Source: Deltaproteobacteria bacterium
GTDB taxonomy: Bacteria; UBA10199; JACPAL01; JACOUP01
Assembly: GCA_016177765.1 (NCBI GenBank)
Contig: JACOUP010000008.1
Coordinates: 563,021 to 627,020 of the forward strand
DNA length: 64,000 nt
Reading direction: 5' to 3'
Part shown: piece after piece, positions 1-64,000 of the stretch
Position numbering within the stretch: the stretch's first letter is position 1
Layout: every line of letters starts with the position of its first letter
Notes under the pieces: generated by a model
What the model was told of the DNA's origin: nothing
Database searches by the model: none
What the model saw: only the letters and a program-made list of their open reading frames with translations
Translations under genes and position numbers: made by a program

Positions 1-47
1 CGCGAAAAATACCGGCTCTTCTCCTACGGGGATTGCATGCTCATTAT

Positions 48-542
48 CTAGGGGCGGGGAGTTTCAGAAGAGGAACAGACCGCAACACACTGAGGGTCGG
101 TAAAAAAGAGACTCGCCCTCTTGGGAGGATTGTTGGGATCAAGCGCGCACTGGGCGGTTGGGGGATTTTCAGGCGCTGAGACCTCACCAAAGACAAGGGT
201 GACCCCTTCTTCTACCATCGTCACCGCGGGACTATAACATTCCCCCTCCTCCCGCTGTTCTGAGATCAGGATATTATTCGGGAGAATGACGGCAGTACGG
301 CAAATTGGAAGGTTTTTGAAAATCCCGACCTTGTCTTCCAAGCGGTAGGTGAGCCGCCCCTCTTTTACCCTAATATAGAGATCGTAGGGAGGAGAAGGCT
401 CCGACTTCTTCGTTCGGGAAGGTTCTATGCGGGAGTAGTGAAACTCTCCCTCTTTTGTCCGCCCAACATAGGTCAGCCGGATCGGAAAATCGTCATCGCG
501 TTGGATGCGGCGGTCCTGAAGACAGGGGAATTGCTGGCCCAT
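48..542 (-). CDS. hypothetical protein, 164 aa
   Basis: Unrecognised protein. It begins with ATG at 542 and ends with TAG at 48-50. The composition is mixed and polar with an even spread of charged residues. There is no signal peptide or membrane segment. Several beta-prone stretches (LTYVGRTKEGEFHYS, YDLYIRVKEGRLTYRL) suggest a small beta-rich soluble domain. It lies downstream of ispH on the same strand with a 43-base gap and could be its operon partner. I see no catalytic motif and assign no function. The length and the lack of a better competing frame support it being real. Confidence 0.6.
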   Translation of the reverse strand: MGQQFPCLQDRRIQRDDDFPIRLTYVGRTKEGEFHYSRIEPSRTKKSEPSPPYDLYIRVKEGRLTYRLEDKVGIFKNLPICRTAVILPNNILISEQREEGECYSPAVTMVEEGVTLVFGEVSAPENPPTAQCALDPNNPPKRASLFFTDPQCVAVCSSSETPRP

Positions 543-585
543 ACACCCCTATTCTCGGCAAGATCCGGGCTAAAGTTGCCTTTTT

Positions 586-1779
586 TTAAAGGGACTGACG
601 AAAAGAAAGGACCTTTTCCACCACCTCCCCCATCACCTGGTTGGGGGTGGAGGCACCGGAGGTAATGCCGATTTGAAGAGGGCCTGACGGGAGCCAGTTT
701 TCAGTCATGACAGTCTCAAACTGGCCAAACGGTTTGTGGCGGATCGCCTGGGGGGAAACAAGACAATCGGCGTCTTCAATATGATACGTGGTCACAAAGG
801 AGGAGGCCATCTTGGCCAGATGATTCGTGTTGCTGGAATTGTAGCCGCCGATGACGACCATGAGATCCAGTTTTTCCTTTTTGAGATTCAGGATCGCATT
901 TTGACGGTCTTCAGTGGCGCTGCAGATGGTATCAAAATTCCTGAAATGGTCATGGACATGTTTTTCGCCGTACCTCTTCACCATCGCTTCCTTCAATCGA
1001 TCGGCAATCGCCAGCGATTCGCTCATCAGCATCGTGGTCTGATTGGCAACACCGACACGCCGGAGGTCCTGGTCTGGATCAAACCCTGGGGAGACCGCCT
1101 TGGCAAATTTTTGGAGAAATATTTTCTTATCCCCTGAACGACGAATGTAGTCACAAACAGTCTCCACCTCCGGCATGTTCAAAACCACCAGATATTTCCC
1201 GTTGGGGTAGGCCAAAACCCGGGAACTGGTTGCCTGCGTCTCTTCATGATAAACCTTCCCATGAATCACCGCAGTAAATCCCTCCTCGGCATAACTCTCC
1301 ACCCTCTTCCAGACATTCAGGACCGACCCGCAGATGGTATCCACCAAGATGCATCCTTTTTCCTTCAGTTTTCGGATTTGTGAAGCGGTCGCTCCAAAGG
1401 CGGGAAGCACCACGACATCCTCTTTCGCCACCTCATCGTAGTCTGTCAGGAAACGAACCCCCATCTTCTGGAGGTTATTGTTGACACGGGGGTTGTGAAT
1501 GATCTGCGCAGTCAGGTAGATTTTTTTATCCGGAAAACGCTCGTGCGTCTCATAGGCCAGATCCACCGCTCTATCGACACCGTAACAAAAACCAAAAGAG
1601 CTGGCCAGATGAAAAGTCAGATCCCCGGCAGTCCAGAGGTTCCCGGCCGCCTGGATCTTGGAAACGATATCGCTGTAATAATCCTTCGTCAGCTGCCCCT
1701 TAATCTGTTCCTTCAAACCAAAGCTCTTCCGATGAATCTGGCCCGGATCAAAGCTCTCGGCCTTCAGGTGGGAAGTCAT
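586..1779 (-). CDS. ispH: 4-hydroxy-3-methylbut-2-enyl diphosphate reductase (IspH, long form)
   Basis: Last enzyme of the MEP isoprenoid pathway. It reduces HMBPP to IPP and DMAPP with a [4Fe-4S] cluster. The three conserved cluster cysteines are visible at about residues 65 (FGFCYGV), 150 (DTICGSV) and 286 (DTICSATEDRQ), along with the substrate-binding histidines in QIIHNPRVN and the HGKVYHEE segment. At 397 aa it is the long type with an N-terminal extension of about 50 residues, as in cyanobacterial-type IspH, rather than the roughly 310-aa enterobacterial type. The ATG at 1777-1779 is divergent from tgt. Its product supplies the substrates that the polyprenyl-synthetase-like gene near 38-39 kb would use. 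Confidence 0.95.
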   Translation of the reverse strand: MTSHLKAESFDPGQIHRKSFGLKEQIKGQLTKDYYSDIVSKIQAAGNLWTAGDLTFHLASSFGFCYGVDRAVDLAYETHERFPDKKIYLTAQIIHNPRVNNNLQKMGVRFLTDYDEVAKEDVVVLPAFGATASQIRKLKEKGCILVDTICGSVLNVWKRVESYAEEGFTAVIHGKVYHEETQATSSRVLAYPNGKYLVVLNMPEVETVCDYIRRSGDKKIFLQKFAKAVSPGFDPDQDLRRVGVANQTTMLMSESLAIADRLKEAMVKRYGEKHVHDHFRNFDTICSATEDRQNAILNLKKEKLDLMVVIGGYNSSNTNHLAKMASSFVTTYHIEDADCLVSPQAIRHKPFGQFETVMTENWLPSGPLQIGITSGASTPNQVMGEVVEKVLSFRQSL

Positions 1780-1827
1780 AAGTAATCATTGAAATCGTAT
1801 TCCAGCTGTGAAATCAAGTGCAAACCG

Positions 1828-2988
1828 ATGCCCCCCTTCCGCCTCCTTAATAAGGAGAGAACCACCCAAGCCCGGAGGGGAGAAATAACAACTCCCCACG
1901 GCACGATTGCAACCCCTGTCTTCATGCCGGTCGGGACCGCCGCCACCGTCAAGGCGGTAACCTCGGAGGAGTTGGAAGCGCTGGGGGCCGAGATCATTCT
2001 GGGAAACACCTACCACCTGATGCTCCGGCCGGGGGAAAAGGTTGTGGAAAAGCTGGGGGGGCTTCACCAGTTCATGGGGTGGCAACGACCGATCCTGACC
2101 GATTCCGGAGGCTATCAAGTTTTTAGTCTGGCCCTCAGGCGTAAAATCCTGCCGGAGGGCGTCTGTTTTCAATCTCATATTGATGGGGATGAATATTTTC
2201 TAACGCCACAAAGGGCAATTGAAATTCAAGAGGCGTTGGGGAGTGATATCGCGATGGTGCTGGATGAATGCACCCCGTACCCGGCCACACGGGAAGAGGC
2301 GGAGAAATCGATGCGCCTCTCATTGGAATGGGCAAAGAAATCGCTGATTGCAAAATCCCCCTTCCGTCCCCCTTTGTCAAAGGGGGAAACAGGGGGATTT
2401 TTAAACCGTCCTTTGCTTTTTGGCATCATCCAGGGGGGTTTTTACCCGGATCTCCGAAAAAACTGTCTTGACGAACTGGCCTCACACCCGTTTGACGGCC
2501 TGGCGCTGGGAGGGCTCTCTGTCGGCGAACCCCAAGAAGCTTGCTACACGATCGGGAGTGAAATCACCCCTCTCCTGCCGGCCGACAAGCCACGCTACCT
2601 CATGGGGATGGGGCTTCCTGAAGATATTGTGGAGGCAGTGGGCTGGGGGGTCGATATGTTTGATTGCGTGATCCCGACACGCAACGCCCGAAACGGCCAG
2701 CTCTTTACCCCTTCCGGCCCGATCCAGATCAAACAGACCCAGTACCGCGAAGACCCCCGTCCGATTGACGAAAATTGTTCTTGCCCCGTCTGCAAAAAGT
2801 ATAGTAGAGCCTACCTGCGCCATTTATACTTGGCGAAGGAAATTTTATCGCCCTGTCTCAACACGATCCACAACCTTCATTTCTACCTGGATTTGATGAG
2901 AAGGATCCGGCGGGCGATCGAAGAAAACAGGTACTCTCAATTCAAAAAGGAGTTTTATGCAAAGTATAGCCCTCGCCCAAACCAGTAG
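1828..2988 (+). CDS. tgt: queuine/preQ1 tRNA-ribosyltransferase (Tgt) with an in-frame repeat insertion
   Basis: Exchanges guanine-34 of GUN-anticodon tRNAs for preQ1 in queuosine synthesis. The TIM-barrel landmarks are present: TDSGGYQ with catalytic Asp92, the nucleophile Asp279 in MFDCVIPTRNARNG, and the zinc site Cys317, Cys319, Cys322 and His348. I chose the ATG at 1828; the open frame extends back to a TTG at 1789, which adds 13 unconserved residues. Residues about 176-193 (AKSPFRPPLSKGETGGF), just before the conserved LFGIIQGG, are encoded by a palindromic repeat inserted in frame. It heads the tgt-yajC-secD-secF-recJ run, and the queC and queE genes are 11 kb away. Confidence 0.95.
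   Translation: MPPFRLLNKERTTQARRGEITTPHGTIATPVFMPVGTAATVKAVTSEELEALGAEIILGNTYHLMLRPGEKVVEKLGGLHQFMGWQRPILTDSGGYQVFSLALRRKILPEGVCFQSHIDGDEYFLTPQRAIEIQEALGSDIAMVLDECTPYPATREEAEKSMRLSLEWAKKSLIAKSPFRPPLSKGETGGFLNRPLLFGIIQGGFYPDLRKNCLDELASHPFDGLALGGLSVGEPQEACYTIGSEITPLLPADKPRYLMGMGLPEDIVEAVGWGVDMFDCVIPTRNARNGQLFTPSGPIQIKQTQYREDPRPIDENCSCPVCKKYSRAYLRHLYLAKEILSPCLNTIHNLHFYLDLMRRIRRAIEENRYSQFKKEFYAKYSPRPNQ
2352..2401. repeat. C5/G5 palindromic repeat inserted inside tgt
   Basis: A 50-bp nested inverted repeat. The outer arms are AAAATCCCCC (2352-2361) and GGGGGATTTT (2392-2401), and the inner arms CCCCCTTTG and CAAAGGGGG flank a short loop. This type of repeat is common in intergenic regions of many environmental bacteria. 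Here it sits in frame in tgt and adds about 17 residues before the LFGIIQGG motif. Confidence 0.85.
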
Positions 2989-3334
2989 TTCCCCAACACC
3001 GGCAACAAAAGCAGGTCCTGGAGGGACCCTCGGGATGTTTGTCCCGATGATCCTTGTTTTTGCCATCTTCTATTTCCTCATCATCCGTCCCCAGGCCAAA
3101 CAGCAGAAACAACACAAGGCGTTGCTGAGCCAGATCAAGAGGGGGGATGAGGTGGTCACCACCTCCGGGATCCATGGCAGGGTCCACGGTCTCGCCGACA
3201 ATACCGTCACCCTGGAGATTGCCGAAAACATCCGGATCCGGATAGAAAAGGCACAGATCGCCCGGCTCAAGGGTGATTCACCCAAGAGTGATTCACTCAA
3301 GGGTGATTCACCCAGGGGTGAGTCTTCCAAATAG
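2957..3334 (+). CDS. yajC: Sec translocon accessory subunit YajC
   Basis: Small single-span membrane protein that associates with SecDF during protein export. There is a short periplasmic N-terminus, one hydrophobic helix at about residues 27-46 (GMFVPMILVFAIFYFLIIRP) followed by the family hallmark RPQAKQQKQ, and then the cytoplasmic domain with GDEVVTTSGIHGRV. It overlaps the end of tgt by 32 bases and abuts secD. The last 20 or so residues (KGDSPKSDSLKGDSPRGESSK-like) are not YajC sequence; they are encoded by a 15-bp palindromic tandem array. Confidence 0.95.
   Translation: MQSIALAQTSSSPTPATKAGPGGTLGMFVPMILVFAIFYFLIIRPQAKQQKQHKALLSQIKRGDEVVTTSGIHGRVHGLADNTVTLEIAENIRIRIEKAQIARLKGDSPKSDSLKGDSPRGESSK
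3268..3325. repeat. 15-bp palindromic tandem array in the yajC 3' end
   Basis: Three complete units and one degenerate unit with a 15-bp period. Cores: GGGTG-ATT-CACCC at 3271-3283, GAGTG-ATT-CACTC at 3286-3298, GGGTG-ATT-CACCC at 3301-3313, then GGGTGAGTC. The middle unit changes both sides of the stem (G to A and C to T), so pairing is kept while Gly becomes Ser and Pro becomes Leu. The array encodes K-G-D-S-P type pentapeptides at the protein's C-terminus. Confidence 0.9.
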
Positions 3335-5038
3335 ATGCGCTGGAAACTCTATTCCATTGCCACAGCCACCCTCCTCTCCATCTACCTCCTGATTCCCACC
3401 TTCGGAAATTTCAAGGAGAAGAAAGAGGCGCCAGACGGCCTCCTGCACCCCTGGTATTTTAAATTATTTCCGGACCAGCAGATTAACCTTGGACTTGATC
3501 TCAAGGGGGGGATCTACCTCGAACTGGAGGTCAAACTGGACGAGGCCTTTGCCAACAGGGTTGATCTGATCTCCTCGGAAATCCGACGCAACTACGATGA
3601 AAAAGAAGGACTCACCCAGGTTGACCGTCAGGACAAGCCGCTTCGTCTCCTTCTCGAGGCCCGGAACGAACCGGATCGGGTGAAGGTCAAAGAGTATCTC
3701 AAGGAACAGTACCGTGAAACCTTGACGCTTGAAACGGAGGCGGCCACGACGCTGACGTACCACCTCTCCGAGGCGTATCAAAAGAACCTGCATGACCAGA
3801 CACTCCGTCAGGCCGTTGAAACGGTACGGAACCGGATCGACCGGTATGGGGTGGCGGAACCGACCATCCAACGCCTGGGAGGCAACAAGATCGCCATCGA
3901 ACTCCCCGGAATTAAAGATCCGGAGAGGGCCATAGAAATCATCAAGAAGGCCGGGCGGCTGGAATTCAAGATGGTGGATGAGACGGTTTCAACAGCCGAA
4001 CTCCAGAAATCGGTTTCTGAAGTCCGTTCGCAACTCAATCTCCCGGAAGGTTTCTCACGACAGATTGTGGAAAAAATCAATGAAACCCTCAAGAACAAGA
4101 TCCCTGCCGATGCCGAAGTCGCCTTTGAGATTCAGGTTGATCCGATTACCCGAAAGACGGTCGGGGGAACCCCTTATCTTCTCAAAAAGAAGGCGGAGAT
4201 CACCGGTGATATGCTCCGAAACGCCCAAGTCAATATCCAAAACAATGAACCGTACGTCAGTCTCTCCTTCAATAATCTGGGGACAAAGCTGTTTGCCGAC
4301 CTGACGCGACAGAATATCAAGGGGCGACTGGCTATCCTGCTGGATGGCAATGTCACCAAGGCCCCGGTCATCCAGAGCGAGATCCCGAACGGCGAGGCCC
4401 AGATCACCCTCGGTTGGGGCAATTATAACGCCCTGCTGAAGGAGGCCGAAGATCTGACGCTTGTCCTCCGCGAAGGGGCGCTTCCGGCAAGACTGGAGGA
4501 ATTGACCAAGACCGTCATTGGCCCTTCACTCGGGCTGGATTCCATCAAGAAGGGGGTCCGTTCGTCGTTGGCCGCCGCCCTGGTTGTCATCCTCTTCATG
4601 ATTTTTTACTACAAGCTCTCCGGTCTCTATGCCAATCTATCCCTGCTCCTGAATATCCTTTTTGTTTTAGCGGCCCTGACCCTCTTTGGAGGGACCTTGA
4701 CCCTTCCCGGTATTGCCGGCATTGTCCTGACCATCGGTATGGCGGTGGACGCGAATGTGATTATTTTTGAAAGGATCAAGGAGGAGTTGCAGGCAGGAAA
4801 AATGGCCAAGGCCGCCGTGGGGGCCGGCTATCAAAATGCGATGAGCGCCATCGTTGATTCCAACCTGACAACCCTCCTCTCGGGGCTCGTCCTCTACCAA
4901 TTTGGCACCGGCCCGATCCGGGGATTCGCCGTCACCCTGATGATCGGCATCCTGACAACCCTGTTTACGGCGATTGTCGTCACCAGGGTCTTTCAGGACT
5001 GGGCGACTCGAGGACAAAACGCCAAGGTGAGCATCTGA
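3335..5038 (+). CDS. secD: protein translocase subunit SecD
   Basis: RND-family membrane protein that with SecF uses proton motive force to pull preproteins through SecYEG. At 567 aa it has TM1 near the N-terminus, then GLDLKGGIYLELEV, a large periplasmic domain, and five C-terminal membrane helices (about residues 410-560). The conserved intramembrane segment GMAVDANVIIFERIKEEL lies in this region. It starts directly after the yajC stop and ends one base before secF. Confidence 0.96.
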   Translation: MRWKLYSIATATLLSIYLLIPTFGNFKEKKEAPDGLLHPWYFKLFPDQQINLGLDLKGGIYLELEVKLDEAFANRVDLISSEIRRNYDEKEGLTQVDRQDKPLRLLLEARNEPDRVKVKEYLKEQYRETLTLETEAATTLTYHLSEAYQKNLHDQTLRQAVETVRNRIDRYGVAEPTIQRLGGNKIAIELPGIKDPERAIEIIKKAGRLEFKMVDETVSTAELQKSVSEVRSQLNLPEGFSRQIVEKINETLKNKIPADAEVAFEIQVDPITRKTVGGTPYLLKKKAEITGDMLRNAQVNIQNNEPYVSLSFNNLGTKLFADLTRQNIKGRLAILLDGNVTKAPVIQSEIPNGEAQITLGWGNYNALLKEAEDLTLVLREGALPARLEELTKTVIGPSLGLDSIKKGVRSSLAAALVVILFMIFYYKLSGLYANLSLLLNILFVLAALTLFGGTLTLPGIAGIVLTIGMAVDANVIIFERIKEELQAGKMAKAAVGAGYQNAMSAIVDSNLTTLLSGLVLYQFGTGPIRGFAVTLMIGILTTLFTAIVVTRVFQDWATRGQNAKVSI

Positions 5039-5039
5039 C

Positions 5040-5978
5040 ATGAACTTCCGCCTGACATCGTTTCCCTTCATCCGTTACCAGCGGTTCTTTGTCACCCTCT
5101 CCGTCATCCTTGTGTCCGGTTCCCTCTTCCTGACCTTTTACAGAGGTCTCCACTATGGCACCGACTTTACCGGCGGGATCAAACTCCAGTACCGTTTCAC
5201 CGAGGCTCTCTCTGAAGAGAGGCTCCGTTCCTTGCTGGATCCCAAACTCCTGGGTGACGCACTCTTGGGTGATTTTACCATCCAACGGGTCGGTCCCGAC
5301 AAGGAAAACCGGTTCGCCCTGAAATTCCAGCAAAAAGAAGGGATCGCCATCGAAGCGCTGTCAAAAAGGGTTCAGGCCTCATTTCAGCAAAAGGGGGTCT
5401 CGGCCACCTTGGAACAAGAGGATGCGGTGGGTCCCAAGGCTGGAAAAGAACTGCGTAAAAAAGGGCAGCTTTCCTTGATCGTCGCCTGTCTCCTGATCCT
5501 GATCTACATCGGTTACCGGTTCGACTTCTACTTTGCCCCCGGTGCGATCATCGCCCTGATCCATGACGTCCTCGTCACAGTCGGCGGCCTTGCCTTGACC
5601 GGCCGGGAATTTACCCTCACGACGGTTGCCGCACTCCTCACCATTATCGGTTACTCCGTGAATGACACCATTATCATCTACGATCGGGTGCGCGAAGATT
5701 TAAAAAAACACCCGAAGATGCCGCTTCCGGAACTGGTCAATCTCTCCATCAACGAAACCCTCTCCCGAACGATTATCACCAGCCTGACCGTCTTCTTTGT
5801 TGTAACCATCCTCTACCTCTTCGGAGAGGGGGAGATCGAAGGGTTCGGGTTCGCCATGATTATCGGTGTGGTGGCCGGGAGTTATTCAACCATTTTTGTC
5901 GCCAGTCCTGTCTACCTCTTCCTGAAAAAATGGGTCCCGCGCCTGGAGGTCTGGTGGCAGGCAAGAAAACAGGCCTGA
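5040..5978 (+). CDS. secF: protein translocase subunit SecF
   Basis: Partner of SecD. At 312 aa it has TM1 at about residues 18-37, the motif YGTDFTGGIKLQYRF at the start of the periplasmic domain, and five C-terminal helices with the hallmark YSVNDTIIIYDRVRED. The segment LLGDALLGDFT near residue 75 looks faintly like a decayed copy of the palindromic repeat found elsewhere in the window, but this is too weak to call. Its 3' end overlaps the recJ open frame. Confidence 0.96.
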   Translation: MNFRLTSFPFIRYQRFFVTLSVILVSGSLFLTFYRGLHYGTDFTGGIKLQYRFTEALSEERLRSLLDPKLLGDALLGDFTIQRVGPDKENRFALKFQQKEGIAIEALSKRVQASFQQKGVSATLEQEDAVGPKAGKELRKKGQLSLIVACLLILIYIGYRFDFYFAPGAIIALIHDVLVTVGGLALTGREFTLTTVAALLTIIGYSVNDTIIIYDRVREDLKKHPKMPLPELVNLSINETLSRTIITSLTVFFVVTILYLFGEGEIEGFGFAMIIGVVAGSYSTIFVASPVYLFLKKWVPRLEVWWQARKQA

Positions 5979-7645
5979 CAGAGATCCCCGAGGACCCTCA
6001 GGGTCTATCCCAAAAGACAGGTTTAAGTCGAACAGTCTGCCAACTCCTTTTCAACCGCGGTTTCCGCACCGCCGAAGAGATCAGTCGTTACCTCTACGGC
6101 AGTTTGAGAAATCTCCCGCCCCCCTCTTCCCTGCCCGATATGGAGAAGGGGGTTGCCCGGATCCGTCAGGCCCTCTCACACCGGGAAAAAATCTTTCTCT
6201 TTGGCGATTACGATGTGGATGGGGTGACCGGAACGGCGATCCTTCAACTCTTTTTGCAATCCCAGGGGGGTGATGTCTCTCCACTCCTTCCAAACCGCTT
6301 CACTGACGGTTATGGACTGAGTCATCCGGTGATCCACAAAGTCTCTGACGGAGGAGGTCGTCTCCTCATCACGATCGACAACGGGACAAAGGCCGAAGGA
6401 CCGATCCGATTTGCGAAAGAAAAAGGGATTGATGTCATCATCCTCGATCACCATGAAACGCCGGAGACCGATCCGGGGGCGATCGCCCTGATCAATCCAA
6501 AAAAGGAGAGGGACGAAGCCAGACAACTACCTCTCTGTTCTGCGGGACTCGCCTTTTACCTGGTGGCCGCCCTCCGGGCCTCACTGCGCCAGCCCGGCTC
6601 CCCTCCCCTGGAATCGCCGCTCATCCCTTATCTTGATCTGGTCGCCTTGGGAACCGTCGCCGACATCGTCCCCTTGATCGGGGTCAATCGTCTCCTGGTG
6701 AGAGAAGGTCTAAAGGTCCTTTCGAACAGCTCCCGGATCGGCCTTCAAAGATTAAAGGAGGAGGCCTCGCTGAAAGAAGCCTCATTATCAACGGGTCATA
6801 TTGGATTTCGTCTGGCCCCTCGGTTGAATGCCTCCGGGCGTCTGGAAGATGCCTCCCTTTCGCTAGAACTCCTGACCACCAACGATCTTTTAAGGGCCGG
6901 CGCCCTGGCCCGACAACTGGAGTCGATCAACCGTCGGCGACAAGAGATTGAAGAAGGGATTCTTCAAGAAGCTGAAGAACTTTTGGAGGCTCGCCCTCCT
7001 TCTGATGGGGCGGGGATCGCCCTTGCCAGGGAGGGATGGCACGAGGGGGTTCTGGGGATTGTTGCCGCCCGCCTGACGGAGAGATACGCGAGGCCGGCGT
7101 TAGTCCTCACCATCCGAGAAAACGATGTGAAAGGGTCCGGTCGGTCGATCCGGGGTTTTGACCTGCATGATTGTCTCCTGGATTGTTCTTCATTCCTGGA
7201 TAAATGGGGGGGACATAAAGCGGCTGTCGGCCTGACCTTAAAGAAACAAAATCTTCAACCTTTTCTCGATCAATTCAGCCAGGTTTCGATTGAAAAACTA
7301 AAAAAACTGGACGGGAAATCAGGGCACCGGGTCGATCTCTCTTTACCCTTCTCCGACCTCACCCCACAGTTGATCGAAGAACTCGCGGCGATGGAACCAT
7401 TCGGCTATGGCAACCCCGAACCGGTTTTCAGGACTTCTTCAGTCACTATCCGATCAGCCAAAATCGTTGGTAAAAACCACCTGAAAATGATCCTCTGCCA
7501 GGACAACATCACCTTAGACAGCATCCATTTTAATTACAGGGGGGAGATCCCCACACAGCCATTGTGCCACGTAACCTACACCCCCGAATGGAATGAGTGG
7601 AATGGCAATCGTGTTATCCAGCTTCGCATAAAAGAGATAAATTAA
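5930..7645 (+). CDS. recJ: single-stranded-DNA-specific exonuclease RecJ
   Basis: 5'-3' ssDNA exonuclease of the DHH family used in recombination and mismatch repair. The DHH motifs are clear: FGDYDVDGVTG (about residue 96), TIDNG, ILDHHETP, and LGTVADIVPL, followed by NASGRL and the DHHA1 segment SGRSIRGFDLHD...GGHKAAVG. At 571 aa it has the usual length. The frame opens at an ATG at 5930 inside secF; a GTG at 5954 is an alternative start and the N-terminus is uncertain by about 20 residues. It is the last gene of the tgt-sec run. Confidence 0.94.
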   Translation: MGPAPGGLVAGKKTGLTEIPEDPQGLSQKTGLSRTVCQLLFNRGFRTAEEISRYLYGSLRNLPPPSSLPDMEKGVARIRQALSHREKIFLFGDYDVDGVTGTAILQLFLQSQGGDVSPLLPNRFTDGYGLSHPVIHKVSDGGGRLLITIDNGTKAEGPIRFAKEKGIDVIILDHHETPETDPGAIALINPKKERDEARQLPLCSAGLAFYLVAALRASLRQPGSPPLESPLIPYLDLVALGTVADIVPLIGVNRLLVREGLKVLSNSSRIGLQRLKEEASLKEASLSTGHIGFRLAPRLNASGRLEDASLSLELLTTNDLLRAGALARQLESINRRRQEIEEGILQEAEELLEARPPSDGAGIALAREGWHEGVLGIVAARLTERYARPALVLTIRENDVKGSGRSIRGFDLHDCLLDCSSFLDKWGGHKAAVGLTLKKQNLQPFLDQFSQVSIEKLKKLDGKSGHRVDLSLPFSDLTPQLIEELAAMEPFGYGNPEPVFRTSSVTIRSAKIVGKNHLKMILCQDNITLDSIHFNYRGEIPTQPLCHVTYTPEWNEWNGNRVIQLRIKEIN

Positions 7646-7671
7646 GTGTTTTCAATAAGTTATAAAATAGT

Positions 7672-7722
7672 TAACGCGTCGCGTAAAATTCTATTGACGC
7701 CCCCTAACGCGTCGTGTTAGGT
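7672..7722 (+). promoter_or_regulatory. promoter with two palindromic operator copies
   Basis: Two copies of TAACGCGTCGYGTWA lie 33 bp apart, starting at 7672 and 7705. The second is a near-perfect palindrome (CTAACGCGTCGTGTTAG, seven of eight arm pairs). Between them is a -35-like TTGACG at 7694-7699, and the downstream copy covers the expected -10 region (TAGGTT). A repressor bound here would block the promoter of the gene at 7747. The three-helical-turn spacing suggests cooperative binding on one DNA face. The regulator itself is not evident nearby. Confidence 0.6.
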
Positions 7723-7746
7723 TGTTCTTAGAAAGGAAGGTGACTC

Positions 7747-8142
7747 ATGAGTCCCAAGAAAAAAGTCGTTTCTGGGTTACGCCAGAATCTGGAAGAGCTA
7801 GCCAACCGGGTCCATGCCGGTGAAATCTACGATGGTCTGGAAAGGGAAGTCCGCCGTGTCGGTGAAGAGATCCTCGACCGGGCCCACGAACTTGAACTCC
7901 TGCCTTTGAGAGAGCTGAGCGGTGATAAGATCGTTCGTGAAGCCAAAAGGAACCTGGGTGAGATCGTCGAAAAAATACAGGGGAGTGATCTCTTGGCCCG
8001 GGCCAAGCTGACCGCCCGGCAGACGAAGGCCCAGGTGCTCTCCATCCTCAGCATCCCGAGTCAGAATGAGGTGGTCCGACTGTCCCGAAAGATCACCACC
8101 CTCGAAAAAAGGGTCAATCACCTGACGCGAAAGGCCGCTTAA
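7747..8142 (+). CDS. small helical, phasin-like protein (131 aa)
   Basis: Highly charged, almost entirely alpha-helical protein with no signal peptide or membrane segment. The C-terminus carries a heptad pattern (VVRLSRKITTLEKRVNHLTRK) like the oligomerising zipper of polyhydroxyalkanoate granule phasins, and the N-terminus is basic. A GGAAGG Shine-Dalgarno lies 7 bases before the ATG. Phasin-like is an inference from composition and the zipper; a general coiled-coil stress protein is the alternative. It has its own operator-bearing promoter and is followed by a phosphatase-like gene. No PHA synthase is in the window. Confidence 0.45.
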   Translation: MSPKKKVVSGLRQNLEELANRVHAGEIYDGLEREVRRVGEEILDRAHELELLPLRELSGDKIVREAKRNLGEIVEKIQGSDLLARAKLTARQTKAQVLSILSIPSQNEVVRLSRKITTLEKRVNHLTRKAA

Positions 8143-8196
8143 GTAGTACCTCCTTTTTCCCTTGTACCTATTGATCACCCTGCTATTCTCCCCCCC

Positions 8197-8601
8197 GTGA
8201 AAATCCTCTTCGTGTGCGAATACAACGCCTGTCGGAGTCAAATGGCAGAGGGGCTGGCCCATACGTTCCTCCCGGGGAAATTTTCAATAACGAGTGCCGG
8301 CCTTTATCCTGGTGAGTTGAATCGGATCACCGTTGAGGTCATGCAAGAAATTGGCGTTGATCTTTCCGGGCAATATTCGAAGAGACTCACGGAGATGAAA
8401 GATATTTTTTTTGATCTTGTGGTTGTCCTGGCGGAACCAGCATGGGAAGCTGTTCAGGAGATTCAGGCAAAACAAAAAGTCCTCTGGCACTTTCAGGACC
8501 CAGTGGTAAAACCCGGAAGTTCCGAAGAGTTGAAAAAAAGAATTCGCATCGTTCGTGATGGAATCAAGAAACGGATCCAGGAGATGGCCCAGGGGAAATA
8601 A
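8197..8601 (+). CDS. low-molecular-weight tyrosine phosphatase / ArsC-fold protein
   Basis: The CX5R phosphate-binding loop is at residues 7-13 (CEYNACRSQMAEG), the fold shared by LMW protein tyrosine phosphatases and thioredoxin-linked arsenate reductases. A D-P pair in HFQDPVV supplies the likely general acid. The only cysteines are 7 and 12. The two further redox cysteines of the S. aureus-type arsenate reductase are absent, so phosphatase activity or a different reductant is as likely as arsenate reduction. It starts with GTG at 8197. Its stop falls just upstream of the GH15 gene. Confidence 0.75.
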   Translation: MKILFVCEYNACRSQMAEGLAHTFLPGKFSITSAGLYPGELNRITVEVMQEIGVDLSGQYSKRLTEMKDIFFDLVVVLAEPAWEAVQEIQAKQKVLWHFQDPVVKPGSSEELKKRIRIVRDGIKKRIQEMAQGK

Positions 8602-8605
8602 CTTT

Positions 8606-10345
8606 ATGCACCACGGTATCATCGGCAATTGTAAAACTTCTGCCCTGATTGATAAAAATGGGAGCATCGATTGGTGTTGCCTCCCGAATTTCGACAGCCC
8701 CTCGGCCTTCGCCAGGATTCTGGACGCTCAAGGGGGCCATTTCCATGTTTCTCCCGTCGGCACCGCAAAGATTTCGCAGGTCTATGTGCCCCAAACCAAC
8801 ATTCTCCAAACGGAGTTTGACGACGGCGAGAACGCATTCGCCCTGCTCGATTTCATGCCTCGTTACCGCGAGGGGGCAGACTACCGGAGGCCTGTCGAAA
8901 TCATCAGAATCTTGAAGCCCCTTCGCGGCCGGCCTCTGCTCAAGGTTTCCTTTCACCCCAAAATGAACTACGCCAGAGGCGAGACAAACGTTCGGGAGAG
9001 AGAGTCGGTCATCACCGCCTCCAGCGGCCTCGAAAGCCTCTTCCTCTACTCCAGCCTCCCCTTAAAAGAGATTTTGCAAGGGGGACCAGTAACACTCGGG
9101 AGAGAAGAGTTTTTCCTCCTCACCTACCATGAAAAGATTGAGCCCCCCACGCTCGCCTATGCCCACGAGATGTTTGAAAAGACGAAAACCTACTGGGAGA
9201 CCTGGTCGGGCCATTGCCGCTTGCCAGGCCTCTATCCCGAAACGGTTCTCCGGTCGGCGTTGGTCCTGAAACTGATGACCTATGAAGAAACGGGGGCGAT
9301 CATCGCCGCGCCAACCACCTCCCTCCCGGAGATCCTCCATGGCGGGCGTAACTGGGACTACCGCTACTGCTGGCTCCGCGACGCCTCCCTTATGTTGGAG
9401 GCCTTGAAGGGGATCGGTCATTTTGAAGAGGCGCGCGCCTTTATCCAATTCCTCCTGCGTCTCTTGGAGAGCAAGCAGATGAAGGTCCAGATCGTTTACG
9501 GAATCGACGGGAGAACCGACCTCGAGGAAAAAACCTTCAGTCATCTCAAGGGATATAAAAACTCCGGCCCCGTGCGGATTGGTAACAATGCCTGTCACAC
9601 GCAACAGAACGACATTTTTGGCGAGATCATGAACACCCTCTATCTCTACTACTTCCACTACGAATTCGAAAAGATGCCGGATGAGGTCTGGTCGCTGGTC
9701 AAATTCCTCGTCAACACAACCGCAAGGGACTGGATGACACAGGATGCCGGGATCTGGGAATTCAGGCACCGGAAAGCCCATTTCACCTTTTCGAAGGTCC
9801 TCTCCTGGGTTTCGCTGGATCGCGGGATCAAGATTGCCCAAAAGTTGGGAAAGGGTTATGCCGTTTCCAATTGGAGGCCGATTGCCGACCAGATCCGGGG
9901 AGAGATTGAGGAAAAGGGATGGAACAAGTCCATCGGGAGCTTTACGCAATCTTACGGTTCCGAACATCTGGATGTCAGCCTGTTGCTCATGGAAAAGTAT
10001 GGCTTTCTGATGAAGGACGATCCCCGCTGGATCGCCACGGTCGGCCGGTGCGAGAAATCGCTGATGCAAAACGGTCTTGCCTTCCGCTACACCAACGCCG
10101 ACGATTTTGGGAAACCGAAAAACGCCTTTATCCTTGCCTCCCTCTGGCTCGCTAAAGCCCTTTATACGATCGGCGAGAAGGAACGAGGCCATCTTCTTTT
10201 TGAAAATATCCTCTCGCATGCCAACCATTTGGGTTTACTCTCCGAGGATATCGACACGGAGACGGGTGAGCTCTTGGGAAATTTCCCCCAAGCGTACTCG
10301 CACATGGCGGTGATCAATACGGCGAGTCTCTTGAGTCAAGGATGA
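8606..10345 (+). CDS. glycoside hydrolase family 15 protein (glucoamylase/trehalase-like)
   Basis: GH15 proteins hydrolyse alpha-glucosides, and some bacterial members are trehalases. The N-terminal beta domain opens with GIIGNCKTSALIDKNGSIDWCC, typical of this group. The (alpha/alpha)6 catalytic barrel includes GGRNWDYRYCWLRDASLMLEAL and ends with ETGELLGNFPQAYSHMAVINTA. The ATG at 8606 is used; the frame is open 51 bases further up inside the previous gene. No signal peptide, so it is cytoplasmic. Position next to a trehalose-6-phosphate synthase and an MscS channel suggests trehalose turnover. Confidence 0.88.
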   Translation: MHHGIIGNCKTSALIDKNGSIDWCCLPNFDSPSAFARILDAQGGHFHVSPVGTAKISQVYVPQTNILQTEFDDGENAFALLDFMPRYREGADYRRPVEIIRILKPLRGRPLLKVSFHPKMNYARGETNVRERESVITASSGLESLFLYSSLPLKEILQGGPVTLGREEFFLLTYHEKIEPPTLAYAHEMFEKTKTYWETWSGHCRLPGLYPETVLRSALVLKLMTYEETGAIIAAPTTSLPEILHGGRNWDYRYCWLRDASLMLEALKGIGHFEEARAFIQFLLRLLESKQMKVQIVYGIDGRTDLEEKTFSHLKGYKNSGPVRIGNNACHTQQNDIFGEIMNTLYLYYFHYEFEKMPDEVWSLVKFLVNTTARDWMTQDAGIWEFRHRKAHFTFSKVLSWVSLDRGIKIAQKLGKGYAVSNWRPIADQIRGEIEEKGWNKSIGSFTQSYGSEHLDVSLLLMEKYGFLMKDDPRWIATVGRCEKSLMQNGLAFRYTNADDFGKPKNAFILASLWLAKALYTIGEKERGHLLFENILSHANHLGLLSEDIDTETGELLGNFPQAYSHMAVINTASLLSQG

Positions 10346-10346
10346 G

Positions 10347-11414
10347 TTGACAGATTTTTCCCTTCTTGAAAGGTTTATGGTGATGCAAAACTTAAACTGG
10401 ATCCAGTGGATTTATCCCCTCGTCTATCTTGTCAGCGGGCTTGTTGCCGGTGTTCTCTTTAAGAAGGTCGTGCTTGCAAGGTTCAAAAGATTTGCAGGCA
10501 CAACGCCGTGGGAAGGAGATGACATCATCGTTGGAGTCGCCGAAAGATTTTCCATCGCACTTTTTGCGGTCGGTGGTTTTTATCTGGCGTTTCTGTATCT
10601 TCCGATCCCATTGAAAATGGCGCCTCTTCTGCAGAAGGCCCTGCTCGTTTTGTCCATGTTTATTGTCACCCTGGCCTTGGCCAAAATAGCCGTCGGCCTT
10701 GTTGAACTGTACTCACGAAAAGGGAAAGGGGCTTTACCCTCCACATCCATCTTTACCAATTTGGCGCGGGTGGCCGTTCTGGCCATCGGAATTTTGGTCA
10801 TTCTGCAGTCACTCGGAATATCGATCACACCGATCCTCACGGCCTTGGGAGTTGGCGGTTTGGCGGTTGCCCTGGCGCTGCAAGAGACCTTGGCCAACCT
10901 CTTTGCGGGCCTTCATATCCTGGTTTCGCGACAGGTTCGACCCGGCGATTATGTTCAACTCGACTCGGGAGAGGCGGGTTATGTGACCGACATCAATTGG
11001 CGTAACACGACGATCCGGGCTCTTCCGAACAACATGATTATTGTCCCCAATGCCAAATTGGCCTCGACGATCATCACTAACTTTCACCAGCCGGAACAAG
11101 AAATGTCCTTTCTTGTCGAGGTGGGGGTCAGCTATGAGTCCGACCTAAAGCAGGTGGAACGTGTGACCATCGACGTTGCCAGAGAGGTGTTGAAAGAAGT
11201 GCAAGGGGGGGTGCCAGCGTTTGAACCCTTTATCCGTTATCACACCTTTGCGGATTTCAGCATTAATTTTACCGTCATCCTGCGGGCCAAGGAGTTCGTC
11301 GACCAGTACTTGATCAAGCACGAATTCGTCAAACGATTGCACGAGCGTTATCAAACAGAGAAAATCGAAATCCCGTTTCCGATCCGGACGGTTCATACGA
11401 AACAGATAGGATAG
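10347..11414 (+). CDS. MscS-family mechanosensitive channel
   Basis: Small-conductance mechanosensitive channel that releases solutes on hypo-osmotic shock. Four hydrophobic segments lie in the first 190 residues, followed by the pore helix TM3 region (GVGGLAVALALQETLANLFAGLHILVSRQ) and the cytoplasmic beta domain (PGDYVQLDSGEAGYVTDINWRNTTIRALPNN). The frame starts at TTG 10347; ATG 10377, preceded by GAAAGG, is a good alternative. It lies between GH15 and the trehalose-6-phosphate synthase with almost no spacing, consistent with an osmotic-stress operon. Confidence 0.93.
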   Translation: MTDFSLLERFMVMQNLNWIQWIYPLVYLVSGLVAGVLFKKVVLARFKRFAGTTPWEGDDIIVGVAERFSIALFAVGGFYLAFLYLPIPLKMAPLLQKALLVLSMFIVTLALAKIAVGLVELYSRKGKGALPSTSIFTNLARVAVLAIGILVILQSLGISITPILTALGVGGLAVALALQETLANLFAGLHILVSRQVRPGDYVQLDSGEAGYVTDINWRNTTIRALPNNMIIVPNAKLASTIITNFHQPEQEMSFLVEVGVSYESDLKQVERVTIDVAREVLKEVQGGVPAFEPFIRYHTFADFSINFTVILRAKEFVDQYLIKHEFVKRLHERYQTEKIEIPFPIRTVHTKQIG

Positions 11415-11421
11415 CGTACAA

Positions 11422-13665
11422 ATGATCTTTATGCAGAAGACTCTTGTCAAATTTCTTTTTCCGGTCGTCGGTGTTCTCTTTGTGGGGTTGATTCTCTTTT
11501 CCTATTTTCGGGTCACGCGGGAACGAACTCAATTGATCGACGATCTCGATCGTCGCGCCCGGGTGATCGCCAGGAGTCTCTCGGTCGGGGCGATGCGCGC
11601 CATCCGGAATCCACCAACACCCGATGAAGAAGACCTGGCAGAGAGACTTTCCGGACAAGGGAGGACCATGGGGATCATGGTCTGTGGTCTTGATGGAAAA
11701 CTGGTCGCTCGATCGGCCGCCCTTGCTGACCTCAAGGCCTGTGAAGACCCGGAAATACAAGAAGTCGTCACAGATCAGAAGGAAAAGGTACTCACGCGTG
11801 ATGAAAAAGGGATGATGCTTCATACCCTCATTTTTCCTCTTAAAATTCGATCAGGAGATTTTGTCGGTACGCTCGCTGTCGTTCACGAGGCCTCCTATAT
11901 TGACAAACGGGTCCTGTCTGCCATGACCTGGACCACTCTTACCCTGGCGATTCTGGCTATTTTCATCTCGGCACTCACCTATTTTCTGTCGCGGCGTTCT
12001 TTCCAGAGATCGGTGCAACAGGTCTTGTCTTGGATGAGGTCAGCAAAGGAACCGAGCGAATCTCTGCCTCTACCTACGGAATCTCTCTTAAAACCGGTCA
12101 CCCGCGAGGTAGAAAAATTGACGGCAAGGCTCCGTGCCGCCAAGGAGACGGCTCGCGATGTTTCTCAGGAGAAACAGGCAAATAACTTGTGGACGCCGGC
12201 CCGACTGAAGGCCCATGCCGTGACCCATTTCGGAGACAGGCCCTTCCTCGTCGTCTCCAACCGTGAACCGTACATGCATGTGAAAGAGCAAGGTCGGCAC
12301 AAGGTCATCATCCCGGCCAGCGGACTGGTAACTTCGCTGGATCCGGTACTTCGGGCAACCTCCGGCCTCTGGATCGCCCATGGGGCCGGAGATGGTGACC
12401 GCGACACGGTGGATCGGGAGGGAAAGGTTTTGGTTCCTCCCGAGTCACCCTGCTACACACTCAAGAGGATCTGGCTCTCGCGGGAGGAGGAAGAGGGGTA
12501 TTATTACGGATTCTCCAACGAGGCGCTCTGGCCCCTCTGCCATCTCACCAACTATCGCCCGGAATTTGAGGAAAAAGACTGGCAGACCTACCAGAAGGTC
12601 AACGAGAAATTCGCCGATGCCGTGGTCCGGGAATTCGGCAAAACGAGGCCGTTCATCCTGGTGCAAGATTATCATTTCACGCTATTGCCAAAGCTCATTC
12701 GGCAGCGGCGTCCCGATGCGATCATTGGCCTCTTCTGGCACATCCCTTGGCCGACACCGGAGATCTTTCAGGTCTGTCCCTGGAAGAGGGAGATTCTGGA
12801 AGGAATGCTTGGAGCGAACTTTGTCGGATTCCATCTCCAATCCTATTGCAACAATTTTTTTGACACGGTGAACAGTCTCCTGCCGGTCCGAATCGAGTGG
12901 GACCGTTTCGCGGTCCTCCATGACAAGGGGGCCACGCTTGTCAAACCATTCCCAATCAGCATTCAGCCATGGGCGGAGAGAAAGATTTCCACCGAGGAAG
13001 AGTTTCAGCAAAAGTCACTTGGCTTTAGGGAACAGTTGGAGCTTGGGACCACGCGGATCGTCGTGAGCGTCGACCGGCTGGATTACACCAAGGGGATCCC
13101 GGAACGGCTGGGGGCAATCGACCGATTCTTTGAGAAATATCCAGCCTATAAGACAAAAATCAGCTTTGTCCAGTTGGGCGCCCCCTCCAGAATCCACATT
13201 CCGCGCTATCGAGACTTTGTCACGGAGGTTGAGAAATTGGTCGATCAGGTTAATTGGAAGCATGCAGAAGGCGCTTGGAAACCGGTTATTTTTTTCAAGG
13301 AACACCATGACCCAAAGACCGTTTATACCTTTCTTCGGATGGCGGAAGTCTGCATCGTAAGCTCTTTGTCGGACGGCATGAATCTGGTGGCCAAGGAGTT
13401 CGTGGCGGCAAGGGAAAAGGGTGATGGAGTTCTTCTCCTTTCCGAGTTTGCTGGTGTCGCTCGCGAATTTCAGGAAGCTCTGCAATTTAACCCTTATGCC
13501 AAAACCGACTTCGCCGAGACAATTCGTATCGCCCTTGAGATACCTTTTGAAGAACAAAAGCGACGCATGGCCAGATTAAAAGTCTTGGTCGCTGAGAACA
13601 ATATCTATCGGTGGGCCGCTGATCTTTTGGGTGAATTGTCCCAGGCCTCACAAACAACCCCATAA
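11422..13665 (+). CDS. otsA: membrane-anchored sensor-trehalose-6-phosphate synthase fusion
   Basis: The C-terminal 470 residues are a GT20 trehalose-6-phosphate synthase: PFLVVSNREPY, LVQDYHFTLLPKLIR, FWHIPWPTPEIF, GFHLQSYCNNF, VDRLDYTKGIPERL and VSSLSDGMNLVAKEF are all present. The first 250 residues are unusual. TM1 is at about 9-29, then an extracytoplasmic domain of about 135 residues, TM2 at about 168-189, and a charged HAMP-like helix linker, the layout of a chemoreceptor or histidine kinase sensor. No trehalose-phosphate phosphatase gene is adjacent. Activity is probably set by an external signal at the membrane; that is inference from layout. Confidence 0.85.
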   Translation: MIFMQKTLVKFLFPVVGVLFVGLILFSYFRVTRERTQLIDDLDRRARVIARSLSVGAMRAIRNPPTPDEEDLAERLSGQGRTMGIMVCGLDGKLVARSAALADLKACEDPEIQEVVTDQKEKVLTRDEKGMMLHTLIFPLKIRSGDFVGTLAVVHEASYIDKRVLSAMTWTTLTLAILAIFISALTYFLSRRSFQRSVQQVLSWMRSAKEPSESLPLPTESLLKPVTREVEKLTARLRAAKETARDVSQEKQANNLWTPARLKAHAVTHFGDRPFLVVSNREPYMHVKEQGRHKVIIPASGLVTSLDPVLRATSGLWIAHGAGDGDRDTVDREGKVLVPPESPCYTLKRIWLSREEEEGYYYGFSNEALWPLCHLTNYRPEFEEKDWQTYQKVNEKFADAVVREFGKTRPFILVQDYHFTLLPKLIRQRRPDAIIGLFWHIPWPTPEIFQVCPWKREILEGMLGANFVGFHLQSYCNNFFDTVNSLLPVRIEWDRFAVLHDKGATLVKPFPISIQPWAERKISTEEEFQQKSLGFREQLELGTTRIVVSVDRLDYTKGIPERLGAIDRFFEKYPAYKTKISFVQLGAPSRIHIPRYRDFVTEVEKLVDQVNWKHAEGAWKPVIFFKEHHDPKTVYTFLRMAEVCIVSSLSDGMNLVAKEFVAAREKGDGVLLLSEFAGVAREFQEALQFNPYAKTDFAETIRIALEIPFEEQKRRMARLKVLVAENNIYRWAADLLGELSQASQTTP

Positions 13666-13724
13666 AATAAGCCCCCTTTTTTGTCCCCTTGATCTCCCCC
13701 GATCCCCTTGATAGGGAATAGTTC

Positions 13725-14414
13725 ATGTCCGAAGCTATTGTGATTTTGTCGGGAGGGCTTGATTCAACGGTCTCCGCCATCCTGGCTCAAAAAGAGGTCC
13801 CGTTAAAACTCGCCATCACCTTTGATTACGGCCAAAGGGCTACCTTGAAGGAACAGCAAAGCGCCTTGCGGATTGCCAAGGATCTTGGCATTGAGCATAA
13901 AATAATCTCTCTCCCCTGGCTCAAAGAATTAACACCAACGGCACTGGTCAGGGGAGGGCAAGCACTGCCCCTGCTCAACATTTCGGAACTGGATGACCGT
14001 GAAAAAACGAACTTGTCCGCCCGGGCAGTCTGGGTCCCCAATCGAAACGGACTTTTCTTAAACGTCGCCGCCGTCTTTGCCGAGTCGCTTGATTGCGCCC
14101 TGATTGTCACCGGTTTCAACAAGGAAGAAGCGGTTACTTTTTCGGACAACAGCGCTTCTTTTGTCGAGAGTGCGAACCATTTTTTTTCTTTCTCAACACT
14201 GAGCAACGTCATGGTTAAGAGTTACACCCAGGAGATGACAAAGGTCGAGATCGTCCAAAAGGGGATCGCCTTGGGGGTTGATTTCAGCAACCTCTGGAGT
14301 TGTTATGAGGGAGGTCCAAAGATGTGCGGGGTTTGCGAGTCATGCCTACGGTCTCTGCGGGCCTACCAACAGGCAGGGGTTTTGGAAAAGGTAAAAGCGA
14401 TTTATGAAAATTAA
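13725..14414 (+). CDS. queC: 7-cyano-7-deazaguanine synthase QueC
   Basis: Converts 7-carboxy-7-deazaguanine to preQ0 with ATP and ammonia. The N-terminal PP-loop is ILSGGLDSTVSA. The zinc-binding cysteines are in the C-terminal SCYEGGPKMCGVCESC. At 229 aa it is of normal length. It overlaps the DUF366 gene by 11 bases and forms a queC-DUF366-queE-dgt run. I see no preQ1 riboswitch in the short leader (13666-13724). Confidence 0.95.
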   Translation: MSEAIVILSGGLDSTVSAILAQKEVPLKLAITFDYGQRATLKEQQSALRIAKDLGIEHKIISLPWLKELTPTALVRGGQALPLLNISELDDREKTNLSARAVWVPNRNGLFLNVAAVFAESLDCALIVTGFNKEEAVTFSDNSASFVESANHFFSFSTLSNVMVKSYTQEMTKVEIVQKGIALGVDFSNLWSCYEGGPKMCGVCESCLRSLRAYQQAGVLEKVKAIYEN

Positions 14415-14961
14415 ATTTCTTGAACAAAGGATTGATTACAACGGCTCTCAGCTGAAATCCCACTGGATTTTTCAGAACTCAGGCATTCTTGGAAATGCGG
14501 CAGTTGCCTTCATTGGTCATTGTGCCGTCGACCCGGAGCATATGGTGGACCTGGTCGACCTTAAAGAGGGGAAAAAGATCGCGAGTGATGAGATGCTCCA
14601 TTTCCTGGTCGAACTCTTTGATACCACCCTGGACCAGACAATCGTCCTGCAGAGACTCCTGGTTTCCCTGGCCCAACAGGAGATCCTTTTCCGTCTTCAA
14701 AAGCCGGTAGTGGTCCGCGCTGGTAACGACCTCTATGAAGGGGATGCCAAACTTTCCGTCTCCATCGCCACCTCTTCCCCCGTTTCGACACTCATTCACT
14801 ATGGCCTCAATATTTCCAGCGCCAACACCCCGGTGAAAACAAAGGGGCTGAATGATTACCAGATTGACCCTGTTCCATTTGCCAAGACCCTGCTCGAAAC
14901 CTTCCGCCACGAGGTGGAATCATTGAAGGAGGCCCGGGCCAAGGTAAAACCGGTCCCTTAA
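14404..14961 (+). CDS. DUF366 family protein, queuosine-cluster partner
   Basis: 185-aa soluble protein that I recognise as DUF366-like. It has an N-terminal FLEQRIDYNGSQLKSHWIF, then GNAAVAFIGHCAV, and a central VVRAGNDLYEGDAKLSVSIAT segment. Function is not established to my knowledge. Its position between queC and queE, overlapping the first and abutting the second, points to 7-deazaguanine metabolism. QueD is not in this window, so a role feeding that step, or handling a product, is possible but unproven. The family call is by recall. Confidence 0.65.
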   Translation: MKIKFLEQRIDYNGSQLKSHWIFQNSGILGNAAVAFIGHCAVDPEHMVDLVDLKEGKKIASDEMLHFLVELFDTTLDQTIVLQRLLVSLAQQEILFRLQKPVVVRAGNDLYEGDAKLSVSIATSSPVSTLIHYGLNISSANTPVKTKGLNDYQIDPVPFAKTLLETFRHEVESLKEARAKVKPVP

Positions 14962-15717
14962 ATGTTAACAGCCCCCCTGATAGAAATTTTTTCTTCACTG
15001 CAAGGGGAGGGACCCCACGTCGGTGAGGCGATGACGTTTGTCCGATTCCAGGACTGTGAATTCTCCTGTAAATTTTGCGACACCCCTCTCTCCTTCATCA
15101 AGAATAAACAGTGCCGGGTGGAATGGCCTCCCTTCTCAAAGAAATTTGAGAAATACCCCAATCCGATCACCATTGTTGAACTTGGTAAGATCCTTCAACG
15201 CTTTTCAGACACAACCCTCTCGATCACTGGGGGAGAGCCTCTTCAGCATGTCCCTTTCCTCAAAGAATGGCTTTCGTCCTTCAAAAAAAGCGGCCCACGA
15301 AAGATATTACTGGAGACGGCGGGCATTCATTGGCAGGAATTAGAAAAAATTGTAGGCCTCATCGATATCGTTTCAATGGACCTGAAACTTCCCTCCTCGA
15401 CAGGGATGAAGAGCTACTGGGAAGAACACCGGCAGTTCTTGAAGATCGCCCAATCAAAAGAGGTTTATGTCAAGATTGTCATTACGGAGGAGACCACCGA
15501 TGAAGATCTTGAAAGGGGTGCCTCTCTCCTCAAGGCTTACTCGGGAAAGATCCCCTGTATCCTCCAGCCGGCATCGGCTTTTGGCTCTTTTCGAAAAATA
15601 CCAACTCCGGCGAAAATTCATCAGAACGAAAAAACAATGCGGTCACTTTTGGGTGAACCACCCCTTGGCTCCGTGAGGGTGATCCCTCAACTCCATAAAC
15701 AGTTGGGGATTCTATGA
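14962..15717 (+). CDS. queE: 7-carboxy-7-deazaguanine synthase QueE (radical SAM)
   Basis: Radical SAM enzyme that makes CDG from 6-carboxytetrahydropterin. The start has the family signature EIFSSLQGEGPHVG and the cluster motif CEFSCKFC (Cx3Cx2C). The SAM-binding SITGGEPLQH and the C-terminal RVIPQLHKQLG follow. Just before the latter, LLGEPPLGS is encoded by a GGGTG-AAC-CACCC palindrome, a single-unit member of the window's repeat family. The gene overlaps dgt by 4 bases. Confidence 0.93.
   Translation: MLTAPLIEIFSSLQGEGPHVGEAMTFVRFQDCEFSCKFCDTPLSFIKNKQCRVEWPPFSKKFEKYPNPITIVELGKILQRFSDTTLSITGGEPLQHVPFLKEWLSSFKKSGPRKILLETAGIHWQELEKIVGLIDIVSMDLKLPSSTGMKSYWEEHRQFLKIAQSKEVYVKIVITEETTDEDLERGASLLKAYSGKIPCILQPASAFGSFRKIPTPAKIHQNEKTMRSLLGEPPLGSVRVIPQLHKQLGIL
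15647..15668. repeat. single palindromic repeat unit in queE
   Basis: GGGTG-AAC-CACCC at 15651-15663, flanked by TT and CTTGG. It is in frame and read as Leu-Gly-Glu-Pro-Pro-Leu-Gly. The linker is read as CTT rather than AAG, so the unit lies in the opposite orientation to the majority of copies in this window. Confidence 0.65.
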
Positions 15718-16859
15718 TAACTCGGCAGGAGTACGAAAAGAGAGAACAGGAAAATCTCGCCCCCTACGCGATGAAAAGTTCCGAAACTGTAGGACGGGAA
15801 TTCTCTGAGGAAGAACACCTCTACCGGACCGCTTTTCAGAGGGACCGGGATCGAGTCATTCACTCCAATGCCTTCCGCCGACTGGAATACAAGACTCAAG
15901 TGTTTGTCTATCACGAGGGGGATCATTACCGAACACGGCTCACTCATTCCCTCGAAGGGGCCCAGATTGCGAGAACCCTTGCCCGTATCCTCCGGTTGAA
16001 TGAAGATCTTGCCGAGGCGATCATCCTGGCCCACGACCTGGGTCACACCCCTTTTGGGCATTCCGGTGAAGAGGTGATGAATCGGCTCATGAAAGATCAT
16101 GGCGGCTATGAACATAACCGGCAGAGCCTGCGGATTGTCACGACCCTCGAAGATCGTTACCCTAATTTCCCCGGTTTGAACCTGACTTACGAAGTCCGGG
16201 AGGGACTTGCCAAACATAAAAGTGAATATGATACCCCGGAGATCAAGAATCTGCATAAAAAAGGGAACCCGACCCTGGAGGCCCAGATCGTCAATCTGGC
16301 CGATGAGATCGCCTACTGTAATCACGACCTGGATGATGGTCTCCGGTCGAGATTGATTACCCTTCAACAACTCAAAGAAGTCGAGCTTTGGCAGGGACAT
16401 TACGATAAAATTTCTCCTTCTATCAAGTCCTCAGCCCCGGAAAAGGTCATCCTTCGCCAAACGGTAAGGTCCATTATCGATACTTACGTCACCGATCTTG
16501 CCCGCGAAACGGAAAAGAATCTTACTTTACTAAAAATAAAATCTATTGACGAGGTAAGGGCTACCAGTGAGAAAATTGTCTGTCTCTCTGAGACGCTCGA
16601 TGGGAAAAATAAGCAGCTCAAGCGGTTTCTCTACACTAATATGTACAAACACCCTCATGTCCAGAGGATGGCGGAACAGGCGGAACGGGTCATCGAATCC
16701 CTTTTTAACAGTTATCTCAACAACCCAAAAAATCTTCCCCTGGAGGTCCAGCAAAAGTTTAAAATGGAAATCCCTGAGAAGGTGATCTGCGACTACATCG
16801 CCGGAATGACCGACCGGTTCGCCTTGAACGAACATCAACGACTCAAAAGTTTGTTGTAG
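15714..16859 (+). CDS. dgt: deoxyguanosinetriphosphate triphosphohydrolase-like HD protein
   Basis: HD-domain dNTP triphosphohydrolase, which removes tripolyphosphate from dNTPs. The metal-binding residues are visible: H in RTRLTHSLEG, the HD pair in IILAHDLGHTPFGHSGE, and a downstream D in NLADEIAYCNHDLDD. The N-terminal NAFRRLEYKTQVF is typical of this family. The 381-aa length fits the bacterial type-2 group. It is last in the queC-DUF366-queE-dgt run and its 3' end overlaps the convergent lytic transglycosylase gene by 25 bases. Confidence 0.9.
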   Translation: MITRQEYEKREQENLAPYAMKSSETVGREFSEEEHLYRTAFQRDRDRVIHSNAFRRLEYKTQVFVYHEGDHYRTRLTHSLEGAQIARTLARILRLNEDLAEAIILAHDLGHTPFGHSGEEVMNRLMKDHGGYEHNRQSLRIVTTLEDRYPNFPGLNLTYEVREGLAKHKSEYDTPEIKNLHKKGNPTLEAQIVNLADEIAYCNHDLDDGLRSRLITLQQLKEVELWQGHYDKISPSIKSSAPEKVILRQTVRSIIDTYVTDLARETEKNLTLLKIKSIDEVRATSEKIVCLSETLDGKNKQLKRFLYTNMYKHPHVQRMAEQAERVIESLFNSYLNNPKNLPLEVQQKFKMEIPEKVICDYIAGMTDRFALNEHQRLKSLL

Positions 16860-18688
16860 ATAATCTGATAGGTCCGGTAGTTGCTCAAAACCTTTTTGAC
16901 GTAATCTTTGGTCTCGGTGTAAGGGATCTCTTCGATAAATTCTTCTTCATCCAAATCCTTTCTCTGACCTCTCCAGCGACTGATCGCTCCCTCACCCGCA
17001 TTATAGCTGGCAATGATCGAAACCTGATTTTTGCCAAATTCTTTCGACAACCTTTGCAGGTAGGCCAGGGCCAGCAGGATATTGGTTTCGGGATCTTCCA
17101 GAGAACCATCAAACTGGAGCCAGCCAGCCTCCCGAGAGAGGCGGCGGGCCGTTTGCGGCATCAACTGCATCAACCCAATCGCCCCTGCGGGTGAAGAGGC
17201 GCCCGGATTAAAATGGCTCTCCTGACGCATGAGACTATAAACCAGAAATGGGTCGATCCCAACCCTCTTGGCCTCACGTTCAATGAAAGATCGATAGATG
17301 CGAGGGTAGGTCCAGACCGGCCGGCAGCCGTTCTTCCCCACTGCCAACTCCCTGAAAATAAGGTCGTCCAGACGGAGCTGATGGAGTCTCTGAATCCTGT
17401 TAAAAACCGGGCAGTCCGGAGAGACAACCTTTGCCAGATCAACCGGCTCCAGAAAATTTTTGTGCTCAGTAAAAGAGCGCCACTGATCCACAGAAAGTGA
17501 AAGCCGATCGGCGGCCAGAAATCGATAATACCCCCACTCCGATCCTTCGATCAATTTTTGATAATACTGATGGGCTAAAGTCTCATCCCCCCTCTTTTCA
17601 AAAATCCTCCCCTGCCAATAGAGTGCCTTTTGCGATTCTTTACTCCGTTCAAGTTTTTTCCAGGCTTGAAGGGATAAGGACCATTCCCCCAAACAATAAT
17701 AACTCCAGGCAATTTGGTCTTGCGCCCAGAGGGGCGAAGCACCCCTTCCCTTTGAAAGGCGTTTCAAATGAGGGAGTGCCTCTTTGAATAAACCGGCATC
17801 CAAATACAAAAAGGCAATCTTCCGGGCGGCCTGTTTCCCTTCTGGTGAGTGGGGGAATTTTTTGAGAATCTCTTTTTGAAGAGAGAGCGCCTTTTCTGTC
17901 TCCCCCTGTCTGGCGTAGGCCGACGCGATCCGGCTCAGAATCTGACGTTTCCGTCCGATATTTTTTTCCTTTTTTATCATCCCTTCATAGAGCCCAATCG
18001 CCTCCGGGTAATGCCCTTCACGAAAGAGTGACTCTGCCTCCCAGAAATTAGCCTCCGGGTGATTCACCAAAGGATGGTCAGGCCCCTTGAAGAGTTGGGC
18101 CGCCCTCGCAAATTCCCTTCTTTGGTAGAGGATTTTACCGGTTTCAAAGAGTTCATCAGGGGTAAAAGAGGGGTGCCCCAAAAGTGACAAGGCCTCATCG
18201 GCCCAGGGGGTTTCAGGATAGGCGCGCCAGTACTGCCAGAGTGAAGAGACCGCTTCTTCCCTGTTCCCTCCCTTGTAGTCACAGAGCGCCACCTGCCAGC
18301 GGGCCCTCCCCTTTTCATGGTGAACCGTAGTCTCCTCAAAATATTTTTCCCAATAGTCCCGGGCCTCCTTCCATTGACCAAGACACTGGTAGGACTCGGC
18401 CAGCCTCCGGAGTGAAACAACAAACCAGGGGCTATTTTCCTCAGAAACTATTTTGCTAAAGGCCCAGACGGCAGTGGGGCATCGTTTGAGTCGGTGGGCT
18501 GATTCACCGATGGCGTAGTAGACGTAATCTTCCAGCTCCGGTTCTTTGACCCTCTTTAAGGTCTCGATCGCACGGCCATAATTTTTCTTTTCAAAAAGGG
18601 CAAAACCCTCGGTAAGGCTCTGGCCTTTGGCTGAAGAGGAAAGAGGCAGAAGGAGTATCAAAAAAACGAAAACCGCCTCTTTTTTCAA
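16835..18688 (-). CDS. lytic murein transglycosylase, Slt family with TPR-like N-terminus
   Basis: Cleaves peptidoglycan between MurNAc and GlcNAc. The N-terminus is a signal peptide (VFLILLLPLSSSAKG), then about 400 residues of helical repeats (TPR/Slt superhelix), and a C-terminal SLT domain with catalytic Glu in LMRQESHFNP, then GAIGLMQLMPQTA and ASYNAGEGAISRW. It follows pilQ by 20 bases and looks like the last gene of the pilus operon, where it could open the wall for the secretin or pilus. GRGASPLWAQ near the middle is encoded by a palindromic repeat unit. Confidence 0.93.
   Translation of the reverse strand: MKKEAVFVFLILLLPLSSSAKGQSLTEGFALFEKKNYGRAIETLKRVKEPELEDYVYYAIGESAHRLKRCPTAVWAFSKIVSEENSPWFVVSLRRLAESYQCLGQWKEARDYWEKYFEETTVHHEKGRARWQVALCDYKGGNREEAVSSLWQYWRAYPETPWADEALSLLGHPSFTPDELFETGKILYQRREFARAAQLFKGPDHPLVNHPEANFWEAESLFREGHYPEAIGLYEGMIKKEKNIGRKRQILSRIASAYARQGETEKALSLQKEILKKFPHSPEGKQAARKIAFLYLDAGLFKEALPHLKRLSKGRGASPLWAQDQIAWSYYCLGEWSLSLQAWKKLERSKESQKALYWQGRIFEKRGDETLAHQYYQKLIEGSEWGYYRFLAADRLSLSVDQWRSFTEHKNFLEPVDLAKVVSPDCPVFNRIQRLHQLRLDDLIFRELAVGKNGCRPVWTYPRIYRSFIEREAKRVGIDPFLVYSLMRQESHFNPGASSPAGAIGLMQLMPQTARRLSREAGWLQFDGSLEDPETNILLALAYLQRLSKEFGKNQVSIIASYNAGEGAISRWRGQRKDLDEEEFIEEIPYTETKDYVKKVLSNYRTYQIIYNKLLSR
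17721..17750. repeat. single palindromic repeat unit in the lytic transglycosylase gene
   Basis: GGGCG-AAG-CACCC in the window strand (one mismatched stem pair) with CTT-type flank. It is in frame and read on the coding strand as Gly-Ala-Ser-Pro-Leu. It sits in a loop of the helical repeat region. Confidence 0.55.
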
Positions 18689-18708
18689 TAAGGTTTTGAA
18701 ACAGGTTT

Positions 18709-19962
18709 TTAAGTATCACCAAGGATTTTAGGCGTGATGAAGATCATCAGCTCACTATTGGTCCTCGTCTTGGTCGACCCCTGAAAGAGCCATCCCACCA
18801 CCGGCACATAGGAAATAAAGGGAACCGCATCTCTGGTCTTCGTCGACTTCACGCGGAACAGACCACCAATGACGGTGGTCTCTCCGTTCTTCAGCAGAAC
18901 GGTGGTAGAGGCGTTGTTGTCGATGACCGCCGGAATCCCGTCGACGGTCTTGGTAAAATCGGCCTCTGATTCCACCGCATCGATTTTCAGTTTGATATGA
19001 TCATCAATGGAAATCTGTGGTGTTACGGTCAATTCAACACCGGTATTAATCTCCTGCAATGAATTCTGAGAACCTCCCCCCGAACCACCGCTGGTCGCAA
19101 TATTAATATTGGAGGTTGACTTGACATAGATTTTGAGACCGCTCCTGATCTTGGCCGGCATGTTATTGACCGTGGTCACGGAGGGGCGTGAAATGATGCG
19201 AACATCCCCTTTTCTCTCAGAGGCGGTAATCTGGGCATCAATATTGGTCCCCTTGGCCAGTTGCCCGATTACAAGACCAATCCCGCTCGTCGGGGCTCCC
19301 GACGGGCCGGTAGCCGGCAGGTTGACATCCAGCGGTCGCCCCGCATCGGAAACACCAACCCCCGCAACACCGCCAACCCTCGTCCTCCCCTCGCCCTTAT
19401 TCACACCCCACTGGATCCCGAGACTCCGGGTAAAATTGTTGGAGGCATCCAAAATTTTCCCCTCAATCAGAACCTGCGCATCTTTCTTGTCGATCAGAGC
19501 CACAAAATTACGCACGTTGGAGAGGACATAATCCCGGTCCTTGATATTCAGACTGTTGCTCCTGTCTTCCGAAACAACTATCCCTTTATCCGACAAGAGA
19601 GGTTTTATTTTTTCGACAAGATCCTTCGCCGTTGCATACTTCAGCGGGATCAGGGCTGTTTTGAGATCGGCCCCCCCCGCAAATTGATCCGGTTTACCAA
19701 CCCGGTAAATCCCCTCCTCAATGGCATACTCCAAACTATTGACCTTGAGGATCGATTGAAAGGCCTGAAATAGTGTGATGTCTTTGAAGTTCACCGTCAC
19801 CTTTCCAGGGAGATCCTCCGGTAGGATGATATTCAAATCGGCTGCACGGGCCAGAAGACGAAGCGCTTCCTTAAGACCAGCATCCCTGAATTCAACCGTA
19901 TAACCAGCATGGGCCAGCGGAGAAAACGAGAGCATGGCCAGCAGAAAAAGGCGGATCTTCAT
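18709..19962 (-). CDS. pilQ: type IV pilus / MSHA secretin (short PilQ/MshL)
   Basis: Outer-membrane secretin through which the pilus exits. It has a signal peptide (LLAMLSFSPLAHA), an STN/N0 domain (YTVEFRDAGLKEALRLLARAADLNIILPED), an N1 domain (ALIPLKYATAKDLVEKIKPLL), and the secretin domain ending in VVGWLFQGSTKTRTNSELMIFITPKIL. At 417 aa it lacks the AMIN peptidoglycan-binding domains of classical PilQ, so in size it is closer to a minimal secretin. The start overlaps the pilP stop by 4 bases (ATGA). Confidence 0.92.
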   Translation of the reverse strand: MKIRLFLLAMLSFSPLAHAGYTVEFRDAGLKEALRLLARAADLNIILPEDLPGKVTVNFKDITLFQAFQSILKVNSLEYAIEEGIYRVGKPDQFAGGADLKTALIPLKYATAKDLVEKIKPLLSDKGIVVSEDRSNSLNIKDRDYVLSNVRNFVALIDKKDAQVLIEGKILDASNNFTRSLGIQWGVNKGEGRTRVGGVAGVGVSDAGRPLDVNLPATGPSGAPTSGIGLVIGQLAKGTNIDAQITASERKGDVRIISRPSVTTVNNMPAKIRSGLKIYVKSTSNINIATSGGSGGGSQNSLQEINTGVELTVTPQISIDDHIKLKIDAVESEADFTKTVDGIPAVIDNNASTTVLLKNGETTVIGGLFRVKSTKTRDAVPFISYVPVVGWLFQGSTKTRTNSELMIFITPKILGDT

Positions 19963-20354
19963 TGGAATTTGAGGGGGTAACGGTTGTCCCCCTCCCTCAA
20001 AATAACCTTGTCAAACTGGATCTCCTCAACGAGGTAACGCCCCAAACGGTCCCCCTTGGTGACAACATTCCCGGAGATCAGGGCGTATCCCCTGGGTGAT
20101 TCACCCTTAGGTGGCACACCCTTGGGTGAATCACCCTTGGGTGAACCACCCTTCTCTTCGCTAACAATAAGGCCGTTCAAGACAAATTCGGAAATATCCA
20201 GGGCTTCAAGGCTGCCGGAGGGGGCGAAGGGATTCCTCCCGACTCCGGATTCTGAACCGGAGGGGGCACCGAGTTCCACCTCGTTCCTTTCCGACAGGGC
20301 CGATCCGGAAAGAAAGAGGGCAAGCAGGACCAGGAAAACGTTCCATCGTTTCAT
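19959..20354 (-). CDS. pilP: type IV pilus inner-membrane lipoprotein-like PilP
   Basis: PilP links the PilMNO inner-membrane complex to the secretin. I use the ATG at 20354 (MKRWNVFLVLLALFLSGSALS), which overlaps the pilO stop by 4 bases; the frame extends 5 codons further up. GRNPFAPSG and the C-terminal GDRLGRYLVEEIQFDKVILREG match the PilP beta domain. Between them a 62-bp palindromic array inserts a Gly/Pro/Ser/Lys-rich segment of about 20 residues into the small domain. Confidence 0.88.
   Translation of the reverse strand: MKRWNVFLVLLALFLSGSALSERNEVELGAPSGSESGVGRNPFAPSGSLEALDISEFVLNGLIVSEEKGGSPKGDSPKGVPPKGESPRGYALISGNVVTKGDRLGRYLVEEIQFDKVILREGDNRYPLKFQ
20091..20153. repeat. palindromic tandem array in pilP
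   Basis: Four 15-bp units on the window strand: GGGTG-ATT-CACCC, AGGTG-GCA-CACCC, GGGTG-AAT-CACCC and GGGTG-AAC-CACCC, joined by CTT linkers. They are in frame and encode G-[DV]-[SP]-P-K pentapeptides on the coding strand. Confidence 0.88.
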
Positions 20355-20932
20355 AGATGACCACGCCATTGGTAGAACTCCAGTGTTAATTCCGCAACGA
20401 CATCAGACCCCCCTTTTTCGGTGGTCTTTAGGGAGAGATCCCGGATCTTCACCAGGAGGGGAATCTTTTCAATTCTATCAACCAGAGAACTGATGGTAAA
20501 AAAGGACCCCTGGAGAGCCACCACGCTCGTCGCCAGATCATACCCTTCCTCCTGTAAGGCAGGCTTATCATGAATCGACACAACCTCAAGCCCTCTCAAA
20601 AATCGCGGAGAGGTCAGCTCCTTTAGAAAATCAGGCATCGAAGAAATGGACAGGGGCTGGATCTCTTCGTTCAGGACCTTGAGTTTGATATCATCCGGCG
20701 GTGGTTTTTTGGCCACTAGAGGGGCCACGTTTGTCTGGGAATAAACCTTCTTCAGCGAATCCCTTTCCAGCCGGAGCCCTTGAAGCCGGCTCTTCTCCAG
20801 CCGAAGCCCCTGTTGACGGGGAAGGTAGAAGAGGCGAAAAAAGAGGGTTGAAAGCAAGATGAGAATGACCAAAGAGGCCACTTGTCGCCGGGTATCCGCC
20901 ATTTTCTGCCAGTGATAAGACATAGGGGGCAC
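20351..20932 (-). CDS. pilO: type IV pilus assembly protein PilO
   Basis: Bitopic inner-membrane protein that pairs with PilN in the alignment complex. It has a short cytoplasmic N-terminus, one membrane helix (VASLVILILLSTLFFRLFYL, about residues 17-36), a coiled coil, and a ferredoxin-like periplasmic domain (SSMPDFLKELTSPRFLRGLEVVS, QGSFFTISSLVDRIEKIPLLVKIRDL). At 193 aa it has the expected size. It is preceded by pilN with a 47-base gap; the ATG at 20923 is an alternative start. Confidence 0.9.
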   Translation of the reverse strand: MPPMSYHWQKMADTRRQVASLVILILLSTLFFRLFYLPRQQGLRLEKSRLQGLRLERDSLKKVYSQTNVAPLVAKKPPPDDIKLKVLNEEIQPLSISSMPDFLKELTSPRFLRGLEVVSIHDKPALQEEGYDLATSVVALQGSFFTISSLVDRIEKIPLLVKIRDLSLKTTEKGGSDVVAELTLEFYQWRGHL

Positions 20933-20979
20933 TATACTTTAATTTTATCCCCACCGCAATCGCATATGGTAATCGGTCA

Positions 20980-21573
20980 TTACGGCGATAAATCAGATTT
21001 AATCGTAAATCGGAATCCCTCCTTCTCCCCCCTTTCCGAGGAGACAAGAGAGATATTCCCCAAATTTTTGATCTCTGACAGCTCCCTCAAGAACTGGGAA
21101 ATAGTTGAGGACTGGTAGGTAAAACCGGTCAGGGTTAACGACTTCTGACCTCCCTTGGGTGAATCACCCTTGAGCGAATCGCTCTTGGGGGAATCACCCT
21201 GGGTCTCTTTTCCGGTGCTGTTGATCTCTGTCAGCCACAAACGGGGTGGTATCTTTTGGCTCAAGGCTGAAAGAAAGGGAGACCATTGGATGCGCCTTTC
21301 AAAAATGGCGTAAACAGCGCTGTAACCGGGCCCAAGGGGCCTGGAGAGACTACGAGTCTCCATGACGGAAAGGACCTTTTCCTTCTCAGACTTGAGGCGT
21401 GTAATCTCTTCAGCAACCGACCGGTTCTGCCACTGGGTATAAAAAAAGAGGGCTGTCTGGAAAAGGGCCAGGAGCCCAAGAAACCCGATCCAGGAGATTA
21501 TTAAAAGACCAAGGCTCCGGTAGGTCAGTTCCCATTTTTTTTCCTCGACAAAGTTAATCCTCGGGACTGCCAT
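20980..21573 (-). CDS. pilN: type IV pilus assembly protein PilN
   Basis: Inner-membrane partner of PilM and PilO. The N-terminal PRINFVEEKK matches the INLLPWR-like peptide that docks PilN into PilM. One membrane helix follows (GLLIISWIGFLGLLALFQTALFFY), then a coiled coil and a periplasmic domain (FLSALSQKIPPRLWLTEINS). A palindromic array inserts about 18 residues before SLTLTGFTYQSSTISQFLREL. Its start shares one base with the pilM stop (TAATG). Confidence 0.9.
   Translation of the reverse strand: MAVPRINFVEEKKWELTYRSLGLLIISWIGFLGLLALFQTALFFYTQWQNRSVAEEITRLKSEKEKVLSVMETRSLSRPLGPGYSAVYAIFERRIQWSPFLSALSQKIPPRLWLTEINSTGKETQGDSPKSDSLKGDSPKGGQKSLTLTGFTYQSSTISQFLRELSEIKNLGNISLVSSERGEKEGFRFTIKSDLSP
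21151..21205. repeat. palindromic tandem array in pilN
   Basis: Three 15-bp units: GGGTG-AAT-CACCC, GAGCG-AAT-CGCTC and GGGGG-AAT-CACCC. The middle unit differs from the first at two stem positions on each side and still pairs perfectly, so both changes are compensated. It encodes GDSPKSDSLKGDSPKGG in frame. Confidence 0.9.
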
Positions 21574-22589
21574 TATCTCTTCCCTTCCATAAGAGCCAAC
21601 CCCACCGCTGTGGCAAAAATGGGCCTCAGCCCCAACGAACCACCCTTAGGCGAATCGCTCTTGGGGGAATCACCCTTGGGTGACCCACCCTCCCCTGCCA
21701 AAAGTGAATCCTGGTGAGAACTCCTCTGAATTCTCTGGAACGGGTCAAAAAGAACCGTTTCAATCCCCATATTTTTTGTCAGGTAATCATCCACTCGGGG
21801 GAGCAGGGCCCCTCCCCCGCACAGAAAAATCTTGTCAACCTTCTCTCGGTGAAAAGAAACAGAAAAGGAGTCAACAGCCCGTTGAACGTCAACGGCTAAC
21901 TGGCCATAAAAAGATTTCAAAAGTGTCTCGTCTTTTCCCCCACCCGGTGGTTCCGCAGAAACGCCAGTCAACGAATGATGGTAGAGAAGTTTCTGATCCG
22001 AAAAAACAAAAAAAGACGATTGAGAACCTCCGATATCCAGCAAGACATACTTCTTGCCAACCTCCCATTCCTCACTGGCATCAAAAGAGGCGAGAAGGGC
22101 CGTGGCACTGGGCTCCAGAGAGACGGGAGAGAACCCAAGCCGCCGCAAGGAAACCATACGGTCCAACAGAATCTTCCTGGAGACAACAAAGGCGAGGTAG
22201 ACCTGTTTTTTTCCTCCCGACGTGACCTGGTCGTCGAGAAGGAGAGAGCGAACGGCATATTGATCGAGATTCCCCTCAACACTGTCTTTCACCATCCACC
22301 GAATCGCCTGTTCCAGATCAGACTCAGGCATCGGGGGGATCTCAACCCTTCTGATGTGCAGATTTTCTTCTTCGAGATTACAGGCAACCGAGAAACCACT
22401 CATCTGTTCTGCCTGGACAAAATCCCCCAATGAAGAGTGATTCACCTGGCAGGCGAGCCTTGCCAAGACCAGGGAGCCTGTAGGATCTTTCTTGATCTGA
22501 ACGATCTTGGCCGAATGATGGCCCCAGTCAAGACCGATGAGGTCTTTCGTCTTGAACCGCCATGACCTCCAAAAAGCTATCTCCTTCAA
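21573..22589 (-). CDS. pilM: type IV pilus assembly protein PilM (actin-like ATPase)
   Basis: Cytoplasmic actin-fold protein that binds PilN. The phosphate-1-like loop is LIGLDWGHHSAKIVQI, the phosphate-2 motif is YVLLDIGGSQSSFFVF, and the adenosine-type motif is IFLCGGGALLPRVDDYL. At 338 aa it is of usual length. It starts inside the TPR gene's stop (ATGA overlap). A four-unit palindromic array near the 3' end inserts about 20 residues ([18 protein letters not shown]) just before the last helix region LGLRPIFATAVGLAL. Confidence 0.93.
   Translation of the reverse strand: MKEIAFWRSWRFKTKDLIGLDWGHHSAKIVQIKKDPTGSLVLARLACQVNHSSLGDFVQAEQMSGFSVACNLEEENLHIRRVEIPPMPESDLEQAIRWMVKDSVEGNLDQYAVRSLLLDDQVTSGGKKQVYLAFVVSRKILLDRMVSLRRLGFSPVSLEPSATALLASFDASEEWEVGKKYVLLDIGGSQSSFFVFSDQKLLYHHSLTGVSAEPPGGGKDETLLKSFYGQLAVDVQRAVDSFSVSFHREKVDKIFLCGGGALLPRVDDYLTKNMGIETVLFDPFQRIQRSSHQDSLLAGEGGSPKGDSPKSDSPKGGSLGLRPIFATAVGLALMEGKR
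21634..21693. repeat. palindromic tandem array in pilM
   Basis: Four units with a 15-bp period: a partial unit ending CACCC, AGGCG-AAT-CGCTC, GGGGG-AAT-CACCC and GGGTG-ACC-CACCC. In frame; encodes G-[GD]-S-P-K type repeats on the coding strand. Confidence 0.85.
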
Positions 22590-23320
22590 AGGCCTTCACG
22601 TTCCATTTTCTTCCGAACCTTTTCCCGCAGTTCCTTAGGGATATTGCTGGCGAGTTCCAGAAATTTCCGATAATTCAGCCGGGCCTCCTGGTAATGACCT
22701 GACTTCTCCTGGACAATAGCCAGGTTCAGATAGGGATCGGCATAACCGGGCTCAGCCTGAATCGCCTTCTGGAGGAACCGCGCCGCTGTCGCAGGATCCT
22801 TCTTGGCAGTCCAGAGAACCCCCAGATTATTAAGACACTCGGCAAAGTCGGGTTTGATCGATAACGCCTTGTTATAATTTTCCAACGCCAGATCCAGATC
22901 CCCTTTTTTCTTATAAGAGAGGCCGATATTGTTGTAGAATTCCGGATTTTCCTCCTTGAGGAGAGCCGTTTTCCAGGCTCGAAGGCCCGCCTCAAAATCC
23001 CCCTCGGCAAATTTGGCCTCGGCCAGGCTGGCCAGTTCCCCAGGACTACCGCCGCCAAAGGGGGCGACTACCGGGGAAGGGATGCGTGGCTGAAAAAGGG
23101 AACTCCCCTTGAAAAACCGGAGCGCCCCGACAAGGGTCAGTGAAAGGAGCAAGAGGGTCACGAGCAATACCACCCTTGGGTGAAGCACGCTTTTCCGGGA
23201 ACTGGGAAAGTTGCCGTCTTGCTTTTCGGCAAGGAACTGATTTTTCAAAAATCTTTCTCCCTCACCGGTTTTCCCGTCCTCTCCCCTCGATTTCTGCAGT
23301 GCCTTATGGATGAGAGACAT
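22586..23320 (-). CDS. TPR protein of the pilus operon (MshN-like)
   Basis: The start MSLIHKALQKSRGED at 23320 resembles the N-terminal peptide of GspB/MshN-type proteins. The frame stays open upstream, but that part overlaps the ATPase gene and is repeat-derived. One membrane helix (VVLLVTLLLLSLTLVGALRFF) is followed by three to four TPR units (NPEFYNNIGLSYKKKGDLDLALENYNKAL, KPDFAECLNNLGVLW and others). Likely an inner-membrane anchored assembly factor. It follows the ExeA-like ATPase, as mshN follows mshM in MSHA pilus operons. Confidence 0.82.
   Translation of the reverse strand: MSLIHKALQKSRGEDGKTGEGERFLKNQFLAEKQDGNFPSSRKSVLHPRVVLLVTLLLLSLTLVGALRFFKGSSLFQPRIPSPVVAPFGGGSPGELASLAEAKFAEGDFEAGLRAWKTALLKEENPEFYNNIGLSYKKKGDLDLALENYNKALSIKPDFAECLNNLGVLWTAKKDPATAARFLQKAIQAEPGYADPYLNLAIVQEKSGHYQEARLNYRKFLELASNIPKELREKVRKKMEREGL
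23170..23191. repeat. palindromic repeat unit in the TPR gene (shifted reading frame)
   Basis: GGGTG-AAG-CACGC with the flanking CACCCTTGGGTG palindrome. It is read in a different frame from most copies, giving Val-Leu-His-Pro-Arg-Val directly before the membrane helix. Confidence 0.6.
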
Positions 23321-23322
23321 CT

Positions 23323-24225
23323 TTAGCGACCTCTTAGTGAAAAACCGGTCCAAGGGTGAGTCACACGACGGTGTGTCACCCAGCGAACCCACCGTTTCCA
23401 GGAAGAGGATTCCGGAGAGGCAGAAGAGAGGTCTTGTTCTGCGACCTGGACCAATCGTTCTGTGACAGTCCCCGTTTCCTCCACATAGGCCGAGAGGAGA
23501 ATCCGGTCACAGAGGGTATTGATCAGACGCGGGAACCCTTGGGAAAATTGATAGATCCTCTTGAACGCCTCCGTTTCAAACGAAATCTTGGCCACATTGG
23601 CCCCCACACGCCCCAGGCGGAAGAGGATATAGGAACAGACATCCTCAAAATCGAGCGGTTTCAGATGGGAACGGATAATGATTCTCTGGTTGAGCTGGCG
23701 AAGATCATGCCGGGAGAGTTTTTCCTGAAGTTCCGGCTGTCCGACCAGCAGTATCTGCAGGAGTTTTTCGCTCCCACTCTCCAGATTGGAAAGTAGCCTC
23801 GTCATTTCGAGCGCCTCCACGGAAAGATTCTGGGCCTCGTCAATGATCACCACCGCATTTCGTCCTTCATGAAACCGTGAGAGCAGAAAATTGTTGAGGG
23901 AATCGATCTGATCTTTCGGCGAAGGGCTCGCGAGGAGCTGACCAAAATCGCCGTTGATCGACCGAAGGAGTTCAACGGTCGAGAGTAAGGGATTGAAGAG
24001 GAGCGCCGTATCGACTGTTTCTCCCAGTCGGTCGAGAAGGGCCCGGGCGATGGTGGTCTTGCCGGTCCCTACCTCGCCGGTTAAAAGCAAAAAGCCTTTT
24101 CTGTCGTTGATGCCGTACAGAAGGGAATCCAAAACCTCTTCATGGGATTTGGAAAGATAGAGAAACCGGGGATCCGGCGTAACATTAAACGGCTTCTCCT
24201 GGAAACCAAAGTAAGCGCAATACAT
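23323..24225 (-). CDS. ExeA/MshM-like AAA ATPase
   Basis: The N-terminus MYCAYFGFQEKPFNVTPDPRFLYLS is the hallmark of the GspA/ExeA/MshM group. Walker A is LLTGEVGTGKTT (about residues 47-58), Walker B is AVVIIDEAQNL, and the sensor region LLVGQPELQEKL and GFPRLINTLCDRILLSAY follow. These ATPases aid secretin insertion or pilus assembly at the wall. The C-terminal tail (RWVTHRRVTHPWTGF) is encoded by a palindromic repeat and is not conserved family sequence. First gene of the pilus operon, 59 bases after serS. Confidence 0.9.
   Translation of the reverse strand: MYCAYFGFQEKPFNVTPDPRFLYLSKSHEEVLDSLLYGINDRKGFLLLTGEVGTGKTTIARALLDRLGETVDTALLFNPLLSTVELLRSINGDFGQLLASPSPKDQIDSLNNFLLSRFHEGRNAVVIIDEAQNLSVEALEMTRLLSNLESGSEKLLQILLVGQPELQEKLSRHDLRQLNQRIIIRSHLKPLDFEDVCSYILFRLGRVGANVAKISFETEAFKRIYQFSQGFPRLINTLCDRILLSAYVEETGTVTERLVQVAEQDLSSASPESSSWKRWVRWVTHRRVTHPWTGFSLRGR
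23351..23383. repeat. palindromic repeat at the 3' end of the ExeA-like gene
   Basis: GGGTGAGTCACAC-GACG-GTGTGTCACCC forms an imperfect hairpin related to the GGGTG/CACCC family. It encodes the last residues of the ATPase and lies just upstream of the TPR gene start. Confidence 0.65.
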
Positions 24226-24268
24226 CCAGACAGAACATACCGATTTTGGAGGGAAAAGGCAAACCGAA

Positions 24269-24283
24269 TCAGGCTCGGCCTGA
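24269..24283 (-). terminator. hairpin after serS
   Basis: TCAGGC-TCG-GCCTGA, a perfect 6-bp stem with 3-base loop directly after the serS stop (24285-24287). On the minus strand it is followed by a moderately T-rich stretch. It is a plausible weak terminator or attenuator between serS and the pilus genes. Confidence 0.4.
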
Positions 24284-24284
24284 A

Positions 24285-26605
<2,321 letters not shown>

Positions 26606-26658
26606 AAAGTTTCCTTTCGTTGAACAAAGATTTACCAACGGGGGATGAGGCTAGCATG

Positions 26659-26694
26659 AATAGGAGATCCTGCAAATGAAAAAAATCTCCTATT
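26659..26694 (-). terminator. hairpin overlapping the glnA stop
   Basis: Perfect 10-bp inverted repeat AATAGGAGAT / ATCTCCTATT (26659-26668 and 26685-26694) with a 16-base loop. It overlaps the glnA stop codon at 26693-26695. There is no strong T-tract on the minus strand, so it may terminate weakly or protect the mRNA 3' end. Confidence 0.5.
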
Positions 26695-28117
26695 AAATAT
26701 CAAAATACAGGGCAAATTCCCACGGGACAGGGCGGAGCCGGACCGGATTGACCTCATTTTCTGTCTTGTACTCAATCCATCTTTCGATCACATCCTCGGT
26801 AAAGACATCCCCCTTCAGCAGGAAGGCATGATCCTTCTTGAGGGCGGCGAGCGACTCCTCCAAAGTCCCAGGGACGTGGGGGACGTTTTGCAGCTCCTCG
26901 GGAGAGAGGGAGTAGATATCCTTATCCAGAGGCTGACCCGGATCGATTCGGTTCTGGATCCCGTCAAGGCCGGCCATCAGCAGGGCGGCAAACCCCAGGT
27001 ACGGATTGCAGGAGGGGTCCGGGAAACGGACCTCGACCCTCTTGGCCTTCGGCGATTGTGAGTACATCGGGATCCGGCAGGCGGCGGAACGGTTTCGTGA
27101 AGAATAGGCGAGGTTCACCGGCGCCTCAAAGCCCGGCACCAACCGTCGATAAGAATTGGTCGTTGGATTGGTAAAGGCACAGATCGCAGGGGCATGCTTG
27201 ATGATACCCCCAATATAGTAAAGCCCCATCTCGGAGAGACCACTGTACTTGTTACCGGCAAAGAGAGGGGTATCCCCCTTCCAGATTGACTGGTGGCAAT
27301 GCATGCCGGAACCGTTATCATTATAGAGGGGTTTCGGCATGAAGGTGACCGTTTTGCCATGACGGCGGGCGACATTTTTCAAGACATACTTGAACCAGCA
27401 GAGGTTGTCGGCCATCCGGGTTAGGGTATCAAATCGCATGTCGATCTCACACTGGCCGGCGGTCGCCACCTCATGGTGCTGACACTCAATGACGATTCCC
27501 AGCTTTTCCATCTCCAAGACCATTTCTGACCGGATATCCTGCAAGGTATCGGTGGGAGGAACCGGAAAATACCCCTCCTTGAAGCGGGGCAGGTATCCAA
27601 GATTGGTCTGGCCGGTCACCAATTTATCCTGACCTGAATTCCATCGTCCCTCGACGGAATCAATCTTGTAGAATCCGAAGTTGTGGGACTGATCAAAAGA
27701 AACGGAATCAAAGACGAAAAATTCCGCCTCCGGCCCAAAAAAGATTTTGTCACCAATTCCGGTCGTTTTAACATAAGCCTCCGCCTTGCGGGCCACGTAA
27801 CGGGGATCCCGGCTGTACGGTTCTTTGGTCACCGGATCAACGATATTGCAAATCATCGAAAAGGTCGGGATGGAACAAAATGGATCCATGACCGCCGTTT
27901 GCGGGTCCGGGAGGACCAGCATGTCCGAGGCATTGATCGCCTGCCAGCCGCGGATGGAGGAACCGTCAAATCCGTACCCCTCTTCAAAATTGGATTCGGT
28001 AAACTGGGAGATCGGCACCGAGAAATGCTGCCAGACGCCGGGAAAATCAATGAACTTCAGATCGAGAAACTTGGCCTTGTTTTCCTTGGCCATCGCCAAA
28101 ACTTCCTTCGGTGTCAT
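26693..28117 (-). CDS. glnA: glutamine synthetase type I
   Basis: Makes glutamine from glutamate, ammonia and ATP. At 474 aa it is the GSI-beta type. It has [22 protein letters not shown] near the N-terminus, active-site segments [26 protein letters not shown] and [10 protein letters not shown], and the C-terminal [12 protein letters not shown] carrying the tyrosine that GlnE adenylylates in enterobacteria. Last gene of the porin-amtB-PII-PII-glnA run, 18 bases after the second PII gene. Probably transcribed from the sigma-54 promoter at 31.5 kb; I see no separate promoter. Confidence 0.97.
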
Positions 28118-28135
28118 ACGAACTTCCTCCTTACT

Positions 28136-28483
<348 letters not shown>

Positions 28484-28555
28484 TTACATTCAGAACGAGG
28501 CAGCCCTAACATGAGATCCTTTAGCCTGTCTAGAATATTTTATGTAAGTATTTCT

Positions 28556-28571
28556 AATCCCCTCGGGGATT
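28556..28571 (-). terminator. hairpin after the first PII gene
   Basis: AATCCCC-TC-GGGGATT, a 7-bp stem 9 bases beyond the stop of the upstream PII gene (28580). The T-tract after it is weak. It may partly terminate or adjust expression between the two PII genes. Confidence 0.4.
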
Positions 28572-28579
28572 GAAATGCT

Positions 28580-28933
<354 letters not shown>

Positions 28934-30313
28934 TTACTTAACTGTCTGGAAATCAGGATAAGCCCTGTTCCCATGTTCACCAAAATCGAGTCCCTCCATC
29001 TCTTCTTCGGGAGTAACACGAAGCCCGAGCAGAAGTTTGATCAAGCCCCAGACCAAACCGGCGGCGACAACCGTAAAGAGGGCTACCGTCACAACACCGA
29101 TCAGCTGAGCCATCAACTGCTCCGTTCCCCCCCCGAAAAAGAGCCCATCTTTGACCGTGTTCGGGGTGATCTCCTTTTGAGCAAACAGGCCTAACGACAA
29201 GGTCCCCCAAACGCCATTCATCAGGTGTACGGAAAGGGCCCCCACAGGATCGTCAATCTGCAGTTTGTCAAAGAAGGAAACCGATAAAACAACCAAAACC
29301 CCCGCGACGAGACCGATGATGACAGAACTGGTCACACTCACAAAGGCGCAGGGGGCGGTTACCGCCACCAGACCGGCCAGTGTCCCGTTTAGGATCATCC
29401 CTATATCCGGTTTTCCCAATAGCAACCAGGCCATCGCCGTCGCCGAAAGGGTCGCCGCCGCTCCCGCCATATTCGTCGTGACCGCAATATGCCCGATATG
29501 GGCCCAGTCTGCCGCCATGGTCGAACCGGGGTTAAAACCAAACCAGCCCAGCCACAAAATCAAACAGCCGAGGGTCGCCGTTGACATGTTGTGTCCCGGG
29601 ATCGGACGAACCTTGCCATCCTTGTATTTCCCGATACGGGGACCCAGGAACAAAATCCCCATGAGAGCGGCCCATCCCCCCACGGAATGGACAACCGTGG
29701 ACCCGGCAAAATCAAAGAATCCTTTTTTGGCCAGCCAGCCCCCTCCCCAGATCCAGTGCCCGGTAGTCGGGTACATGAGGGCCACAATGATGAAAGAAAA
29801 AACGATAAAGGAGTGAAATTTGATCCTCTCAGCGACAGCCCCAGAAACAATCGTCGCGGCCGTTCCGGCAAAAACAAGTTGAAAGAAGAATTTGACAAGA
29901 AGAGGGACACCGGTCCAGTTCAAGGAGCCGTAAACCCCCTGGTACGCCTCTCCCAGGGCAGGGCTGTTGTCGGCGCCCCCCAGGAACCAGAGTCCCTGCT
30001 GGCCTGTCCAGCCGGTCCCATCGCCGAACATGAGGCCAAAACCAAGTATCCAGTAGGCGATTGAAGAAACGGCGAAGACAATAAAGTTCTTCGCTAAAAT
30101 GTTAACACAATTCTTTTCCCGGCAAAAACCGGATTCAACTAACGCGAAACCGGCATTCATCCAGAAGACAAGGAAGGCGGTAATCAGTGTCCAAACCGTA
30201 TCAGCGGCGATTTTTAAATCGCCCACTTCCTGGGCATTGGCCATCGCCGGTATCATCCCGCTCCCAAGGACAACCGCCGCCAACGCAAGAAAGATGTTTT
30301 TTCGTTTTGTCAT
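28934..30313 (-). CDS. amtB: ammonium transporter AmtB
   Basis: Trimeric ammonium channel. An N-terminal signal-like sequence ends near ANAQEVGDL, followed by about 11 membrane helices. Family signatures include FWMNAGFALVESGFCREKN (helix 1), GAVAERIKFHSF, the pore His region GSTVVHSVGGWAALMG, and the second pore His in DPVGALSVHLMNGVWG. The cytoplasmic C-terminal tail (VTPEEEMEGLDFGEHGNRAYP) is the region contacted by GlnK. At 459 aa it is normal. It sits between the porin gene and the PII genes. Confidence 0.96.
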   Translation of the reverse strand: MTKRKNIFLALAAVVLGSGMIPAMANAQEVGDLKIAADTVWTLITAFLVFWMNAGFALVESGFCREKNCVNILAKNFIVFAVSSIAYWILGFGLMFGDGTGWTGQQGLWFLGGADNSPALGEAYQGVYGSLNWTGVPLLVKFFFQLVFAGTAATIVSGAVAERIKFHSFIVFSFIIVALMYPTTGHWIWGGGWLAKKGFFDFAGSTVVHSVGGWAALMGILFLGPRIGKYKDGKVRPIPGHNMSTATLGCLILWLGWFGFNPGSTMAADWAHIGHIAVTTNMAGAAATLSATAMAWLLLGKPDIGMILNGTLAGLVAVTAPCAFVSVTSSVIIGLVAGVLVVLSVSFFDKLQIDDPVGALSVHLMNGVWGTLSLGLFAQKEITPNTVKDGLFFGGGTEQLMAQLIGVVTVALFTVVAAGLVWGLIKLLLGLRVTPEEEMEGLDFGEHGNRAYPDFQTVK

Positions 30314-30338
30314 GAGAAAGACCTCCTTAATTCAACCG

Positions 30339-31496
30339 TTAAAATGAGTAGATCAGTTGGCTTGCCACCGTGTCCTGGAATTTTTTGGAAGAACCACTGC
30401 CGGTTAAAAACGAGGTTTGGTCTCCCTGATCATGACGGAATTCAAAGCGGAGATCCAAACCATCCGTGAGGTAGAGGTGAGAGGTCAGAGTCCCCTCATA
30501 GAGCTTGCTTGAAGCAACGGCGCCAGTCGGTACCCCCAGAGTTCCGACATCATCCTTGTAAAATTCTCCGCGGAGGGTCAGGCCAAAACGATCCATCGGT
30601 TTCCAATGAACATAACCGGCGACTCCCTGCCAGTCGGCAAGACCGTTGGTACCACCCAATCCCCCATCCCGACCCAGATTGTAGTTGAGGGTAAAGGTCC
30701 ACTTTGGGTTCAAGGCATAGGTGGCGATGGCATCGATCAAGGTACGGATCGGGCTGTTCTTCCCCGCCGTCTCAGGACCCACCGTGCCCCCTAGAGTAAA
30801 GGTGAATTTGTCAAACGGTTTGATCGTCAACATCCCATGGGCGCTCTTGCCGCTGTTGTTATCAACAACATTATTCCACCCATTGACGATCCCGAGGTCA
30901 AGGCTGATCCAATCGGCAAAGGGATAACTGGCAACGATCCCGGTATGGGTAAACGGAATAGCGTAATTAAACAGGAGACCTCGTGAGACGTTATTGTTGG
31001 AGGCCGCCTCGATCACCTCGGCCCCGTGGAGCGTCACAAACTTCCCCACCTTGACAGTGAGTCCATTCCCAACATCCGCCTTCAAGGCAATATAGGCCTG
31101 TTGGAGGTCAAAAAATTCGGTTGTCCCGAGACCGGCCGCATGAAAGGCGGCCACGTCGTGACCAAAATCGAGATCGGTCCGGAAGGTCACCCAATCAGTG
31201 GGGCTGTTTTCAATCGCCAGCTCGACCAGACCGACATTAAAAGTATTGGCATTGGCGTCAAAGACCCGGTAACCGTTGATTGCCGGGGCCACCGATGAAG
31301 TGGTCACCGGCCGATTGAAATTGTAATTATAATTGACATCTGCTGAACCACTCACCTTGGTCTTCTGCCAAAACGGGATTGATCCCGAGGGGTGATCCGC
31401 CCCCGATTCTTCCTCGGCAAAGGCGACCTCGGAGAGGGCAAATAAAAACAGTGTCGAAAAAAGGAACAAGGCAAGATACCTGAAAGTTTGTCGCAT
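30339..31496 (-). CDS. outer-membrane beta-barrel porin (BBP2/OmpL-like)
   Basis: I use the ATG at 31496 (MRQTFRYLALFLFSTLFLFALSEVAFA), a signal peptide cleaved near EEESGA. The frame extends upstream, but the sigma-54 promoter lies there. The rest is alternating beta sequence with aromatic girdles (WVTFRTDLDFG, FTFTLGGTVGPE, WTFTLNYNLGRDGG) and a C-terminal SQLIYSF, ending in the Phe typical of barrel proteins. Similar putative beta-barrel porins often accompany amt/glnK genes. Probably the entry pore for ammonium or another nitrogen source; that role is inferred from the operon. Confidence 0.85.
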   Translation of the reverse strand: MRQTFRYLALFLFSTLFLFALSEVAFAEEESGADHPSGSIPFWQKTKVSGSADVNYNYNFNRPVTTSSVAPAINGYRVFDANANTFNVGLVELAIENSPTDWVTFRTDLDFGHDVAAFHAAGLGTTEFFDLQQAYIALKADVGNGLTVKVGKFVTLHGAEVIEAASNNNVSRGLLFNYAIPFTHTGIVASYPFADWISLDLGIVNGWNNVVDNNSGKSAHGMLTIKPFDKFTFTLGGTVGPETAGKNSPIRTLIDAIATYALNPKWTFTLNYNLGRDGGLGGTNGLADWQGVAGYVHWKPMDRFGLTLRGEFYKDDVGTLGVPTGAVASSKLYEGTLTSHLYLTDGLDLRFEFRHDQGDQTSFLTGSGSSKKFQDTVASQLIYSF

Positions 31497-31524
31497 AAGC
31501 ACTCCTTTCGTTTCTCTTACTCCA

Positions 31525-31540
31525 AGCAAATAGTGTGCCA
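31525..31540 (-). promoter_or_regulatory. sigma-54 promoter of the porin-amtB-PII-glnA operon
   Basis: Read on the minus strand: TGGCAC-ACTAT-TTGCT, an excellent match to TGGCAC-N5-TTGCW with the -24 GG and -12 GC at the required 10-base separation. It lies 29 bases upstream of the porin ATG (31496). I did not find a clear NtrC-type enhancer palindrome in the 120 bases to the divergent gene. Confidence 0.85.
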
Positions 31541-31660
31541 TTTTAAAAAAATAACCGGTGTCGATTTTTGTTCACCTTTTTTACAAGAGCCTGGCAACAC
31601 ACTGCCCTAAAAAAAGGCAGTTGACCTATTTTTGTGCAAAGACCATCCTTTCCCCTCTTT

Positions 31661-33271
31661 ATGAAAAAAACGGGTTTCCTCTTTTTCCTCCTCCTCTTTT
31701 TCGCCCCTCCCCTCTGGGGGTTCGGCAGTGTCAACGTTCCTGTGGATCATCCGGTCTACCGTGATATTGACCGGTTGATCGCCTTTGGGCTGATCCATGA
31801 AGCCATTTATGGACAGAGACCCTGGTCCCGGAGGGAAATTTCAAGAATGATCGAAGAGGCGTTGAAAAATGATGAAGAGAACCAACAGCAGGGAGCGGCC
31901 CCAATATTGGGCCGTCTGAAAAAGGAGTATCATGAAGAGCTGGTTCAGAGGGGAGCCCTCGAGGGGGAAAAGGATTTTAATACCCTTCATTTTCTGGAGA
32001 CCTCCCGTTTCTCCTTCACCTATTTCGACAGCCCTGTCCGAGCGGTCCCCAGAGATAACGGCGTCGGGGCCTTCATCGAGGCGGATATCAACCCCCTCAT
32101 TGCCAACCGGGAGGGGAGGTATTTTGCCAACGGGGAAACCCTTTCCCTCGAAACCTCCCACCGCGCGCAGATTGGACCCCACCTGGCCATCAATCTCCGC
32201 CCTGACTTCCGAGTCTTGATCGAAAAAGAGGGGAAAAATCGTCCCAAATTCTTTTTGCAGAATTTTTACGGGAGGTTGGAATTTGGAAATTTCGTCACAG
32301 AAATCGGACGTGACTCGCTCATCCTGGGTCAGGGGGAATACGGAGGTCATCTCCTTTCCAACAATGCGCGTCCCCTCGACATGATCCACTTCTCCAACGA
32401 TTCCCCTCTCTACAACCCCTGGCTCTTTAAATACTTGGGGCCGACCCGTTACAGTTTTTTTGTGGCCACGATGGGACCGGAGAGGGAATTCCCCTACACC
32501 CTTCTCGTCGGGCTAAAGATTTCCATCCGGCCGTGGTCCTTTTTTGAATTCGGCATCTCCAATATCTTTTTCATGGGGGGCCAGGGGGCCCCGGGCTTAA
32601 ATTTTCTGGACCCGATCTCCGAAATATTCCTCGTCCGTACCGGTAACAAGGTCACCAAGAATGTGGCCGATCACCGCGGCGGGCTTGACCTCCGGATCAC
32701 TATCCCCCCTTTGAGAAACTCGGCACTTTATGGAGAAGTCATGTTTGATGACCTGGGATTTGAGATCCTTGGCGGTGATCCGACTTATTACGAAGATCGC
32801 GCCGCCTATCTTGCCGGATTCTACATCCCGGCGATCGATCCTGAGGGGAAATTATCGCTTCGGATTGAGTATGAACATACCGACCCCCTCTTTTACCGGC
32901 ATGGCGTCTGGAACTTCGGCCACACCCTCAACCGGCATATCCTGGGGAGCGAGTTGGGCCCGGATGGCGACAAATTTCATATCAAAACAGTCTGGGACCT
33001 GCGTCAAACCTCCCAACTCGATTTTGTCTTCGACTGGGAGCTCCGGGATAGCGATATTTACACCTCCGGTGATGGCGATTATTTCCGGGATAAAAACGGC
33101 CCGCCTGAAAAGCGCTATCGTGTCGTCACCGGTTGGACTGAAAAATTCGGGGAAAGGATCGAACTTGCCGGAAACTTCGGTTATGAACGGGTCACCGGTT
33201 TTAATTTTGTCCCCGGGGTTGACCGGAATAATTTTTTAGGGGAGATCTCTTTTCTCTTTAAATGGGATTAA
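31661..33271 (+). CDS. Wzi/capsule-assembly-like outer-membrane protein
   Basis: Start ATG at 31661 (MKKTGFLFFLLLFFAPPLWG, signal peptide). An N-terminal SLH-like or helical segment (VDHPVYRDIDRLIAFGLIHEAIYGQRPWSRREISRMI) precedes a large beta-barrel with many aromatic strands ending in ISFLFKWD. This is the layout of the capsule assembly Wzi family, in which the barrel anchors or tethers surface polysaccharide. No polysaccharide genes are adjacent, so the substrate is unknown. It is divergent from the porin operon, and its last 4 bases overlap the convergent ferredoxin gene. Confidence 0.75.
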   Translation: MKKTGFLFFLLLFFAPPLWGFGSVNVPVDHPVYRDIDRLIAFGLIHEAIYGQRPWSRREISRMIEEALKNDEENQQQGAAPILGRLKKEYHEELVQRGALEGEKDFNTLHFLETSRFSFTYFDSPVRAVPRDNGVGAFIEADINPLIANREGRYFANGETLSLETSHRAQIGPHLAINLRPDFRVLIEKEGKNRPKFFLQNFYGRLEFGNFVTEIGRDSLILGQGEYGGHLLSNNARPLDMIHFSNDSPLYNPWLFKYLGPTRYSFFVATMGPEREFPYTLLVGLKISIRPWSFFEFGISNIFFMGGQGAPGLNFLDPISEIFLVRTGNKVTKNVADHRGGLDLRITIPPLRNSALYGEVMFDDLGFEILGGDPTYYEDRAAYLAGFYIPAIDPEGKLSLRIEYEHTDPLFYRHGVWNFGHTLNRHILGSELGPDGDKFHIKTVWDLRQTSQLDFVFDWELRDSDIYTSGDGDYFRDKNGPPEKRYRVVTGWTEKFGERIELAGNFGYERVTGFNFVPGVDRNNFLGEISFLFKWD

Positions 33272-33555
33272 TGAAGCCCTTCGCAGGCCCTCTGGACAAT
33301 GTCATCGAGGTCCTCTTCCCTGACCCCTTTGAGCCAGATATTATCCGGCATAATCAAGACATTCGGGCCCCACTTACAGACATCCAGACAGCCGGTCCGG
33401 CTGACCCGGATTTTTGTGTTGAGCTTCTTCTCCTTGATTTTATTTTTCAGGAGTTCTCTGATTTTTTCTCCGGCAGGGGCACAGCAGTCACCAGTCTCTC
33501 GTTTGTTTTCACAGACAAGGATATATTTTTGAAAGGCCGGTTTAGTCGCTTCCAT
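33268..33555 (-). CDS. thioredoxin-like [2Fe-2S] ferredoxin
   Basis: 95-aa protein with cysteines in ILVCENKRETGDCCAPAG and SRTGCLDVCKWGPN, the four-ligand pattern of thioredoxin-fold [2Fe-2S] ferredoxins (as in the NuoE C-domain). The gene abuts the peroxiredoxin gene (shared base at 33555), suggesting a redox pair, although the electron partners cannot be told from sequence. Confidence 0.85.
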   Translation of the reverse strand: MEATKPAFQKYILVCENKRETGDCCAPAGEKIRELLKNKIKEKKLNTKIRVSRTGCLDVCKWGPNVLIMPDNIWLKGVREEDLDDIVQRACEGLH

Positions 33556-34022
33556 TAGAGTGTCTTGAGAAATTCAAGGACCTCTGCGTTGTGCCCTTCC
33601 GGTTTCACCTTTTCGTAGATCTTGGCGATCTTCCCATCCTTGCCAATAATAAACGTCGTCCGGGCGACCCCCATGTACTCGCGGCCATACATACTCTTCT
33701 TGACCCAGACCCCGTAATCCCCGCAGGTTTTTTTCTCCGTATCGGCCAGCAGGATAAACGGGAGACGGAATTTGTCGATGAACCTGTTGTGGGCCTTGAC
33801 ATCATCCGGGCTGACCCCCAAGACCACCGCATCCACACCTTCAATCTTTTTGATCGAATCCCTGAAACCGCAGGCCTCCACCGTGCACCCGGGGGTGTCA
33901 TCCTTCGGGTAGAAGTAGAGGACGACGTTTTGCCTCCCCTTAAAATCTTTGAGCGAGACCTTTTTGTTATTTGATCCCAACAGGCCAAACTCCGGGGCCT
34001 TGTCCCCCTCTTTAAGTGCCAT
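33555..34022 (-). CDS. bcp: thioredoxin-dependent peroxiredoxin (Bcp/PrxQ type)
   Basis: Thiol peroxidase of the AhpC/TSA fold. The start MALKEGDKAPEFGLLG at 34022 follows a GGAGGGG Shine-Dalgarno; the longer frame upstream is not needed. The peroxidatic Cys is in DDTPGCTVEACGFRD and a second Cys five residues later is the PrxQ resolving position. The later KKTCGDYGVW contributes a third Cys. A -35-like TTGACA lies upstream at 34069-34074 (minus strand). Confidence 0.93.
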   Translation of the reverse strand: MALKEGDKAPEFGLLGSNNKKVSLKDFKGRQNVVLYFYPKDDTPGCTVEACGFRDSIKKIEGVDAVVLGVSPDDVKAHNRFIDKFRLPFILLADTEKKTCGDYGVWVKKSMYGREYMGVARTTFIIGKDGKIAKIYEKVKPEGHNAEVLEFLKTL

Positions 34023-34079
34023 AACCCCTCCTTTATATGGTGATTGATAAACCAAGGCTGACTGAAAATGTCAAGGTTT

Positions 34080-34092
34080 CCTAAAAATGATA
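34080..34092. repeat. left 13-bp direct repeat flanking the DUF4143 ATPase gene
   Basis: CCTAAAAATGATA, identical to 35390-35402. The pair encloses the ATPase gene exactly. It may be a duplicated target or recombination site left by insertion of that gene. Confidence 0.5.
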
Positions 34093-34106
34093 TAGGGCAC
34101 TGTTTC

Positions 34107-35324
34107 TCAGGGCAAAATTTGCAACCAATGGTCGGCGGAAACAACCCACCGCGCCAGTTTTCCCTCTTCTCTCTTCCTGCAAACGCCTCTTTGATGGACC
34201 AGTTGCACCGCCACCGGGACCTTCAGTCTTTCCTGATAATAAAGGAGTGAGGGGGAAAAGTTGGTATCACTCCATTTACACTCCACAAGAAGGAGAGGCC
34301 TGCTGTCACGGACGACGACAAAATCAACCTCCCGCTTTTCCCTGTCCCTCAGGTAGTGGAGTCGAAAAGATCCCTCCCCCGTAGCGCTCCAGGTCTCGAC
34401 CGCCTTCAGCAGATGAAGAGCAACCAGGTTCTCAAAGCGAAATCCCTCCTCCGTCACCTCGACCCAATCATAGAGATAAACCTTGGCCTCCTTCTTGAGC
34501 GTCCGTTTCAGGGAGGCGGTGAAAGGGGTTAATCGGAAAAGATAATAGAAAGAGGCGAGAAGTTGGACCCAATCTCTGACCGTTTCAAAGGCGACCCCGA
34601 CATCCTCTTTGAGGGCATTGAGGGAAATGGGATTTCCAACCCGCTCCGGGATCAGGTGAGAGAGCATTTCAAGGAGGGAAATTTCCCGGATCGGACTCGC
34701 ATCCCGAATATCTTGCCGAATCAGGACCCCTTTTCTCTCTCGAAACCAGAGGGTGTAAAAGTCGGAGGCCGCCTTTAAAAAAGGGTCTGGGAAACCGCTA
34801 AAACGGAACAACTGGTCATAGAGTTCCCGGCTGGAATCTTTGCGGGGAGGAAGATCACACAGAAGCTCTTTCGTCTCCTTCCAGTTCGGGAAACAACCCT
34901 GTACCTCTCCCATGGTCAGGGGAAAGAGGGGGAGAGAAAAATAACGCCCCAGCAGGCTATCCCCCCCTTTTTTAAAAAGATCCAGCCTGCCGCTGCCGGT
35001 TATCAGGAATCGGAACTCTCCGTGATACTTGTCAAAGGCTCCCTTGAGATAATTCTTCCAGCGGGCATATTTGTGGATCTCATCAAAAAGGAGGAGGGGA
35101 GGAGTTCCCCCTTCCCGATCCTCCCTCGCAAAAAAATAGGGGTCCTTGACCAGCCTTTTCTGGTCCCCCAAGTCATCCCAATTAAAATAGTGGCAAGGGC
35201 CCCACTGCTCTCCATACTGCCTGGCGAGGGTGGTCTTCCCTACCTGGCGGGGACCGGAGAGGAAGGCCATCTTGTTCCATTTCTTGAGGATTTTGTCCAG
35301 CAAGGGGGATAGGGTCCGCTGCAT
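34107..35324 (-). CDS. AAA+ ATPase with DUF4143 C-terminus
   Basis: 405 aa. Walker A is SGPRQVGKTTLARQ (about residues 23-36), Walker B is LLLFDEIHKY, and there is a sensor in FLITGSGRLDLF. The C-terminus has a winged-helix region and a PD-(D/E)XK-like end (EVDFVVVRDSRPLLLVECKWSD), the usual layout of the DUF4143 family. These are scattered accessory genes in bacteria with no settled function. It has its own leaderless-type promoter and is bounded by 13-bp direct repeats, unlike its neighbours. Confidence 0.85.
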   Translation of the reverse strand: MQRTLSPLLDKILKKWNKMAFLSGPRQVGKTTLARQYGEQWGPCHYFNWDDLGDQKRLVKDPYFFAREDREGGTPPLLLFDEIHKYARWKNYLKGAFDKYHGEFRFLITGSGRLDLFKKGGDSLLGRYFSLPLFPLTMGEVQGCFPNWKETKELLCDLPPRKDSSRELYDQLFRFSGFPDPFLKAASDFYTLWFRERKGVLIRQDIRDASPIREISLLEMLSHLIPERVGNPISLNALKEDVGVAFETVRDWVQLLASFYYLFRLTPFTASLKRTLKKEAKVYLYDWVEVTEEGFRFENLVALHLLKAVETWSATGEGSFRLHYLRDREKREVDFVVVRDSRPLLLVECKWSDTNFSPSLLYYQERLKVPVAVQLVHQRGVCRKREEGKLARWVVSADHWLQILP

Positions 35325-35331
35325 GATTTTA

Positions 35332-35359
35332 AGTCTAGACCGAACTCTAAAAATGTCAA
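35332..35359 (-). promoter_or_regulatory. promoter of the DUF4143 ATPase gene
   Basis: Minus strand: TTGACA (35354-35359), 16 bases, then TAGACT (35332-35337). The ATG at 35324 begins only about 7 bases after the -10, so the transcript would be leaderless or nearly so. No Shine-Dalgarno is seen. Confidence 0.55.
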
Positions 35360-35389
35360 GACTTTTTTAGACCTGGGTCGAGGAAAAAT

Positions 35390-35402
35390 CCTAAAAATGA
35401 TA
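35390..35402. repeat. right 13-bp direct repeat flanking the DUF4143 ATPase gene
   Basis: CCTAAAAATGATA, overlapping the last codons and stop of the outer-membrane barrel gene. Its twin lies at 34080-34092. Confidence 0.5.
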
Positions 35403-35960
35403 CTGCACCGTTGCCCGAAAGAGCGGGGTGTAAAGATCCCCATCGGCGATATGGGCGTAGTTGAGCCCGAACTGGGGGGCTAGCGTAAACTGTTCCCCCA
35501 TCCAGAATTCATAACCGATCCCGGAATCGACCGTGAAGCCGCTGTAGTAGGTGGTCCCCGGCATTCCAACGGCGCCAAAGCTGGCGCCGGAGGTAACCCG
35601 CATCATCTCATACCCAAAACCGCTGTAGGCGTAGAGGCCATCGACAATAAAGTAAAGAAGGGTCGGGGTCACCGGGATGAAGGTATAATTCACACCGGCC
35701 CGGCTGGTAAAATAACCACCACTCTCCAGATGAAGGGCAAACTGATCACTAAACCGATAACCGAGTTGGCCGATCCCACCCCCTCCGACCCGCTGGATCG
35801 CATTCGCCTCGTAACCCAGGGCACCCCCCAGTCCGATATAAAAACCACTCCTCGGCTCGTAAGAATCTTCCGCCTGAACAAGACGGGTCGTGAGGGTTAC
35901 CAGAACTGCCGTTATTATTAAAAAAAGAAGCTGTTTTTTAGGCACCCTAACCTCTTTCAT
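35391..35960 (-). CDS. outer-membrane beta-barrel protein of the candidate peptide operon
   Basis: 189 aa with a signal peptide (LLFLIITAVLVTLTTRLVQA) and then a small eight-strand type barrel: GFYIGLGGALGYEANA, IGQLGYRFSDQFALHLESGGYF, a C-terminal ATVQYHF ending in Phe. Similar to OmpW/OmpX-like opacity barrels in layout. Its start overlaps the stop of the protease gene by 4 bases (ATGA), so it is translationally coupled to the candidate peptide-processing gene. It could be an exit or reception pore, but that is speculation from position. Confidence 0.75.
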   Translation of the reverse strand: MKEVRVPKKQLLFLIITAVLVTLTTRLVQAEDSYEPRSGFYIGLGGALGYEANAIQRVGGGGIGQLGYRFSDQFALHLESGGYFTSRAGVNYTFIPVTPTLLYFIVDGLYAYSGFGYEMMRVTSGASFGAVGMPGTTYYSGFTVDSGIGYEFWMGEQFTLAPQFGLNYAHIADGDLYTPLFRATVQYHF

Positions 35961-37840
35961 CCTCTAAAAAACCGGTACAAAAAATAAAGGAAGCTCCCTA
36001 AAACGATATAATAAAAGATAATGAGAAAACCATAAAATAACTCCGGAAAATGGTGTGCCAAAAGAGAGGGTTTCCAAAAAGAGCGGAACAAATCCTTCTT
36101 AAACCATCTGAAGGATTGCTGCCTCAAATGAGGTCGTTCAAAGAGGTCCGACAAAATATAATACCCGTCATAATCAAGGGTGGGGTTTAGATTGAGGAGG
36201 ACCACAAGATAGGAAATCAGGGCAAAGAACCAGCAAGAAATCTTGACAAGAGGGGCCGCCCAAAAAACCCCGACGACCATCACAAGACCAACCACAACAA
36301 GATTGGTATAAACCCCCGCAACGCCCACACGAATCCGGGGCCACTTGGGGGCCAGCCACATATCGGAGGTATCAACAAAAACGATCGGCCCGACCCAATA
36401 CCACCCCAGACCGACACCAAGGACCTCCCGACCAAATGCCTTGGTGGTAAAGGCATGACCCGCCTCATGGATGACGATACTCAGAAGATAGAGAGGCCAG
36501 AGGGCAAGGACCAGAGAGAAAGTCGCCCTCTCGTTCAAAAAAGGCCGGAGCGGCCCCGCCTCTCCCACAAAGGCAACCAATCCAAAAACAGCCACCAGGG
36601 TTAGTAAAAAAGGAACCGGCTTTCGGTAACATTGATTCATCCCCCGCCGGTAAAAAACCGTGATCAACCGATCCACACCCCTGATCAGGTATCGCCACTC
36701 AAAAAAGTTTTTCAGCCGAACCAACCCTTGATACAATCTTGGGTGATGACGGGTCATCTTCAGAACACCGTAACGGAGGGTACGGCTTTCCGCAAAACCG
36801 GCGGTCACCAGGGAGGTGATAATATCGGTCACTCCCTGAGGAGAAAAGGTTTTAAAGGTTCTGAAATAATCGATAATAATATCTTTTAAATTGTGATTCC
36901 CATCCAGCCGCTCCCAAACAAACCATCCCTCCGGTGAAAGTTTAAAATAGGCCCCTCTTTTTGGATCCTTGAGAATAATCACCTTTTCCCCTTGATCCGT
37001 TTTCCTCTTTTCGATCTGAACATTGTCAATCCGGCGGGGACGGTCCCTGAGTCTCAAAAGATCGACCATCTGGGAGGCGACCTTCCAATCGGCCCCCATG
37101 ACCTCTAAAAGATCGGATCGTTTGAGAATAAAAAGTTCACAGGGTTGAAGAGAACGGATTGTGGCATTCCGTGGCGAATCAGAGAGAATCGCTGCCTCGC
37201 CAAAGAGGGCACCCGCCTCCAGGGTGGCCAGCTGACGCGATGATCGAAAACTCTCGTTCACAATGACTTCTACACGACCTGACTGAATGAGAAAACAACA
37301 ATCTCCCCTTTCCCCCTGACGGATGATCTCTTTTTCGGCAGGCACAGAGAGTTTTTCCAAACGTGAGGCCAACAATTCCAATCGCCTCGCTTCCAATGTC
37401 GTAAATGGGGTCGCCTGTTTCAGAAATTTGATGATGAGAAGTTTTTCTGCCACGGCCTTTAACTTTTCTTGAGTCTCAGGAAAGCTGGCGATGACTGTCG
37501 CGAAAACAGGTCCAGCCAAGGTCAAGGCTTTCAGAGGAGTGACCGCAACGATGCTCGCCGATCGGCGGCTACCGGGGTGGAGAAGGGCAATCTCACCAAA
37601 GAGTTCTCCCTCCCCCAAGGTTGCCAAAACGATCGGGCCGGTCTCCCCTTCCGTTTGGACCTCGGCCCGTCCCTCCGTAACAAGGTATAGCTTGTCACCG
37701 ATATCCCCTTCCCGGATGACGACCGAATCGGCCGCAAACGACTCTTCCTCAAGGTGAACTGCTAACTCTTCCAACACAACGCGAGGAAGCGTTGCAAAGG
37801 GAGGCAGCCTTGACAGTATTCTGATACGATCTTCTTCCAA
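35957..37840 (-). CDS. cNMP-binding / PqqD-like / M50 membrane metalloprotease
   Basis: 627 aa in one chain. Cyclic-nucleotide-binding domain 1 is at about 13-125, with phosphate-cassette residues FGE and RSA intact (GELFGEIALLHPGSRRSASI). Domain 2 is at about 135-260 (ALFGEAAILSDSPRNATI). A PqqD-like RiPP recognition element lies at about 272-355: VIILKDPKRGAYFKLSPEG, VWERLDG, IIIDYF, ITSLVTAGF. The M50 site-2 protease core follows, with HEAGH at 458-462 and NPTLDYDGYYILSD at 552-565, the signature of the peptide zinc metalloprotease (YydH-like) group, plus about six membrane helices. The start is a TTG at 37840 without a clear Shine-Dalgarno. It likely cleaves or exports the adjacent 66-aa peptide under cAMP/cGMP control (inference). 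Confidence 0.85.
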   Translation of the reverse strand: MEEDRIRILSRLPPFATLPRVVLEELAVHLEEESFAADSVVIREGDIGDKLYLVTEGRAEVQTEGETGPIVLATLGEGELFGEIALLHPGSRRSASIVAVTPLKALTLAGPVFATVIASFPETQEKLKAVAEKLLIIKFLKQATPFTTLEARRLELLASRLEKLSVPAEKEIIRQGERGDCCFLIQSGRVEVIVNESFRSSRQLATLEAGALFGEAAILSDSPRNATIRSLQPCELFILKRSDLLEVMGADWKVASQMVDLLRLRDRPRRIDNVQIEKRKTDQGEKVIILKDPKRGAYFKLSPEGWFVWERLDGNHNLKDIIIDYFRTFKTFSPQGVTDIITSLVTAGFAESRTLRYGVLKMTRHHPRLYQGLVRLKNFFEWRYLIRGVDRLITVFYRRGMNQCYRKPVPFLLTLVAVFGLVAFVGEAGPLRPFLNERATFSLVLALWPLYLLSIVIHEAGHAFTTKAFGREVLGVGLGWYWVGPIVFVDTSDMWLAPKWPRIRVGVAGVYTNLVVVGLVMVVGVFWAAPLVKISCWFFALISYLVVLLNLNPTLDYDGYYILSDLFERPHLRQQSFRWFKKDLFRSFWKPSLLAHHFPELFYGFLIIFYYIVLGSFLYFLYRFFRG

Positions 37841-37855
37841 TATTTTTGGGACCGC

Positions 37856-38056
37856 TTACATCCCTTTGGTGATACGTGTCTTTAATTCCTCGTCCGTCAT
37901 CCGCCAATCGATCCCGCGAAGGGTAGCCCATTCCTCTGGAGAAAGCTCAAGCCCGCTTCGGCGAACCGTCTTTTCCGCATCCTCCCTCAAGGCCTTCCTG
38001 AAACCGGCATCGTTCAACCACTTGTCAACCAACTTCCCCACTGCTTCATAACTCAT
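37856..38056 (-). CDS. candidate RiPP precursor peptide (NHLP/Os1348-like leader), 66 aa
   Basis: Short acidic-helical peptide: AVGKLVDKWLNDAGFRKAL, then REDAEKTVRRSGLELSPEEW. This pattern (D..FR..L, then gL.Ls.eEw..L) matches what I recall of Nif11/NHLP-clan, Os1348-type leader sequences. The C-terminal stretch from GIDWRMTDEELK to ITKGM would be the core; it contains Trp51 but no Gly-Gly and no Cys. It overlaps the prenyl-synthetase-like gene by 4 bases and is followed after 15 bases by the PqqD/M50 protease. An unusually perfect Shine-Dalgarno implies much higher expression than its neighbours. If it is not a precursor, it could be a small regulatory helix peptide. Confidence 0.6.
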   Translation of the reverse strand: MSYEAVGKLVDKWLNDAGFRKALREDAEKTVRRSGLELSPEEWATLRGIDWRMTDEELKTRITKGM

Positions 38057-39090
38057 GACATCACCTCCTTTGGTTGATGAAAAAATGAAATGGCATGAAT
38101 CACTTCACGCAAATAATGAGCGGCCGGTTCAAGAGGCCTGGCCTTTTCAAGTGATCGAAGGGCCCGTTGACAATACAACTCTACAATAAACGCGGAAAAC
38201 CGGAGGGCCCCCGTTTGATGAAGAAACCGGCGGATCTGCTCGTGAAGGGACAGATCACTCATGCCCTGTTCTAAAATTTTCAAAAATTCCAGGCGATCCT
38301 TACCCCCCTTTTTGCCAAGACAATAAGCAATCGGAAAAGTACGGGTCCCGTTTTTCAGGTCGCGACTAAATGGGGCCTGAAAGAGGTCATAACAATCCGA
38401 GGCAAGCTGACTGGCGACTCCCAAAAAACAGCCCATCTCCTCGTAATTTTTAATCTCCTCCGGATTCGCCCCTGCCATTTCCGCCGCCAGCGCGGCAAAA
38501 ATGGCCGCTTCTGCCCCACTCTTCCCAACAAGAGAAGACTCTACCTCCTCCAAGCCAACCCGAGGAGATCCTGTCATGGCGAGATCCTGACTTTGCCCTT
38601 CGCTCATCCGGAGGAGTCCTCGGGCCAGCCTTTTTTGCAATCGCCATTGCTTTTCCGGAGAAACCGCAAATTCCGAAAGAATAAGGGAGGGGAGCGTTGA
38701 GAGGAGGGTCAGCGCAAAGAGGTTAATCTCCGACTCCGTGTACCCTTTCCAATCAGGAGAGAGATCATGGTCGGCCAGGTCATCCAGGAGGTCAATCCCC
38801 AAAAAGAGAATTGTCGTTAAAGCTGGCAGACAATCAGCCGACTGTTCCTCTCCACGGATCGCCCCGGTCACCAAAAGAGGCAGGTCGATAAAGGGGGTAA
38901 ACGGGTCTTGGGTTGTATCCTCCGCCAACCTCGCCAAGCCGATCTCCACCAAGGAACATTGCCGGTGAGAAGTAAGGTGTCTTAGGGCCAAGGCAAGGGC
39001 CTTGTCCAAAACCAGTCTTCGAGCCGATGGAACAGGCTCTCCCGCATAGGCCAGATTACCCGAGAGGCTCATCAACGGCGGGCATAACAA
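38053..39090 (-). CDS. polyprenyl-synthetase superfamily protein (ComQ-like candidate)
   Basis: 345 aa, all helical (ATG at 39072, MSLSGNLAY, is an alternative start). The first Asp-rich motif is LLDDLADHD (D103, D104, D107), and GQSQDL (about 165-170) matches the conserved GQxxDL of polyprenyl synthases. VGKSGAEAAIFAAL resembles the KTG helix. The second Asp site is reduced to SDCYD (D232, D235), followed by RDLKNGTRTFPIAY, like the K/R-TLP-Y segment of ComQ and GGPP synthases. It could make a C15-C20 diphosphate, or, like ComQ, attach an isoprenyl group to the adjacent peptide. The operon position next to a Trp-containing peptide favours the latter as a hypothesis. Confidence 0.75.
   Translation of the reverse strand: MLCPPLMSLSGNLAYAGEPVPSARRLVLDKALALALRHLTSHRQCSLVEIGLARLAEDTTQDPFTPFIDLPLLVTGAIRGEEQSADCLPALTTILFLGIDLLDDLADHDLSPDWKGYTESEINLFALTLLSTLPSLILSEFAVSPEKQWRLQKRLARGLLRMSEGQSQDLAMTGSPRVGLEEVESSLVGKSGAEAAIFAALAAEMAGANPEEIKNYEEMGCFLGVASQLASDCYDLFQAPFSRDLKNGTRTFPIAYCLGKKGGKDRLEFLKILEQGMSDLSLHEQIRRFLHQTGALRFSAFIVELYCQRALRSLEKARPLEPAAHYLREVIHAISFFHQPKEVMS
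38062..38071 (-). promoter_or_regulatory. near-perfect Shine-Dalgarno for the 66-aa peptide
   Basis: Minus strand AAAGGAGGTGATG, an almost full complement to the 16S rRNA 3' end, with AGGAGG ending 7-8 bases before the ATG at 38056. It lies inside the last codons of the upstream gene (Gln-Pro-Lys-Glu-Val-Met). Confidence 0.85.
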
Positions 39091-39138
39091 ACTAATCCTT
39101 TACCTTCAATCCCAAAATAGGCAGAATGACTTCCCTCA

Positions 39139-40389
39139 ATGAAGGTCCTCCTGAAAATCGCGATACGAAATCTCTTTCGTAACAAGAAAAGATCCCTCAT
39201 TACCATGCTCGCCGTCAGTATCGGCCTGGGGGCCTTGATCTTTTTAAGAAGTTTTATTTTCGGCGCCCAGAATCAGATGGTGGGTAACGTCATCAACACC
39301 TTAACCGGCGATATCCAAATCCTCCCCACGGGCCAGGAAAACATCTACAACACCAACGGGGCCATCGAAAACCCCGAAACGATCCGTCAACTGTTGAAAA
39401 ACGACCCCCGCGTTCTCCATTTTGCGGAAGAGGTGGGGGCCAGCGGCATCGCCGCCTCGGCTACCGCTTCTCTCCCGACGTTTGCCTCCGGGTATAACCC
39501 CAACGACGAGGCCTCTACAGAATTCAGGATCCCTATCATTCAGGGGCGCCGCCTGACGACGGCCGATGACTACGGCATTGTGATCGGTGAGAAGATGCGC
39601 AAGATCCTTGAGATTGAAATCGGCGACAAGGTTGTTGTCACCTTTCAAGATTACCACGGCGGCCTTGCCGGCGAGGCCTTTAAACTGACCGGCACCTTTG
39701 AGACAGGAAACGATCAGATCGACAACGGCAATGTCCTGCTCCTCCGGCCGACCCTGCAAAGATTACTCGGCTTCGAGCACCGCATTTCGAAATTCATCCT
39801 AAAAATCGATCCTCACTATCAACCCGACGAACTGGCAAAAGATTTCAGGAAGAAAATTCAAGAAATGGAGGCGGACGCAAGCCCCTATCAAGGAACCAGC
39901 CTTTCAGTCATGACCTGGGAGGAGATACTTCCCCTGATTGCCCAGATGATCCGGTTCCAGAACGGGATGATTCTTGTGATTGTCTTTATCGTCCTCACCG
40001 TGGTCACCACAGGAATCTTGAACACATTGATGATGTCCATTACCGAAAGGACAAGGGAGTTCGGTCTGATGGCCGCTCTCGGAACATCCCCTTCCGCCGT
40101 AATGATGGTTGTGACCCTGGAATCATTCTTCCTCACTACGGCGGGGGCCTTGGCCGGCATTCTCTTCGGCATCGGATTCACCTTCTATTTCGGCCATGTC
40201 GGTATTGACCTCTCCCGTTTTCTCTCTACCGTTTCCAATCTCCTCATCGGCTCCCATGTTTATCCAAGACTGGATATCTCCTCGCTCCTCCTCTTTTTGG
40301 GAATTGTGACGGGGGGGAATCTCGTCGTCTCCCTTCAACCGGCCTGGAGGGCTTCACGCCTCCAACCAGTTGAGGCAATGAGGGTATGA
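39139..40389 (+). CDS. ABC transporter permease, LolC/E-MacB (FtsX) type, copy 1
   Basis: 416 aa. It starts with the cytoplasmic signature IAIRNLFRNKKRSLITMLAVSIGLGALIF leading into TM1, then a large periplasmic MacB/Lol-type domain (about 45-270) and three C-terminal helices with GILNTLMMSITERTREFGLMAALG and a final PAWRASRLQPVEAMRV. It works with the second permease at 41862 and the ATPase at 41179. The two permeases are clearly paralogous (shared ENIYN-NGAIENPE and TFETGNDQIDNG). Likely extracts lipoproteins or other lipidic cargo from the inner membrane. Confidence 0.9.
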   Translation: MKVLLKIAIRNLFRNKKRSLITMLAVSIGLGALIFLRSFIFGAQNQMVGNVINTLTGDIQILPTGQENIYNTNGAIENPETIRQLLKNDPRVLHFAEEVGASGIAASATASLPTFASGYNPNDEASTEFRIPIIQGRRLTTADDYGIVIGEKMRKILEIEIGDKVVVTFQDYHGGLAGEAFKLTGTFETGNDQIDNGNVLLLRPTLQRLLGFEHRISKFILKIDPHYQPDELAKDFRKKIQEMEADASPYQGTSLSVMTWEEILPLIAQMIRFQNGMILVIVFIVLTVVTTGILNTLMMSITERTREFGLMAALGTSPSAVMMVVTLESFFLTTAGALAGILFGIGFTFYFGHVGIDLSRFLSTVSNLLIGSHVYPRLDISSLLLFLGIVTGGNLVVSLQPAWRASRLQPVEAMRV

Positions 40390-40393
40390 GGCT

Positions 40394-41182
40394 ATGAGAA
40401 AACCCACTTTCATCCTCTTCCTCTTTCTGGCCCTGCCGCTTGCCTCACCCGCCGAAAATTCACCCAGGGGTGTGCCACCCAAGGGCGCTTCGCCCAGGGA
40501 GATTGTGGCGCACACGATTAACCTCCTCCGGGGTCATTCCAACGTCGCCCTGTATGAAGTGGAGATTGTAAACCCCCGCTGGAGGCGGCGTCTCAAACTC
40601 AAGGCGTGGGATAAACGGATGGAGAAAAAGGTCTTTGTGCGGATTCTGGAACCGGCCAAGGATGAAGGAACCGGCTTCTTAAGGATCGATTACAACCTCT
40701 GGATGTACCTTCCCTCCACCGAAAAGGTGATGAAGATCCCACCCTCTATGATGCTCCAGCCTTGGATGGGAAGCGATTTTACCAATGACGATCTGGTCAA
40801 GGAATCGAGCTACATTGATGATTACGATCACACCCTGGAAGGGGTAGAAACCAAAGAGGGCGAAGCTCTCTGGCGAATCCGTCTCGACCCCAAACCCCAT
40901 GCCCCCGTCGTCTGGGGCAAGGTTTTCTTTTGGATTCGCAAGGCCGATTTTATCCCTCTCCGCCAGGCCTTCTATGATGAAAGGGGCCGTCTCATCAAAA
41001 ACCTTGAGTTCAGCGAGGTCAAGAAGATGGGAGGGACCACCCTCCCGTCGGTCTGGAGGATGGAGTCGGTGAACAAAGAGGGGCATTACACAACCCTGAC
41101 GTTGAAAGAGATCCAGTTCAATCCCCTCGAAGGAATCCGTGATGAAATCTTCACGGAGAAACAGCTCAGGAGGTCCCATTGA
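40394..41182 (+). CDS. LolA-like outer-membrane lipoprotein-sorting protein
   Basis: 262 aa with signal peptide (FILFLFLALPLASPAEN) and a LolA/LolB-like half-barrel: VALYEVEIVNPRWRRRLKLKAWD, KVFVRILEPAKDEGTGFLRID, LWMYLPSTEKVMKIPPSMM, MGSDFTNDDLV. This is the uncharacterised LolA-like group that accompanies FtsX-type permeases. It probably receives hydrophobic cargo from the ABC complex. Immediately after the signal peptide, two palindromic units encode SPRGVPPKGASPRE, placed at the mature N-terminus where they are harmless to the fold. Confidence 0.85.
   Translation: MRKPTFILFLFLALPLASPAENSPRGVPPKGASPREIVAHTINLLRGHSNVALYEVEIVNPRWRRRLKLKAWDKRMEKKVFVRILEPAKDEGTGFLRIDYNLWMYLPSTEKVMKIPPSMMLQPWMGSDFTNDDLVKESSYIDDYDHTLEGVETKEGEALWRIRLDPKPHAPVVWGKVFFWIRKADFIPLRQAFYDERGRLIKNLEFSEVKKMGGTTLPSVWRMESVNKEGHYTTLTLKEIQFNPLEGIRDEIFTEKQLRRSH
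40459..40500. repeat. two palindromic units in the LolA-like gene
   Basis: GGGTG-TGC-CACCC followed by GGGCG-CTT-CGCCC, with AAG/AGG linkers. The T-A to C-G stem change in the second unit is compensated. In frame. Confidence 0.85.
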
Positions 41183-41865
41183 ATAGGCCCCAGATCGAAT
41201 TAACCGGCGCCAGCAAGATTTACCAGAATAACGGTCTTGCGGTCCGGGCCTTGTCAGGCATCAATCTAAAAATCGAGGGGGGTGAATTCATGGTCCTGGC
41301 AGGCCCCTCAGGGTCCGGAAAATCAACCCTGCTCCACCTGATCGGGGCCCTCGATCAGCCCTCGGAAGGGAGCATCACGATCGCCGGTCAGGATCTTGCC
41401 CGTCTCTCGCGCACGGAACTGGCCCTCTTCCGCCTGCACAAGGTCGGTTTTGTCTTTCAATCCTTCAACCTCATCCCGGTCCTGTCGGCCCGTGAAAATA
41501 TCGAATACCCCCTTCTCCTCCAGGGGATTGATAGAAAAGAGAGGGGGTCCCGCATCGAGGACCTTTTGGCCCGCGTCGGTCTCTCCGACCAGGCGGGCAA
41601 GCGACCGGGCGAGATGAGCGGCGGCCAGCAACAACGGGTCGCGATCGCCCGAGCCCTGGCTACCCGTCCCGAGATTGTCCTCGCGGATGAGCCGACAGCC
41701 AACCTCGACTCCCAAACAGGGATCCAACTAATCCAGCTCTTTCGTGAATTGAACGAATTCTTCAAGACAACCTTCCTTTTCGCCTCGCACGACCCGAACG
41801 TCATCGAGCGGGCCAGGAGGATTATCCGCCTGAAAGACGGCCGGGTGCTGGGAGAAGGGGCGTGA
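41179..41865 (+). CDS. ABC transporter ATP-binding protein, LolD/MacB type
   Basis: 228 aa. Walker A is GPSGSGKSTLLHL, the Q-loop region is VGFVFQSFNLIPVLSARENIEYPLLLQG, the signature is MSGGQQQRVAIARAL, Walker B is IVLADEPTANLD, and the switch His is in FASHD. It starts with TTG at 41179 preceded by AGGAGG, overlapping the LolA-like gene stop by 4 bases, and overlaps the second permease by 4. ATPase of the two-permease complex. Confidence 0.95.
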   Translation: MNRPQIELTGASKIYQNNGLAVRALSGINLKIEGGEFMVLAGPSGSGKSTLLHLIGALDQPSEGSITIAGQDLARLSRTELALFRLHKVGFVFQSFNLIPVLSARENIEYPLLLQGIDRKERGSRIEDLLARVGLSDQAGKRPGEMSGGQQQRVAIARALATRPEIVLADEPTANLDSQTGIQLIQLFRELNEFFKTTFLFASHDPNVIERARRIIRLKDGRVLGEGA

Positions 41866-43103
41866 AATTTTTTTTATCAATCGCCCTCAGGAACCTCCTC
41901 CGCAACAAGAAGAGATCCCTCATCACCCTGACGGCGATTACCTTCGGACTGGGGGCCCTGATCTTTCTGCGCGGGTTCATCTACGGGGCCCAGCAACAGA
42001 TGATCGAAAATGTCTCCACCACATTGACCAGCGACGCCCAGATCGTTCCCAAGGCGCTGGAAAACATCTACAACGCCAATGGGGCGATTGAAAACCCCGA
42101 GGCGATCCGCAAAATCCTGCACCAGGATCCCCGCATCGCCGCCTTCTCCGAACGGATCATCGGTGCCGGCATGGTCTCCTCCGACAAGGGTGTGACACCC
42201 AGGGAGTCGATGATGACCTACCTGGTCGGATTCGACCCGGACCAGGAAACCGCGCTTGGCAGCCAGCGCGGGCTTGTTCAGGGCCGGACCCTCACCGCCG
42301 AAGACCAGGAAGGGGTCGCCTTGGGGGAGAAGATGCGCAAGATCCTGAAGATCAACATTGGCGACAAGATTACGGTGATCGCCCAGGATTATTACGGCTC
42401 CCTCGCCGGTGGTTCCTATCAACTTCTGGGAACATTCGAAACCGGCAACGACCAGATTGATAACGGGACCGTCATGATGCTCCTCCCCTCCGCCCAAAAG
42501 CTCCTTTCGTTGGAGCAGCGGATCTCCAAATTTGCCCTCAGGATTCAAAAACCGTTCAAGATAGAAGAGGTTGTTGCCGACCTGAGAGAGAAGGTCTCGG
42601 CTGAGGGTCTGTCCATCCTCACCTGGGAAGAGCTGATCCCGATGATCGCCCAGATGATCCGGTTTCAAAATGGGATGATTCTGGTTGTGGTCCTGATTGT
42701 TCTCACCGTCGTCGCCGCAGGGATTTTAAATACCTTGATGATGTCGATCATCGAACGGACGCGGGAGTTCGGCCTCGTGATGTCGCTCGGCACCAAGCCA
42801 TCTCAGGTGATGCTGATGATCGCCCTCGAATCTTTCCTGATGACAGCCTTTGGTTCCCTCCTGGGGATTGGTCTCGGCGCGGCGGCCACCCTCTACGCCG
42901 GTCATACCGGCATCAACCTCTCCCGTTTCGTACAAGCGCTGTCCAATCTCCTGATCGGCTCCCATGTTTATCCCCGGATCGACTGGGCCTATCTTTTCCT
43001 TTTTGTCGGCGTCGTGATGGTCTCGAATATCCTGGTCTCCCTTTACCCGGCCTGGAGGGCTTCACGCCTGGAGCCCATCGAGGCAATGAGGCAAGCAGGG
43101 TAA
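41862..43103 (+). CDS. ABC transporter permease, LolC/E-MacB (FtsX) type, copy 2
   Basis: 413 aa paralogue of the 39139 permease, with the same layout: IALRNLLRNKKRSLITLTAITFGLGALIF, periplasmic domain, GILNTLMMSIIERTREFGLVMSLG and PAWRASRLEPIEAMRQAG. GTG start at 41862 in the overlap with the ATPase stop. The pair probably forms a heterodimeric permease, as LolC/LolE do. One palindromic unit encodes KGVTPRE in a loop of the periplasmic domain. Confidence 0.9.
   Translation: MKFFLSIALRNLLRNKKRSLITLTAITFGLGALIFLRGFIYGAQQQMIENVSTTLTSDAQIVPKALENIYNANGAIENPEAIRKILHQDPRIAAFSERIIGAGMVSSDKGVTPRESMMTYLVGFDPDQETALGSQRGLVQGRTLTAEDQEGVALGEKMRKILKINIGDKITVIAQDYYGSLAGGSYQLLGTFETGNDQIDNGTVMMLLPSAQKLLSLEQRISKFALRIQKPFKIEEVVADLREKVSAEGLSILTWEELIPMIAQMIRFQNGMILVVVLIVLTVVAAGILNTLMMSIIERTREFGLVMSLGTKPSQVMLMIALESFLMTAFGSLLGIGLGAAATLYAGHTGINLSRFVQALSNLLIGSHVYPRIDWAYLFLFVGVVMVSNILVSLYPAWRASRLEPIEAMRQAG
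42185..42206. repeat. single palindromic unit in the second permease gene
   Basis: GGGTG-TGA-CACCC with AAG before and AGG after. In frame (Lys-Gly-Val-Thr-Pro-Arg). The paralogous permease at 39139 has no such unit at the equivalent point, so this is a clean occupied/empty comparison. Confidence 0.75.
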
Positions 43104-44263
43104 TGAAAAAAGTATTCCTTCTTTTTTGCCTTCTTTCACTCCCGGCCCACGCCTTTTCACTCTACGACAACGATTCCCTCTCTCTCGGATTAAAAGGGTA
43201 TTATAAAAACCTCTTCGTCACCTCCAAGCGAGCCGCTACCGGAAACTGGTATTGGGGAGATATCAACCGGCTCCGAACGGAATGGGACACCCGCTTTTTT
43301 AAAAACTTTTCCACAAAACTGATCTGGGACAACGAGGTCATCGGCGGTGGTTATGTCAACACCGAAGAATTCGCCCAGAGACAAACACAGAGGAATGAAC
43401 CGTATTTGAATCTTGACTACGAAATTTCCAGAAAAAAGAATTTCTTTTATGGCCAGCAATTCTACCGGGCTTATGCCAAACTGGAGACGGAACCAGTCAC
43501 CCTGACCGTTGGCCGGCAGAAGGTGGATTGGGGGGTGATGCGGCTGGTCAGTCCTGCCGATCTTTTCACACCGCTTGCCCTCTTTGGTGTTGAGCCGGAA
43601 GAACGGGTCGGTGTGGATGCGATCAATCTTTCCTGGGCGATCACCCCCACCTTGAAATTAAATCCGGCCTACACCCTTAATTCCAATTTTGACCGTTCCC
43701 GCACAGGGGCCCGCCTCACCAAGACCGTTGGTCACTTCGATCTTTCGTTACTCGGGGGACGGTTTCTCAAAGACACCGTTGTGGGGGCCGATATTTCGGG
43801 AGATATTGGAAATGCCGGGATCCGGGGAGAGTTTCTCTACGACAGGGCCGCCATTGAAAATCATTTCATTCAATTGGCCCTCGGTGCCGATTATGGGTTT
43901 CAAAATGGCCTTACGGTAGCCCTTGAATATTTTATGAATGGGCAATTCTTCCTCAGCAACCCGGCCACCGATCCTGTTACCGGGAACATCGTTTTTCGTG
44001 AAACGGCCAATCAGATAAAAACAGTGAAAACTCAGTTCATCAGTCTTCAGGCCAAGTACGACCTGACCCCTCTCTGGGTTCTCCGGATGGAAAATATTGT
44101 TGACCTGGAGGGAGCCAGCACCTTCCTGCGCCCAGAAACAAAATATTCCCTCTTTTCCTGGATGGATTTTTCTGTTGGTGCCCTCCTCCCGTTTGGAAAA
44201 ACCGGGGGGGAATTTTCGGCGATCCCGAAATTGTACTACGCCCAGGTACAGCTATTTTTTTGA
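43103..44263 (+). CDS. outer-membrane beta-barrel protein (porin/DUF1302-like)
   Basis: 386 aa with a signal peptide (VFLLFCLLSLPAHAFS) and alternating amphipathic strands: LSLGLKGYYKNLFVTSK, INRLRTEWDTRFFKNFSTKLIWDNEV, VTLTVGRQKVDWGVMRLVSPADLF, and a final YAQVQLFF ending in Phe. The start shares one base with the permease stop (TAATG). It is the outer-membrane partner of the ABC/LolA-like system by position. Its 3' end overlaps convergent nfo by 12 bases. Confidence 0.82.
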   Translation: MKKVFLLFCLLSLPAHAFSLYDNDSLSLGLKGYYKNLFVTSKRAATGNWYWGDINRLRTEWDTRFFKNFSTKLIWDNEVIGGGYVNTEEFAQRQTQRNEPYLNLDYEISRKKNFFYGQQFYRAYAKLETEPVTLTVGRQKVDWGVMRLVSPADLFTPLALFGVEPEERVGVDAINLSWAITPTLKLNPAYTLNSNFDRSRTGARLTKTVGHFDLSLLGGRFLKDTVVGADISGDIGNAGIRGEFLYDRAAIENHFIQLALGADYGFQNGLTVALEYFMNGQFFLSNPATDPVTGNIVFRETANQIKTVKTQFISLQAKYDLTPLWVLRMENIVDLEGASTFLRPETKYSLFSWMDFSVGALLPFGKTGGEFSAIPKLYYAQVQLFF

Positions 44264-45124
44264 GATAAAACTCCGAAGCAGATCGAGGGCGATCTTGTCC
44301 TGATGGCAATCATCATCCTTGGGGGTTTCGAGCGACATCGGGATTTGTACAAAACGTTTGTCGTTCATCAAACAGCGGAATGGAGTGAGTCCCAATAGTC
44401 CTTTCCCCAGTTCTTCATGCCGATCGACACGACTCCCCAACTCCTTTTTGGAATCATTCAGGTGAAAGCATTTGAGTTTTTCCAGGCCGATCACCTTGTC
44501 AAACTCCTTGAATGTCTTTTGATACCCCTCTTCCGTCCGGAGGTCGTAACCGGCGGCAAAGGCATGTTGCGTATCAAAACAGACACCGACCCGTTTTTTG
44601 TCTTCCACCAATTCCAGCATTTGGGCGATCTGTTCAAACCGGTGGCCGACGTTTGTCCCCTGCCCCGCCGCATTTTCAAAACAGGTCAACACTTTGTACC
44701 CCGTGGGTGAATCACCCTTGGTCTTCTGGTGTGCCTTGTTCACCGACTCTGCAATTTTTTGAATCGCCGCTTTTTCGCCGCTCCCGACATGGGAACCGGG
44801 GTGGAAGACCAGGGCGTAAAGCCCCAACGCCTCGGCCCGTTCCAGTTCGTGGGTAAACGCCTCGAGCGATCTTTTGTGCATCGTCGCATCGGGCGAAGCG
44901 AGGTTGATCAGGTAGGAGTCATGGGCAAACGCGAGGCGGATTTCGTACCGCCTCATCTTTTCCCTGAAAGCGCCGATCTCTTTTTCCCCCAGTGGTTTGG
45001 CGGCCCACTGGTTGGAGGACTTGGTAAAGAGCTGGATGATGTCGCACCCAACCGACCTCCCCCTCTCCGGGGCCAGCTCAATCCCCCCCGATATAGACAT
45101 ATGGGCGCCTAAGAGAGGAGCCAT
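44252..45124 (-). CDS. nfo: endonuclease IV (AP endonuclease)
   Basis: Cleaves DNA 5' of abasic sites using a tri-zinc centre in a TIM barrel. Conserved parts: LLGAHMSISGG, VFHPGSHVGSG, FENAAGQGTNVGHRFEQ, VCFDTQHAFAAGYD, CFHLNDSKKELGSRVDRHEELGKG and IPMSLETPKDD. The segment TKGDSPTGYK before FENAAGQGTN comes from one palindromic unit in a surface loop. The start shares a base with the HEPN stop (TAATG), so this housekeeping repair gene is the third gene of a toxin-antitoxin-like operon. Confidence 0.95.
   Translation of the reverse strand: MAPLLGAHMSISGGIELAPERGRSVGCDIIQLFTKSSNQWAAKPLGEKEIGAFREKMRRYEIRLAFAHDSYLINLASPDATMHKRSLEAFTHELERAEALGLYALVFHPGSHVGSGEKAAIQKIAESVNKAHQKTKGDSPTGYKVLTCFENAAGQGTNVGHRFEQIAQMLELVEDKKRVGVCFDTQHAFAAGYDLRTEEGYQKTFKEFDKVIGLEKLKCFHLNDSKKELGSRVDRHEELGKGLLGLTPFRCLMNDKRFVQIPMSLETPKDDDCHQDKIALDLLRSFISKK
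44701..44721. repeat. single palindromic unit in nfo
   Basis: GGGTG-AAT-CACCC with a CTTGG flank. In frame on the coding strand (Lys-Gly-Asp-Ser-Pro). Confidence 0.8.
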
Positions 45125-45534
45125 TATTTTCCTTTCTTCAAAAAATTTTTCAAGGCCTTTTCGACCTCACTGATAAAAACCTTGGCGGCATCGAGCTGAT
45201 CCAGAGTCTCCTCTTTGGAAAAAGAGACAGAGTCCCCATAATCACTCTCCTCCCGAAGGCTCTTGGCCTCAGCAATCAAACGCCCCATCTTTGAATCAAC
45301 AAGTCCTGGTTTAACAAAATGTTCGTTCAACAAGGCCAAAACCCCGGCATGACGACGGGAGTTCAACGACTGGAGGGCCAAAAGGGCCCGGGCCGCCATG
45401 AACATCGCATAATAGGAGCGGGAAAGGGAGTCTTCATAACTCCCCGCCTCAAAAAGGATGACCGCCGCCTTAAGCCGCGCCCGCGCCTGTTTCAGACGAA
45501 GCCCTGCCAGGTCATGATGCCCACCGTCACTCAT
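45124..45534 (-). CDS. HEPN-domain protein
   Basis: 136-aa all-helical HEPN protein: ARLKAAVILFEAGSYEDSLSRSYYAMFMAARALLAL and a second half with SRRHAGVLALLNEHFVKPG. HEPN proteins are often RNases paired with nucleotidyltransferases in toxin-antitoxin systems. The canonical RX4-6H catalytic motif of HepT is not clear here, so it may be a non-toxic substrate or partner. It overlaps the preceding HTH-nucleotidyltransferase gene by 4 bases. Confidence 0.88.
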   Translation of the reverse strand: MSDGGHHDLAGLRLKQARARLKAAVILFEAGSYEDSLSRSYYAMFMAARALLALQSLNSRRHAGVLALLNEHFVKPGLVDSKMGRLIAEAKSLREESDYGDSVSFSKEETLDQLDAAKVFISEVEKALKNFLKKGK

Positions 45535-46040
45535 ACCAGAATCCCGTCCCTCTTGATCTCACCCACGAAAGGGGATTTCAACCTTTCATTCTCCCGAAAT
45601 TCTTTCAAGGAATAAATGACCGGAGATAACCGATGGGTCTGATAGGGATCGATCTGAAAGAGGAGATTAAAGACAGTATGCCGGAGGGAACGGTTTTTCT
45701 TGAACACGACAATCAGGAGATCCAGATCAGACTCCTCATGAAAGTCCCCACGGACTCTGGAACCGAACAGGACAAGAAAGAGAAGATCCCGCCCCAATTT
45801 TTCCCTCAAGAGGGCGGCAAATTCTTCAACAAAGGCGTTCTCCGGAGGGGAAAGGGGAGAGGATCTCCCTCCTGCCTCTCTTTCCAGATATTGCGCCGCC
45901 AGGAGGACCGAAGGGGGGATCGCCGCCCGCCCGCTTTCATAATTGCTGATCTGCTGGGGTGAAAAATCGAGACGGCGGGCCAGCTCCTGCTGGGTCAGCC
46001 TCAATTTTTTCCGTACCGCTTTAAAGGTACCTCGGTTCAT
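45531..46040 (-). CDS. Xre-type HTH fused to minimal nucleotidyltransferase (MNT)
   Basis: 169 aa. Residues 1-55 are a Cro/CI helix-turn-helix (KKLRLTQQELARRLDFSPQQISNYESGR). Residues about 70-169 are a minimal nucleotidyltransferase with the GSX10DXD motif (GS93-94, D105, D107; FGSRVRGDFHEESDLDLL). In MntA-HepT systems the MNT neutralises the HEPN protein by AMPylation. The added HTH would let this antitoxin also repress its own operon, and a perfect palindrome lies right before the start codon. Confidence 0.9.
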   Translation of the reverse strand: MNRGTFKAVRKKLRLTQQELARRLDFSPQQISNYESGRAAIPPSVLLAAQYLEREAGGRSSPLSPPENAFVEEFAALLREKLGRDLLFLVLFGSRVRGDFHEESDLDLLIVVFKKNRSLRHTVFNLLFQIDPYQTHRLSPVIYSLKEFRENERLKSPFVGEIKRDGILV

Positions 46041-46043
46041 AAT

Positions 46044-46059
46044 TTAATTATATAATTAA
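46044..46059 (-). promoter_or_regulatory. palindromic operator/promoter of the HTH-MNT gene
   Basis: TTAATTATATAATTAA, a perfect 16-bp palindrome starting 3 bases before the ATG (46040). It contains TATAAT on the minus strand about 8 bases before the ATG, with no Shine-Dalgarno, so the transcript is probably leaderless and repressed by the HTH domain. Confidence 0.7.
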
Positions 46060-46146
46060 CTTATACTCCTGGAAGAGGGTTGTCAAGCGTTGAAAGAGTT
46101 AAAAAACCGCAACTCCCCTATCCTTTAAACGATAAAGCCCTCCGGA

Positions 46147-47388
46147 ATGGCCAAAGGTGGCAAAACAAGACCGATTACACCCGCAGAGGCGACCGCCCTT
46201 CGAACGGCGACGGCCGATTTTTTCAGAAGGGCTGGGAGAGAGCCGGACCGATCACCATCTCCTGGGCAGGGAGAAAAAAGACAACCGCTGACCCGGGTGA
46301 TGCTCGCCCATGCCCATACGGCATTAGACTTCCTCGCCGCCGGGCGTACGGGCGAGATGGCCCCCGAACAAAAAAGAGATCTGCAGGCCCTTTTGGATCG
46401 CCTCTCCGGTTCCGACGAGATCACTCGAAACCCGGCCGCCGCAAATGCACTCCGCAGGGCAAACGAGGCGCTACGGACTTTAACCGATCCCACCCGCAGG
46501 ACCGTCGCGGCTCCTGCTGTCCAATCTCTTCCCCGCTTTCTGGAAAGGCCAGAGCTACCGGGGGAAGAAAGTTCCCCCGACGAGTTGTACCAGTACCGAG
46601 TCCGCGACGCCTGGCGGTCGATCTTGCGGGACCTCCTTCAGTTTCCATCCCAAGAGCTGATTGACCATGCCGTTGTTTTTGGAACCGGAAATCCAGAGAA
46701 GGGAGCGGTGGAATTCAACTGGCTTCTCTTTGCCGACGGAGATCGCAAATTTTATCTCCAGGCAGAGTATCTAGACGGACGGCTCTGGGAAATAACGGTC
46801 CGATGGGGCCAACCGTCAAATAACTCCCTCCGTTTTCCCACGGACTATGCCTCATCCCGGGGGATAGAAAACACGGTTGTCTCCTTTTTCAACACCCTCC
46901 ATTTTTCAAGAAACCCTCTTCCCCAGCTTCCAACTGCCCCGTCCAGAAGGCAGGTTTTTTGGAGTGAAACCGCCTCGTTCTTCACGGCCGGGTTCAGTGG
47001 GCCGACGGTCAGCGTCCGTTTCACCCGTGAAATGGGGGCCTACAAAGACGCCTTGGGAAGGGCGCGAATAGTCGCTCGGAATGGACCGGTTCCCTCCCTC
47101 TATTTCTCCCCCAAAAAATCAGCAGGAACCGTCCCCTCTATACCCCCAACCCCGGCCGCTTCCGGTGGCACGACTCCTCCTCCGGCTTCTCCCGGTTCTT
47201 CGGCATCCGCTCGATCGATCGGTCCCGATGAATTAGATCTTGCCTACCCTGCCGACCGTTGGTCTCGTTTTGCGGATTCGGTCCCGCCGGATCAAATAGC
47301 CCTCTTAAGAGCCGAAGGGATCGAGCTCGATCACGCAGAACTCCTCCTTAGAGAGGTCGTCAGGGCCCTCAGGACCATCGGGCGATAA
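46147..47388 (+). CDS. unknown protein with shared C-terminal module (paralogue A), 413 aa
   Basis: I do not recognise it. It has no signal peptide or membrane segment. Residues about 1-130 are helical and charged. Residues about 140-300 form a mixed domain starting DELYQYRVRDAWRSILRDLLQ that has a counterpart in the next gene (NDLYAARVRTAWREIWTELTR). A Pro/Ala/Ser/Thr linker leads to a C-terminal module (IGPDELDLAYPADRWSRF, LLRAEGIELDHAELLL) nearly identical to that of the next gene. The layout suggests secreted-effector or surface-associated proteins, but nothing proves this. No clear Shine-Dalgarno. Confidence 0.65.
   Translation: MAKGGKTRPITPAEATALRTATADFFRRAGREPDRSPSPGQGEKRQPLTRVMLAHAHTALDFLAAGRTGEMAPEQKRDLQALLDRLSGSDEITRNPAAANALRRANEALRTLTDPTRRTVAAPAVQSLPRFLERPELPGEESSPDELYQYRVRDAWRSILRDLLQFPSQELIDHAVVFGTGNPEKGAVEFNWLLFADGDRKFYLQAEYLDGRLWEITVRWGQPSNNSLRFPTDYASSRGIENTVVSFFNTLHFSRNPLPQLPTAPSRRQVFWSETASFFTAGFSGPTVSVRFTREMGAYKDALGRARIVARNGPVPSLYFSPKKSAGTVPSIPPTPAASGGTTPPPASPGSSASARSIGPDELDLAYPADRWSRFADSVPPDQIALLRAEGIELDHAELLLREVVRALRTIGR
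47147..47349 (+). repeat. 0.2-kb direct repeat, copy A
   Basis: 203 bp, matching 48828-49027 with one 3-bp deletion (CCT) and about one substitution. It covers the Pro/Ser/Thr linker and the C-terminal module. Such identity at the DNA level, including silent positions, shows recent duplication or gene conversion. Confidence 0.95.
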
Positions 47389-47395
47389 ACCTTAT

Positions 47396-49141
47396 ATGAC
47401 CCTGCCGCCGGTTAGCTTACTAACTCACCTTACCGTCGCCCAACTCCCTCCGGAAGGGGACCCACCTCCAAGATCTTCTGTGGAAACGGCCTCTCCTGCT
47501 CCTATTGCCGACTCCTCAGTTCCAGTCAGCCGTCAACGCAAAAGGGTCCGTCCGAATGATCTCTATGCCGCCCGTGTCCGGACCGCCTGGCGCGAAATTT
47601 GGACAGAACTTACCCGTTCTCGAACAGCGGATGAAATTGTGGCGCTTCAAAACGCCTCCGGACTAAGGACGGTGACTCTTCTCAAAATGATCACCATGGG
47701 GGATACCACCCTCCGGATCCATTCCGAATACGCGGTCGATTCCGGTCTCTTTCAATCAGTCACCTTTGAAGTCGTTGAAGCCGACACAGGACTCCTCTCG
47801 AAAATTTTACGCGAAGCAGCCAAGGAGACAATCCATGACCTCGCCGGCATGACCCATCGCACCCTTCCGGTACTTCAGGCCCTTACCGGATCGGCTGATC
47901 GCCTAGTCCGAAAATATCCCGGCGCCGCCAGCGCCGGCGGGGACCGCTACACCTTGACGGTTCAGGCTGAATCGGTCGCCGGTTATATCCCTGTAATCCT
48001 GCAACTGGACCCGGGGCAAACCTTTCGAATCACCCCAACGGCCGATCTGCCGGGGGGAGAAATCGGTCCCCTTTCTCAAGAACGAATCTTGCCGGTATGG
48101 AAGGCGATGGTTGAAGAGACGATGGTCCGGTTCTGGACCAACCTCTGGTGGGCCCAATACTCGCCGGTCATCCTGGTTCCACCCCAACCGGTGACTGAGA
48201 GAGAACGGTTTTGGCGCGGAGCTGGAAAGGTATTGTCACTCGGCTGGATCGACTCGGCCGAGGAGAGATTTGTGCGTGAGAACGAACGGTATTTTGACAA
48301 GGAAGAAAGACTCCGGCAACAACTGGAGATGGCCCTCTCTTCGCCGGTCCCAAAAAATGGTCTCTCTCATGCTATGGATTCTGGGGATGACCCGGAGGTG
48401 CGGGAGGCGTTGGTCGCCCTTCCGGTGGAAGAGGTTTTTTTTGAACGGATCCGGTCGGCCCGGTCGGTCGCCACAGAGCCTGAAGAACAAAGGGGGCTCG
48501 ATTATGCCCTCCAACTCGTCGCCTCGCAACTCCATACCCTTTGGACTGTTGTTGCCCGTCACACGGGGGCCTTCATCCCGGCCGAGCGCCCTGAAATGGC
48601 CCGCGTTGAAATTGGTGACGCCGGCGATCAGGCCCGATTGGAGGCGACTACTGATTTTTTGAGGTTATCGATCCGTTTTCGAGTGGATCTCCTTGACCGT
48701 TATGACTTTGATGAAAAAACAGAGACCTACCTCAGGGAATCGCTCCGAAAGGCGAGGGAACGATTGGCAGACTTTCAGGGATTGATCGGGGGAGAAAAGG
48801 AAGGGACACCCGCCGCGCCAGCCCCCGCAACCCCGGCCGCTTCCGGTGGCACGACTCCTCCGGCTTCTCCCGGTTCTTCGGCATCGGCTCGATCGATCGG
48901 TCCCGATGAATTAGATCTTGCCTACCCTGCCGACCGTTGGTCTCGTTTTGCGGATTCGGTCCCGCCGGATCAAATAGCCCTCTTAAGAGCCGAAGGGATC
49001 GAGCTCGATCACGCAGAACTCCTCCTTTCCTTCATTGACTTCCCCCGCTTTTTGACGAGAATCCGTCTCCAACATGGCATTCCCCCAGGAAAGACCTCGT
49101 CGCCTCCGGTCGCGGGAGGAGATCCGCCGGATGGTCCGTGA
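47396..49141 (+). CDS. unknown protein with shared C-terminal module (paralogue B), 581 aa
   Basis: Paralogue of the preceding gene, starting 8 bases after it. The N-terminal region is Pro/Ser-rich and then carries the NDLYAARVRTAWREIW domain. A second helical region (about 280-480) contains charged coiled stretches. The linker and C-terminal module are almost identical to paralogue A. After the module the frame runs 38 codons more (SFIDFPRFLTRIRLQHG...) and overlaps hemB by 68 bases. That tail is probably not native protein but pre-existing sequence upstream of hemB read through after the module was copied in. Confidence 0.65.
   Translation: MTLPPVSLLTHLTVAQLPPEGDPPPRSSVETASPAPIADSSVPVSRQRKRVRPNDLYAARVRTAWREIWTELTRSRTADEIVALQNASGLRTVTLLKMITMGDTTLRIHSEYAVDSGLFQSVTFEVVEADTGLLSKILREAAKETIHDLAGMTHRTLPVLQALTGSADRLVRKYPGAASAGGDRYTLTVQAESVAGYIPVILQLDPGQTFRITPTADLPGGEIGPLSQERILPVWKAMVEETMVRFWTNLWWAQYSPVILVPPQPVTERERFWRGAGKVLSLGWIDSAEERFVRENERYFDKEERLRQQLEMALSSPVPKNGLSHAMDSGDDPEVREALVALPVEEVFFERIRSARSVATEPEEQRGLDYALQLVASQLHTLWTVVARHTGAFIPAERPEMARVEIGDAGDQARLEATTDFLRLSIRFRVDLLDRYDFDEKTETYLRESLRKARERLADFQGLIGGEKEGTPAAPAPATPAASGGTTPPASPGSSASARSIGPDELDLAYPADRWSRFADSVPPDQIALLRAEGIELDHAELLLSFIDFPRFLTRIRLQHGIPPGKTSSPPVAGGDPPDGP
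48828..49027 (+). repeat. 0.2-kb direct repeat, copy B
   Basis: 200 bp, nearly identical to 47147-47349. The match stops abruptly at 49027, 46 bases before the hemB start codon. Confidence 0.95.
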
Positions 49142-50036
49142 GACCCGGCTGGCGCCGGACCAGTTAATCCTTCCGTTGTTTGTGAAAGAAGGGGCGACCG
49201 CCCCGATCCGCTCGATGCCAGGGCACTTTCAGCTTTCGCTTGGTGATCTGGTCAAAGAGGCAAAGGAATCTTTTAAATTGGGGGTCCCGGCAGTCATTCT
49301 CTTTGGGATCCCGAAGAAAAAGGACGAAACGGCCTCCGAGGCATATGCCAAAAACGGGATCGTTCAAAAGGCGGTCCGCACACTGAAGGAAAAAATCCCT
49401 GAGTTGGTGATCATCACCGATCTCTGTCTGTGTGAGTATATGAGTCACGGGCATTGCGGGGTTGTCAGGGGAAAGAAAATTGATAACGACTCAAGCCTTG
49501 AACTGCTCGCCCAAACCGCCCTGTCACACGTCGAGGCGGGGGCCGATCTGGTCGCCCCCTCCGACATGATGGATGGCCGGGTCCGTGCCATCCGAAGAAT
49601 TTTGGATAAAAATAGTTTTAGCCATATTCCGATCATGAGCTATGCGGTGAAATATGCCTCTGCTTTTTACGGGCCGTTTCGCGAGGCGGCCGGATCGGCC
49701 CCGAAATTTGGTAATAGAAAAAGTTACCAGATGGACCCGGCCAACAGCCGTGAGGCGATCCGCGAGGCCAAACTGGATATTAAGGAGGGGGCCGATATCA
49801 TTACGGTCAAACCGGCCCTCCCCTATTTGGATATCATTCAGGTAGTCCGTGCCGAAATAAACGTTCCGGTGGCCGCCTACCAGGTCTCCGGGGAGTTTGC
49901 GATGATCAAGGCGGCGGCGCAAAAAAATTGGCTGGGTGAAAAATCAGTGGTGATGGAGTCCTTGACCGCCATCCGCCGCGCCGGGGCCGATCTGATTATT
50001 ACCTACTTTGCCAAAGAGGCGGCGAAACTTCTGTGA
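49074..50036 (+). CDS. hemB: delta-aminolevulinic acid dehydratase (porphobilinogen synthase)
   Basis: Condenses two 5-aminolevulinate molecules to porphobilinogen in heme synthesis. The zinc-ligand stretch is DLCLCEYMSHGHCG (three cysteines). The two active-site lysines are in MSYAVKYAS and TVKPALPYLD, and SYQMDPAN is conserved. At 320 aa it is normal. The start codon lies inside the end of the unknown paralogue B frame. The stop overlaps the polA GTG start. Confidence 0.96.
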   Translation: MAFPQERPRRLRSREEIRRMVRETRLAPDQLILPLFVKEGATAPIRSMPGHFQLSLGDLVKEAKESFKLGVPAVILFGIPKKKDETASEAYAKNGIVQKAVRTLKEKIPELVIITDLCLCEYMSHGHCGVVRGKKIDNDSSLELLAQTALSHVEAGADLVAPSDMMDGRVRAIRRILDKNSFSHIPIMSYAVKYASAFYGPFREAAGSAPKFGNRKSYQMDPANSREAIREAKLDIKEGADIITVKPALPYLDIIQVVRAEINVPVAAYQVSGEFAMIKAAAQKNWLGEKSVVMESLTAIRRAGADLIITYFAKEAAKLL

Positions 50037-52687
50037 CCGAAACCCTCTATCTCATCGACGCCTCCGGTTATATCTTCCGGGCCTACTATGCCATCCGGCC
50101 GCTCTCCAATTCCAAAGGGCTCCCGACCAACGCCCTTTACGGTTTTACCGCGATGCTTTTGAAACTGATTAAAGAGGAAAGACCAGACCATATCGCCTGC
50201 GTCTTTGATGTCGCGCGCAAGACCTTTCGGAACGAAAAATACCCGGCTTACAAGGCGAACCGTGCCGAACCGCCGCCCGATCTTGTCCCCCAGTTCCCCT
50301 ACTTTCGCAAGATCGCCCGGGCGCTGAACATCCCTGTCCTGGAACTGGCCAACTATGAGGCGGATGACGTGATCGGCACCGTTGCCAAAAAGATGGAGCG
50401 GCGAAAATTAAAAACCGTGATTGTCACGGGGGACAAGGACCTGATGCAGTTGGTGAATGAAAAAGTGGTGATTTATGACTCGATGAAGGAAAAACGGATC
50501 GGGATCCCGGAGGTGAAAGAGCGGTTCGGCGTCCTGCCGGAACAGGTGGCGGATGTCTTGGCGCTGGCCGGTGACTCTTCGGATAATATCCCCGGCGTCC
50601 CCGGGGTTGGAGAAAAAACTGCAATGAAGTTGACCCAAGAATTTGGATCGATCGAAAACCTTTTAAAAAATTTGAGTAAGGTCGATGGAAAACTCAAGGA
50701 AAAGTTGGAGGCCCACACCAAGGAGGCAAGACTCTTCAAAGAATTGGCAACCATCTTGACCGACGTCCCGATCGACTACGATTTTAAAGACTTTGCGGTG
50801 AGTGAACCGGATACCAAGGCCTTGCAGGAACTTTTTGGTGAACTGGAATTTCACCGCTTTTTAAACGAGCTCGCCCCCCAGCAAACCCTCTCCAAGAAAG
50901 GGTACCACTTGGTCTTAAGACAAGGGGAGTGGGAGACGCTCGTTGACAATTTGAAAAACTCCAGCGGGTTTGCCTTCGATTTGGAAACGACCGCGGTCGA
51001 CCCGATGAAGGCCCACCTCGTCGGTCTCTCCTTCTCCTTTAAAACAGGAGAGGCGTACTACGTCCCGGTCGGTCACACCAAGGCGAGCCTTCAACTCTCC
51101 AAAACAACCGTCTTCGACGACCTAAAACCGGTCTTTGAAGATCCGAAGATCCCAAAGTATGGACAGAATATGAAGTACGACCTGACCGTTCTCAAACGGT
51201 ATGGCCTGACCGTCAAAGGAGTACTGTCTGATTCGATGATCGCCTCCTACCTGATCCGCCCGGAGGGGAATCATAATCTGGAACTGCTGGCCCAGGAATA
51301 CTTAAGCCACAAGGTTACTACCTATAAAGAAGTGGTCGGAAGTGGGAAAGAGGAAAAGAATTTTTCAGAGGTGGACCTTGCAAGTGCCTGCGACTACTCC
51401 TGCGAAGATGCCGATGTGACTTATCGCCTGATCCAGATTTTAATGCCAAAACTTAAAGAAAAAAACTTAGAACAGCTTTTTCGAACCGTCGAGATGCCGC
51501 TCATGGAGGTCCTGCTCGTGATGGAGATGAACGGAATCAAGGTGGACCCCAAGGCCCTTGGAATAATTTCAGAGGAGTATGCCAAAAAGTTGAAGGCCCT
51601 TGAAAAACAAATCTACAAGATCGCCGGTGAAGAATTCAATATCAATTCTCCCAAACAACTGCAGACAATCCTTTTTGAAAAACTGAAACTGCCCCCAGTT
51701 CGCAAGACAAAGACCGGTTACTCAACCGATGCCGAGGTCCTGGAAGAACTGGCTCGGTCCCACGAACTCCCGCAACACCTGGTGGTTTACCGTTTCCTCT
51801 CCAAACTAAAATCGACCTACATCGATGCCTTGCCGGAGATGATCCATCCCGAGACCGGCCGGATCCATACCTCCTTTAACCAGACGGTGGCGGCGACCGG
51901 CCGTCTCTCCTCTTCCGATCCCAATTTGCAGAATATCCCGGCTCGAACAGAGGAAGGGAAAAGGATCCGGGAGGCCTTTGTTGCGGAAAAGGGCGAAAGT
52001 CTCCTCTCCGCCGATTATTCGCAGATTGAACTCCGGCTCCTGGCCCATATGTCGCAGGATAAAAAATTGCTCGCCGCCTTCAAGAAGGATGAGGATATTC
52101 ATCGTCTCACGGCGGCTCAGATTTTTCAAAAAGCCCTGGAAAAGGTCACTGACGAAGAACGGGGAGCGGCCAAAACGGTCAACTTTGCGGTCATCTACGG
52201 TCAGAGCGCCTACGGTCTCTCCCAGCAGTTAGGGATAAAACCGGCCGAGGCGGCCCTCTACATCGAAAATTATTACAGGGAGTATCAAGGGGTCGCCGAC
52301 TACAAGGAAAAAGTTTTGAAGGAGGCCCACAAAACAAAAATGGTCAGTACCCTGCTTGGCCGGCACCGCCACTTTCCAGACATTGAAAGCGCTAATCAGA
52401 ACATCCGGCAGAATGCAGAGCGGATGGCGTTCAACACGATCTTTCAGGGAACCGCTGCCGACATTATAAAGGTGGCGATGATTCGAATTCATGAAAGATT
52501 ACAGAAAGAAAAACTGGTAGCGAAGCTCCTTCTACAGGTCCATGACGAACTGGTTTTTGAGGTCCCGGAGCAAGAAATCAAAAAGTTAAGCACTCTGGTT
52601 AAAGAGGAGATGGAAGAGGCTACCCAATTGTCAGTCCCGCTGAAGGTCGATATCGGTGTCGGGAAAAACTGGGCGGAGGCGCATTAG
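50033..52687 (+). CDS. polA: DNA polymerase I with apparently intact proofreading domain
   Basis: 884 aa; GTG start at 50033 in a 4-base overlap with hemB. The 5'-nuclease domain (about 1-290) has YIFRAYYA and VTGDKDLMQLV. The 3'-5' exonuclease domain keeps Exo I (FDLETT), Exo II (GQNMKYDL) and Exo III (YSCED), so proofreading is probably active, unlike the decayed domain of many Gram-positive Pol I. Polymerase motifs A (SADYSQIELR), B (KTVNFAVIYGQSAYG) and C (VHDELVFE) are intact. Its end overlaps the convergent FHA gene by 4 bases. Confidence 0.97.
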   Translation: MTETLYLIDASGYIFRAYYAIRPLSNSKGLPTNALYGFTAMLLKLIKEERPDHIACVFDVARKTFRNEKYPAYKANRAEPPPDLVPQFPYFRKIARALNIPVLELANYEADDVIGTVAKKMERRKLKTVIVTGDKDLMQLVNEKVVIYDSMKEKRIGIPEVKERFGVLPEQVADVLALAGDSSDNIPGVPGVGEKTAMKLTQEFGSIENLLKNLSKVDGKLKEKLEAHTKEARLFKELATILTDVPIDYDFKDFAVSEPDTKALQELFGELEFHRFLNELAPQQTLSKKGYHLVLRQGEWETLVDNLKNSSGFAFDLETTAVDPMKAHLVGLSFSFKTGEAYYVPVGHTKASLQLSKTTVFDDLKPVFEDPKIPKYGQNMKYDLTVLKRYGLTVKGVLSDSMIASYLIRPEGNHNLELLAQEYLSHKVTTYKEVVGSGKEEKNFSEVDLASACDYSCEDADVTYRLIQILMPKLKEKNLEQLFRTVEMPLMEVLLVMEMNGIKVDPKALGIISEEYAKKLKALEKQIYKIAGEEFNINSPKQLQTILFEKLKLPPVRKTKTGYSTDAEVLEELARSHELPQHLVVYRFLSKLKSTYIDALPEMIHPETGRIHTSFNQTVAATGRLSSSDPNLQNIPARTEEGKRIREAFVAEKGESLLSADYSQIELRLLAHMSQDKKLLAAFKKDEDIHRLTAAQIFQKALEKVTDEERGAAKTVNFAVIYGQSAYGLSQQLGIKPAEAALYIENYYREYQGVADYKEKVLKEAHKTKMVSTLLGRHRHFPDIESANQNIRQNAERMAFNTIFQGTAADIIKVAMIRIHERLQKEKLVAKLLLQVHDELVFEVPEQEIKKLSTLVKEEMEEATQLSVPLKVDIGVGKNWAEAH

Positions 52688-53736
52688 GTACGAAATAGAA
52701 ACTGGGCGTTGCCGATCTTGAATTCGTCCCCCGGCTTGAGCGTGTACTCCTTGACTTTCTTTCCGTTAACCAGCGTCCCGTTGGAGGAATCAAGATCGAT
52801 CACCACGTAACTGTTCCCCCGTTTTTCAACGATCGCATGTTTGCGCGAGATCCTCGATTCCGACAGGACAACGGTATTGGAAGGGGAACGACCGATAGTG
52901 ACTGGTTCGGTCAAATTGAACTCCTGCAACATCTTGCCGTTTTCCATCTGGACCAGCACTGGAATGACCTGTTTTTTAGCCGACGGCACCTGGATCTGTT
53001 TGGGGGGGGGAGGGATTGAAACCTCCGAGTCTTTAGCCGTCAAGTCCTGCAGTTCCTCTTCAAAGGGATCCTCTTCCGTCAGATAGGAATAATCCGACGC
53101 CTCCGGCTTGACTTCTTCAGAATCATCCTGCGCCTCTTCCCGGATAATCTCAGCCACCTTGGCCTTCAGACTCTGCGCGGCGGCCGGTTTCTTGTCAGTC
53201 TTGCGAGGCGCTGTCTGTGGGAGATCTTCCCCCTCAAACAGTTTTTGATACCTCTGGATCGCCCCGGAGAATTGTTCTAACGCCTTTTCCAAACGGCCTA
53301 TCTCTGCTGACTCCTTCGATTCCAACTCCTTAAACTGGGATTCCTCATATTCCCCGATCATATGCCGGAACTTGGCCTCTTCCAGAATCTGCTGGCGCAG
53401 GGCCATTTGCCTCTCTAGTGTTGACTGCTTCTTGGACAAATCGGCCAGTTCCCTGTCCACCTGGCCTTTCAGCTCAACAAACCGGGCCGTGGTCTCATCA
53501 AACTTTTGCTGGTATTCCCCCTTGATCTTTTTGTAGACCGTCTCGCTGACTTTTTCCTTATTCGCCTCGGCCTTTTGCATCCTCCCTCTTAGAAGGTCTC
53601 TTTCTTTCTTGAGACCATCCCCCTCTTGGAGCAGTTTTTCATTCAGGGTAGGGGCCACCGTCACGTCAGGGGAGGAAGGACCCTCTGAGGGGACCGTAAT
53701 ATTCCTATCGGTATACTCACTGGTAGAAGAAGGCAT
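52684..53736 (-). CDS. FHA-domain protein with long coiled coil
   Basis: 350 aa. Residues about 30-160 form a charged coiled coil (KERDLLRGRMQKAEANKEKVSE, LERQMALRQQILEEAKFRHM). An acidic linker follows, then a C-terminal forkhead-associated domain (about 255-350) with GRSPSN, SRKHA and SSNGTLVNGKKV, the phosphothreonine-binding residues. Cytoplasmic, with no signal peptide. It may be a scaffold downstream of a Ser/Thr kinase, but no kinase is encoded in the window. Confidence 0.88.
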   Translation of the reverse strand: MPSSTSEYTDRNITVPSEGPSSPDVTVAPTLNEKLLQEGDGLKKERDLLRGRMQKAEANKEKVSETVYKKIKGEYQQKFDETTARFVELKGQVDRELADLSKKQSTLERQMALRQQILEEAKFRHMIGEYEESQFKELESKESAEIGRLEKALEQFSGAIQRYQKLFEGEDLPQTAPRKTDKKPAAAQSLKAKVAEIIREEAQDDSEEVKPEASDYSYLTEEDPFEEELQDLTAKDSEVSIPPPPKQIQVPSAKKQVIPVLVQMENGKMLQEFNLTEPVTIGRSPSNTVVLSESRISRKHAIVEKRGNSYVVIDLDSSNGTLVNGKKVKEYTLKPGDEFKIGNAQFLFRT

Positions 53737-53779
53737 CTCTCAAGTATTCTAAACGAAAGGGGGTTTCTTGTAAAGGTAC

Positions 53780-54349
53780 CTAAAACTGGACCTTGGGCGC
53801 CTCCTTGGCCCCTTCGGCCGCCTTGAAGTAGGCCTCCTTCTTGGCAAACCCCATCACGCGGGCCACGATAGCACCGGGGAACCGCTGGACCTCGATATTA
53901 AAGGCCTGAACGACCCCATTGTACCGTTGTCGCTCGACGGCGATCCGGTTCTCCGTCCCGGCCAGTTCATCCTGGAGGGCCAAGAAGTTCTGGTTGGCCT
54001 TGAGATCAGGATACCGTTCCACAATCAGGAGCAAACGGGAGAGGGCGCCATCCATCTCCTGGCTCGCCTGGACTTTTTCGTTGATTGTTTTGGCCCCACC
54101 CAATTTTGCCCGGGCCTCGGCAACTTTTTCAAAGACCTCTTTTTCATGGGCGGCATACCCCTTTACCGTTTCCACCAGATTTGGGATGAGATCGTTGCGC
54201 CGTTGAAGGACATTCTCCACCTGCGCCCAGGAGCCGGTCACCGATTCATTCAGGGTCACCAGTTCATTGTACTTGGAGACACAGGAACCCCCCCCTAGCA
54301 AAAGCATAAAGACAATAAACCCGGCAACGATCCATTTTGTTTTCATCAT
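53780..54349 (-). CDS. lemA: LemA family protein
   Basis: 189 aa: an N-terminal hydrophobic helix (WIVAGFIVFMLLLGGGSC, with a cysteine that could be lipidated), then the LemA helical bundle with YNELVTLNESVTGSWAQVENVLQRRNDLIPNLVETVKGYAAHE and NRIAVERQRYNGVVQAFN. Function of LemA proteins is unsettled. It is commonly next to a TPM-domain gene, as here. Confidence 0.93.
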   Translation of the reverse strand: MMKTKWIVAGFIVFMLLLGGGSCVSKYNELVTLNESVTGSWAQVENVLQRRNDLIPNLVETVKGYAAHEKEVFEKVAEARAKLGGAKTINEKVQASQEMDGALSRLLLIVERYPDLKANQNFLALQDELAGTENRIAVERQRYNGVVQAFNIEVQRFPGAIVARVMGFAKKEAYFKAAEGAKEAPKVQF

Positions 54350-54406
54350 TGGCCTCCCCGTTCTTTCTATTCATCATTATTCTACCAAGAATTGTCAAGA
54401 CACGAT

Positions 54407-55153
54407 CTACCACCTTCCCGAAGCGCCACCACCCCCAGAGGACCCTCCTCCAAAACCGCCAAAACCTCCCCCAGAATCACTTCCCCTTCCCCCACCACCA
54501 CCGCGACCGATGAAGAAAAAGAGGAGCCACGGGTACCGCAACACCAAAAAGGCAAGGAGCAGGATCAACAGGAAAGTCAAAACCTTGGCACCCGGGCTCA
54601 GCGCCAAATCTTCCGCCTCGCCCAGGTGACTGACCGGCACCCCTTCCAGGGTAAACTGATAATGATCAGACAAACGGGTAACCAGGACTTGAGCCGCCTG
54701 GAGGAACCCCTCGCCATATTCCCCTTTTTTGAAATAAGGGAATAAGACCTCCCTCAGGATCCTTCCGGCATAGGCATCGTTCACCACCTCTTCCAGTCCG
54801 TAACCAACCTCAACCCGCGCGGTCCGGTCATGGATCGCCGCCAAAAGAAGGAGGCCATTATTTTTCCCCTTTTTGCCGATCCCCCATTTTTCAAAAAGTT
54901 TCACGGCATACCCTTCGATATCTTCCCCTTCGAGAGAAGGGACCGTCACCATCGTCATCTCAATCCCGCTCGCCTTTTCCAGTTGATGGGACAAGGCCGA
55001 CAGTTGAGCCTTATGATTCGCATCAATCACCCCGGCAAAGTCGTTGACCCAAGGGTGCTTCACCCAACCCGCAGGTTTGGACAGATCCGCAGCCAGTGCC
55101 CAAGGAGTGACAAGAAGAGAGAGCGCCGCTAATAAAAGGAGTGACTTTTTCAT
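54407..55153 (-). CDS. TPM-domain (YgcG-like) membrane protein
   Basis: Start ATG at 55153 (MKKSLLLLAALSLLVTPWALA, signal peptide). The TPM domain (about 30-170) includes VNDFAGVIDANHKAQLSALSHQLEK, and KKGKNNGLLLLAAIHDRTARVEVGYGLEEV. One membrane helix follows (AKVLTFLLILLLAFLVLRYPWLLFFF), then a Gly/Ser tail (GGGFGGFGGGSSGGGG). It pairs with lemA. GWVKHPWVND in the TPM start is encoded over a palindromic repeat unit read in a shifted frame. Confidence 0.9.
   Translation of the reverse strand: MKKSLLLLAALSLLVTPWALAADLSKPAGWVKHPWVNDFAGVIDANHKAQLSALSHQLEKASGIEMTMVTVPSLEGEDIEGYAVKLFEKWGIGKKGKNNGLLLLAAIHDRTARVEVGYGLEEVVNDAYAGRILREVLFPYFKKGEYGEGFLQAAQVLVTRLSDHYQFTLEGVPVSHLGEAEDLALSPGAKVLTFLLILLLAFLVLRYPWLLFFFIGRGGGGGRGSDSGGGFGGFGGGSSGGGGASGRW
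55048..55069. repeat. palindromic unit in the TPM gene (shifted frame)
   Basis: GGGTG-CTT-CACCC with AAG before it. Read on the coding strand as Trp-Val-Lys-His-Pro-Trp, a different frame from the Gly-Asp-Ser-Pro copies. Confidence 0.65.
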
Positions 55154-55189
55154 GAGGTCGGCACTATATAAGGATGGGCTTGTGACTGG

Positions 55190-55208
55190 CAAGGGTGATT
55201 CACTCAAG
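55190..55208. repeat. palindromic unit upstream of the TPM gene
   Basis: GGGTG-ATT-CACTC with AAG on both sides, 37 bases upstream of the ATG at 55153. A clearly intergenic copy of the same family, with one G-T wobble in the stem. Confidence 0.7.
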
Positions 55209-55268
55209 ATCCTATGAACCTCAAACACCTCCTCTTTTTTTTGGTCCCGATGCTCTGTTGGGGAGATG

Positions 55269-55330
55269 AGGGGTCAAGTCCTTTGTTGACTAAAACTTTC
55301 GAAAATTAGCTAACAAAGGACTTGACCCCT
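55269..55330. repeat. REP-like long inverted repeat
   Basis: Perfect 19-bp arms AGGGGTCAAGTCCTTTGTT (55269-55287) and its complement (55312-55330), with a 24-base loop. GGGGTCAAGTC is a common start of REP-type elements associated with REP-associated tyrosine transposases; none is seen in the window. It lies 6 bases after the cyclase gene end and could also act as a transcription terminator. Confidence 0.8.
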
Positions 55331-55336
55331 TAGGCA

Positions 55337-57346
55337 CTAGGCACAGCGTTGGACAAAAAACTGCGAAGGGCCATCTTCGGGGACTTCCTGGAGACAACGC
55401 TGGAACAGGGCCTTTGCTGGAGCAAGACGCCCCTCGCGGAAGGTCGCCAACGCCTCCTGATAAAGAGGCAGGAGACGGAGAACCTCCGAAGGAGGATCGA
55501 CCAAAAGCTCATAAATCCTGACCCACTCTTTCTTCCCGCGTACCTGCACCTCATCGATTTCCCGAAACGGAAAACGCTCCTTCGCCTTTTCATAGGTGGC
55601 TGGTCCCACAAGAATGGAGGTCCCATAGACCTTGTTCAACGCCTCAAGCCGCGAGGCGAGATTCACCGAATCCCCAAGGACCGTATAATCAAACCGATGG
55701 GTGGAACCGATATTCCCCGCGGTCACAACCCCCGTGTTCAGACCAACCCCTACCCGAAGGAGGGGGATCTGAAACTGTCTCTGCCAGATCTTTCCCTTCT
55801 CCCTCACCAACCGGATGAGCGCCGCCGCCGAATCACAAGCCCGCTCGGCATGATCAACCACCGGTAGAGGAGAACCAAATACCGCCATCACCGCGTCCCC
55901 GATATACTTGTCCAAGAGCCCTTTTCGCTCGAGAATAAGATCAGTGGCCGGTGTCAGGTAACTATTGAGGAACTCCACCAAGACCTCAGGCGGCGTTGCC
56001 TCGACAAGGGAGGTAAAATTACGGATGTCCGCAAAAAAGACGGTGAGTTCCTTTCTCTCCCCCCCCAAGCGGATCTTTTCCGGGTGATCCGAGAGTTCGC
56101 GAATAACGTCACGTGAAAGATAGTGTTCAAAGGTCTCGCTGATAAACCTCTTTTTCTTTTCCTGAACCAGGTAATCGTAAAGGGAAAGACCCCCGTAACT
56201 CAAGACGGTCGAAAAGAACGGATAGATATTCTGCAAAACTAATCCTTTTTGAACAAAAAGAAAATGGATGACCCCCCATTGAGCCAGCAAAACCCCCAAA
56301 AAGATAAAAAAGTCGGCGATCGGACGCAAACGGGGAATGAGCAGTCCCAACACAAACGCGGGAATAAGGATCAAAAGCCATGAAAGCCGATCGGTCACCC
56401 GGTCCCGCCTTAGGAAATCCTCCCGAAGCAGGTTGTCGATCGTATTGGCCTGAAGGAGGGTTGAGGCCATCAATGGATCAAGGGGGGTCGGCCGGTTGTC
56501 TTCGAGACCCGCCGCCATCGCCCCGACGAGCACCACCTTACCCTTAAGCGAGAGGGAACGGTTTTCCCCCTTTAAGAGATCGACGGCACTGATCCTGGAA
56601 AAACCATTCCCTCGAAAGTTGATCAGAAACTCCCCTTGAGGAGTCAGCGGAAGTTTTTGCAGCCAAGAGGGACCATCATCACCCAGAACCGTGAGCGCCG
56701 CCTGAAGAGAAAGAGAAGGAAAAAAGTGATCCCGGTAACGGATCACGAGAGAGGTCTGCCGGACTGTTCCATCGGTGTCGTTCAAAAAGTTGAAAAAACC
56801 CTGCCTTTCACCACCCGGGAGGTCGGCAAAGAGGGGGAGGACCCCCTGGAGACCGATCGCCTCCTTCAGATGCGGCCAGGGAGGAATATTTTTCAATGTG
56901 GACTGCCGGATATTTTCGAAGGAAAGAGGATCTTCTCTCTGTTCGATCCCCTTTTCCTTCATCTCCTCATCGGTCATCAGAAAAAAGTAGCCGACCACAA
57001 TCTCGGGATAACGGCGAAGGGTGCGTGAAAGGAGGATATCTTCCGGGTTCCCTGAAGGTTCCGAGAAAAAAATGTCGGGGACGATGACCTTGGCCCCTTG
57101 ATCCACCAATTTTTCAAAGAGACGCGCCAGCAGGCCCCTGGGCCATGGCCATCGACCGAGCGCCTCAAGGCTCTTTTCATCAATGGAAACGATCACCACC
57201 TGATCGGTAGGGTTGAGGGGGCCTCTCAGGGTAAAATGGAGGTCGTAAAATTTTCTTTCCATGACCTCAAAGGGATGAGGACGAACGAAAGAAAGAAGGA
57301 GCGCAAAAAGCGTAAACCCCAGGGCAAGGAGGTAGAATCGCCGCAT
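55337..57346 (-). CDS. CHASE2-domain class III adenylate/guanylate cyclase
   Basis: 669 aa. TM1 at the N-terminus (LLALGFTLFALLLSFV), an extracytoplasmic CHASE2 domain (about 25-300) with VVIVSIDEKSLEALGRWPWPR, and three membrane helices (about 310-390). A catalytic cyclase domain (about 430-620) follows with metal Asp in FFADIRNFTSL, LLDKYIGDAVMAVFGSP, and the substrate-binding stretch YTVLGDSVNLASRLEALN. The short C-terminus has a TPR-like stretch. It makes cAMP (more likely) or cGMP in response to an outside signal. The cNMP-binding protease at 36-38 kb is a possible receiver of the product. Confidence 0.93.
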   Translation of the reverse strand: MRRFYLLALGFTLFALLLSFVRPHPFEVMERKFYDLHFTLRGPLNPTDQVVIVSIDEKSLEALGRWPWPRGLLARLFEKLVDQGAKVIVPDIFFSEPSGNPEDILLSRTLRRYPEIVVGYFFLMTDEEMKEKGIEQREDPLSFENIRQSTLKNIPPWPHLKEAIGLQGVLPLFADLPGGERQGFFNFLNDTDGTVRQTSLVIRYRDHFFPSLSLQAALTVLGDDGPSWLQKLPLTPQGEFLINFRGNGFSRISAVDLLKGENRSLSLKGKVVLVGAMAAGLEDNRPTPLDPLMASTLLQANTIDNLLREDFLRRDRVTDRLSWLLILIPAFVLGLLIPRLRPIADFFIFLGVLLAQWGVIHFLFVQKGLVLQNIYPFFSTVLSYGGLSLYDYLVQEKKKRFISETFEHYLSRDVIRELSDHPEKIRLGGERKELTVFFADIRNFTSLVEATPPEVLVEFLNSYLTPATDLILERKGLLDKYIGDAVMAVFGSPLPVVDHAERACDSAAALIRLVREKGKIWQRQFQIPLLRVGVGLNTGVVTAGNIGSTHRFDYTVLGDSVNLASRLEALNKVYGTSILVGPATYEKAKERFPFREIDEVQVRGKKEWVRIYELLVDPPSEVLRLLPLYQEALATFREGRLAPAKALFQRCLQEVPEDGPSQFFVQRCA

Positions 57347-57394
57347 AGAAAATTATTTGTCTTTATCCTTCACTTGTGAGATTATTCCTTCGTC

Positions 57395-58396
57395 ATGGAA
57401 AAAGCAATCTCTTCGCCTCAGGCTGGAAAAGTAGCCCTTGTTTCCGCTACACTTCTCCTCCTTGGAGGAATCACCTTTTCACTCACCGAAGGGTGTGGCG
57501 GTTCGGTGGTCCGGGGCGCTGATCGGACTATCACCGGGACACTCGCCAGTAGCTCTCTTGCCACTTCCCCACTCCCGATCAAGTCGCAGGTTGTCGCCTG
57601 TTCCAATCTCAGTATCGTTTGTATCAGCTACAACGGAGGCGAAATTACCGGGACGGTCGATGATCTTTGTACGTTTGCAATGACCTTGACGATCGACACT
57701 GTTTTCTTTTGCTCGTTAGTGACCAAGGACTCCGCCGCCTACCTGGGCCTTTTTGGTTGTGAAGAAAGTGGAGGGGTGGCTGGGGGTCTTCCCATCTTTC
57801 AATCCCCCGATGGCGACACGGATGGGATTGACGCAGACACAGTATCCCTGACCAGTGGAAAGATTGTCGCCAACAATATCTGCAAGGATACGGACCAGGA
57901 TGGGGATGGCCAAAGTGATTTTGACGATACCGATGATGATGGGGATAATATCGCTGACGATAAAGACACCTTTGATCAGACCGGTTGTACCGCCGCGGAC
58001 AGTTACGACAGCAACGCCAACGGCGTCCCGGATATCTTTGAAACAATCTGGGGAACTCTGCCCGATCAGGACAACGATAATATCCCCAATTTTTGTGACA
58101 ACGATCTGGATGGCGACGGGGAGACGAACGACAAGGATACCGATGATGATAATGATGGAACGCCCGATGATACGGATACGGATGCCAATGCCGACGGATT
58201 GGACGATAACCTCGATGCCGATGACGATGGAATGGCCGATTCGGAAGAACAACAACAAACCTGTGAACTGGCCAAATGTGCCAACGACTTTCAGTGCCAG
58301 CTTTATGCCGATGATACCTTGGGTGACGACGACCCAACCAATGATATCGGGACCGATAATATCAAGTGCAGCAGTGGTTGTTGTATGAAGATGTAA
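57395..58396 (+). CDS. acidic thrombospondin type 3-like calcium-binding repeat lipoprotein
   Basis: 333 aa. The N-terminal hydrophobic segment (VALVSATLLLLGGITFSLTEGC) is a probable signal, possibly with lipidated Cys. The second half is Asp/Asn-rich (DTDQDGDGQSDFDDTDDDGDN, DNDLDGDGETNDKDTDDD), typical calcium-binding TSP3/dockerin-like repeats. Six or more cysteines sit near the N- and C-termini (CANDFQCQ, CSSGCCMKM). Probably surface exposed and structural; binding partners are unknown. It is divergent from the cyclase. Confidence 0.8.
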   Translation: MEKAISSPQAGKVALVSATLLLLGGITFSLTEGCGGSVVRGADRTITGTLASSSLATSPLPIKSQVVACSNLSIVCISYNGGEITGTVDDLCTFAMTLTIDTVFFCSLVTKDSAAYLGLFGCEESGGVAGGLPIFQSPDGDTDGIDADTVSLTSGKIVANNICKDTDQDGDGQSDFDDTDDDGDNIADDKDTFDQTGCTAADSYDSNANGVPDIFETIWGTLPDQDNDNIPNFCDNDLDGDGETNDKDTDDDNDGTPDDTDTDANADGLDDNLDADDDGMADSEEQQQTCELAKCANDFQCQLYADDTLGDDDPTNDIGTDNIKCSSGCCMKM

Positions 58397-58406
58397 TCCT
58401 ACCAGC

Positions 58407-59444
58407 ATGGATCAAAAGAAAATCATCAATACCAACATCGAGACGAGTACTCTCCTCCCGACCCCCGAGGAGATAGGGAAGGCGCTGCCTGCCTCCGACA
58501 AGGCGTTAGAGACAGTCCTCCGAGGACGGAAGGCGATTGAGTCTATTTTAGATGGCAAAGACAAAAGGAAATTCCTGGTCGTCGGCCCCTGTTCTATCCA
58601 TGACCCGAAGGCGGCGTTGGAATATGCGGAGAAATTATCGACCCTTGCTAAAAAGGTGGAGGACCGATTCTTCATCGCGATGCGGGTCTACTTTGAAAAA
58701 CCACGAACGACCGTCGGCTGGAAGGGGCTCATCAACGACCCGTTTATGAACGATTCGTTCCAGATTGAAGAAGGGATCAAACTGGCCCGCCGCCTGCTCC
58801 TGCAGATCACGGAGATGGGGCTCGCCACCGCAACCGAGGCGTTGGACCCGATTATCCCGCAGTATCTTTCCGAACTGGTCTCCTGGTCGGCGATCGGTGC
58901 CCGAACGATTGAATCCCAGACACACCGGGAGATGGCCTCCGGTCTTTCAATGCCGGTCGGCTTCAAGAATGGGACCGATGGGAATATTCAGGTGGCGATC
59001 AACGCGATGAAATCAGCGCTTTCCTCCCACCACTTTTTGGGGATCGACGCCAAGGGAAGGACCTCCGTTTTTAAAACAAAGGGGAACCGCTATACCCATG
59101 TCGTCTTGCGCGGTGGCAAAAAACCGAATTATGACCGGGTGAGTGTGAAGCAGTGTGAACAGGCGCTGGAAAAGGAGGGTCTACGAAAGGAAATCATGGT
59201 CGATTGCAGTCACGGCAATTCAAACAAGGATCACCGGCAACAACCGGTCGTTTTTAAAAACTGTCTGAAACAGATCGGCGAAGGGAACTCCACCATCATC
59301 GGGATGATGGTGGAGAGCAACCTCTTTGAGGGGAACCAGCCACTCCCTCCTGACCTGAAGGATCTTTCTCAGCTCCAGTACGGCGTCTCCATCACCGACA
59401 AATGCATCGATTGGAAGACAACGGAGGAGATGATCCTCTATTAA
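58407..59444 (+). CDS. aroG: 3-deoxy-7-phosphoheptulonate synthase, AroG type
   Basis: First enzyme of the shikimate pathway (PEP + erythrose-4-phosphate to DAHP). 345 aa, type I-alpha. Conserved parts: LVVGPCSIHDPKAALEYA, MRVYFEKPRTTVGWKGLINDP, ATEALDPIIPQYLSELVSWSAIGARTIESQTHREMASGLSMPVGFKNGTDG and VDCSHGNSNKD. It is 10 bases after the repeat lipoprotein gene. Its stop overlaps the convergent lipoprotein gene by 4 bases. Confidence 0.96.
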   Translation: MDQKKIINTNIETSTLLPTPEEIGKALPASDKALETVLRGRKAIESILDGKDKRKFLVVGPCSIHDPKAALEYAEKLSTLAKKVEDRFFIAMRVYFEKPRTTVGWKGLINDPFMNDSFQIEEGIKLARRLLLQITEMGLATATEALDPIIPQYLSELVSWSAIGARTIESQTHREMASGLSMPVGFKNGTDGNIQVAINAMKSALSSHHFLGIDAKGRTSVFKTKGNRYTHVVLRGGKKPNYDRVSVKQCEQALEKEGLRKEIMVDCSHGNSNKDHRQQPVVFKNCLKQIGEGNSTIIGMMVESNLFEGNQPLPPDLKDLSQLQYGVSITDKCIDWKTTEEMILY

Positions 59445-60628
59445 AAGCAACTGCCTGGATCAACACTCCCTTCAAAGAAATCATTCGCCATCGTACACCC
59501 TTCCCCGCCAGCATCCTCCAGGGCCGAGGGGTCACTAAAGGCGTTAACCGTCTTGCCGGTGGTGCCACAATCCCACGTCTCCTCACTGGCAAAATCAGGA
59601 CAGGCTACCACGGCAGGGTCTTGTGGCAGTTTCGCGCAGAGCGTGCTGCTATCCGACCCGCTGAAGGTGGAATAGCTCTTGTCCTTGTCAGAACCGACCG
59701 TGAAATCAAACGGGATACTCCCGGAGGATCCCTGGGCACTGGAACCGGAGATACAACCATTTTTATCCGTACCGCTCCAGAAGGCCAAGGCAGTCCCCTG
59801 ACCGGTATGTTTGGCCTGAAGGGTGTTGGACTTCCCGGCGCCATCGGCAACGACGCGAACCATGGCATTTGAGGATCCGTCCTTAAATTTCACAAGGACC
59901 TCCCCTGTAAAATTCTCGCTCGTGATCGCCCCGGCCTTCCGGGTATAGCTCGTCTCAAGACAGCTATCACTCGTCCTCTTGAACAAGACACGGCCGGTAT
60001 AAATGTCATTGGCCACACTATAGTGGGCATACCCTGTCTGGGAGCCTCCGGAACAAAGGAAGAGGTCAAAGGTCCCCAACCCCTCCCCTTTGGTATGCTT
60101 CATCTTCATCAGATTGTCCGAGCTTGAATCGCTCGATCCTCCACCCCCTTCTTGCTGTTTCTTGTCAAAACCACCGCCGACACTGTAACTGATGTAGAGA
60201 TCACCCCCTTCGGGAAGGGTAATATCGCTCTTCCCCTCTTTTTTCAGGTTAAAAACCCCCCGCGCCTTGCAGATAAAGATCCTGTCCATAAACCGGGTTG
60301 GTGCCGATCCTGCGGCATAAAGGGCATCCAAAAGGCACCCCATACCACTGAGACTGGGTCCCTGCTGGGCCTTTGAACTGTTACCCGCCGTGAACGCCGA
60401 CAGGCTGGCTGAGGCAGAAATGCCGTAATCCATCGAGGTTGGATCGGCATTAGGAAGGCTCTGCATCGCCTCCTCATTATTCGTAATCGTGGCCGTTGTC
60501 GTCCCGCCGCCATCCCCTGTATCATCAGTACTGCTGCTCCCGCACCCTGCAAAATAGACCGGCAGGGCTATCAGAAGGAGACCCCCCCAAAGGACAGGCC
60601 CCCTCTTTATTTTATTGATTTTTTTCAT
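59441..60628 (-). CDS. hypothetical secreted lipoprotein, 395 aa
   Basis: I use the ATG at 60628 (MKKINKIKRGPVLWGGLLLIALPVYFAGC), with a lipobox FAGC followed by a Ser/Asp/Gly/Thr-rich linker. The rest is polar, Gly/Ser rich, with scattered cysteines (MGCLLDAL, RIFICKARGVF, DLFLCSGGSQTGYAHYS, KNGCISGSS). No known domain is recognised. A surface or periplasmic lipoprotein of unknown role. The sequence style (SSSTDDTGDGGGTT linker after the Cys) matches outer-membrane lipoproteins. Confidence 0.7.
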   Translation of the reverse strand: MKKINKIKRGPVLWGGLLLIALPVYFAGCGSSSTDDTGDGGGTTTATITNNEEAMQSLPNADPTSMDYGISASASLSAFTAGNSSKAQQGPSLSGMGCLLDALYAAGSAPTRFMDRIFICKARGVFNLKKEGKSDITLPEGGDLYISYSVGGGFDKKQQEGGGGSSDSSSDNLMKMKHTKGEGLGTFDLFLCSGGSQTGYAHYSVANDIYTGRVLFKRTSDSCLETSYTRKAGAITSENFTGEVLVKFKDGSSNAMVRVVADGAGKSNTLQAKHTGQGTALAFWSGTDKNGCISGSSAQGSSGSIPFDFTVGSDKDKSYSTFSGSDSSTLCAKLPQDPAVVACPDFASEETWDCGTTGKTVNAFSDPSALEDAGGEGCTMANDFFEGSVDPGSCF

Positions 60629-60677
60629 GGTATCCCCCCTAGAGCCAGCGATTTTAATCCTTTTATTCAATTTTTCA

Positions 60678-60695
60678 AGATGATAATGATCATCT
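60678..60695. promoter_or_regulatory. palindromic operator before the TetR gene
   Basis: AGATGATAATGATCATCT, an 18-bp palindrome with one mismatched pair, ending 7 bases before the ATG at 60703. The position suggests autorepression by the TetR protein. Confidence 0.55.
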
Positions 60696-60702
60696 CACAA
60701 AA

Positions 60703-61329
60703 ATGTCCCATCACCTGCCAAAAGAGGAGAGGCAACGGCAACTTCTGGAGGCCGCCATTGTCTGTTTCGGGGAGAAGGGGTACCATCGAACACAGGTCTC
60801 CGATATTATCGCCAGGGCTCATGTCGCCCGCGGCACCTTTTATCTTTATTTTGAGGGGAAGCGTGAAATTTTTGACGTCCTGATAACGGAACTCTTTCAA
60901 CGGGTCCAATCGGAGATCCGGACCCTGCCCAGGGATGCCGTTGACAAGATCCCTTCCCAACTGATGGGAAATATCCAACGAGTGACCGGACTCCTGGTGC
61001 AACAACCACTACTCGCCAAAATCCTCTTCAACGAATCGGTGGGTCTGGATAAAGAATTGGATGAGCGGCTCAAGATTTTTTACGGCCAGATCCTCGACCT
61101 CATCCAAAGAGGGCTCCGTCAGGGCCAGGAGATGGGGTTCGTGAGAGAGGGGGATATTCGTGTCCTTTCCATCTGTCTTTTAGGGTGCCTGAAGGAGATT
61201 TTTTACCAGTCTCTCCTCGAAGGAGGGGGGAAGTCGAACAGTAGCGCGGTCACACGCGAGGTCTTTCGCCTCGTCATCCATGCCATTGCGAAGCCGGAGT
61301 TGATCGCCACTTTGGAAAAAACGCTCTAA
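60703..61329 (+). CDS. TetR/AcrR-family transcriptional regulator
   Basis: 208 aa. The N-terminal helix-turn-helix is standard: RQLLEAAIVCFGEKGYHRTQVSDIIARAHVARGTFYLYFEGKREIFDVL. The C-terminal ligand/dimer domain is all helical. Its gene converges with the dehydratase-related gene (4-base overlap of stops) and is divergent from the lipoprotein gene, so its targets may be either of these or itself. Confidence 0.92.
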   Translation: MSHHLPKEERQRQLLEAAIVCFGEKGYHRTQVSDIIARAHVARGTFYLYFEGKREIFDVLITELFQRVQSEIRTLPRDAVDKIPSQLMGNIQRVTGLLVQQPLLAKILFNESVGLDKELDERLKIFYGQILDLIQRGLRQGQEMGFVREGDIRVLSICLLGCLKEIFYQSLLEGGGKSNSSAVTREVFRLVIHAIAKPELIATLEKTL

Positions 61330-62927
61330 GCCGCTTCCAACAAGAAATTGGCGGCAGTCCCGGCCACCTTGTGAGGACTGTAATAAGTGGTTTTCTTCAG
61401 GCGGCGGTTCTTCTCGATCCGAGCCTTCACCTCATCAACTGTCAACCCCTTATCGGTGAGCAACCCCTCATATTCCTTCTGGGCCACCTGTTTCGCCTTG
61501 AAGAGCATCATCTGGATCCGGCTGTAGACATTCACCGCCCCGTCACCGCTCGTCTCAATCGGCAGGAAGATCGCATCAGGCAGTTTTTCGGTGATCAGCG
61601 TCTGAACGCCGTCAGAAACCCCTGAGGAAGGCATGCACCCAAACGGCTTGACCGAAATTACCATATGCGCCTTTTTATGAACAACGGTCTGGATCAGCTT
61701 GCCAACCTCCATATGCCCTTCACCGCCGCGAAGGTCTGGGTTGTAATGATCCTTCGCCAGGTCGGCATTTTCCTGCATATCAGGAAGGTGATAATTCGTC
61801 AGCCCCAGAATCTTGCCAAAGGTATAGAAGACCCCTTTCAGGACATTTTCAGCCACCCAAAGGGTTAAAAACTTCTTTCCCACCTGAGTGGTTTTCAGAC
61901 CCTTGCGCGCGTTCAGATCGGCCCCCCGCAGGACCATCCGGGCCCGTGTGTCGATCTTCGCCTGCCAGATGTTGTAGAGGATCCAGTTGGTGATCAGCTG
62001 GATATCAACCTCCGCCCCTTCTTGTTCCAGGAACCGTTGCAAGCGGTAGTTCCCCTCCCCTTCGGTCGTCATCGCCCAGAACTCGCCGATGACACTCACC
62101 TTCGGCTTGACCCGCGTCCGGTCGACCTTCACCCCTTGCAGGATCTTGCGGCACCGGTAAAGGGCCTTCAGGATCGATTTTTTTTGTCGTAGAGAAGCCT
62201 TCACCACCTCACGACAGGCTTCGACCGCCTTATCCGTGCTCCCGGCGACAACTTCATAAGGCCGGATCCGGTACATGATTGCGTTCAAGGCATCCCCTGA
62301 CAGGATCGACTTGGCGATTGTGATAAAAAAATCCTTGTCCATCTTCAGACCAACCCCGCGGCCGGAGGTCTGGTTCATCCCGCCGCTCGCATCGAAGAGC
62401 ATGACGCGGAAGCCGTCAAAGCCGGCATCCCGAAGCGCCTTGCGGTATTCGGTCACATACATCCCGAAACGGCACGGCCCGCAGGCCCCCGCTGTCAGAA
62501 AGAGATACTTGTCCAAAATCTCCTGACTGCTCATCCCCTTTTTCTCGCGGAGGGTCACCAGATGTTTGACCAGATTGCCGACCGTAAAATAGGTCGGGTT
62601 ACACTGTCCGCGGTTCCCGTACTCCTTGCCGAACTGGAGCGCCTCATTGTCCGGGCAATCCAGGGTCTCGACCTTGTAACCAAGACCGGAGAGCCCCGCC
62701 TGAACGAAGGAATCATGCGCTACCGTCAGCCCCGCAACAAGGATCGTTGTATGCTCCCTCTGGTCGGCATAAAATTCCCGGTTGATCTTGTCCTGCCACT
62801 GGGGGGCACCTTCTCCCTTTTCCTTCAAACCAAGGCGCGCCCTCTCTTCCGCCTCAAAACGATCCAGTTCAGCTTGGATGATCGGATGAGGAATTTCGAC
62901 ATTCGTTTGTTCATGCGTTGACGGCAT
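61326..62927 (-). CDS. acyl-CoA dehydratase activase-related protein, C-terminal-type subunit
   Basis: 533 aa, related to the 2-hydroxyacyl-CoA dehydratase/CoA-activase C-terminal half (COG3581-like). It has several conserved cysteines probably binding an Fe-S cluster: GNRGQCNPTYFTVGNLV, FLTAGACGPCRFGMYVTEY, KPFGCMPSSGVSDG. Parts are typical of the family: VKPKVSVIGEFWAMTTEGEGNYRLQRFLEQEGAEVDIQ. It overlaps the upstream activase gene by 17 bases. The two are thought to act as a pair, though the substrate of this widespread set is unknown. Confidence 0.85.
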   Translation of the reverse strand: MPSTHEQTNVEIPHPIIQAELDRFEAEERARLGLKEKGEGAPQWQDKINREFYADQREHTTILVAGLTVAHDSFVQAGLSGLGYKVETLDCPDNEALQFGKEYGNRGQCNPTYFTVGNLVKHLVTLREKKGMSSQEILDKYLFLTAGACGPCRFGMYVTEYRKALRDAGFDGFRVMLFDASGGMNQTSGRGVGLKMDKDFFITIAKSILSGDALNAIMYRIRPYEVVAGSTDKAVEACREVVKASLRQKKSILKALYRCRKILQGVKVDRTRVKPKVSVIGEFWAMTTEGEGNYRLQRFLEQEGAEVDIQLITNWILYNIWQAKIDTRARMVLRGADLNARKGLKTTQVGKKFLTLWVAENVLKGVFYTFGKILGLTNYHLPDMQENADLAKDHYNPDLRGGEGHMEVGKLIQTVVHKKAHMVISVKPFGCMPSSGVSDGVQTLITEKLPDAIFLPIETSGDGAVNVYSRIQMMLFKAKQVAQKEYEGLLTDKGLTVDEVKARIEKNRRLKKTTYYSPHKVAGTAANFLLEAA

Positions 62928-64000
62928 AATTGTTCTCCTCCTTCATCGGTTGATGTTTAGTTCTAGTGACGAGGGCTTCCAATTCAACCCTCTTGGCCGC
63001 CAGACGGCCCTTCAGTTCTTCTTCCTTCTTCGTCAAATCCTGCAGAATCTCTTCACGGAGCGAGAGCGAATGGGCATAGGTCCTGACCCGGATCTTGATC
63101 GATCCCCCCGGTTTGTTCGCATCGATGTCATGCAAGGCCGAATACGGTGTGCCGGAGGTCGCAATAATCTTGTCGATGATGCCGTAGGTCGGGGCATCGT
63201 GACCGCACTTGAAACTGGAAAGATCCAGCACGGCGACGTTCGGGTGGCGTGCTGCAAACTTGGCGGCCCAAACTTTTTGACTGCTGTTCGCACTGTAGTT
63301 TTCCGGCCAGACATCGGTGATCTCAAATGGACTGGTAATGACTCCTGATTCCAGATCCTTCTTGAAAAACCGGTGGAGATATTTCGGATCCCGCGGGATC
63401 GAGCGCATCGAAAGGACCGGGTACCCCAGGACCTGAAACTCATCAACGATGTTATGGTTGAGCCCAGGATCCAGATGGTACGGACGACCGAGCATCAGGA
63501 GGATCATCTTGCCGTTCGCCTCCGCCCAATCGAGCAGTTCACGCCCCTTCTGCTGGAGTTCGTCGTCGAACATCTTCAAGGCCTTCCAGCCCTGGTCGAC
63601 CGCAAAGTCACTCTCATCCTCGGTCAACCCCAAGATCGACCCCAAAGAGAGGAACATCTGCTTTTTGAAGAGGTACGGTTCATTGAGCGTCATCGCCGGG
63701 TCGAGGTAGGTGATCCCGCGCTCCTTGAAGAAATCATTTTCCTTGGTAAAGGCCGCCTTCATCACCTCCGGCGCCCCGGAGACGATCGGGCAACAGGCGG
63801 TATCGATCACTTTTTCCAGGAAAGAAGGGATATGGGTCAGGATCGGAAAAAAGATGTAGTTTAAAGGTTTTGTTTCTTCATGCTTATGAAAGAGGAGGTT
63901 GTGGATATGCGCCTGCGCCACCTTGGAGGGGTAGCAGGGATCGATGGAGCCATATTTTCCCCCCTCCTGCCACATCTCTTCCGTCGTGTAATCGGAAAAA
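62911..64000 (-). CDS. acyl-CoA dehydratase activase-related protein (5' part beyond window)
   Basis: The open frame runs to the window edge; FSDYTTEE precedes the internal Met at 63975, so the gene is incomplete at its 5' end. The visible part matches the DUF2229/COG3580 region of large BcrA/BadF-type activase proteins: GGKYGSIDPCYPSKVAQAHIHNLL, YIFFPILTHIPSFLEK, TACCPIVSGAPEVMKAAF, GRPYHLDPGLNHNI, DLSSFKCGHDAPTYG. The missing N-terminal part probably holds the ASKHA ATPase domains. Several Cys (PCYPSK, TACCP, KCGHD) look like metal or cluster ligands. Confidence 0.85.
   Translation of the reverse strand, partial: FSDYTTEEMWQEGGKYGSIDPCYPSKVAQAHIHNLLFHKHEETKPLNYIFFPILTHIPSFLEKVIDTACCPIVSGAPEVMKAAFTKENDFFKERGITYLDPAMTLNEPYLFKKQMFLSLGSILGLTEDESDFAVDQGWKALKMFDDELQQKGRELLDWAEANGKMILLMLGRPYHLDPGLNHNIVDEFQVLGYPVLSMRSIPRDPKYLHRFFKKDLESGVITSPFEITDVWPENYSANSSQKVWAAKFAARHPNVAVLDLSSFKCGHDAPTYGIIDKIIATSGTPYSALHDIDANKPGGSIKIRVRTYAHSLSLREEILQDLTKKEEELKGRLAAKRVELEALVTRTKHQPMKEENNYAVNA

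Follow-up and report, generated by a model that had tools for sequence, protein, structure and literature searches.

At positions 35391–39090 of the window (the whole 64,000-nucleotide stretch of DNA that was analysed), four open reading frames on the minus strand encode an isoprenoid-synthase-fold protein, PPS, a 66-residue peptide, PEP, a fusion protein ending in an M50 protease, and a small barrel. PPS and PEP overlap by an ATGA at 38053–38056, a 15-base gap (37841–37855) separates PEP from the M50 gene, and the M50 and barrel genes overlap at 35957–35960, which confirms the arrangement described in an earlier, sequence-only reading of this DNA. A divergent transport cassette begins 48 bases from the PPS start. 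The features are as follows.

35391–35960, minus strand: small outer-membrane protein barrel, 189 residues, overlapping the M50 gene (PF13505, 24.6 bits, under the cut-off of 28.7)
35957–37840, minus strand: cNMP-cNMP-RRE-M50 fusion, 627 residues, proposed leader-binding membrane protease (two PF00027 matches, PF02163, weak PF05402, conserved alignment)
36158–36193, minus strand: NLNPTLDYDGYY, second zinc/active-site motif of M50, from residue 550 (alignment)
36455–36469, minus strand: HEAGH zinc motif of M50, residues 458–462, where a hydrophobic segment ends (alignment)
36791–37051, minus strand: PqqD-like RRE, residues 264–350, predicted β3-α3 (AF2, Foldseek)
37091–37744, minus strand: two cyclic-nucleotide-binding domains, bounds approximate (two PF00027 matches, alignment)
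37856–38056, minus strand: PEP, Os1348/NHLP-type precursor, 66 residues, with leader 1–50 and tail 51–66 from Trp51 (NF038399, 6lk7 profile match, 21 homologues aligned)
37904–37906, minus strand: Trp51 codon, proposed prenylation site
38061–38070, minus strand: strong Shine-Dalgarno sequence AAGGAGGTGA of the PEP gene
38053–39090, minus strand: PPS, trans-isoprenyl-diphosphate-synthase-fold protein, 345 residues, proposed peptide prenyltransferase (PF00348, AF2/Foldseek, motif comparison)
39139–40389, plus strand: MacB/FtsX-type ABC permease 1 (PF12704, 60.3 bits; PF02687, 48.3 bits)
40394–41182, plus strand: LolA-like outer-membrane-lipoprotein-sorting protein (PF17131, 190.5 bits, cut-off 30)
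41179–41865, plus strand: LolD/MacB-type ATPase (PF00005, 124 bits; 68% to L034, 53% to L093)
41862–43103, plus strand: MacB/FtsX-type ABC permease 2 (55–60% to the L034 permeases, 31% to L093)
43103–44263, plus strand: outer-membrane porin-like protein of the cassette (48–52% to L034, L035 and L110 proteins in the same cassette place; no confident Pfam match)

By neighbourhood search, PPS, PEP and the M50 fusion were found together at five places in the 46-genome phylum of the window (the window itself, L032, L033, L034 and L035) and in three Elusimicrobia genomes (L043, L089 and L093). Since the three genes recur as a group elsewhere in the phylum and also in a second one, their association goes beyond chance, and the trio is a real unit, in which homologues of the peptide adjoin the PqqD/M50 genes as the sequence-only reading had supposed. 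The small barrel, which that reading had included in the set, lies outside it: it belongs to a generic outer-membrane protein family with homologues scattered through the phylum and adjoins the trio in none of the related loci, and we rejected it as the exporter for the same reasons. PPS and the M50 fusion, searched across approximately 247 Elusimicrobiota genomes with queries that contained no Elusimicrobia sequence, turned up in the same two genomes only; two random genome pairs would coincide with a chance of 3.3e-5. The PEP profile used there did include the Elusimicrobiota peptides themselves, and only its negatives are informative. A wider scan of contigs was a single scan with one peptide pattern around the FARM and may therefore have missed other phyla. 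A plasmid search with the M50 fusion as query gave no match, and no further RiPP-modifying enzyme was seen among the flanking reading frames that were read.

The earlier description of PEP as a leader-like peptide is borne out by its match to the Os1348 family of the NHLP clan (NF038399, 62.6 bits, cut-off 40) and by a profile match of residues 3–50 to the Os1348 structure 6lk7 (E 2.3e-6). Trp51 is the first residue past this Os1348-homologous part and is conserved in 20 of the 21 aligned peptides, the exception being one of three peptides at L043. Four variant-2 peptides lie beside a PPS gene without M50; the tryptophan is missing from those of L036, L037 and L039 and displaced in that of L038. 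In these four and in the one L043 peptide, PPS may therefore modify something else. The tail of PEP is conserved as much as its leader, which is unusual for a variable core. Strong Shine-Dalgarno sequences occur on most precursor genes and are mostly absent from the PPS and M50 genes.

PPS matches PF00348 (41.2 bits, cut-off 27), in agreement with the polyprenyl-synthetase fold first proposed for it, and contains a FARM, DDLAD (residues 103–107), a GQSQDL motif and a pseudo-SARM, SDCYD (residues 231–235). Its AF2 model (pLDDT 85.9) matched GGPP synthases and the Trp farnesyltransferase Ord1 in Foldseek. In comparison with the canonical synthase of the same genome and with paralogues from the phylum, PPS keeps DDxxD, K190, Q228, D232 and DLxxGTR and has lost GGKRxRP, the histidine before the FARM, the RRG after it and the first SARM aspartate. 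Throughout the PPS family GGKRxRP and RRG are gone, and the first SARM aspartate, a position implicated in indole binding (PMC13290415), is replaced by Ser or Thr; Q228, the glutamine before the SARM, is invariant, yet canonical synthases have it as well. Judged from its motifs, PPS retains the allylic-diphosphate/Mg site and has lost the IPP-binding motifs. The family carries the signature LGxD(L/I)(L/I)DDxxD...(S/T)DxxDL...DLxxGTR(T/S)xP, and NCBIfam and Pfam searches gave no ComQ-family match for PPS. A housekeeping role as polyprenyl diphosphate synthase is unlikely, because the genome has a separate canonical synthase (L030, 1066–1950) and PPS is without IPP motifs.

The fusion protein begins with two cyclic-nucleotide-binding domains (132 bits), each with the phosphate-binding-cassette pattern FGE...R.A. 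For the PqqD-like element reported earlier, the sequence signal is sub-threshold (PF05402, 21.5 bits, cut-off 23.4), and sequence alone gave no significant match to solved structures, so we turned to structure prediction. Residues 264–350, close to the 270–355 region proposed in the sequence-only reading, take on an RRE fold in the predicted model (pLDDT 83.8), which has elements E12–17, E23–29, E34–38, H40–48, H55–66 and H71–83 and whose best Foldseek matches are the lasso B1 proteins TfuB1 (E 2.4e-3, probability 1.00) and TbiB1, together with TruD and PqqD (5sxy). The M50 assignment stands above the PF02163 cut-off (29.9 against 27.2 bits), and the fusion has both HExxH and NxxPxxxxDG in hydrophobic segments. 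HExxH/DG is intact in the window and in most copies; HDxxH replaces HExxH in L034 and L090, so cleavage may not be universal, and L084 has QELGH. The best NCBIfam match of the fusion is the daptide protease family NF041824 (E 6.6e-31). An encapsulin of family 2B, with a cNMP shell and polyprenyl-transferase cargo, was considered and rejected: the NF041163 match covers the cNMP domain only (85 against 400 bits), and no HK97-type shell gene was recognised among the translated reading frames around the trio.

The cassette divergent from PPS, which the sequence-only reading left outside its set, scores over cut-off for PF12704, PF02687, PF00005 and PF17131, as in LolCDE/MacB-type systems, and is the likely exporter. 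A MacB/LolCDE-type ABC adjoins the trio in the window, L034, L035 and L093, in three different relative arrangements, with permease 1 homologues beside the trio in L034 (55%) and L093 (31%). In the cassette loci of the phylum, the ABC is accompanied by a LolA-like and an outer-membrane protein, and a LolA-like gene adjoins the trio in G028 and G029 as well.

The known peptide-prenylating enzymes of the isoprenyl-synthase fold comprise a handful of cases (ComQ, PalQ, ChrPC), and every trans-IDS-like prenyltransferase characterised to date acts on Trp. The step from NHLP peptide to prenylated Trp has a direct precedent in PalX/PalQ of Paenibacillus alvei, in which an NHLP precursor is paired with an isoprenoid-synthase-superfamily enzyme that prenylates a conserved Trp, with activity improved by the leader (PMC10853753). 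PalQ, however, falls in a sequence cluster of its own and requires its Trp to be C-terminal, whereas Trp51 of PEP is internal, with 15 residues following it; the pal gene cluster includes a histidine kinase, and neither an RRE-M50 protein nor a Lol-like exporter. ComX/ComQ of Bacillus likewise combines a trans-IDS-like enzyme, with a FARM and altered SARM, and an adjoining short precursor with an internal Trp, but no description places ComX among the NHLP/Os1348 peptides, and it serves Gram-positive quorum sensing, with a protease listed as unknown (PMC10853753). The Os1348 cluster of Pseudomonas sp. Os17 shares the precursor family (NF038399/PF14407) and has a metallopeptidase and transporter nearby, but its modifiers are a GNAT, a gluzincin-like protein and a SagB-type dehydrogenase, with no prenyl-synthase-like gene (PMC7726476).

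Site-2-protease-type metalloproteases act in RiPP maturation in the daptide, epipeptide (YydH/LiaK) and TMcin (TmcP) systems; the fusion scores far under the family cut-offs (107.8 against 300 bits for NF041824, and 54.7 against 225 bits), and these matches span the M50 part only, without cNMP and RRE. The cyclic-nucleotide-binding proteins of TIGR03896, annotated with NHLM/bacteriocin-type transport, resemble it at 57 bits, far under the cut-off of 161, and are without the RRE-M50 fusion. DAG-RiPPs are also lipidated and use lipoprotein machinery, but carry diacylglycerol at a Cys via a signal peptide, in contrast to the prenyl-synthase-like gene and RRE-M50 fusion here (PMC12636315). The sequence-only reading knew of no system with this exact set; because PalX/PalQ already pairs an NHLP precursor with an isoprenoid-synthase fold (PMC10853753), what lacks a description in the literature searched is the joining of this pair to the RRE-M50 fusion and Lol-like cassette. 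We found no description of the PPS/PEP/cNMP-RRE-M50 set in the literature searched, a scope beyond which lay subscription journals and most preprints.

We propose that PEP, PPS and the fusion protein form a ribosomal-peptide maturation operon. PPS would move a prenyl group, from a donor supplied by the cell's own FPP-type synthase, onto PEP, most likely at Trp51; the idea of a prenylated peptide, raised before as a possibility, gains from the apparent loss of the IPP site, the conservation of Trp51 and the PalX/PalQ precedent. The lipid would hold PEP at the inner membrane, where the RRE may bind its leader and the M50 domain cut it, under control of a cyclic nucleotide that the N-terminal domains would bind. 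The tail, with its lipid, would then pass through the neighbouring MacB/LolCDE-type ABC to the LolA-like protein and on to or through the outer membrane. For this sequence of prenylation by PPS, membrane processing by RRE-M50 and Lol-like export, we regard the chances as roughly even.

Maturation might instead proceed without peptide prenylation, the PPS product being a free prenyl-derived small molecule (such as a signal or terpene) or an export lipid, and PEP a carrier or regulator processed by RRE-M50. PPS has a complete FARM, the loss of the IPP site is also compatible with a terpene-synthase-like role, the PPS gene at L089 overlaps one that weakly matches a squalene-cyclase-type alpha-alpha toroid (PF13243, 22.2 bits, under cut-off), and the conserved PEP tail resembles a functional helix more than a variable product. 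PPS is, however, coupled to a precursor everywhere except L040, precursors are multiplied in tandem beside it (four each in L033 and L044, three each in L043 and L093), and no cyclase or oxidase common to the loci was seen; we regard this alternative as fairly unlikely. It is improbable that PEP is a stable regulatory subunit binding PPS and the RRE, with M50 acting on another membrane substrate or as a non-proteolytic escort. The tail's leader-like degree of conservation, the HDxxH and QELGH copies and the study of Os1348 itself as a small folded protein (PMC7726476) fit such a role; tandem runs of one to four precursors, their strong Shine-Dalgarno sequences, an RRE domain typical of leader binding and the zinc motifs kept in most copies argue against it. 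Very doubtful, finally, is a prenylated and processed peptide with another exit route, or retained in the inner membrane, beside an unrelated cassette (chance or ancestral synteny): the cassette does occur without the trio in G019, G026 and G030, L032, L033 and L043 have neither a LolA-like nor a cassette gene beside the trio, and the window, G028 and G029 come from one order, but the cassette also adjoins the trio in L093, from another phylum, and the trio sits before it in the window but within it, between the LolA-like and ATPase genes, in L034 and L035.

Returning to the proposed route of prenylation, membrane processing and Lol-like export, we offer only tentatively, and think rather unlikely as a whole, its extension to a distinct prenylated-peptide class in uncultivated Gram-negative phyla, in which isoprenylation would turn an Os1348-type precursor into the substrate of a cyclic-nucleotide-switched intramembrane RRE-M50 protease, and a dedicated Lol-like machine would bring the prenyl-peptide to the outer membrane. 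If PPS does prenylate peptides, it would represent a deep, divergent branch of peptide prenyltransferases from two uncultivated groups, accompanied by a leader-binding membrane protease and a plausible exporter of its own; the path from precursor to outer membrane could then be tested from one operon. The PPS family signature may serve as a genome-mining handle for peptide prenyltransferases hidden under polyprenyl synthetase annotation. Should the Lol-like step hold, prenyl-peptides would travel a lipoprotein-type sorting route, in effect the prenyl equivalent of lipoprotein sorting.

The four head-to-tail minus-strand ORFs that the sequence-only reading had proposed as a peptide-modification system were borne out by the ORF positions:

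38053-39090, minus strand: isoprenoid-synthase-fold protein of 345 residues (PPS); PF00348 polyprenyl_synt, 41.2 bits (cut-off 27)
37856-38056, minus strand: 66-residue precursor (PEP); NF038399 Os1348 NHLP-clan precursor model, 62.6 bits (cut-off 40)
35957-37840, minus strand: 627-residue fusion (M50) with two cNMP domains, a weak PqqD match and Peptidase_M50
35391-35960, minus strand: small outer-membrane barrel, the fourth ORF of 35391-39090

With NCBIfam scores far below the cut-offs, the names daptide protease for M50 (107.8 against 300 bits) and family 2 encapsulin polyprenyl transferase for PPS (59.4 against 450 bits) are unwarranted.

The 1.92-Mb genome carrying these genes, 96.5% complete, belongs to what we take to be GTDB phylum UBA10199, sampled here with 46 genomes; relatives with identifiable contigs are deposited as Deltaproteobacteria MAGs, for example RIFCSPHIGHO2_02_FULL_40_28. 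PPS, PEP and M50 adjoin in four more genomes of the phylum (L032 in G030, L033 in G002, L034 in G028 and L035 in G029), with four tandem PEPs at L033. A scan of genome contigs also revealed close PPS relatives in Elusimicrobia MAGs: locus L043 comprises three PEPs, PPS and M50; L093 reads PEP, PPS, PEP, PEP, M50; and in genome G047, PPS and PEP occur together at L044 and L089, while a third locus, L090, has PEP and M50 only. At L089, PPS is overlapped by a gene (4233-5249, minus strand) that weakly matches the C-terminal part of squalene-hopene cyclase, an arrangement seen at this one Elusimicrobia locus. Among 246-248 sampled Elusimicrobiota genomes, only two contain PPS (E ≤ 1e-15), and these are also the only two with the full M50 fusion (E ≤ 1e-60), a coincidence with probability 3.3e-5 for two random genome pairs; in the window's phylum, PPS is present in 5 of the 6 genomes with full-length-type M50 (hypergeometric 0.0018). 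The proposed four-gene set thus holds for three members, which are conserved together in two phyla, but not for the barrel, which was not found beside them at related loci outside the window. The three-gene set is real, and its members almost certainly form a functional unit. Elusimicrobia PPS and M50 nest inside the other phylum's diversity in their respective gene trees, several forks of which are weak, suggesting that the set was transferred between phyla; G029 pairs with G047a in both trees (support 100/99 for M50 and 88/85 for PPS).

A profile of 21 PEPs matched, over residues 3-50, the crystal structure of Os1348 (6lk7); it also matched nitrile hydratase alpha chains, from which NHLP leaders originate. 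Past residue 50 lies a short tail that opens with Trp51 (W in 20 of the 21; consensus IDWxLxDEELxxRxSK). A strong Shine-Dalgarno sequence precedes most of the precursor genes but is lacking from the majority of PPS and M50 genes, consistent with production of the precursor in excess.

We aligned the PPS family with paralogues from the phylum and with the canonical synthase encoded by the window's genome (L030 1066-1950). Every member keeps the DDxxD of the first Asp-rich motif (FARM), GQ..D/E, K190, Q228, D232 and the DLxxGTR(T/S)xP segment; it lacks GGKRxRP, the His before the FARM and the RRG after it. The first Asp of the second Asp-rich motif (SARM) is replaced by Ser/Thr, and an invariant Asp100 is gained directly before the FARM. 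By the established roles of these positions in the family, the lost residues bind IPP, and those kept bind Mg2+ and the allylic diphosphate. The AF2 model is a trans-isoprenyl diphosphate synthase (trans-IDS; pLDDT 85.9), for which Foldseek ranked GGPP synthases first and placed Ord1, a Trp farnesyltransferase, within the top 50. According to a 2026 review (PMC13290415), every trans-IDS-like prenyltransferase characterised so far modifies Trp and has its SARM repurposed for the acceptor; the NHLP precursor PalX is prenylated by PalQ at its conserved Trp (PMC10853753). Flanking ORFs, read by eye, revealed no further RiPP-modifying enzyme, leaving PPS as the only candidate modifier. PPS probably prenylates PEP, with an even chance that Trp51 is the site. 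Prenylation would solve how a membrane protease meets PEP, in which no hydrophobic segment was seen.

The main weak point of this site assignment is a second locus variant without M50. At five loci (L036-L039 and L041), PPS is accompanied by a secreted lipoprotein-like protein rich in Cys and by a PEP-like peptide that is shorter and ends in -GM; at L040, PPS is joined by a lipoprotein-like protein of this kind, with no recognised PEP. The lipoprotein-like proteins (L036-L041) carry CPGG near the start, and several have C..DFQCQLFADD...GCC repeats. Trp51 is missing from most of the peptides; PPS would then modify something else at these loci, unless Trp51 has been assigned wrongly. A lipoprotein-like protein in the window (57395-58396, plus strand) has the same CANDFQCQLYADD...CSSGCC repeat as those beside PPS in this second variant. 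The PPS of G027 (L041 467-1336, minus strand) lacks ~55-60 residues around DLxxGTR, which reflects either an assembly error or an internal deletion.

For residues 264-368 of M50, structure prediction gives a β3-α3 fold (pLDDT 83.8), whose best structural matches are RREs of lasso B1 proteins, TruD, PqqD and sactipeptide enzymes, a coherent set with modest E-values (best 2.4e-3). The RRE very likely binds the PEP leader. Intact M50 motifs occur in the window and at L032, L033, L035, L043, L089 and L093; the domains at L034 (10577-11926, plus strand) and L090 (7732-9075, plus strand) have HDxxH, not HExxH, which makes proteolysis doubtful for those copies. Overall, we lean towards M50 cutting PEP. 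Both cNMP domains keep FGE...R.A, and two cyclase genes may bear on their role:

L084 (G020) 8325-10016 and 10013-11926, both minus strand: degenerate cNMP-RRE-M50 protein (QELGH, without the DG motif) and overlapping CHASE2 nucleotide cyclase gene
Window 55337-57346, minus strand: CHASE2 and class III adenylate/guanylate cyclase, 16 kb from the operon

No PPS or PEP lies near the L084 pair, which suggests a cyclase-coupled, non-proteolytic relative. Their overlap hints that the cNMP domains respond to a cyclase, and the window's CHASE2 cyclase is a possible source of the nucleotide sensed. A stand-alone double cNMP protein resembling the fusion's N-terminus occurs in G030 (L086 5957-6727, plus strand), ~3.6 kb from a LolA-like cassette.

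Divergent from PPS, 48 bases away, starts such a cassette:

39139-44263: MacB/FtsX permease, LolA-like protein (PF17131, 190.5 bits), ATPase, permease and outer-membrane porin-like protein

At L034 and L035, the trio sits inside a homologous cassette, with the LolA-like gene on one side and the ATPase gene on the other; at L093, a homologous permease (31% identity) and ATPase (53%) diverge from the set, ~60 bases off. A DevB/DevC-like exporter lies upstream at L044, as read by eye only. The cassette also occurs without the set in G019, G026 and elsewhere in G030. A functional link is likely but not certain, and Lol-like export of the peptide is a tentative proposal.

The pairing of an NHLP precursor with a trans-IDS-like prenyltransferase is of a kind already known from PalX/PalQ; its combination with a cNMP-RRE-M50 fusion and a Lol-like cassette is, to the extent of our searches, undescribed. 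In the mechanism that best fits these genes, PEP would be prenylated, then undergo RRE-guided intramembrane processing and finally leave by Lol-like export.
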